From the IMG/VR virus record IMGVR_UViG_3300013233_000315, positions 1-25,058 of that record: a stretch of 25,058 nucleotides of DNA; one strand, given 5' to 3'. The stretch is from a virus. This document shows positions 1 through 25,058 of this stretch, piece after piece (positions within the stretch are counted from its first letter, which is position 1; the number at the start of each line of letters is the position of its first letter). A program made the translations under genes and the position numbers. The notes below the pieces were generated by a model. It worked only from the letters and a program-made list of their open reading frames with translations, did not search any database and was not told where the DNA came from.

Positions 1-8
1 TGGTTATT

Positions 9-236
9 ATGTTGGCAGAAAGTGTTAAAGCATACAGGAAAGTTAAGCGTATGTTCCCTAACAACCCGACTACATTCGATGTAGAGGTGCATAGAGAGTT
101 TGGCGGGGAGCATTGGGCACAGGCAAGATATCTTGTACATGGGTTTGGAGATTCGTGTTGGACCAATGATATGGAGAAGGTGATAGAATTTATACGGGAG
201 TCGCTTATCATCCTGAAGTATGAGGATATGTCATGA
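9..236 (+). CDS. Small hypothetical protein
   Basis: A 75-residue soluble protein of mixed charge with no family I recognise. It contains a His/Trp-containing middle segment (FGGEHWAQARYLVHGFGD, about residues 31-48) and an amphipathic C-terminal helix (DMEKVIEFIRESLIIL). The frame is open up to the window edge, so the true start may lie upstream; ATG at 9 is the first one visible and has no clear ribosome binding site inside the window. Its last codons overlap the start of the next gene (ATGA at 233), which supports its being translated. Its base composition is more AT-rich than that of the following gene. Confidence 0.6.
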   Translation: MLAESVKAYRKVKRMFPNNPTTFDVEVHREFGGEHWAQARYLVHGFGDSCWTNDMEKVIEFIRESLIILKYEDMS

Positions 237-943
237 ACAACAAGACCGCCACCCAACTCGCCCTCTGGACGGCCCTCCTACTGGCGCTCGCCGGCAGCAT
301 CCGCCACGTGGCGTGGGCCTTCGCCACTCTGGAGGCCGGCAATATGACCTGGGGATACGTCCAGGCCGCCGCCGTGGACATCGGACTGACCGCCCTGGCC
401 TACGCCATCCAGCAACGACGCCGCGAACGACGTGGCACGCGCACGTTGTGGCTCGGGGTGCTGGTGTTCAGCGGGATCAGCGCATACGCCAACCTGTTGC
501 ACGGGATGTTTTTCGCCAGCGACATCGGGCTGGACGGCTGGACGCTTGCCCGTCCGTTCCTCTTGTCCGCTGTCTTGCCGCTGCTCGTCCTGTACCTGTC
601 CGAAATCATATCGTCGGACGTGCAGCACGCCTACCTGCGCCAGGAACGCGGCAGGCAGGCCGCTGCCCGTGCCGCCCGCAGGCAGCAGGCAGCCGCACGC
701 AAGCAGGCAGCCCATCTGAGCAAGGCCGCTGAGCCGTCCAAGTCGGACACCAAGACTGCCACGCTCTCCAAGTCGGATGCGAAGGCCGTCCTGTTGGACA
801 CGCTTCGGACGCAGCCGGACGCGAAGTCGGACGCGTTGGCCGCTGCCATCGGACGCAGCCGATCGACGATGTATAACTACCTGGACGAGCTTGTCCAGGC
901 CGGACAGGTTAGCCGGAATGGAGGAGGCATCGTTGTCCGATGA
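233..943 (+). CDS. Four-TM membrane protein with C-terminal winged-helix domain
   Basis: A 236-residue protein. Four hydrophobic segments are visible at roughly residues 8-27, 40-57, 71-93 and 104-127, separated by short Arg-rich loops. Next comes a strongly basic, Ala/Arg/Gln-rich helical linker (about 130-160) with repeated SKSD motifs (PSKSD, LSKSD). The C-terminus is a short helix-turn-helix (about 180-236; the stretch IGRSRSTMYNYLDELVQAG looks like a wHTH recognition region). The layout resembles membrane-anchored DNA-binding proteins of plasmids and phages (DUF2637/Spd-like), but I do not recognise a precise family. The start overlaps the preceding stop in an ATGA arrangement. Inference: it may tether phage DNA to the membrane or regulate from it; membrane topology is clear, DNA binding is likely but not proven. 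Confidence 0.75.
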   Translation: MNNKTATQLALWTALLLALAGSIRHVAWAFATLEAGNMTWGYVQAAAVDIGLTALAYAIQQRRRERRGTRTLWLGVLVFSGISAYANLLHGMFFASDIGLDGWTLARPFLLSAVLPLLVLYLSEIISSDVQHAYLRQERGRQAAARAARRQQAAARKQAAHLSKAAEPSKSDTKTATLSKSDAKAVLLDTLRTQPDAKSDALAAAIGRSRSTMYNYLDELVQAGQVSRNGGGIVVR

Positions 944-1005
944 AGGATGAAGAACTATAAGGAATTCTGGATTATATTGTAGCAAGAAACCAGAAAGGAA
1001 ATGGC

Positions 1006-1389
1006 ATGGCTGGTATAATTACGAAAACGGGAAGTGCATACGAATCGCTGTTTAATATTATGAAAGCAGGGGAACCTGTTGGGCTGCATTTGGAATTCTC
1101 TAACGGGCTGGTGTTTAACACAAGAGCTTATCCCTGCAGAATGAGTCTCATATCAGGGAGTTCTGCCGCCGGAGATGTTTTGTATGAAATGTCATTTCGC
1201 ACAAAAGATCTGATCGTAGTAACCCGCATTAATAAAGCTGTAGCAGCAGTAACGATCTGCGGTCAAGATGATGGAAAGATTTTCCTATCTCCATCGTCAG
1301 TGGATGTCTCTTGTGAATTCTCAACTGAACCACAAGAGGTCCTCGACTACAGGAATACAATAACATTCTCGATATTGCTGGCTGCTTGA
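1006..1389 (+). CDS. Hypothetical protein, low-GC
   Basis: A 127-residue protein rich in beta-type sequence (for example the alternating strands around VGLHLEFSNGLVFNTRAY and DLIVVTRINKAVAAVTICG). I recognise no family. The ATG at 1006 is preceded by an AAAGGA-type ribosome binding site; an ATG at 1001 runs into a stop after five codons and is not the start. GC is about 42% on two counted 60-base lines, far below the neighbouring genes, so this stretch looks separately acquired. The encoded C-terminus is hydrophobic (ITFSILLAA). Confidence 0.6.
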   Translation: MAGIITKTGSAYESLFNIMKAGEPVGLHLEFSNGLVFNTRAYPCRMSLISGSSAAGDVLYEMSFRTKDLIVVTRINKAVAAVTICGQDDGKIFLSPSSVDVSCEFSTEPQEVLDYRNTITFSILLAA

Positions 1390-1414
1390 TTGGCATAGAG
1401 AAAGGGAGTAAATC

Positions 1415-1456
1415 ATGACAGAAGAACATAAAAAAGGAGAATTGCATGGATTATAA
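1415..1456 (+). CDS. Possible 13-residue leader mini-ORF
   Basis: ATG at 1415 lies 6 bases after a GGGAG ribosome binding site and opens a 13-codon frame (MTEEHKKGELHGL) whose TAA at 1454-1456 overlaps the start of the next gene at 1446. The frame carries the next gene's own AAAGGAG site inside it. It could act as a translational leader that couples expression of the downstream membrane protein, or it may be chance. Low confidence. Confidence 0.25.
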   Translation: MTEEHKKGELHGL

Positions 1457-1673
1457 CTTTTGGGGGAATTGGCATTTCTGGGCCTGGACATTTGCGGCGT
1501 TATGGTTCGGCGGGTTCATTGGCTTTTGCACGTTTGCGCTGATCGCTGCGGGCGGACACCTTGACCCGCCGCCCCCTGAGCTTATCGCGTGTCCGGCTTG
1601 TGGCTACGAGCAAGACGAAGTGCTGTATTGCCAGCTATGCGGGCATTTGTATAGTCCGTGTGGGTGGGAGTGA
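1446..1673 (+). CDS. Membrane-anchored zinc-ribbon protein
   Basis: A 75-residue protein. The N-terminus is Trp/Phe-rich with one strong transmembrane segment (about residues 12-36), followed by a Pro-rich hinge (DPPPPE). It ends in a zinc ribbon with two CxxC knuckles (Cys49/Cys52 as CPAC and Cys62/Cys65 as CQLC), and a further Cys72 near the end. The AAAGGAG ribosome binding site is ideally spaced from ATG 1446. The predicted form is a small membrane protein with a cytoplasmic zinc-binding tail; its partner is unknown. It lies immediately before another membrane protein, so the two may be co-translated. Confidence 0.65.
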   Translation: MDYNFWGNWHFWAWTFAALWFGGFIGFCTFALIAAGGHLDPPPPELIACPACGYEQDEVLYCQLCGHLYSPCGWE

Positions 1674-1684
1674 GTCGCAGGATA

Positions 1685-2383
1685 ATGCCTGACAGAGTTC
1701 TCCCCGGCCTCTTCCGCGAAACCGCGGCCAGCAGCGACCATCCCCGTCCGGACTTGTGGGTATGGACGCTCCTACCGGCCTTCGGGTGCGTTGGCAGCGT
1801 CCTTGTGCTGGCGTTCTCGGTTGCGGGTGACGTGCTCTTCGGTGTCTACGTTGGCCTGTGGGTGTGGGCCGTCGCGCTGGCATTGCCGTTGGGTCTGTAT
1901 CTGTCGGACGTGCTGAGCTATCACCTGGCCCGTCGCCGCGGCCGTCGTGCCGGTTGGCGCTTGCGTGCATTGGCCGCGGACGAAGCGGGCGAATGGCTCA
2001 TCGGCCAGCGGCAAGCCCTCGCAAGCGGCACTGCCTACGTGGCGCCGGCGGACGCGGGCGAACAGCGATACGCACGATTGAACGCGAATGGCCAGACGCG
2101 GGGACTGTTGCCGATGAACGCGGAGGCTCGCGCAAAGTGGCTCGTGTCCCCAGGGGGCAAGCGCGCGGAGACGGAAGCGGTGTACGCCTTCCTGAAACGC
2201 GCCTACCGCGTGCGCAACGTGGGCCGGCGGGCACACGTGCCGGATGCCATGACCCGCGCGGAGTACGACGCGGTTACGGGGTTCCTCATAGACTGCGGAT
2301 TGATTGAGGATAGCGGCCCTGCGGGGCGCAGGCTCGTCTACCCCACCCTGGCGGAAGCGGAGGGGTGTTTGTGGGCAGACTAG
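1685..2383 (+). CDS. Two-TM protein with soluble C-terminal winged-helix-like domain
   Basis: About 232 residues from ATG 1685; in-frame GTG codons at 1658, 1664 and 1670 are alternatives, and GTG 1670 would give a GTGA overlap with the preceding stop. Two long hydrophobic segments follow in sequence (LLPAFGCVGSVLVLAFSVAG and VYVGLWVWAVALALPLGLYL), then an Arg-rich cytoplasmic anchor (ARRRGRRAGWRLRAL). The C-terminal soluble region ends in a winged-helix-like stretch (MTRAEYDAVTGFLIDCGLIEDSG ... RLVYPT in two pieces). No family is recognised. The architecture parallels the protein at 233-943: membrane anchor, basic linker, small C-terminal DNA-binding-like domain. Confidence 0.65.
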   Translation: MPDRVLPGLFRETAASSDHPRPDLWVWTLLPAFGCVGSVLVLAFSVAGDVLFGVYVGLWVWAVALALPLGLYLSDVLSYHLARRRGRRAGWRLRALAADEAGEWLIGQRQALASGTAYVAPADAGEQRYARLNANGQTRGLLPMNAEARAKWLVSPGGKRAETEAVYAFLKRAYRVRNVGRRAHVPDAMTRAEYDAVTGFLIDCGLIEDSGPAGRRLVYPTLAEAEGCLWAD

Positions 2384-2427
2384 CCTGCCCGGCCCGGCCT
2401 GCCCGGTGTGCCCGGGTGGGCGGGGGG

Positions 2428-2665
2428 ATTGACGGGGCGAGGCTTGGCGAGGCGCAGCATGGCCTGGCTTGGCTGGGCCAGGCGAGGCAAGGCAGGGGAA
2501 CGCGCAATTATCATTGACGCGGCTTGGCGAGGCTTGGCGAGGCGCGGCAAGGCTTGGCACGGCGAGGCGAGGCAAGGGAACACGTCCTTATCACTGACAT
2601 GGCGAGGACGGGCCGGGTGTGGCACGGCACGGCCTGGCGAGGCGGGGCGGGGCAGGGCGAGGAAT
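2428..2665 (+). repeat. GGCNN pentanucleotide array 1, three units
   Basis: Three consecutive units of 13, 12 and 13 pentamers that almost all read GGCNN (2436-2500, 2521-2580, 2601-2665). Units are joined by exactly 20-base linkers (2501-2520 and 2581-2600), so the whole block stays in one 5-base register. The first two pentamer runs end in GGGAA, and the first two letters of each run follow A(T/C)TGAC plus two bases (ATTGAC at 2428 and 2513, ACTGAC at 2593). The linkers share the 3' core ATCAYTGAC. The frames through the array encode only 5-residue-periodic Ala/Arg/Gly-rich peptides with no start site of quality, so I treat it as non-coding. It fills most of the gene-free stretch 2384-2758. 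Because GG recurs every 5 bases, the + strand fits a continuous two-tetrad G-quadruplex pattern. Confidence 0.9.
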
Positions 2666-2674
2666 ACCACACGG

Positions 2675-2687
2675 AAAGGAGGTGGTC
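2675..2687 (+). other. Orphan near-perfect Shine-Dalgarno sequence
   Basis: AAAGGAGGTGGTC differs by one base from the full complement of the 16S 3' end (AAAGGAGGTGATC), yet no ATG, GTG or TTG lies 5-10 bases downstream. It follows directly after GGCNN array 1. The matching position after array 2 carries the working ribosome binding site of the gene at 4052. It may be a relic of a lost gene start or a ribosome-binding regulatory element. Confidence 0.4.
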
Positions 2688-2758
2688 ACACGGGTAAAAC
2701 CAGGACAACAGGGGGCGACTGAAGTCAAAGCAAATTCAACCCAAGAAAGGGGTGTAAC

Positions 2759-3343
2759 ATGGCAGAGATTTTGAGCATACCGGAACCGGACATCAGGGTT
2801 GTGGCATTTCGGATTGCGGGGACAGCACCGCTGATTACGCACAAGTGGAGCGATAAGAACAAGACTGACATCATCGAAAAGCAACAGAAAGCACCGAGTA
2901 AGGGCCGGCCCGTTCGTGACCCGCAGGCGGAGTATGAGGCGTCGATTTACTATTGCAGTGATGGGGGGTACGGTGTCCTTGCGATTGCATTTAGGCAGGC
3001 GATGGTGCGGGCAGCGAAACAGACTGGCATGGCAATGACCGACGCGCGGACGGCGTTTCACGTGCTGGCTGACAGCCAGGATTTGGTGCGCATCGACGGG
3101 GAGCCGTCCATGCGCCAGGATATGGTGCGCATCGGAAGAGGTGTCGCCGACATTCGTTTCCGTGCGCAGTTCGTGGAGTGGGGCGCAACCGTCAACATCC
3201 GCTACAACGCCACGACCATATCGGCTGCGCAGCTTGCCAACCTGCTCATGATAGCTGGGTTTTCGGTTGGCGTTGGGGATTGGAGGCCGGAGCGTTCCGG
3301 CCAGTTCGGTACGTTCTGTATTATCAAGGAGGATAGCGAATGA
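2759..3343 (+). CDS. Conserved phage protein, recombination-region type
   Basis: A 194-residue protein of a type I associate with phage early/recombination modules, with no assured function. Recognisable conserved blocks are IAGTAPLITHKW (about 19-30), RDPQAEYEASIYY (53-65), an alanine-rich helix after a beta strand (LAIAFRQAMVRAAKQTG), MTDARTAFHV and a Gly-rich C-terminal block (SVGVGDWRPERSGQFGTF, about 169-186). The strand-helix start plus a late Gly-rich loop recalls RAMP/Cas7-like folds, but this is only a resemblance. The start is supported by an AAAGGGG ribosome binding site. It forms an ATGA overlap with the next gene, and the pair is bracketed by the two GGCNN arrays. Confidence 0.7.
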   Translation: MAEILSIPEPDIRVVAFRIAGTAPLITHKWSDKNKTDIIEKQQKAPSKGRPVRDPQAEYEASIYYCSDGGYGVLAIAFRQAMVRAAKQTGMAMTDARTAFHVLADSQDLVRIDGEPSMRQDMVRIGRGVADIRFRAQFVEWGATVNIRYNATTISAAQLANLLMIAGFSVGVGDWRPERSGQFGTFCIIKEDSE

Positions 3344-3882
3344 GCGGGATGTTTGTTTACACGTGGCGCAATGGACGGGCGTATTCGACCCCTGCCGAAG
3401 TTGTCGCGGGGGAGTTGGAGCGCATCGCAGAGGATCATAATGGCGCGTTGAGGCCGGAAGACGTTGTAGTTGAATCGCAACCGCAGGATGCCCCTCTGCA
3501 TGATGAGTTCGAGTGGGATGACGCTGCGGCCGGCAAGCAATGGCGCCGTGAACAGGCCGCTGACATGATTCGTGCGCTCAAAATTGCGTATGTGGTCGTG
3601 GGTGACGGGGGCGAGAAAGAGGAGCGTGAAGTGCGTGCCTATTCATCGGTGCGCATGGAAGGCGAACCGAAGCCGGCCTACGTGTCGATCGAGGCGGTCG
3701 TCAACAACGAGGACTATCGTGCGCAGGCCGTCGAGGAATGCCGCCGGTTCCTGCAACAAGCCAGGCGGAAGCTGCAAGAACTGAACGCAGCCGAAACCAA
3801 CCTTGCCGCTGACCGCATCACGCAGGCCTTGCTTGCACTCGAGGAGCCTGCGAGGACTGTAGCGAGGGTTGACGTGGATTGA
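3340..3882 (+). CDS. Conserved phage hypothetical protein
   Basis: A 180-residue protein with a signature block PLHDEFEWDD (about residues 52-61) followed by KQWRREQAADMIRAL, which I recall from phage proteins of unknown function that sit beside recombination genes. The C-terminal third is helical and charged with coiled-coil character (EECRRFLQQARRKLQEL). The ATG overlaps the upstream stop (ATGA), indicating coupled translation. The stop codon TGA (3880-3882) is embedded in the ATTGAC boundary motif that opens GGCNN array 2, so the repeat abuts this gene exactly. Confidence 0.7.
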   Translation: MSGMFVYTWRNGRAYSTPAEVVAGELERIAEDHNGALRPEDVVVESQPQDAPLHDEFEWDDAAAGKQWRREQAADMIRALKIAYVVVGDGGEKEEREVRAYSSVRMEGEPKPAYVSIEAVVNNEDYRAQAVEECRRFLQQARRKLQELNAAETNLAADRITQALLALEEPARTVARVDVD

Positions 3883-4031
3883 CAGGGCGTGGCGGGGATT
3901 GGCTCGGCCGGGCATGGCCGGGCTAGGCGAGGCACGGCAAGGCAGGGGAAGTACGCAATCATCACTGACGGGGCTTGGTGGGGCTGGGCTGGGCACGGCT
4001 TGGCAAGGCCTGGCTGGGCGAGGCAAGGGCA
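3878..4031 (+). repeat. GGCNN pentanucleotide array 2, two units
   Basis: Two units of 13 and 12 pentamers (3886-3950 and 3972-4031), nearly all GGCNN, separated by a 21-base linker (3951-3971). The linker resembles the array 1 linkers (shared TCATCACTGAC against TTATCATTGAC and TTATCACTGAC). The block opens with ATTGAC at 3878-3883, which includes the stop of the upstream gene. The first pentamer run ends GGCAG GGGAA exactly as unit 1 of array 1 does. The array ends 20 bases before the ATG of the nuclease-like gene and supplies most of its 5' leader. The reading frame through it is in phase with that gene, but the ribosome binding site lies downstream of the array. Confidence 0.9.
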
Positions 4032-4051
4032 ACACACAGAGAGGATCACGT

Positions 4052-4399
4052 ATGAGCCAACTTGAGCAAGAGCTACTGTTTCAAATCCGTGCGCTGGGCT
4101 TACCGGAGCCGACACGCGAGTTGCAGATTATCGCCCAACGCCGGTTCCGCTGGGGCTTCGCATGGCCGGAGCGGAGGCTGGCCGTCGAGGTGCAGGGGGA
4201 TATTTGGAGGCGCACTAACGCTGGGCGTAGCGCGGGCCATGCCAACCCGTCGCGTATAGCGAAGGACTACGAGAAGCACAATCTGGTGACGCTGCTCGGC
4301 TGGCGCGTGCTGTACTTCACGCCGGGGATGATACGCAGCGGCAAGGCGGTTGACGTGTTGCAAGTTGCAATTGAGCGATTTAGAGGGAGGGCGACATGA
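4052..4399 (+). CDS. Vsr/DUF559-like PD-(D/E)xK endonuclease-fold protein
   Basis: A 115-residue protein resembling the very-short-patch-repair/DUF559 nuclease fold found in phages. Recognisable parts are the core FAWPERRLAVEVQG (residues 36-49, with Glu46 and Gln48 as the ExK-like pair), a His-containing segment, DYEKHN (72-77) and GWRVLYFTPGMI (83-94). In relatives I remember, the position before FAWP is Asp (FDFAWP); here it is Gly35 (codon GGC), so the metal-binding Asp may be missing. ATG 4052 is chosen because GAGAGGA stands at proper distance; the frame is open further upstream only through the GGCNN array. Its role could be mismatch repair, junction processing or a degenerate homing-type nuclease. 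Confidence 0.7.
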   Translation: MSQLEQELLFQIRALGLPEPTRELQIIAQRRFRWGFAWPERRLAVEVQGDIWRRTNAGRSAGHANPSRIAKDYEKHNLVTLLGWRVLYFTPGMIRSGKAVDVLQVAIERFRGRAT

Positions 4400-4482
4400 A
4401 AGAACTGGCACTGGCGCTATTCGCTGCGCTGTTTGCGGCGGCGTGCATGTGGTGGTATGATCATTATCTGGACTACTTTTAG
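4396..4482 (+). CDS. 28-residue single-TM peptide
   Basis: The ATG overlaps the stop of the nuclease-like gene (ATGA). The frame encodes a 28-residue peptide with one hydrophobic helix (ALALFAALFAAACMWWY) and an acidic/aromatic tail (DHYLDYF). Its size and composition suggest a small membrane peptide; function is unknown. After its TAG the same frame stays open to 4662, but that extension has no supported start. Confidence 0.5.
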   Translation: MKELALALFAALFAAACMWWYDHYLDYF

Positions 4483-4663
4483 AGCGTTGCTGCGTCGTGC
4501 GTGACCCGCGTTCTGCTCACGCAGACACGCCGGGCGACTTCCCTCTTCGCCCTTGACGGCGATGTGGCAGCACTCCTTTCCTTAGGCGTGTGCGGTATTT
4601 GGGTGCAGGGGCAAGCTGCGATGGTCGGGATGGGGTCCGTCGCAAACTACGAAGGAGGTTAAA
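4483..4663 (+). other. Intergenic leader with two hairpins
   Basis: A gap without a convincing gene. Two inverted repeats stand in tandem: TGCGTGA (4498-4504) with TCACGCA (4517-4523), and GGGCGA (4532-4537) with TCGCCC (4547-4552). A GTG at 4501 could open a 53-residue frame ending at 4662, but it has no ribosome binding site and no family resemblance. The stretch ends in GAAGGAGG, which serves the next gene. It may be a structured 5' leader or a small RNA. Confidence 0.35.
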
Positions 4664-5026
4664 ATGTGTGAACCGTCGGAATCATTCAGTGTTGGGGGCG
4701 CGCGAGAGACTTGCGGGCCGGCGTACAAGCAGGCAGAGCCGGACAGTTTGGAGTATGACTTGGAGGCGTTCCGCGAAGCAGCGCGATTATTGCGTACCAA
4801 CCCGCGTGGGTACTGGTTCGATGACTCTATAACGCGCTACCACGCCTACGCCGCCCGCTTGGAGTTCATGGCCCGCGAACTTGTCGGGTTGCGCGCCGAG
4901 AACGCGGGGCTACGTTACATACTGCACAGCGCGTACCATGCTACGACCCTGAACGAGATGGATGTGATTGTGGATCAGGCAGCAAGGCGGTATGGGTACG
5001 ATGTGGTGGACGACGATGCTGAATAG
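4664..5026 (+). CDS. Hypothetical phage protein
   Basis: A 120-residue, acidic, mostly helical protein. The middle contains a helical stretch (YHAYAARLEFMARELVGLRAENAGLRYIL, in two pieces about residues 59-88) with leucine spacing compatible with a coiled coil. Near the end is a D-rich tail (YDVVDDDAE). A strong GAAGGAGG ribosome binding site precedes ATG 4664. It overlaps the next gene by 11 bases. Family not recognised. Confidence 0.6.
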   Translation: MCEPSESFSVGGARETCGPAYKQAEPDSLEYDLEAFREAARLLRTNPRGYWFDDSITRYHAYAARLEFMARELVGLRAENAGLRYILHSAYHATTLNEMDVIVDQAARRYGYDVVDDDAE

Positions 5027-5270
5027 AGCGACTGAGGTGCAAAGACGCGGCGATGACCTCGACGAATGGTTTAGCGCGTTGTCGGATGGCGAGCGGGAGC
5101 AACTTGGCAAGGAACTAAAAGAGGTTTTCGAGGTTGTATTTGACAGTATATCTGAATTTCATGAAGCCATGAGGGACGCCATCGCAGACGCAATCAGCGC
5201 CCTCCAACTGTTTCTCGCAGAGAATGCGTGCGAAAGAACAGAGAGGACGCGTGAAGATGGGACAGATTGA
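5016..5270 (+). CDS. Small acidic helical hypothetical protein
   Basis: 84 residues from ATG 5016, which overlaps the end of the previous gene; in-frame codons upstream from 4968 run inside that gene and lack a ribosome binding site. The sequence is strongly helical and acidic (DDLDEWFSALSDGEREQLGKEL and following). No cysteine cluster or membrane segment is seen, and the function is unknown. It overlaps the next small membrane gene by 14 bases, so this block appears to be one translationally coupled chain. Confidence 0.55.
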   Translation: MLNRATEVQRRGDDLDEWFSALSDGEREQLGKELKEVFEVVFDSISEFHEAMRDAIADAISALQLFLAENACERTERTREDGTD

Positions 5271-5388
5271 GATAATCAAATTGCTCATGTTGCCGCTTGT
5301 TGTCATCCTGGCAATACTTGGCTTGTGGGCCGGCTCTCTGGAGAAACGGATTGAGGTATTGGAGAGAGGGGACGACGATGCCGAGTGA
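5257..5388 (+). CDS. 43-residue single-TM protein
   Basis: ATG 5257 opens a 43-codon frame with an N-terminal hydrophobic helix (IIKLLMLPLVVILAILGLW) followed by a short charged helix (SLEKRIEVLERGDDDAE). A GAGAGGA sequence lies upstream at about the right distance. The layout, one membrane helix with a cytoplasmic coiled tail, recalls small phage membrane peptides, but no function can be given. It overlaps both neighbours, which supports its being a real cistron. Confidence 0.5.
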   Translation: MGQIEIIKLLMLPLVVILAILGLWAGSLEKRIEVLERGDDDAE

Positions 5389-5713
5389 GTCCCGCCACGA
5401 CAAAACCTGCGGCTTCTGTGGTGTTGCGTTCCATGCAAAGCACGTCCTTACCAAGTATTGCTCCCCCTCCTGCAAGCGGCGCGCCAAAGCGAAGCGGGTA
5501 CGGGAGCGGAAGTCCGGGCAAGCCCAACCATGTCATCTGCGACACGGTTGTGAGACGTGCGACACGCTGGCCGACTGCCGGCGGTATATCGCTGCCGGCC
5601 TGCCCGGGAACTGCGAGCAAGTCTGGCCGGTGGATGTGCGCTACGCTGCGGAGCGCGGCGTGCTGGGTGCGCTGTTGGAACTGCGGCCCGAAGCGCGAGG
5701 GGTAGTAGGATGA
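5378..5713 (+). CDS. Double zinc-finger protein
   Basis: 111 residues from ATG 5378, preceded by a GAGAGGGG site. There are two cysteine clusters. The first is Cys11/Cys14 with Cys28/Cys32 (CGFC ... CSPSC), followed by a very basic segment (KRRAKAKRVRERK). The second is Cys52/Cys58/Cys61/Cys67 (PCHLRHGCETC ... C). The first cluster resembles phage FCS/HNH-type zinc ribbons that bind nucleic acid. GC is about 70%, well above the csf genes that follow. The stop overlaps csf1 in an ATGA arrangement, so this protein is translationally coupled to the type IV-B operon and could be an accessory factor; that is inference. Confidence 0.65.
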   Translation: MPSESRHDKTCGFCGVAFHAKHVLTKYCSPSCKRRAKAKRVRERKSGQAQPCHLRHGCETCDTLADCRRYIAAGLPGNCEQVWPVDVRYAAERGVLGALLELRPEARGVVG

Positions 5714-6522
5714 AAGGCGTATGCCGTTTTTGCGGGCTTGAGGGGCGCGGAATGCCCTTCTACAAATGGGTCAAACCAACCTTCACGGATTGGGATAAGC
5801 TGCAACCCGGAAGCGTGGCCTGCGATGAGTGCCTGTTTTGGTTCAATGAGCGGTCAGAAGAGCTGGCCCAACGCGTTGGCAAGGAGAAACCACAACGAAT
5901 GCGCAACTACTCCCATTTCATCAAGGACGGGGAATGGACACCTTTATCGAAGGGGGACAAGGCACGCATGGCCAAAATGCTATTATCCACACCATTCCCT
6001 GAACTTGCGGCTATCGCCGTAAGCGGCCAGAAGCACATCGTTTTCCGCGCACCCCGCAACGCTCCGGGGCAAGCGTCCGGATGGGTACAAGTAGAGGAGC
6101 ATTCTGTTTTTGTGGAGCCGGAGAAGTTGTGCGCGTTGCTTGATGCGATCGAGGAACTTTACAAAGTGTTCTCGAAAGGAGAGATAGAAAGGGGGGATTA
6201 TGCAGCGTATCGCATACTGAAACTTGGTATAGAGCGTTGGCAAGAATTGGAGTCGCAATTGCGCACAGAACGAGGCGGACAGTTGTTTGGTCTGGCCTTG
6301 TTCTTGGCGCAGAAGAGAGGGGAGCATGGAAACGACAAAGGAAACAGTGAGCGAGCTGCTCACACTGATATGGCGGGGGGTACCGGCGGATTACAAGAGC
6401 AAGTACCGGACGACCATCTGGAATCAGTTCGAGAACGAGATACGCAGCGCGGCCTACACCAACAATCTGGGCAAGTTCGTCAACTCGATCTGTTTGAAAT
6501 TGCAGGCGACGATAGGACGTAA
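5710..6522 (+). CDS. csf1: Csf1, type IV-B CRISPR large/zinc-finger subunit
   Basis: A 270-residue protein. The N-terminal zinc finger is formed by Cys5/Cys8 (CRFC) and Cys38/Cys41 (CDEC), the hallmark of Csf1. It is followed by the aromatic stretch MPFYKWVKPTFTDW and a helical body up to about residue 203. Csf1 is the Cas8-like subunit of type IV complexes, expected to cap the crRNA 5' end of the Csf complex. ATG 5710 is chosen because it overlaps the upstream stop (ATGA); the frame is open further upstream only inside the zinc-finger gene. The last 65 residues, from about 206, overlap the cas11 gene in another frame and are low-complexity and polar, so the folded protein may end near residue 205. 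Confidence 0.75.
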   Translation: MKGVCRFCGLEGRGMPFYKWVKPTFTDWDKLQPGSVACDECLFWFNERSEELAQRVGKEKPQRMRNYSHFIKDGEWTPLSKGDKARMAKMLLSTPFPELAAIAVSGQKHIVFRAPRNAPGQASGWVQVEEHSVFVEPEKLCALLDAIEELYKVFSKGEIERGDYAAYRILKLGIERWQELESQLRTERGGQLFGLALFLAQKRGEHGNDKGNSERAAHTDMAGGTGGLQEQVPDDHLESVRERDTQRGLHQQSGQVRQLDLFEIAGDDRT

Positions 6523-6712
6523 GGCCGAGGAACGGGAACGCGCGGAGGCTTTGCTCAATCAGCTTGACGACCGGAGAGCGCTAAAACTCTTGCGTGACGA
6601 AACCACGTTGCTTGTGCTTATGGTTCGGGTGGCGAACCAGGAACGGCAAGCGGAATGGGAACGGCGCGTGAAGGAAGCGGATGCATTAGGACTATTCGAG
6701 GGAGGAGAGTAA
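6326..6712 (+). CDS. cas11: Cas11-type small subunit of type IV-B
   Basis: 128 residues, entirely helical and charged, with no cysteine zinc site. It lies between csf1 and csf2, the place of the small subunit in type IV-B loci. ATG 6326 has a good AGAGAGGGGAGC ribosome binding site upstream; codons from 6287 are unlikely to be used. The gene begins 197 bases before the end of csf1 in a different frame. Cas11 subunits line the belly of class 1 effector complexes and contact the target strand. The identification rests mainly on position, size and predicted all-helical make-up, because these subunits are poorly conserved. It ends one base before csf2, with GGAGGAG serving as the csf2 ribosome binding site. 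Confidence 0.7.
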   Translation: METTKETVSELLTLIWRGVPADYKSKYRTTIWNQFENEIRSAAYTNNLGKFVNSICLKLQATIGRKAEERERAEALLNQLDDRRALKLLRDETTLLVLMVRVANQERQAEWERRVKEADALGLFEGGE

Positions 6713-6713
6713 G

Positions 6714-7688
6714 ATGCACACGTACATTTTTGAAGGGGTCGTGACGGCCCTATCTAGTATCTCGCACATCGGGGAAACGCATGGCGTCAACGCCCGCCTG
6801 AAGCGGGAGAAGTTTGTGCAGCCGGATGGGTCAGTTGAGGAAGTCCCCACCATCTCCGGCAACTCGCTGCGAGGCATTTTGCGCGATCGAGGCATGTTGC
6901 ACATGCTGCGAGCGCTGGGATACGGCGTAAACGAGGAAACCGGAGAAGTGCAGGGCCTGTCATTGGCCGCATTCTATTTTCTGTTTTCCGGCGGCGCATT
7001 GACAAGCACGGCGGGGCATGGACTGGACGTGGACAAGGCGCGCAAGTGGCGGGAGCTTATCCCGTTGGTGGCTTTGTTCGGGGGTGCAATGGGGAACCAG
7101 ATCATGCCGGGCAAAGCAAAGATCGGCAAAGTCATCCCCATCTGCCAGGAGACGGCGCACCTTCTGCCGGATCGGTTTGTCAATATCCAATTGGAGAGTG
7201 TCTGGAACCTGTGTCAAGAGGAGGCCTACACGCGCCGCGATGATGAAAAGAACGAGAACCTACGAAAACTTATCGCCCCCAAGGTGCGAGCGCTGCTAGA
7301 GGCAAAGGCCAAAGACCAGCGCAAGAAAGCCGGCACAAAAGACGATATTGCGGGCAAGACCGGCCAGAAACAGCAAATGCGCTACTACGTGGAGACGATA
7401 GCGGCGGGGGCGCAATTGTACTGGGAGATTGTGCTCGATGATGTGGCAGAGTTGGAATTTGAGGCATTCTGTGCTACACTGGCGGAGTTCGCACGGTTCC
7501 CATATATCGGGGGTAAAAGTGGGGTTGGCCACGGCAAAGTGGACATCAAGTTTGACAAGTGGATCGAGATCAACCCACGTATTGCCCCGACCGGCCGTGA
7601 ATTGAATTTCTCGCTGGGCACGAAGTACCAGTCGCACTTGAAGGAGCATGGCGACGAGATTCGGGAGCTGATCGATGGCCTATCGTGA
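6714..7688 (+). CDS. csf2: Csf2, Cas7-type backbone subunit of type IV
   Basis: A 324-residue RAMP protein. It starts with a beta strand (YIFEGVVTALSSISHIGE), then the RAMP signature ISGNSLRGILRDRG (residues 47-60) where strand meets helix. A helical thumb-like insertion containing FLFSGGAL and the aromatic-free glycine run ALFGGAMGN (120-128) follows. Next come a charged, Lys-rich helical insertion (about 171-220), a core strand (MRYYVETIAAGAQLYWEIVL) and the Gly-rich loop YIGGKSGVGHGKV (264-276). Csf2 polymerises along the guide RNA as the backbone. The Csf2 call is based on these motifs together with the adjacent Csf3. A strong ribosome binding site (GGAGGAG) suggests high relative expression, as a multi-copy subunit needs. 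It overlaps csf3 by 14 bases. Confidence 0.85.
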   Translation: MHTYIFEGVVTALSSISHIGETHGVNARLKREKFVQPDGSVEEVPTISGNSLRGILRDRGMLHMLRALGYGVNEETGEVQGLSLAAFYFLFSGGALTSTAGHGLDVDKARKWRELIPLVALFGGAMGNQIMPGKAKIGKVIPICQETAHLLPDRFVNIQLESVWNLCQEEAYTRRDDEKNENLRKLIAPKVRALLEAKAKDQRKKAGTKDDIAGKTGQKQQMRYYVETIAAGAQLYWEIVLDDVAELEFEAFCATLAEFARFPYIGGKSGVGHGKVDIKFDKWIEINPRIAPTGRELNFSLGTKYQSHLKEHGDEIRELIDGLS

Positions 7689-8385
7689 CCGGTACAATCT
7701 GGAGTCGTTACGTATCACGGCATTCTTGCGAACACCGGTAGTGTCGGACAAATGGCTCCCGTTAGACGGGATTCTGCTCTACCAGGCACACCGCGACAAA
7801 TGCGGGCCGCAAGATTTTACTGTTCCTGGTGCATATAGTAGCCCAGCGCAAGTATCCACTTTGCCGCTGGACATTGCCCATCCTGGCCGGCGAATTTGGT
7901 ATTATCGATGCTCGTGGGCACAATGGCCCGAGCATGTCGTGGAGGGTACGGACTATTGGAACAAGCGATTTGACTCTCACTTGGCGAGTCTCGTAGATTT
8001 CCGTGGTCGGCGCGGCAAGGTGATTATAGAACGAGGCAAGTATAAAGCCTATCGCATGAAGATATTTTACCGCTCAGCATTATGGGTACGCTGGTATGCA
8101 GTCGGCGACAAGGAAGAGATTGGCTATCTTCTGTCGACCGTAACGCACATTGGTAAGAAGAGCGTGCAGGGTTGGGGGCGTGTCTACCGATGGGAAGTGC
8201 GCAAGTGGAAATACGACTGGAGCGTTTGGAAAGATGATCAGCTGATGCGAGGCATACCGATGGAGGCATTGGTGAAGGAGCGTGTTGGTAAACAAGTTCC
8301 TGTTGACTTGAAGCTTGGCAATTATGGGGTACGGCCCTCATACTGGAAAAAGAGCAACCAGATGGACTTAGTGATGCCAGCATGA
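7675..8385 (+). CDS. csf3: Csf3, Cas5-type subunit of type IV
   Basis: A 236-residue RAMP protein. The N-terminal block LRITAFLRTPVVSDKWLPLDGILLY (in two pieces about residues 12-36) is the pattern I associate with Csf3: a beta strand followed by the LPLDGIL helix start. A Gly-rich loop near residues 158-170 (HIGKKSVQGWGRV) is the RAMP signature. Many Trp and Tyr residues lie between (for example WYYRCSWAQW). Csf3 is expected to hold the 5' handle of the guide together with Csf1. ATG 7675 lies inside the end of csf2, preceded by GGGAG, and its stop overlaps the CysH-like gene (ATGA). GC is about 42-50% on two counted lines, among the lowest in the operon. Confidence 0.85.
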   Translation: MAYRDRYNLESLRITAFLRTPVVSDKWLPLDGILLYQAHRDKCGPQDFTVPGAYSSPAQVSTLPLDIAHPGRRIWYYRCSWAQWPEHVVEGTDYWNKRFDSHLASLVDFRGRRGKVIIERGKYKAYRMKIFYRSALWVRWYAVGDKEEIGYLLSTVTHIGKKSVQGWGRVYRWEVRKWKYDWSVWKDDQLMRGIPMEALVKERVGKQVPVDLKLGNYGVRPSYWKKSNQMDLVMPA

Positions 8386-9113
8386 AGCGTGAAATCGCGT
8401 TGTTACATGCGCGAATGAGAACGCATCATTCACGTGTTGCCTCTGCCAAACGTATCATTGTGGAAGCACTGGATGTGTGCCCAACCTGGTATGTCGGGTT
8501 TTCGGGCGGCAAGGATAGTACTGTGGTAGCTGATTTGGTGCTGGGTTTATCACCTAGTGCCAACTTGCTCTATGGCGATGAGGAGTGGTTGTTGCCGGAA
8601 AGTTCCGCGTATTTTGAGCGAGTGTCCCAGAAATATGGTGCGCAGTTTCATCACATCAAGGCCGCTGACGAACACACCCCGTGGTTCCGGACTTGGCAGG
8701 ATGACCCTGATGCCATTCATAGCGACAATGCCTCCGCTGTCTATGCGAGGAGTAAGGGTTGGGGGGGCGCGTTTCTTGGCCTCCGCTCTGAGGAGAGCGC
8801 AGGCCGCAAGATGTATTTGCGCCGGTTCGGAGCGTTGCATTACGCTAAGAGCAACGAGCAGTGGCAATGCAACCCCATCTACAACTGGACATGGCGGGAT
8901 GTGTGGGCGTACATTTACACCAATGACTTGGATTACAATCGCGCTTATGATCGGATGGATAAGATTGGTGTGGAGCCGAAATATCAGCGCATCGGCCCAT
9001 TGGCTGTGGAGCGGGTACTGGGGCGTGGGCAATTGGCGATCCTGAAGCGGGGCTGGCCGGGCTTATTCAATCGGTTTGCGGCCAAGTTCCCCGAAGCGCG
9101 AGCCTACGTCTAA
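8382..9113 (+). CDS. CysH-like PP-loop ATP pyrophosphatase of type IV-B
   Basis: A 243-residue protein of the PAPS reductase/adenine nucleotide alpha-hydrolase superfamily. The PP-loop FSGGKDST is at residues 40-47; GLRSEES (133-139) and CNPIYNWTWRDVWAYI (163-178) are the other conserved blocks. True PAPS reductases end with an ECGxH-type catalytic cysteine, and APS reductases add Fe-S cysteines. Here only Cys33 and Cys163 occur and no such C-terminal motif exists, so assimilatory sulfate reduction is unlikely. Such genes are the known partner of type IV-B csf operons and resemble DndC/phage 3'-PAPS reductase-like proteins. Activation of a substrate by adenylation, perhaps nucleic-acid modification or sulfur transfer, is possible but unproven. 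It overlaps csf3 (ATGA) and abuts the next gene (TAATG). Confidence 0.82.
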   Translation: MKREIALLHARMRTHHSRVASAKRIIVEALDVCPTWYVGFSGGKDSTVVADLVLGLSPSANLLYGDEEWLLPESSAYFERVSQKYGAQFHHIKAADEHTPWFRTWQDDPDAIHSDNASAVYARSKGWGGAFLGLRSEESAGRKMYLRRFGALHYAKSNEQWQCNPIYNWTWRDVWAYIYTNDLDYNRAYDRMDKIGVEPKYQRIGPLAVERVLGRGQLAILKRGWPGLFNRFAAKFPEARAYV

Positions 9114-9490
9114 TGTGGCTCGCGCTAACTCTCGTCGTCACGGCCTACGCCCCCGCCGCCGGCGCAATCAATTGCAACGCCGACTGCTCGGTCACGGCAG
9201 CGGGTGTCCGGCCCGTGGTGGGTGTGGCCGCCTGCCCCCGCGAATGGCCCTTTGGCACGCGATTGGTCGTGCCTGGCTATGGACGCGCGGTGTGTCTGGA
9301 TCACGGGGGAGCGATTGCCGGCCAGCGGATTGACGTGGTCATGGAGACGCGCGAGGAGGCCCTGGCGTGGGGCCGCCGGCGGATAACCGTATTTGTACGA
9401 AAGGAACGCAGACAATGGACGATTGCCCCGAGACACCAACGGAACGCACAGCATTGGCAACGTGGCTTTTGGCGCAGGGCCATCCCTTGA
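9113..9490 (+). CDS. 3D-domain (MltA-fold) protein
   Basis: A 125-residue protein. Residues 8-95 form a 3D domain: VTAYAP at the start, TAAG, a central WPFGTRLVVPG, then the signature DHGGAIAGQRIDV with Asp63 and Asp74, ending AWGRRRITVFV. 3D domains share the double-psi barrel of MltA lytic transglycosylases and occur in cell-wall proteins and phage lysis or virion proteins. Four cysteines (21, 25, 41, 61) suggest disulfides outside the cytoplasm. The short hydrophobic N-terminus (MWLALTLVV) runs straight into the domain, so no classical signal peptide is clear. The start overlaps the stop of the CysH-like gene (TAATG) with no obvious ribosome binding site, so it is probably re-initiated. 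The last 26 residues overlap the next gene in another frame. Confidence 0.75.
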   Translation: MWLALTLVVTAYAPAAGAINCNADCSVTAAGVRPVVGVAACPREWPFGTRLVVPGYGRAVCLDHGGAIAGQRIDVVMETREEALAWGRRRITVFVRKERRQWTIAPRHQRNAQHWQRGFWRRAIP

Positions 9491-9618
9491 CGACGGAAGA
9501 AGTAGCTGGACGGTTGGGTATGAGTGTGTCGGGAGCGTACCGCTTACTGACGCACATGAGCCGTTGGGTGCCGCTGTATTATGATAATGCAGTCAGGGCG
9601 TGGCGTGTGGGGGAATAG
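9415..9618 (+). CDS. Small winged-helix DNA-binding protein
   Basis: 67 residues from ATG 9415 (AAAGGA ribosome binding site). It consists almost entirely of one wHTH: ALATWLLAQGHPLTTEEVAGRLGMSVSGAYRLLTHMSR (in two pieces, about residues 13-50), followed by a wing-like strand (VPLYYDNAVRAWRV). The pattern is that of IclR/MarR-type or phage regulatory wHTH proteins. It overlaps the 3D-domain gene by 76 bases. It lies just before a promoter-like site and a small palindrome, so autoregulation or control of the following operon is a plausible guess. Confidence 0.65.
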   Translation: MDDCPETPTERTALATWLLAQGHPLTTEEVAGRLGMSVSGAYRLLTHMSRWVPLYYDNAVRAWRVGE

Positions 9619-9661
9619 TACTAAGGTACTATTTACTTTTGGGGGGATAATGTGATACAAT
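9617..9661 (+). promoter_or_regulatory. Candidate sigma70-type promoter with small palindrome
   Basis: TTTACT (9632-9637) and TACAAT (9656-9661) are spaced by 18 bases, a reasonable -35/-10 pair. Just upstream is the inverted repeat AGTAC-TAAG-GTACT (9617-9630), which could be an operator. Transcription would start near 9668 and give a leader of about 65 bases before ATG 9732. Confidence 0.4.
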
Positions 9662-9731
9662 GAAGATAAGAAAATCAGAAGGCCTGACCCGTGGTGGGGA
9701 GGGCACAGTAGAAAAGGACGAGGAGGTTGTC

Positions 9732-9929
9732 ATGAAAGGTAAATGCGCGAAGATAGTAGAATATTCAGACACGGTGTTGGCCCGACGCATGTCCGGCGCG
9801 GTATGGTGTGGCAAGCCCGCCACGCATGCGACTGTTGCGGGCAAGTCCCCAACTCCGCTCTCGATTGCGGACGTTGGGCATTTCTATTGCGAAGAGCACG
9901 CCCCCGCCAGCGCGGTGCGTCTGACCTGA
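9732..9929 (+). CDS. Small Cys/His protein, possible zinc binder
   Basis: 65 residues from ATG 9732, which has a strong AGGAGG site 6 bases upstream; an in-frame ATG at 9660 would add 24 residues but lies on the -10 of the candidate promoter. The C-terminal half carries paired ligands: Cys26 and His32 (WCGKPATH), then Cys53 and His56 (YCEEH). This pattern is seen in many small phage and actinobacterial-type zinc proteins of unknown role. It is the last gene before the intrinsic terminator, so it ends the early/middle transcript. Confidence 0.55.
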   Translation: MKGKCAKIVEYSDTVLARRMSGAVWCGKPATHATVAGKSPTPLSIADVGHFYCEEHAPASAVRLT

Positions 9930-9949
9930 CAAGATAAGATAAGCCCCGA

Positions 9950-9972
9950 AGCCCCCGAAAGGGGGCTTTTTT
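9950..9972 (+). terminator. Intrinsic (rho-independent) terminator
   Basis: A perfect 7-bp stem AGCCCCC (9950-9956) and GGGGGCT (9961-9967), with a GAAA tetraloop (9957-9960), is followed by a run of six T. It lies 20 bases after the stop of the preceding gene and separates the early/middle block with the csf operon from the late operon. Confidence 0.92.
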
Positions 9973-9982
9973 GTTGCCCAGA

Positions 9983-10014
9983 TTGCGACCGTCGCAATGG
10001 GTGTGTGGTATAAT
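9983..10014 (+). promoter_or_regulatory. Late-operon promoter with palindromic operator
   Basis: An extended -10 element TG-G-TATAAT (10006-10014) matches consensus fully. Upstream is a perfect 15-bp palindrome TTGCGAC-C-GTCGCAA (9983-9997), whose left half could also serve as a weak, too distant -35. Transcription would start near 10021, about 40 bases before the first late gene. The palindrome is well placed for a repressor or activator. This is the only clear promoter ahead of the long run of lysis, packaging, head and tail genes. Confidence 0.65.
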
Positions 10015-10059
10015 AGGGATAGTTGGACTGTATTTGCATTCATATCTCGGAGGGTGAAC

Positions 10060-10320
10060 ATGCCTACAATGGTGATTGGCGGGATTGCGCTACCGGTGGT
10101 GGTTGCCGCAATCGTGGAGTTGGCGAAGAAGGCGGGGTTCAACAGTGACTACGCACCTTATCTGGCCGGCGTGCTCAGTGTGCTCAGTTATGCAGGGACG
10201 GTGTTCGTGCAATTGATGCCACAATATGAGCAGCCGGCCATTTACGTTGTGCAGGCGTTGGTGGTATTCCTGGCCGCAACCGGATTTTACGAGCGTGCGA
10301 TTAAACCACTGAAACGGTAA
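10060..10320 (+). CDS. Holin-like membrane protein
   Basis: 86 residues from ATG 10060, which has a CGGAGGG site; upstream in-frame codons lie in the promoter. Hydrophobic stretches are at about residues 5-20 (IGGIALPVVVAAIVEL), 33-49 and 62-76, ending in a short basic tail (ERAIKPLKR). Size, membrane segments, basic C-terminus and position as first late gene, directly before an XhlA-like gene, fit a phage holin. No specific holin family is assured. Confidence 0.6.
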   Translation: MPTMVIGGIALPVVVAAIVELAKKAGFNSDYAPYLAGVLSVLSYAGTVFVQLMPQYEQPAIYVVQALVVFLAATGFYERAIKPLKR

Positions 10321-10341
10321 CACCGCAACGAGCGGGGGAAA

Positions 10342-10638
10342 ATGGGAAACAACATCACAGACATGACAGACCGCGAATTGCTGATAGCGCTGAACGAACA
10401 GGTGGCCGCATTATCGCGGAGGCTTGACGAAAACCTGGAGGCCATGAATGGAAGGCTTATCAGAGGGCGGGATCACTTTGAGCGACTGGATGACGTGCTT
10501 GCCGATCACGACAAGCGCTTGAGCAACCTAGAGATATTCCGGCAAGCCGCGACGTGGATGGCAGTAGCCATCGGCGCGTTGGTCGTGGGCCTGCTCTGGG
10601 CCATATTCACAGGGCAGGCGGGAGTGGTGTTCAAGTGA
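10342..10638 (+). CDS. XhlA-like protein (coiled coil plus C-terminal TM)
   Basis: 98 residues. An N-terminal coiled-coil region (about 8-65, with heptad-like NEQVAALSRRLDENLEAM and HDKRLSNLEIF) is followed by one transmembrane helix (WMAVAIGALVVGLLWAIF). This is the layout of haemolysin XhlA-type phage proteins, which act with a holin at the membrane during lysis. It stands immediately after the holin-like gene. Its stop overlaps the GTG start of the methyltransferase gene. A GGGGG-rich site precedes ATG 10342. Confidence 0.65.
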   Translation: MGNNITDMTDRELLIALNEQVAALSRRLDENLEAMNGRLIRGRDHFERLDDVLADHDKRLSNLEIFRQAATWMAVAIGALVVGLLWAIFTGQAGVVFK

Positions 10639-11999
10639 GCAGGGAGCTACGGATTGAATACGTGCCGCTGACGAAATTGCAGCGTTGGCCCAGGAATCCA
10701 AAAGAACATGATTTGGGCGCCATAAGCGAATCTGTAAAAAGATGGGGCTTCGTCAACCCCATCATCGTCAACGAAGCGACCGGCTACATCCTGGCCGGAC
10801 ATGGACGCCTTGACACATTGCAGCAACGCAAGGCAGCGGGCGAACCGGTGCCAGACGGCGTGAAACCGAACGGGCAAGATTGGCTTGTGCCGGTGGTACG
10901 CGGCGTGGAACTGCCCAGCGAAGAGGCGGAGGCCTATGGCGTGGCCGACAACAAGCTCGTTGAACTCGGCGGATGGGACGACCAGGCCCTGGCGGAGGTG
11001 CTGAGCGACTTGGCCGCGAACGATGCGCTGGAGGGCGTGGGCTTCGACGGCGACGACCTGGACGCGCTGCTGGCGGAGTTGGGGCAGGGCTTCGACGTGC
11101 CGGATGACCCAGGCGCGCAAGTGGACAAGGCGGCGGAATTGCGCGAGAAGTGGGGCACGGAGACGGGGCAGTTGTGGCGCATTCCGAGCAAGACGGCGGA
11201 CGGGGAGCACCGGATTGTCTGTGGCGATTGCACGGACGCGAAGGTGGTTGAACGGGTGATGGGGGGGGAGAAGGCAACACTTTGCGTAACAAGCCCCCCG
11301 TATGGCGTAGGGAAATCCTATGAGACCAAAGGAGTAGGCCCCTGGTTTGACATTGCGCGGCCTGCAATAGCCAATATGTGCCGGTTTTCCAATGTAGTCG
11401 TTTATAACATTGGAGACCTTTACTCAACGGGGGGCCAGTTCATAGAACCCACTTTTTCTTATAGCATTTCGATGTTTTCCGAGCACGGATACCGACCTAT
11501 TTGGATTAGAATATGGAAAAAACCGGGTAAAAACTTCGGCGTGGGACCTTATCATCTGGTGAGCAATAAACCTGTGCAAGAATATGAGTATCTTGCAGCG
11601 TTCGGGTCAGATGCGACTGGCGAAGTCTGTTTGGATGATTTTGAATGGATTATTGGATTTGCCAATTCCAGATTTAGATTTGTGCGCAGATTGAGTAAAG
11701 AGGAAAGAAAGAGATGGGGATACAGCGGTGTATGGGAAATGAACACTGTTCGGGTGAATGATAATCATCCGGCGATGTTCCCGCTGGAACTTCCAGAACG
11801 CGCTATCAAAATGCATTCTGGCAATGGCGATAGCGTACTCGATGTATTTCTCGGCTCTGGCACGATGCTGGTCGCCTGCGAGCGGCTAGGCCGCCTGGGG
11901 CGGGGAATTGAGATTTCGTCGGAGTACGTGGCGGTTGCGTTGGAGCGGCTGGCAGGCATGGGCCTGGAGCCGGCGTTGGTAGACGGATTAGACGGATAA
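10635..11999 (+). CDS. ParB-nuclease-domain / DNA methyltransferase fusion
   Basis: 454 residues from GTG 10635 (GTGA overlap with the previous stop). The N-terminal ParB/Srx-like domain (about 5-130) has LAGHGR as its nucleotide-binding-type motif and EEAEAYGVADNKLVELG. After a helical linker comes an amino-methyltransferase: catalytic motif IV TSPPYG at 219-224 and SAM-binding motif I FLGSG at 405-409, so motif order is that of the beta class (N4-cytosine or N6-adenine). No restriction enzyme is adjacent. In phages such fusions protect DNA from host restriction or mark it for packaging. GC drops to about 35-47% over 11401-11760 against 65-72% on both flanks, so the central target-recognition part looks exchanged. 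Confidence 0.88.
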   Translation: MSRELRIEYVPLTKLQRWPRNPKEHDLGAISESVKRWGFVNPIIVNEATGYILAGHGRLDTLQQRKAAGEPVPDGVKPNGQDWLVPVVRGVELPSEEAEAYGVADNKLVELGGWDDQALAEVLSDLAANDALEGVGFDGDDLDALLAELGQGFDVPDDPGAQVDKAAELREKWGTETGQLWRIPSKTADGEHRIVCGDCTDAKVVERVMGGEKATLCVTSPPYGVGKSYETKGVGPWFDIARPAIANMCRFSNVVVYNIGDLYSTGGQFIEPTFSYSISMFSEHGYRPIWIRIWKKPGKNFGVGPYHLVSNKPVQEYEYLAAFGSDATGEVCLDDFEWIIGFANSRFRFVRRLSKEERKRWGYSGVWEMNTVRVNDNHPAMFPLELPERAIKMHSGNGDSVLDVFLGSGTMLVACERLGRLGRGIEISSEYVAVALERLAGMGLEPALVDGLDG

Positions 12000-12006
12000 A
12001 AAAGCA

Positions 12007-12396
12007 ATGGCAGAGGAAAGCGGCAGCAAGAACGACAAACGCAAACACCGGCGCTTCACAGCGGAACAGGTGATCAAGGCCCTGCGCAAAAAGCGCGGGT
12101 TCCTGGCGGCGGTTGCCAAAGAGCTTGGCTGCACGCGGCAGACCGTCTACAACTACGTCAATCGCTATCCGACTATTGCCCAGGCCCTGGAAGAAATCCG
12201 CGAGGAACGACACGACTGGGTAGAAGGGAAGCTGCTCAAACAGATTGAGAACGACAACATGACCGCAATCATCTTCTACCTGAAGACGCAGGCCAAACAT
12301 CGCGGATACGTGGAACGCCAGGAGGTAACCGGCGCGGACGGCGACGCCGTGGTCGTGCGTGTGATTGGCGGCGTAAACCTGGATGAGGACGTTTGA
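12007..12396 (+). CDS. terS: Terminase small subunit-like protein
   Basis: 129 residues. The N-terminal half is a helix-turn-helix: FTAEQVIKALRKKRGFLAAVAKELGCTRQTVYNYVNR (in two pieces, about residues 20-58). A helical region (ALEEIREERHDWVEGKLLKQIEND, in two pieces) and NMTAIIFYLKTQAKHRGYVER follow. This last motif is typical of small terminase or terminase-associated HTH proteins just upstream of terL. It overlaps the large terminase gene by 14 bases. The ribosome binding site is weak. Expected role: recognition of the packaging site on concatemeric DNA. Confidence 0.75.
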   Translation: MAEESGSKNDKRKHRRFTAEQVIKALRKKRGFLAAVAKELGCTRQTVYNYVNRYPTIAQALEEIREERHDWVEGKLLKQIENDNMTAIIFYLKTQAKHRGYVERQEVTGADGDAVVVRVIGGVNLDEDV

Positions 12397-13657
12397 GCTG
12401 CGGAATGGCCCGCCGTCGAAGGCGGACTACACGCCCTACGGCGCGGCGCGGGAGTTCATACGGAGTAGAGCACGGGAAGTAATTATCAGCGGGCCGGCAG
12501 AGACGGGCAAGACGCTGGCCGCACTTTACAAATTGCACATTTGCGCTTGCAAATACCCGGCCGCGTCCATCGTCGTCGTGCGCAAGACGCTGGCCAGCAC
12601 GCACAGCACGGTGCTGGTGACGTTCCGCAAGAAGGTGCTGGGCGACGACTCGCCGGCGACGCCGTATGGGGGTGAGAAGCCGGAGTGGTACGACTACCCG
12701 AACGGGGCGCGTATCTGGTTGACCGGCATGGACAAGAGCAGCAAGGTCTTGTCCAGCGAGCACGACATCATTTACGTCAACCAGGCGGAAGAGTTGTCGT
12801 TGTCGGACTGGGAGACGCTGACCACGCGGGCCACGGGACGCGCGGGGAATATGCCTTATGCGCAGACCATCGGCGATTGCAACCCTGCGGGCAGCGGACA
12901 TTGGATTGTCAGGCGGGCGAACAGCGGGGCACTGCAACTGCTCAAATCGTACCACAAGGAAAATCCGGCGCTATTCGACCAGCGCACCGGCAAGATCACC
13001 GAGCAGGGCAAGCGCACTATGGCTACCCTGGACGCCCTGACCGGCCATCGGCGCAAGCGGTTACGGGACGGCGAGTGGGCCTCACCGGAGGGGCTGGTCT
13101 ACGAGCAATTCGACGAGGACAACGTATCCGTTTCGGCGGAGTACGACAGGGAGCGAGGGCCGGTCGAACTGGCGGTGGATGATGGCTTTGCAGCGTCGCC
13201 ACGGGCAATCCTGTTCGTCCAGACGGACGACGACGGCACAATCAACGTGTTCGACGAAATCTACCACTTACGGCATCTGGCGGAGGTGTGTATCGGAGAG
13301 GCGAAGAGCAGGCTGAAAGAGGCGGCAGGTGATAAGGCGAGATTTGAGGTTGCGATTTGTGATCCATCAGCCGTGCAACTGATAGCCGCATTGCGGAAAG
13401 CCGACATACCGGCACGTGGCGCAAAGTGTGGCATCGTGGAGGGTATCAAGAACTTGGAGCGGTTCGTTCGTGATGCAGATGGCAGGGTAAAATTGTGCAT
13501 ACACCCTCGTTGCACAAATCTGATTAGCGAGATAAGTGAGGGGTATTGCTGGCCGGAAGGGAAGAGCGGGAGCGGAGATGTGAAACCTGTGAAGCAGAAT
13601 GACCACGGCCTGGACGCATTGAGATACTGGGTGTGGATGCGAGCAAGGAAACGATGA
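12383..13657 (+). CDS. terL: Terminase large subunit
   Basis: 424 residues. Walker A is GPAETGKT (37-44), and a Walker B-like strand with catalytic acid is HDIIYVNQAEE (127-137). The coupling segment TIGDCNPAG (162-170) is typical of terminases. The C-terminal RNase H-like nuclease has Asp266/Asp267 (AVDDG), Asp327 (AICDPSA) and DHGLDALRY (407-415). It pumps DNA into the prohead and cuts it. Length and motif order fit a complete protein. It overlaps terS upstream and a small membrane gene downstream (ATGA). Confidence 0.93.
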   Translation: MRTFELRNGPPSKADYTPYGAAREFIRSRAREVIISGPAETGKTLAALYKLHICACKYPAASIVVVRKTLASTHSTVLVTFRKKVLGDDSPATPYGGEKPEWYDYPNGARIWLTGMDKSSKVLSSEHDIIYVNQAEELSLSDWETLTTRATGRAGNMPYAQTIGDCNPAGSGHWIVRRANSGALQLLKSYHKENPALFDQRTGKITEQGKRTMATLDALTGHRRKRLRDGEWASPEGLVYEQFDEDNVSVSAEYDRERGPVELAVDDGFAASPRAILFVQTDDDGTINVFDEIYHLRHLAEVCIGEAKSRLKEAAGDKARFEVAICDPSAVQLIAALRKADIPARGAKCGIVEGIKNLERFVRDADGRVKLCIHPRCTNLISEISEGYCWPEGKSGSGDVKPVKQNDHGLDALRYWVWMRARKR

Positions 13658-13803
13658 CAATCATCAAAACAGCAATCTTGACGGCCGTCTCATTGCCCCC
13701 GTTTCTTGCCGGCTATCTGGTCGGCTTCGTGATGCGAAGCGCGCTTTGGTTGATTGCCGCGATTGTCGCAGGATACGAAACGGGCAGGGGTAACGCAACA
13801 TGA
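13654..13803 (+). CDS. 49-residue membrane protein between terL and portal
   Basis: ATG 13654 overlaps the terL stop, and the TGA at 13801-13803 overlaps the portal start, so both junctions are ATGA. The peptide is hydrophobic with two possible membrane helices (ILTAVSLPPFLAGYLVGFVM and ALWLIAAIVAGY) and a short polar end (ETGRGNAT). The two exact overlaps argue that it is translated. Function unknown. Confidence 0.6.
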   Translation: MTIIKTAILTAVSLPPFLAGYLVGFVMRSALWLIAAIVAGYETGRGNAT

Positions 13804-15887
13804 TCAATCTACTGTCACGCGTGCAGTCGCGGTACAGGCAGTTGGTGCAGCAGGATGCGAAGGCGATTTCGCACCACCCTGAGTTGAGGCACAGGGTACA
13901 TATTTTGCAACAGTATGACAGCGCGGTGAGCACAGAGATAGACGCATTCGCGGATTACGCGAGCGTCTACAAGTCTCACGTCTGGGTGCGCAAGGCGGTT
14001 GGTAAAATCACCGACTCTATTGCCTACCTCCCTGTCGCTGTGGTAGACAAAAACGGTGAAGTTATTCCTTCCCATCCCGTTTCTGAATTGCTGCGAACGG
14101 CAAATGACACACTTTCGCCCCACGACCTGTGGCAACGATGGGCGGTGCACCACATGCTGGGGGGTGAGTCATTCTTTGAGGTTGTGCTGGATGGACGCGG
14201 AAGGCCGGCGGAGTTCTGGCCGCGCGTACCCGACCAGGTTGCCGTGTTGCCGGATGTGAGCAGCGAGCGCGCGTTATTTCCCCGCGTGGCGGGGTACACC
14301 TTTGGCGACGACGACCACCTTGTCTCGCCGGAATTGATGTGGCATAGCAAATTCTACAACCCGACCAACCCGTGGCGGGGTCTGGCACCCATCGCGGCTG
14401 TGCGACAGGGGATTGTGATTGACCTCTTCGCACAGGCATGGAGCAAGGCGTTTCTGAAGCGTGGAGCACGCCCTGATTATGCGGTTATCGCGCCGCAGGG
14501 CTTGACGCGGACGGAAAAAGACGACCTGGAGTCGCAATTGATGGAGAAATTTAGCGGACAGGACAACTGGCATAGGCCAATTGTTCTCGAGGAGGGGATT
14601 ACAAAGATCGAGACCTTCTCATTTGCGCCGAAGGACATTGAGTGGTTGGAGCAAAGAAAACTGGCGCGAGATGAGATCGGGGGTATCTTCGGTGTGCCGG
14701 ATGAGGTTATGGGATATGGACGCGACACCTACGAGAACATGGACGCAGCCCATCGCTGGTTCTGGCTACTGACACTGCTCCCCCTAGTCACGCACAGGGA
14801 CGTATCGCTGACGCACTTCTTCACCAAAGTCAACCCGCAACTGCGCCCAGGAGAGCGCATTTCAACGGACCTGTCCGGTGTCGGCGCGCTGAGCGAGGAC
14901 ATCGCGCCGAAACTGGAACAGGCTAAATCCTTGTGGGGCATGGGTGTACCGTTGGATGTGATTGACGAGCGACTTAGCCTGGGGCTGGGCCCCGTACCCG
15001 GTGGCAACGTGGGATATTTGCCGGTCAATCTATTGCCAGTGGGCAGCGACACATTGCCCGCGCAACAGTTGTCCATTCGCAATCGCAGGGCGGCGGTCAA
15101 GCGAACGGCTGTGCCGACGTATGGTTCCCCGGCGCACAAGGCATTGTGGAACAGTCATCTTGCCAGGATTACGCCGCATGAACGTGCCATGCAGCGACAA
15201 CTGAAGCGCACGTTTCAGAGACAGCAAAACGAAGTCTTGCGGGTTTTCCGGAACCGCGCGGCCGGCAAGACAGTGAGTGACATTCCCTCCGTTGATGAAC
15301 TGTTCAACGTGACTGTGGAAGATGGCGTGGTAGCAGATGAGGTACAGACATTTCTTGTCGCTGCATTCTCGGAATTTGCCACAGAGCAATTGAACGACCT
15401 GGCAAGCGGGGTTGCATTCGACCAAAACCAGGCGGTCACGGATTATATCAAGCGCCATGCGGCGGAGCTTGCACAGAATATCGACGAGACCACGATGGAC
15501 AGGCTTCGGGATATACTGGTTGAAGGGCAAAACGAAGGGTTGAGCATGGCAGAGATACAGGACAAGATCAGCGAGATGTTCAACGGCCGCAAGAGCGCAG
15601 CGGAAACAGAGCGTATCGCACGGACAGAGATGAACCGCGCCAGCAACCAGGGGATTATCGAAGGAATGCGGCAGAGCGGCGTGGTGCAACGCAAGGCGTG
15701 GCTGGCCGCGTTGGACATCCGAACACGAGACACGCATGTTGCGGCGCACCTACAATACCAAGAGTCGCCTATCCCCCTCGAGGCTATGTTCGAGGTGGGG
15801 GGTGGGTCTGGACCGGCGCCAGGGCAAATCGGGATTGCCGCCGAGGACATCAATTGTCGTTGTGTCGCGATGGCGGTCGTAGATTGA
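13800..15887 (+). CDS. Portal protein fused to Mu F-like minor head domain
   Basis: 695 residues. Residues about 40-400 form an HK97-type portal: VWVRKAVGKITDSIAYLPV, the DDHLVSPELMWHSKF region, and EIGGIFGVPDEVMGYGRDTYENM (in two pieces near 292-315). After a linker comes a C-terminal phage Mu F-like domain (about 590-695): ERIARTEMNRASNQGIIEG, then WLAALDIRTRDTH and the closing cysteine pair NCRCVAM. Portal and Mu F proteins are normally separate neighbouring genes. Here one frame covers both with no internal stop, so the dodecameric portal would carry its head-morphogenesis partner covalently. Confidence 0.9.
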   Translation: MINLLSRVQSRYRQLVQQDAKAISHHPELRHRVHILQQYDSAVSTEIDAFADYASVYKSHVWVRKAVGKITDSIAYLPVAVVDKNGEVIPSHPVSELLRTANDTLSPHDLWQRWAVHHMLGGESFFEVVLDGRGRPAEFWPRVPDQVAVLPDVSSERALFPRVAGYTFGDDDHLVSPELMWHSKFYNPTNPWRGLAPIAAVRQGIVIDLFAQAWSKAFLKRGARPDYAVIAPQGLTRTEKDDLESQLMEKFSGQDNWHRPIVLEEGITKIETFSFAPKDIEWLEQRKLARDEIGGIFGVPDEVMGYGRDTYENMDAAHRWFWLLTLLPLVTHRDVSLTHFFTKVNPQLRPGERISTDLSGVGALSEDIAPKLEQAKSLWGMGVPLDVIDERLSLGLGPVPGGNVGYLPVNLLPVGSDTLPAQQLSIRNRRAAVKRTAVPTYGSPAHKALWNSHLARITPHERAMQRQLKRTFQRQQNEVLRVFRNRAAGKTVSDIPSVDELFNVTVEDGVVADEVQTFLVAAFSEFATEQLNDLASGVAFDQNQAVTDYIKRHAAELAQNIDETTMDRLRDILVEGQNEGLSMAEIQDKISEMFNGRKSAAETERIARTEMNRASNQGIIEGMRQSGVVQRKAWLAALDIRTRDTHVAAHLQYQESPIPLEAMFEVGGGSGPAPGQIGIAAEDINCRCVAMAVVD

Positions 15888-15912
15888 CAAAGCGCACAGA
15901 GGAGGCTTGAGC

Positions 15913-16986
15913 ATGATGCGAAAGAATGTACAAATCGAAGTACAGGAAAAGCGCAAAGACGGTGGGCGTATTTTGATCAGCACCAGCGTAATTGACCGCG
16001 ATCACGACCGCGTGATGCCGCTTGGTGCGGACATCACGAATTACATGAAAAATCCAATCGTACAATGGGGGCATAACTATCGCGACCCATGGGCCACGAT
16101 AGGAAAGACAACCTCCCTGGAGCTGACGCCGGAGGCCATCGTAGCAGAGTTTGAATTGCGCCCACCGGCAAACGACAGCGACCCGCAAAACATTATCGCG
16201 CTCTTGTGGGATGGCGGCTGGATACAAACTGCGAGTATCGGTTTTGCCCCACAAACGAGCGAGGATAATGATGTGGGCGGCAAGGACTTCACGCAATGGG
16301 AGCTTCTGGAATGGAGCCTTGTTCCCATTCCGGCGAACCAGAGCGCGCTGCGGCTGGCGGTGAAGTGTCTGGAATGTGAAGACGCGGGCAAGGCCGCCGT
16401 GCCGTACAAGAACACCCCTCTCGCGCCAGAGAATATGCCGTGGGATGCCGCAGCGGCTCGCAAGCGAGTGCGTGACTGGGCGGATGGGGACATTGCCAAA
16501 TACAAACAAGCCTTCGCCTGGCAGCGGCTGGGCGAGGATGCGAACAACCTGCGCACCTATGTTGGCCCTCACCATGACATCGTGGACGGGCAATTGCGCA
16601 CGGTATGGAGAGGCGTAATGGCCGCGATGGGCGCGCTGGTCTTTGGCGCACGTGGCGGGCGAATTGCAGACGAGAACGAGAGACGCGCAGTATACGGACA
16701 CCTACGTCGGCATTATGCCGACTTCGGGAAGGACGCGCCGGAATTCCGCAACCCTAGCGAGGCGGAAATCAAGGCAGCGTTTGGGGTGTATGCCACTGAC
16801 GGGATCGATGAAGCAGACGACACTGACAGCACAGAACACAACATGGATGCAGCTATGCAAGACAGTCCGGACAATGACAATGATGAAACATCGGGCAGCG
16901 TGGCAATTCTAGCAGAGGCGTTGGAGAAATGGCTTACAGTAATTGAACAAAGTATGAAAGCAGAGGTGAACGATGGAACATCTTGA
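15913..16986 (+). CDS. HK97-family prohead protease (S78) with scaffold-like C-terminus
   Basis: 357 residues from ATG 15913, preceded by AGGAGG; TTG 15907 is possible but too close to it. The protease domain covers about 8-155: STSVIDRDHDRVMPLGAD, IVQWGH with His54, TASIGFAP with Ser108, and EWSLVPIPANQSAL. A second conserved domain follows (about 165-285; VPYKNTPLAPENMPWDAAAARKRV, AYKQ-type helix, VGPHHDIVDGQLRTVWRGVMAAM, each in pieces). The last 70 residues are acidic and helical, like a scaffolding segment. It matures the capsid and probably helps assemble it. It overlaps the capsid gene by 14 bases. Confidence 0.88.
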   Translation: MMRKNVQIEVQEKRKDGGRILISTSVIDRDHDRVMPLGADITNYMKNPIVQWGHNYRDPWATIGKTTSLELTPEAIVAEFELRPPANDSDPQNIIALLWDGGWIQTASIGFAPQTSEDNDVGGKDFTQWELLEWSLVPIPANQSALRLAVKCLECEDAGKAAVPYKNTPLAPENMPWDAAAARKRVRDWADGDIAKYKQAFAWQRLGEDANNLRTYVGPHHDIVDGQLRTVWRGVMAAMGALVFGARGGRIADENERRAVYGHLRRHYADFGKDAPEFRNPSEAEIKAAFGVYATDGIDEADDTDSTEHNMDAAMQDSPDNDNDETSGSVAILAEALEKWLTVIEQSMKAEVNDGTS

Positions 16987-18376
16987 CGAAATTTTGCAGC
17001 AAATGGCAGAGTTGACCGCTGTCGTGAAAGAGCACAAAAGCGATAGCGCGACGCTGGACTGGGATCGGGTCAAAGACACGTTCCAGGAACAAATCAAGGA
17101 CATGGTAGAGCAGCAAGTTGAAGCTCGCATTGCGCGACAGCCCGATCGTCGTGTGGCGGGGTGGGGTATTCAGGCAGAAGGCGAAACAATCGAGCTGTCT
17201 GGCAACCGGTACGCGCGCATGGTGAAGAATATGCACCGTGATGGGTATCATCGCGCCGGCAGCGACAGGATGAAGCCATTCGACTTGTGGCTTGCGCACC
17301 GCATCTTGGAGGCACAGGTGCAACTGAAGCACGCATCTATCGGCGGCCAGGCGATTCCGCCGTCAGATGACCTGAAAAAGGCACTGAAGGCGTTGGACTC
17401 AACGACTGCCGGCTCCGGTGACGAACTTGTGCCGACGGCGATGGCTGCCGACTTGTGGGACGACTTCTTCCTACGGTCGCGGGTGGTTGCGGCAATGGAC
17501 AGTATCCCAATGCCCACCAACCCGTTCGACGCATCTTTGGGTCTGGGCGATGTAACATGGCGCAAGGGCACGGAAAGCGCAACAACGACAGCAAGCGACC
17601 CGTCAACCGCAAAGAGTACGCTGACAGCGACCGAACTGGTCACAGAGCAGAATTGGTCGTACACGCTGAACGAGGACTCGGTGGTTGCAATGGCGCCGGC
17701 TATCCGGAAACGGTTGGCTATCAGCGGTGCGGAGATCATCGACGACTTTGCGTTGAACGCCGATAGCACAAGTGCCGCAACCGGCAATATCAATCTCGAC
17801 GACGCCACACCCGACGCGGACAAGTACTATCTGTCCGATGGCCAGGATGGTATCCGGCATCTTTGGTTGGTCGACAACACCAGCCAGACCTACAACGCCG
17901 GTGGTGACGCCTTGATTGACGGAGACATCACGAGCATGTTGGTGCTGATGGGGAAGTATGCAGTCAATCCGGAGCAGACCGTGATGGTGGTGGACGCAAG
18001 CACGTACCTGAAGGGCCTCTTGGGTATTACCAATGTCACTACCGTGGACAAGTTTGGGCCAGAGGCCGTATTACGCACAGGCCAACTGGCAGCGTACCGG
18101 GGTATTCCCATCATCGTGAGCGCCAGTCATCCACTTGGCGAAGCGGATGGGAAGGTCAGTACTACGTCCGGCAACAACACGCTGGGCAGTATTTCGTGTT
18201 TCAACACGCTGATGTGGGTGGCCGGGTTCCGGCGTGACCTGCTGATCGAGGTAGATAAGGATATTCAGAAGCGGCAGTACATCATGGTCACGAGCTTGCG
18301 GGAAGCGGTCGCGGCCTGGGGCACACGCTCCAGCGCCACGTATACGGCCGGCATCCGCAACATCCTGGTGACTTAA
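16973..18376 (+). CDS. Major capsid protein, HK97 fold
   Basis: 467 residues. The N-terminal 110 or so residues are helical and charged, as in a delta/scaffold domain removed by the prohead protease. The HK97-fold core then follows: GSGDELVPTAMAADLWDDF, the E-loop-like acidic and Ser/Thr stretch (WRKGTESATTTASDPSTAKS), LVTEQNWSYTLNEDSV, and the P- and A-domain strands up to VTSLREAVAAWGTRSSATYTAGIRNI in pieces. Position directly after the S78 protease supports the call. The protein forms the icosahedral shell. Confidence 0.88.
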   Translation: MEHLDEILQQMAELTAVVKEHKSDSATLDWDRVKDTFQEQIKDMVEQQVEARIARQPDRRVAGWGIQAEGETIELSGNRYARMVKNMHRDGYHRAGSDRMKPFDLWLAHRILEAQVQLKHASIGGQAIPPSDDLKKALKALDSTTAGSGDELVPTAMAADLWDDFFLRSRVVAAMDSIPMPTNPFDASLGLGDVTWRKGTESATTTASDPSTAKSTLTATELVTEQNWSYTLNEDSVVAMAPAIRKRLAISGAEIIDDFALNADSTSAATGNINLDDATPDADKYYLSDGQDGIRHLWLVDNTSQTYNAGGDALIDGDITSMLVLMGKYAVNPEQTVMVVDASTYLKGLLGITNVTTVDKFGPEAVLRTGQLAAYRGIPIIVSASHPLGEADGKVSTTSGNNTLGSISCFNTLMWVAGFRRDLLIEVDKDIQKRQYIMVTSLREAVAAWGTRSSATYTAGIRNILVT

Positions 18377-18408
18377 GATGTACTGGACTATTATGAGGAG
18401 GTAATAGC

Positions 18409-18831
18409 ATGGCAGAGATGGAACCAAAAAAGAGTAACATCGTTCCGTTCGCGTTCTACGTGGCCGACGCCAGTGCGACGAGCCAGGCGGCGACCGCGAT
18501 GAGCGCGACGGGTGAAGCGACGGCGACGGACGTGCCGCAGCAACCATGTCCGTGGGCGGGTAGTATCGTGGGGTTGAGTATTCAAACCGAGGCGGCGCGG
18601 ACGGCAGGGACGCTGACGATCCAGCCGGCCATTAACGGCACGGCCGCGGCGGCCTCAGACACGATCAATGCTACGGATACGCAATACGCAACGACCGCCT
18701 GGAACCGTGGACAGTATACGGTGACGGCGGGGCAGCGTATTGGGTGCCTTTGGTCATCCAGCGCGGCTTGGGCAGCGGGCACTACGCCTTCTGTTCGCGC
18801 GGTCGTGTATGTGCACGTCGAGAGCAATTAG
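18409..18831 (+). CDS. Decoration-like head protein
   Basis: 140 residues, rich in Ala/Thr/Ser and predicted beta structure, with short strands (VGLSIQTEAARTAGTLTIQPAINGT in pieces; GQYTVTAGQRIGCLW; RAVVYVHVE). There is a very strong AGGAGGTAATAGC ribosome binding site, suggesting high expression. Position directly after the major capsid protein and the compact beta-rich make-up fit a capsid decoration or head-fibre protein. No family is recognised with certainty. Confidence 0.55.
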   Translation: MAEMEPKKSNIVPFAFYVADASATSQAATAMSATGEATATDVPQQPCPWAGSIVGLSIQTEAARTAGTLTIQPAINGTAAAASDTINATDTQYATTAWNRGQYTVTAGQRIGCLWSSSAAWAAGTTPSVRAVVYVHVESN

Positions 18832-18848
18832 CGGTTGAGTTTCCATAT

Positions 18849-18876
18849 TGCCCGGGGGTGGTGACGCCCCCGGGCA
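18849..18876 (+). other. Strong GC-rich hairpin between decoration gene and downstream genes
   Basis: TGCCCGGGGG (18849-18858) pairs perfectly with CCCCCGGGCA (18867-18876) around an 8-base loop. No T run follows, so it is not a classic terminator. It lies 18 bases after the stop codon and just before the ribosome binding site of the next gene. It could stabilise the capsid-gene 3' end or lower downstream expression. Confidence 0.65.
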
Positions 18877-18888
18877 GGGAGGCGGAGC

Positions 18889-19134
18889 ATGAAGCTATGG
18901 TGTAAGGGATTGTACAAAAATGGCGCGTTGGGCCTGTATTTGCAGGAGGGCGAAATCGAGGTAACCGACATTATTGGAGCGTTCCTGTTACGAGATGCGC
19001 CGGAAAACTTCGGGCAGTGGCGACCAGGACTTGCAGAGAAGGCCCTCGATGAACCGCCGATGAACAAGGCAATACAGGCAGCGCCACGGAAGAAGCGGAT
19101 GGCCAGCAAAAAGCGTGGTGCACGAAAAGGGTAA
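18889..19134 (+). CDS. Small protein with Lys/Arg-rich tail
   Basis: 81 residues. The N-terminal 45 look like a small beta domain (LWCKGLYKNGALGLYLQEGEIEV in pieces, then FLLRDAPENFGQW). The last 20 residues are strongly basic (RKKRMASKKRGARKG). GGCGGAGC precedes the ATG. A second protein of similar plan, small beta part plus basic tail, occurs at 21653-21847. A role in the head-tail junction or in contact with packaged DNA is possible. Confidence 0.55.
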   Translation: MKLWCKGLYKNGALGLYLQEGEIEVTDIIGAFLLRDAPENFGQWRPGLAEKALDEPPMNKAIQAAPRKKRMASKKRGARKG

Positions 19135-19137
19135 CGC

Positions 19138-19965
19138 ATGAGCATCACGAACGGATATTGCACGCTCAACGAACTCAAGCAACACCTGATGAACACCGGT
19201 ACATATACCGCGAGCACAATCAGCTTTGCGAACTCCGGTAGTGTCATCAGCGATTCTGCGTGGGGCTTGAAGCGCTACCAGACCAATGACCTGATCCAGG
19301 TAAGCGGAAGCACCAACAACGATGGGCGATATACAGTTTCCACCGGCAATGTCGCAGCGCAAATTGTGACGTCTGAAGCGCTGACGGATGAAAGCGCCAG
19401 CGCGTCTATTACAATCACGAATATCACAGACCTGGACGATGATGCGCTACTGGAGGTGATTGTAGAGGATGTTAGCCGGTGGATTGACGACGTGACGGGC
19501 CGGCGATTTTACTCTGCTTCAGAGACGCGCTACTATACGGCAACACAGACGGCGAATGTGTTTGTGGATGACTTGCTGAGCGTGACCACGCTAAAAACAG
19601 ATAGCGATGGCGACCGTACCTACGAGACAACGTGGACGACAAGCGACTATGACCTTCTTCCCTTCAACGCCTCTACGGACGGGAAGCCATATACGCGGGT
19701 TGACGTCAATTCGCAAGGCAGTTATACCTTCCCTGTAACCGTGAAGGGTATAGAGATTGTGGGGTCTTTCGGGTATGCCAGTACCGCGCCTGGCCCAATC
19801 CGAAGAGCATGTTTGATTATGTGCGAGCGCATTGTACGGCGCAAGGATGCGCCATTGGGCATTGCGGGCATTGGCGGGATTGGCGAGCTACGCCTTATCG
19901 CTGCGCGCGATCCTGACGTGATGAATTTGCTTGCTGCATATCGAGCGGGTCGTAGGTTAGTATAA
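19138..19965 (+). CDS. Head-tail connector, gp6-like, with inserted beta domain
   Basis: 275 residues. The ends match phage gp6/DNA-packaging-type connector proteins: NGYCTLNELKQHL at the start, then DALLEVIVEDVSRWIDDVTGRRFY (about 102-125, in pieces), YYTATQTANVFVDDLLSVTTLKTD and the helical C-terminus. Between residues about 20 and 97 a Ser/Thr/Gly-rich beta domain is inserted (LIQVSGSTNNDGRYTVS is its centre), which ordinary connectors lack. The connector forms a ring under the portal. The stop overlaps the next start (TAATG). Confidence 0.78.
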   Translation: MSITNGYCTLNELKQHLMNTGTYTASTISFANSGSVISDSAWGLKRYQTNDLIQVSGSTNNDGRYTVSTGNVAAQIVTSEALTDESASASITITNITDLDDDALLEVIVEDVSRWIDDVTGRRFYSASETRYYTATQTANVFVDDLLSVTTLKTDSDGDRTYETTWTTSDYDLLPFNASTDGKPYTRVDVNSQGSYTFPVTVKGIEIVGSFGYASTAPGPIRRACLIMCERIVRRKDAPLGIAGIGGIGELRLIAARDPDVMNLLAAYRAGRRLV

Positions 19966-20462
19966 TGACTGTCATCAACGTTAAGATTGACGGCCTGGAC
20001 GCTCTCATAAAAGATACCGATCCGGCGATATTGCGCGAGCCGTTATCGAGGTTCTTCACCCGTGCCGGTATGGTGTCCATGTCGGAAACACAGAAGCGTT
20101 CACCCGTAGACACGGGGCGGCTACGGTCTAGTTTGGCGCGGGGTGGAGCGGATAGTGTCTGGTCATTGCACAGCAAAAGCCACTTACCCGATCGGCTGAT
20201 TGTGGGCACGAAGGTCACACACAAGGGCGAGTCGTATCCGGCGAAGTTGGAAACAGAGGCCGGATATCACTATCGTGGTGGCCGGGCCCACGGGCGTGCT
20301 CACCCGAAGGCCGTTGGCCCTTTTGCGACCATGCGTACCGGACTGCTCGGCAAGCCAACGAAGGGCTGGTTCAGTGGTGGTATCAGGCTGGCCAGCAAGC
20401 GTTTTCCGGAGTTCATGCGTCGCATGGCCCGGGAGATTGAAGAACGCTGGGGGCATGGCTAA
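19965..20462 (+). CDS. HK97 gp10-like head-tail completion protein
   Basis: 165 residues. The diagnostic block is TQKRSPVDTGRLRSSLARG (about 42-60), the gp10-family signature, followed by VGTKVTHKGESYPAKLE and a basic, His/Gly-rich stretch (YRGGRAHGRAHPKAVG). The C-terminal helix (RFPEFMRRMAREIEERW) is typical. It sits between connector and tail terminator, as in HK97-like phages. ATG 19965 and the stop at 20462 both form one-base overlaps with neighbours. Confidence 0.82.
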   Translation: MTVINVKIDGLDALIKDTDPAILREPLSRFFTRAGMVSMSETQKRSPVDTGRLRSSLARGGADSVWSLHSKSHLPDRLIVGTKVTHKGESYPAKLETEAGYHYRGGRAHGRAHPKAVGPFATMRTGLLGKPTKGWFSGGIRLASKRFPEFMRRMAREIEERWGHG

Positions 20463-20875
20463 TGGCGACTCTGTCTAATGCCATTGCGCAAGTTCAATCG
20501 CTCGTCCGCGGGCTGGCCGGTGTCCGTGACGCTCCGGACTACCCGCCAGAAAAAGCATCTGCGTTCCCCTTCGCCGTTGCATACCCTGGCACGGGCCGGT
20601 GGGTTGGTGGCGCGCCAGCGGGTGAAAAGCGGGGGTTGCACACAATCATCGTAGAATTGCATGTGGCTCGCAAGGACTTGCCACGGGACGTGGAGGGGGC
20701 AATGGGGTATGTAGAGAGTATTCCGAATGCCATCCTTAATGCGCCAACCCTGAGCGGGACGGTAGATACAGTTAACGAGATACGGTACACGTTTGGGGCG
20801 TTGAATTACGGAGACTTGCAAACAATCGGGTACCGGTTCGAGGTTGATATCAAACAAAGGAGCGCGGTTACATGA
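20462..20875 (+). CDS. Tail terminator / minor tail protein
   Basis: 137 residues of alpha/beta make-up: an N-terminal helix (LSNAIAQVQSLVRGLAGV), strands with TIIVELHVARKDLPRD, a helix (EGAMGYVESIPNAILN) and a final strand pair (GYRFEVDIKQR). This layout and its position right after the gp10-like gene match small tail terminators (gpU/gp17-like), which cap the tail tube at the neck. The assignment is mostly by position. Confidence 0.65.
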   Translation: MATLSNAIAQVQSLVRGLAGVRDAPDYPPEKASAFPFAVAYPGTGRWVGGAPAGEKRGLHTIIVELHVARKDLPRDVEGAMGYVESIPNAILNAPTLSGTVDTVNEIRYTFGALNYGDLQTIGYRFEVDIKQRSAVT

Positions 20876-21642
20876 AACCGAAGGTTCTGGTAGGTATCCC
20901 TGTCGAACGCACCATCCCCACTGCGGCATTTTGGGGCTTCTTGCAGATTGTACAGCAAGGATACGCCTTCACCTGCTTGCCGTACATGCGTTGCGATGTA
21001 GCCAGAAATCAGATCGTCAAGGAGTTTCTGTCACCGGCGAACAGCGTCTTCACACACCTGCTAATGCTTGACATGGATCACGTACACCCACCTGACATCG
21101 TGGAGAGGTTGGCAAGGCACGTCGAGCAAGACCCATCGAAGCTAGTTATTGGAGGCCTCAACTTCAAGCGCACGGCTCCATTTGAGCCATGCTTTTTCCT
21201 GCGCGCAGGCGATGGGCAGTATTTCACACTCACGGACTGGCGGCCCGGCTTGCTCAAGGTAGATATTCTCGGTACAGGTTCAATCCTGATTGCACGGGAG
21301 GTATTCAGTCGGATAAAACCACCGTGGTTCAGCTATTCGTACAAAGCTGATATGAGCCTGGACAATTGGCCGGAAGCCTGGCCGGGCGTTGACGTGACAT
21401 TCTCGAAATTCTGCACCGTAGCCGGAATTGACATGTGGGTTGACACCACAACGACCAGCCCGCATATCACCGAATCGCTTGTAGAAGAGACCGCTTTTCG
21501 GGCAGGACTGGCTAGGACGGGGAGGGGCAACAGCAATGGCAATGCGGGGTTGAAGTACGAGGACACACGTGCATTGCCGGAGTTGGTCTACGCCAAACCC
21601 GAACCGACCTACGGCGCGGTATCACTGACGATTGACGAGTAG
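20872..21642 (+). CDS. GT-A-fold glycosyltransferase
   Basis: 256 residues. It has the metal- and nucleotide-sugar-binding DMD (67-69, LLMLDMDHVHPPDIV), a GT2-like acceptor strand DILGTGSILIAREVF (131-145), Asp174 in GVDVTFSKF as the catalytic base position, and His198 in SPHITES as the third metal ligand. All GT-A core residues are present, so it should be active. The N-terminal strand KVLVGIP is the first Rossmann beta strand. It sits inside the neck/tail gene block with ATGA overlap to the tail terminator, which suggests that it glycosylates a virion protein; DNA-base or host-surface substrates are alternatives. Confidence 0.82.
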   Translation: MKPKVLVGIPVERTIPTAAFWGFLQIVQQGYAFTCLPYMRCDVARNQIVKEFLSPANSVFTHLLMLDMDHVHPPDIVERLARHVEQDPSKLVIGGLNFKRTAPFEPCFFLRAGDGQYFTLTDWRPGLLKVDILGTGSILIAREVFSRIKPPWFSYSYKADMSLDNWPEAWPGVDVTFSKFCTVAGIDMWVDTTTTSPHITESLVEETAFRAGLARTGRGNSNGNAGLKYEDTRALPELVYAKPEPTYGAVSLTIDE

Positions 21643-21652
21643 GAGGTGTTGC

Positions 21653-21847
21653 ATGGGCAGGATGATTTACACGGGTGGTGGGTTCAAGGGGTTCTTGCCG
21701 GGGATACCAGCAAGAGATTTGACTTCGGAAGAAGTAGTCAAGTTCGGCGGCGAGGCAACATTATTGACGACAGGGCTATATGAATTGCCGAAACAACAGC
21801 GCAGGGTCAGCAAAAAGAAAGAAGAGGTGAAGCATGGCAGGCATTAA
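21653..21847 (+). CDS. Small protein with basic tail in tail module
   Basis: 64 residues from ATG 21653, with AGGAGGTGTTGC as a strong ribosome binding site; codons from 21632 belong to the end of the glycosyltransferase gene. It has a short beta-like domain (FLPGIPARDLTSEEVVKFGG, TTGLYELP) and a Lys/Arg-rich tail (RRVSKKKEEVKHGRH). PARDLT followed by EE is a pattern I have seen in small phage head/tail-junction proteins. It overlaps the tail tube gene by 14 bases and shares its overall plan with the protein at 18889. Confidence 0.6.
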   Translation: MGRMIYTGGGFKGFLPGIPARDLTSEEVVKFGGEATLLTTGLYELPKQQRRVSKKKEEVKHGRH

Positions 21848-22832
21848 GGCATTACGGAAAATCCAGTTGGGCGCGGAAACCACGGCAGGGACAGCGGTCG
21901 CGGCGACCACAATCTGGCGTGGCGTTGGCACGATGGAAGACAAGCGCGAGGTAGTGTTCCCGGATGAGGACGTGGGGTATTTGAGCGGCGTCGACCGGAC
22001 ATATATTCCGAAGCTCCTGGCGGTGCTGTCTATGGATGAGACGCCAGCAACATTCGAGCAGTTCGGATATATCCTGGAGGCCGGCGTGAAGAAAGTCACG
22101 CCATCGCAGGACGGGACGGGGAGCGATTATATCTACACATACACTTTCCCGACCACAGCGGTCAGCACCATCCGTACCTATACGATCGAGGGTGGAGACA
22201 ATCAACAGGAGGAGGAGTCGCCATATTTCTTCGTCGATAGCTTCAAGCTGAGCGGTCAGGCGGGTGAAGCATGGAAGATGTCGGCAAACTGGCAAGGGCA
22301 ACAGGTCACAGCATCATCGTTCACAGGTAGCCTCTCCCTCCCATCCGTCGAGGAAATTCTGTTTAGCAAAAGCTCGCTGTATATCGACGCGGCCGGGGGC
22401 ACAATTGGCACAACGCAGAAAAGCAGTACGTTCCTATCCGCCTCTTTAGACGTAGATACGGGCATCCAGCCAGTGTTTACCGGCGACGGTAGTCTGTATT
22501 TCACTTTTACGAAAAACACGCCGCCAGAGGTAACGCTGGACATTACTTTCGAGCACGATGGTACAGCGACTGCGGAGAAAACGAACTGGCGCAATGAGAC
22601 GGCTCGCCAAATTCGGATCTTGTCGCAGGGCAGCTCGGTCAGTACCGCTGGCACAACGTACAGCGTGAAAACCATGAATATCGACTTGGCGGGCAAATGG
22701 GAAACTTTCGAGAAGCTGGGCGAGCGGAATGGCAACGATGTTGTGACGGGTAAGTTCCGTGCACGATACAACAGCACGGCGGCCCTGTTCGCGGAAATTC
22801 TTCTTGTCAATGATTTGAGCTCGCTGCCATGA
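21834..22832 (+). CDS. Major tail (tube) protein
   Basis: 332 residues, beta-rich. The start MAGIKALRKIQLGAETTAGTAVAAT (in pieces) with the following WRGVGTMEDKREVVFPDEDVG is typical of siphovirus tail tube proteins. Blocks such as TFEQFGYILEAGVK, FVDSFKLSGQAGEAWKMSANW and LSASLDVDTGIQPVFTGDG match the tube-domain repeats. Length above 300 suggests an extra C-terminal domain. It forms hexameric rings of the tail. Position before the frameshifted chaperones supports the call. It overlaps the next gene (ATGA). Confidence 0.82.
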   Translation: MAGIKALRKIQLGAETTAGTAVAATTIWRGVGTMEDKREVVFPDEDVGYLSGVDRTYIPKLLAVLSMDETPATFEQFGYILEAGVKKVTPSQDGTGSDYIYTYTFPTTAVSTIRTYTIEGGDNQQEEESPYFFVDSFKLSGQAGEAWKMSANWQGQQVTASSFTGSLSLPSVEEILFSKSSLYIDAAGGTIGTTQKSSTFLSASLDVDTGIQPVFTGDGSLYFTFTKNTPPEVTLDITFEHDGTATAEKTNWRNETARQIRILSQGSSVSTAGTTYSVKTMNIDLAGKWETFEKLGERNGNDVVTGKFRARYNSTAALFAEILLVNDLSSLP

Positions 22833-23140
22833 CCAAAAATAATCCGAAATTGGTATTCACGCCGCCTGACCGGAACACACGAGGTTTCCCCCGTCGCATG
22901 CGCCAGGCCGCCGAACTAGAACAACGGCTCATTGGGGATGATATTGCCCCGGAGACCATAGACGCGATAGTTGAATTCCTGCTTGATTTTGTCACAGAGC
23001 CTGCGAGTCGGAAAACGGCTCGTGAATTGCTGTGGGACGCAAGCCAGGAAGAGTTCGAGGCCATGTTTTCTGCCATTACTGGGAAAAGGGAAGGAGAAGG
23101 TTCCGGCCCTTTAGCCGGTACAAGCTCGCCGCCAGATTAG
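22829..23140 (+). CDS. Tail assembly chaperone, short form (gpG-like)
   Basis: 103 residues, acidic and helical in the middle (APETIDAIVEFLLDFVTEPASRKTARELLWDAS in pieces). Its ATG overlaps the stop of the tail tube gene. It ends at 23140, but just before that lies a CCCTTTA slippery heptamer in the correct phase, giving a longer product by -1 shift. This G/GT arrangement is the rule in siphophages between tail tube and tape measure genes; the two forms help wind the tape measure protein. Confidence 0.82.
   Translation: MTKNNPKLVFTPPDRNTRGFPRRMRQAAELEQRLIGDDIAPETIDAIVEFLLDFVTEPASRKTARELLWDASQEEFEAMFSAITGKREGEGSGPLAGTSSPPD
23107..23113 (+). other. -1 programmed frameshift site CCCTTTA
   Basis: The heptamer reads C CCT TTA in the phase of the gpG-like frame (CCT codon at 23108-23110, TTA at 23111-23113), an exact X XXY YYZ slippery site. 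Slipping back one base pairs the two tRNAs with CCC and TTT, then continues with AGC CGG TAC in the gpT-like frame, which is open to 23328. Confidence 0.78.
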
Positions 23141-23328
23141 CATTGCGTGGCGCGGGGCCGCCCCCTCTCCCCGTGCTTGTCTTGGCGGCGGCAGAAGAGT
23201 GGGGCATACCTCCCTGGCGAGTTGAGGAAGAATGCACGGAGTATTGGTGGATGTGGTGGGCGGCGCGACGCATAGCGCAAAATGAAGAAGCGGAATCACA
23301 GGAGAGGCAATGGCAAACGCAAAGCTGA
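23108..23328 (+). CDS. Tail assembly chaperone C-terminal part (gpT-like), reached by -1 frameshift
   Basis: The -1 frame continues as SRYKLAARLALRGAGPPPLP, then VLVLAAAEEWGIPPWRVEEE and a Trp-rich end (YWWMWWAARRIAQNEE). It has no usable start codon of its own with a ribosome binding site. LAARLA followed by a WGIPPW-type helix is the usual pattern of the T half. The frameshift product is about 165 residues from 22829 to 23328. Its last 19 bases overlap the tape measure start. Confidence 0.78.
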
Positions 23329-25058
23329 CAGTCGTCATCAACGCGAAAGACCACGCCAGTGGCACAATCAAGAAAATGCAGAAGTCGCTTGGCGGGCTAC
23401 AGAAGTCATTGCGCATTGGCCTGGTAGGCGGGGCGCTCGCCGCAACGGCGGGTATTGGCCTGCTCACGGCAGAGATGAAGCACGCTATTGACCTGGCAGA
23501 AATACAGCAGGACGTAGAGAAGCAACTGGATGCCGTATTACGCAGTACGCACCATGCCGCAGGGTTGACAGCCGAACAACTCAAAGCCCTTGCGTCTGGC
23601 CTGCAAAAAGTAACCACGTTCGGTGACGAAGCAATCATCACCGGCGAAAACATCCTCCTGACCTTCACGAACATCGGCAAAGATATTTTCCCCAAGGTTA
23701 CCGAGACTGTATTAGATATGAGCCAATCACTCCATAGGGGATTGCAACAAGTCGCGATCCAGGTAGGCAAGGCATTAAATGACCCTATTAGGGGCGTGAC
23801 GGCATTACAGCTAGTCGGTGTATCATTCACCCAGCAGCAAAAAGACCAGATCAAGGTGATGGCCGAAAGTGGCGATGTAATGGGTGCGCAAGTGCTCATC
23901 CTGAAGGAATTGCAGACGGAGTTTGGTGGTGCGGCACGCGCGGCAACGGAGACTGCAAGTGGGGCGCTAAAGCAATTCTCGAATGCGCTGGGCGACCTCC
24001 AGGAAGTTATCGGCGGTGCTGTACTGCCTCCCTTGACCTCCCTGGCCCGAGACGCCTTGCCAATGGTAGAGGACGCTACAGCAAAAGTCAAGGATGCGAT
24101 ACATATCTTCACCGCAGCGGTTGAGAACGGGATAAGCCCACTAGACGCATTCCGCGTGGTATTGCGACAAGTCGTAAGCGCAGATGCGGAAAGGCGCTTC
24201 ACAGCGCTGGCAAATTCATTTTTGCCACTACAGGACGCATTCTCGATGGCGACGGAGGCGCTGGCGCCGTTGAAGGATATGCTGGCCGGAATAGTGGAGG
24301 GGCTCGTTGGGTTTGTCGACGTCAAGGACGTACTGGCCGCGGTTGGGCTGGTGGCCCTTACCATTGTGGAACCGGCGCTGGCGGTAGTGGCAACGTCCAT
24401 AGCAGCGACCGCAATCCCCCTCATTGCCCTGATTGCCGCAGTCAAGCTGGCGCGAACAGCATGGGAAGCGGACTGGGGCGGGATACAAGAGACGGCAGCG
24501 AGGGTTGCTGACTGGCTGGGCGAGAAAATCCCGCAAGCAATGCAGATCGTCCAGGATGAGTCCCGGCAAGCGTTGTCGGCAATACAGGCTTACTGGGCCA
24601 GCCACGGCATAGGCATTACAGCAAAGGCGCAGGAGGCGTGGAGCGAGATTACGAAACTCTTCACTGCCGGCGCAAGTCTGATCCAGAATACGATAGCCAT
24701 TGCCCTGAAGGCGGCTACCAAGTTTTGGGAAGACCACGGTGCGCAGGTACAGGAGATTGCCGGCAAGTTGTGGAAGATGGTTGAGCGGGTCTTCGCTGAC
24801 GCGACAGCTATTCTGGTAGACGATATTAAGCTCATGCGACAATTGATTGAGGGGGATTGGGATGGCGCGAGGAAAACTTTGTCTGACATTTGGCAGAAGA
24901 CTTTCGACCAAATCAAGGCCGTCTTCCACACTGCCCTGCCGCTTATAGGAAGTGCTGCTGCGGCAATTGCTAAAGCGGTATGGGACGCAATCAGCGGCAC
25001 AGACTGGTCAACGCTGGGACAAAGCATCATTCACGGCCTCATCAGCGGCATCAATTCG
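23310..25058 (+). CDS. Tail tape measure protein, partial
   Basis: ATG 23310 follows a GGAGAGG site, and the frame is open for 583 codons to the window end, so the C-terminus is missing. The N-terminus (ANAKLTVVINAKDHASGTIKK) is the typical start of phage tape measure proteins. A long helical, Ala-rich region follows with a TMP signature stretch (LQKVTTFGDEAIITGENILL, VTETVLDMSQSLHRGL, GKALNDPIRGVTALQLVGV in pieces), hydrophobic segments around residues 330-375, and repeated Trp-containing helices (AARVADWLGEKI, KLWKMVERVF, DIWQKTFDQI). Its length sets tail length; it runs inside the tail tube. Confidence 0.9.
   Translation, partial: MANAKLTVVINAKDHASGTIKKMQKSLGGLQKSLRIGLVGGALAATAGIGLLTAEMKHAIDLAEIQQDVEKQLDAVLRSTHHAAGLTAEQLKALASGLQKVTTFGDEAIITGENILLTFTNIGKDIFPKVTETVLDMSQSLHRGLQQVAIQVGKALNDPIRGVTALQLVGVSFTQQQKDQIKVMAESGDVMGAQVLILKELQTEFGGAARAATETASGALKQFSNALGDLQEVIGGAVLPPLTSLARDALPMVEDATAKVKDAIHIFTAAVENGISPLDAFRVVLRQVVSADAERRFTALANSFLPLQDAFSMATEALAPLKDMLAGIVEGLVGFVDVKDVLAAVGLVALTIVEPALAVVATSIAATAIPLIALIAAVKLARTAWEADWGGIQETAARVADWLGEKIPQAMQIVQDESRQALSAIQAYWASHGIGITAKAQEAWSEITKLFTAGASLIQNTIAIALKAATKFWEDHGAQVQEIAGKLWKMVERVFADATAILVDDIKLMRQLIEGDWDGARKTLSDIWQKTFDQIKAVFHTALPLIGSAAAAIAKAVWDAISGTDWSTLGQSIIHGLISGINS

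Follow-up and report, generated by a model that had tools for sequence, protein, structure and literature searches.

Type IV-B CRISPR–Cas systems are widespread in phages, and here we describe one whose large subunit, Csf1, carries a putative beta sliding-clamp (DnaN) binding tail at its C-terminus. The operon, the motif and the selection acting on the tail are established by computation; binding of Csf1 to DnaN we infer from the motif, and action at the replication fork is proposed more tentatively. The reading that we favour, and regard as rather probable, is that an array-less IV-B effector docks through the Csf1 tail on the host DnaN clamp and acts on replication for the phage. Reviews name IV-B function as open, the systems having no array and no nuclease and binding heterogeneous RNA (PMC8175902, PMC7937560). 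A selected clamp-binding motif points to a likely site of action of the viral systems, and makes the question experimentally tractable through peptide binding, localisation and motif mutants.

The window analysed here is an entire IMG/VR record of 25,058 bases, and five genes on its plus strand (5710–9113) make up the IV-B system. The large subunit gene csf1 (5710–6522; 270 amino acids) matches the PADLOC profile Csf1_0_IV at 3e-28 over residues 3–210 only, and is followed by cas11 (6326–6712; small subunit, Cas11_1_IV, 4e-28), csf2 (6714–7688; Cas7-like backbone, Csf2_0_IV, 7e-86), csf3 (7675–8385; Cas5-like, Csf3_0_IV, 1e-50; NCBIfam TIGR03116, 6e-14) and a gene for a cysH-like PP-loop ATPase (8382–9113; Pfam PF01507, 2e-19), the fold of which is nearest to the PAPS reductases 6vpu and 1sur. 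The solved IV-B Csf2 (7jhy, chain 7jhy_e) is matched at 4e-33, the NCBIfam models for Csf1, Csf2 and Csf3 match below their strict cut-offs, and a Foldseek search with the Csf1 model returned type IV-A Csf1 chains as its top matches (7xg1_A, the best, and 8rc3_G). The original prediction had named these five genes at these positions, and the PADLOC, NCBIfam, Pfam and Foldseek results show it to be correct; the Csf1 zinc finger that it proposed (C5/C8, C38/C41) likewise consists of cysteines that are almost invariant. The CysH-like protein retains its SGGKDS loop and has no invariant or conserved catalytic cysteine in the alignment, as is also the case for Cas-associated CysH in IV-B systems (PMC8175902). 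No Cas6, DinG or adaptation genes were found among the scanned neighbours of the operon in the record. Thus the csf1/csf2/csf3 core, the cas11 small subunit, the cysH-like gene without catalytic cysteine and the lack of an array and of adjacent Cas6, DinG and adaptation genes together place the system in type IV-B by every feature open to computation. Membership of this type predicts an RNA-bound Csf2/Cas11 filament, with Csf1 and Csf3 as caps.

The claim that this module lies inside a tailed-phage genome is borne out by gene context. On the same strand, 3' of the operon, PHROGs profiles identify packaging and head genes (12007–18376, plus strand: TerS, TerL, portal, head protease and major head protein) and then connector and tail genes (19138–25058, plus strand: head–tail adaptor and neck, up to a tape measure gene cut by the contig end). 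As the window is one metagenomic contig, a chimeric assembly could in principle create such an arrangement; we consider this scarcely credible, since the same operon, sought in related genomes, occurs in at least 24 other viral contigs (Csf2 identity 37–75%, most 52–75%). These come from different metagenomes, each with csf genes amid phage genes; in addition, the genes overlap without a visible seam, at a similar GC.

The original prediction placed the csf1 end (6522) and the cas11 start correctly and passed over what they imply, namely that csf1 and cas11 share ~197 nt read in different frames (6326–6522, plus strand), csf1 extending past the point where other Csf1 cores stop. This overlap is present in 21 loci (173–248 nt), its phase is identical throughout, and synonymous constraint is confined to it. 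When cas11 is recoded synonymously, the probability that the csf1 frame stays open is mostly <0.1 per locus across the 21 loci. The protein segment concerned, residues 204–270 of Csf1 (6319–6519, plus strand), is largely overprinted on cas11 and conserved beyond what cas11 imposes. In an AlphaFold2 (AF2) model of Csf1, residues 1–203 form a folded core of high pLDDT, and nearly all of 204–270 falls below a pLDDT of 50, indicating disorder. The tail consensus, approximately LQEPLsDDhLgaVREr...rGlHqQPGqVrQLtLF, ends at or near the stop codon; in the window the motif is QLDLF (residues 258–262 of 270; 6481–6495, plus strand). QLxLF is the consensus beta sliding-clamp binding motif, with QLSLF the full consensus peptide, and typically lies in C-terminal, unstructured sequence (PMC4549789). 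Csf1 agrees with known clamp clients on both counts, having a QLxLF-type motif near the C-terminus and within unstructured sequence. In this operon one cas gene has gained a presumably functional tail through overprinting on another.

In the window clade the tail sits inside cas11, where the codons of the two genes constrain each other, which raises the question of whether QLxLF is incidental, arising as a by-product of read-through into cas11 or from a signal that the overlap carries at the nucleotide level. We compared 20 sequences with a null in which the cas11 codons were recoded synonymously according to each phage's own usage (1000 draws). The strict motif QL.LF occurs in the csf1 frame of seven of the 20 relatives, against a null mean of 0.075 and a maximum of 1 in the 1000 recodings, and a looser form in 13 of the 20 (null 0.66, maximum 4). 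The most constrained columns are the Q, L, L and F of the motif together with an upstream H.Q: Q69 (z 21), Q62 (z 18) and F73 (z 12.7) are strongest, and R51, Q39, H60, L70 and L72 are also constrained. Within the overlap the mean excess conservation reaches 0.126, as opposed to 0.005 just past the csf1 stop (top z 2.2). Shared ancestry explains little of this, since four-fold sites in csf2 are near saturation (identity 0.333 vs 0.297 expected). Of the 20 sequences, 18 encode Leu72 by TTG or CTG, a synonymous C/T variation that preserves leucine, and 19 encode Q69 by CAA or CAG while Cas11 alternates between N and S; Cas11 exchanges N/S and Leu/Ile codons such that the Csf1 Q and L stay. Thus the constraint acts at the protein level in the csf1 frame. 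The recoding null and the downstream control contradict an incidental tail, as does the fact that the motif also ends Csf1 in a clade without the overlap, and we regard that reading as largely refuted and very improbable.

Later loci were retrieved with patterns from the Csf1 body, the tail not being used. In a deep clade with the gene order cas11-csf2-csf3-cysH-csf1 and no overlap, Csf1 ends exactly in QLSLF in eight loci (L115, L116, L118, L121, L125, L127, L128 and L132) and in QLSLWG in one (L103). A third clade, with the overlap, has the endings QLDLF, QLSLF, QLGLW, QRSLF and QCSLF, and in its own recoding test the motif was found in 11 of 13 (null 0.043, maximum 2). After clustering at 70% identity, the strict pattern QLxL[FW] within the last 34 residues was found in 19 of 58 viral Csf1 clusters vs 4 of 1022 background clusters (p ~2e-22); the same test gave 1/82 for Cas11, 0/91 each for Csf2 and Csf3, and 0/83 for CysH. 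A relaxed pattern, which unlike the strict one was picked after viewing the data, was found in 37 of the 58 Csf1 clusters and 21 of the 1022 background clusters. Five C-terminal background proteins that were scanned were all DNA methylases, themselves plausibly clamp clients. PADLOC confirmed the Csf1 identity of the representatives. In Csf2, Csf3, CysH and N-termini, clamp motifs did not exceed background. A QYDLY-type ending of Csf3 was rejected as a candidate, as it belongs to the conserved Csf3 C-terminus, and FQLALFLAQ in the body of tail-less Csf1s was excluded from the counts because it is no clamp motif.

The motif is not universal. It was absent from Csf1 in all 10 plasmid IV-B loci examined and in Skermania phage SPI1, the only isolated phage found with IV-B, where no subunit has it. 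About a third of the viral Csf1 clusters are also without it; thus IV-B function does not require the motif. Some motifs are degenerate (QPTLS, QYSLF) or lie 15–25 residues before the C-terminus. Placed on a Csf2 tree, the motif needs ~12–16 changes, which means repeated gain or loss. An IV-B 'plasmid' of Rhodovastum atsumiense G2-11 (NZ_OW485605.1) encodes portal, terminase and baseplate genes, making it a phage-plasmid. Its Cas11 has QLELF three residues before the C-terminus and its Csf1 has no motif, apparently the same putative anchor on another subunit. Only one of 47 viral records (L123) encodes a clamp above cut-off, and its Csf1 has no motif; the target would therefore be the clamp of the host.

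We propose that viral Csf1 gained a long disordered C-terminal tail with a beta sliding-clamp motif, and that in this phage its QLDLF would dock on the host DnaN clamp. If Csf1 does bind DnaN, the RNA-bound complex would be held at replicating DNA, tethered at replication forks, where together with the CysH-like nucleotide-activating enzyme, which perhaps contributes adenylyl chemistry, it could block or take over DNA replication to the benefit of the phage, the interference being aimed at host or rival DNA. Even when they have no target, type IV-A complexes are located near replication forks (PMC11551745), which agrees with this model. Anchors on Csf1 in several deep clades, and on Cas11 in the phage-plasmid, would suggest that IV-B functions on replicating DNA. 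The broader view that viral IV-B systems are replisome-docked RNA–protein machines, repeatedly anchored to the beta clamp and bringing CysH-like nucleotide chemistry to the fork, we put forward as a conjecture with somewhat less than an even chance of being right.

The original prediction, correct in placing a IV-B module in a tailed-phage genome, overlooked the clamp-binding tail and interpreted the module as an agent of RNA-guided competition, which our results do not support. In such a scheme crRNAs would be borrowed from host or phage arrays to block replication of rival phages or plasmids, as type IV-A does to plasmids (PMC11551745), and the clamp tail would deliver the complex to replicating DNA. 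Neither the window nor any of 12 relatives was found to contain a CRISPR array or repeat–spacer structure, and a wider scan of relatives revealed no array that accompanies the csf operon. Some clade-B phages do have arrays ~7–10 kb from csf2, which could supply such guides, but these adjoin a Cas12-like gene that accounts for them, and their spacers have no match among INPHARED phages. To look for host spacers against the window, 396 genomes of the class of the metagenome-assembled genome (MAG) were searched as DNA; only short, weak matches turned up, none of them clearly a spacer. The window contains no tRNA or Rfam RNA. A conserved non-coding RNA beside the operon, considered as a source of guides, was rejected, as the 450 nt upstream and downstream of the operon share nothing across the clade, except in one pair of loci. 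Furthermore, the IV-B complex that has been studied binds heterogeneous RNA and showed no enrichment of co-expressed crRNAs (PMC7937560). We therefore consider RNA-guided attack unlikely, at perhaps one chance in four.

That heterogeneous RNA, of uniform length (PMC7937560), and the absence of arrays in the window and the 12 relatives are in line with a guide-RNA sponge, a role already proposed (PMC7937560, PMC8175902), in which the complex would coat host small RNAs or crRNAs unselectively and so keep RNA-guided defence from acting on the phage; the clamp motif would then be secondary or tune location. Neither CysH nor the selection for a clamp-binding tail, seen on the large subunit in many viral systems, is explained by a sponge, and we give it about one chance in five. 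Both the sponge and crRNA borrowing are compatible with a clamp anchor.

Among known systems, the IV-B of the Mycobacterium sp. JS623 megaplasmid (7JHY, PMC7937560) likewise comprises Csf1, Cas11, Csf2 and Csf3 without array or Cas6, but is on a plasmid, with Csf1 and Csf3 unresolved in 7JHY; a mycobacterial plasmid Csf1 related to it (L050) has no clamp tail. Fuxivirus IV-B, from viruses of Bathyarchaeia (PMC10848311), is also complete, virus-borne and accompanied by CysH, but the virus is archaeal and carries a mini-array. Phage SPI1 (KR011061) is, like ours, a tailed phage with cas11-csf2-csf3-cysH (Csf2 36% identical), but belongs to an actinobacterial branch. Type IV-A of P. oleovorans and P. 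aeruginosa has the Csf1 fold in common and complexes near replication forks (PMC11551745), and differs in having an array, Cas6 and DinG; a clamp motif of this kind is not reported for it in the literature searched. Transposases and repair enzymes likewise bear a beta-clamp motif, QLxLF, in an unstructured C-terminus, where it has arisen repeatedly (PMC4549789), but are unrelated proteins, whereas here the motif is on a CRISPR large subunit. In the literature searched, type IV Csf1 had not previously been connected with the sliding clamp ('clamp' appears in PMC11519345 only as a verb); what is new is thus the putative clamp-binding tail on viral Csf1.

That type IV systems are known mainly from plasmids, as the original prediction stated, is true of the published literature, yet IV-B in phages has precedents: a complete system in an archaeal virus, and type IV in lytic phages, have been reported (PMC10848311), and SPI1 carries an unannotated copy. 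Against 50,697 phage records, the window Csf2 matched SPI1 alone (36% identity); 72 plasmids matched, at low identity (~36% at best). Searching IMG/VR with the Csf1-body patterns recovered 100 Csf1-encoding contigs, of which 80 were retained, and TerL or portal was detected in most records tested. A csf2 split at residue 163 might have marked an intron or att site; it proved to be a truncated gene in a single virus (L022/L023), and in L030 the contig simply ends. In a gene-family matrix of the first contig set, most pairs share three to five families, the csf genes themselves, and little else; thus the csf module has passed among phages that otherwise differ. A search of 84,980 species of bacteria and archaea gave two instances of the window clade, each in a Chloroflexota MAG contig, which suggests, binning errors being possible, that the host phylum is probably Chloroflexota.

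Type IV-B genes also lie on a phage-plasmid and in an isolated phage. Plasmid RHOApd of Rhodovastum atsumiense (L003 among the compared loci, NZ_OW485605.1) is a phage-plasmid, carrying portal, terminase and baseplate genes together with IV-B, and its Cas11 has QLELF at its end. Skermania phage SPI1 (L002, KR011061.1) encodes an unannotated IV-B operon at 32609-36242 (Orf40-44).

Endings of the clamp-binding type also occur on phage DNA methylases. The N6_N4_Mtase proteins of L115 (1083-2456), L118 (2978-3289), L127 (1825-2682), L132 (8819-9673) and L100 (6018-6866) terminate in QLSLF or in an ending near QLPLF, and these methylases are likely clamp-bound. In clade-B phages, whose operons run cas11-csf2-csf3-cysH-csf1, a Cas12f/Cas12u-like gene accompanied by a CRISPR array (10-18 repeats) lies within a few kb of the IV-B genes (L115 10820-13797; L125 12869-16323; L127 9341-12237); a search of the spacers of these arrays against INPHARED phages returned zero matches.

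Some type IV loci are decayed or fused. In L022 (6372-6920) and L023 (178-726) csf2 is cut short after residue 163, with neither csf3 nor cysH present; this is a decayed IV-B module of one virus, present in two metagenomes. A single ORF in L085 (1260-2405) and L086 (7455-8603) matches both the Csf1 and Csf3 profiles and contains direct repeats of 26-37 nt at a spacing of 72-80 nt; this type IV locus is either degraded or fused.

Gene content around csf3 and cysH varies. The gap between them holds differing additional genes in L005, L006, L007, L010, L012, L013 and L015, including small helix-turn-helix-like or sigma-like proteins and others. In L014 (11625-12900) cysH is missing downstream of csf3, and the gene in its place encodes a cysteine motif of the radical-SAM-like type, as read by eye from the sequence.

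In the window, GGCNN pentanucleotide arrays lie on either side of the phrog_4652 gene (2423-2670 and 3883-4035), with a repeated GGGAA..CGCAATTATCACTGACG element between them. The viral locus L017 also carries a phrog_4652 gene, and similar arrays occur there.
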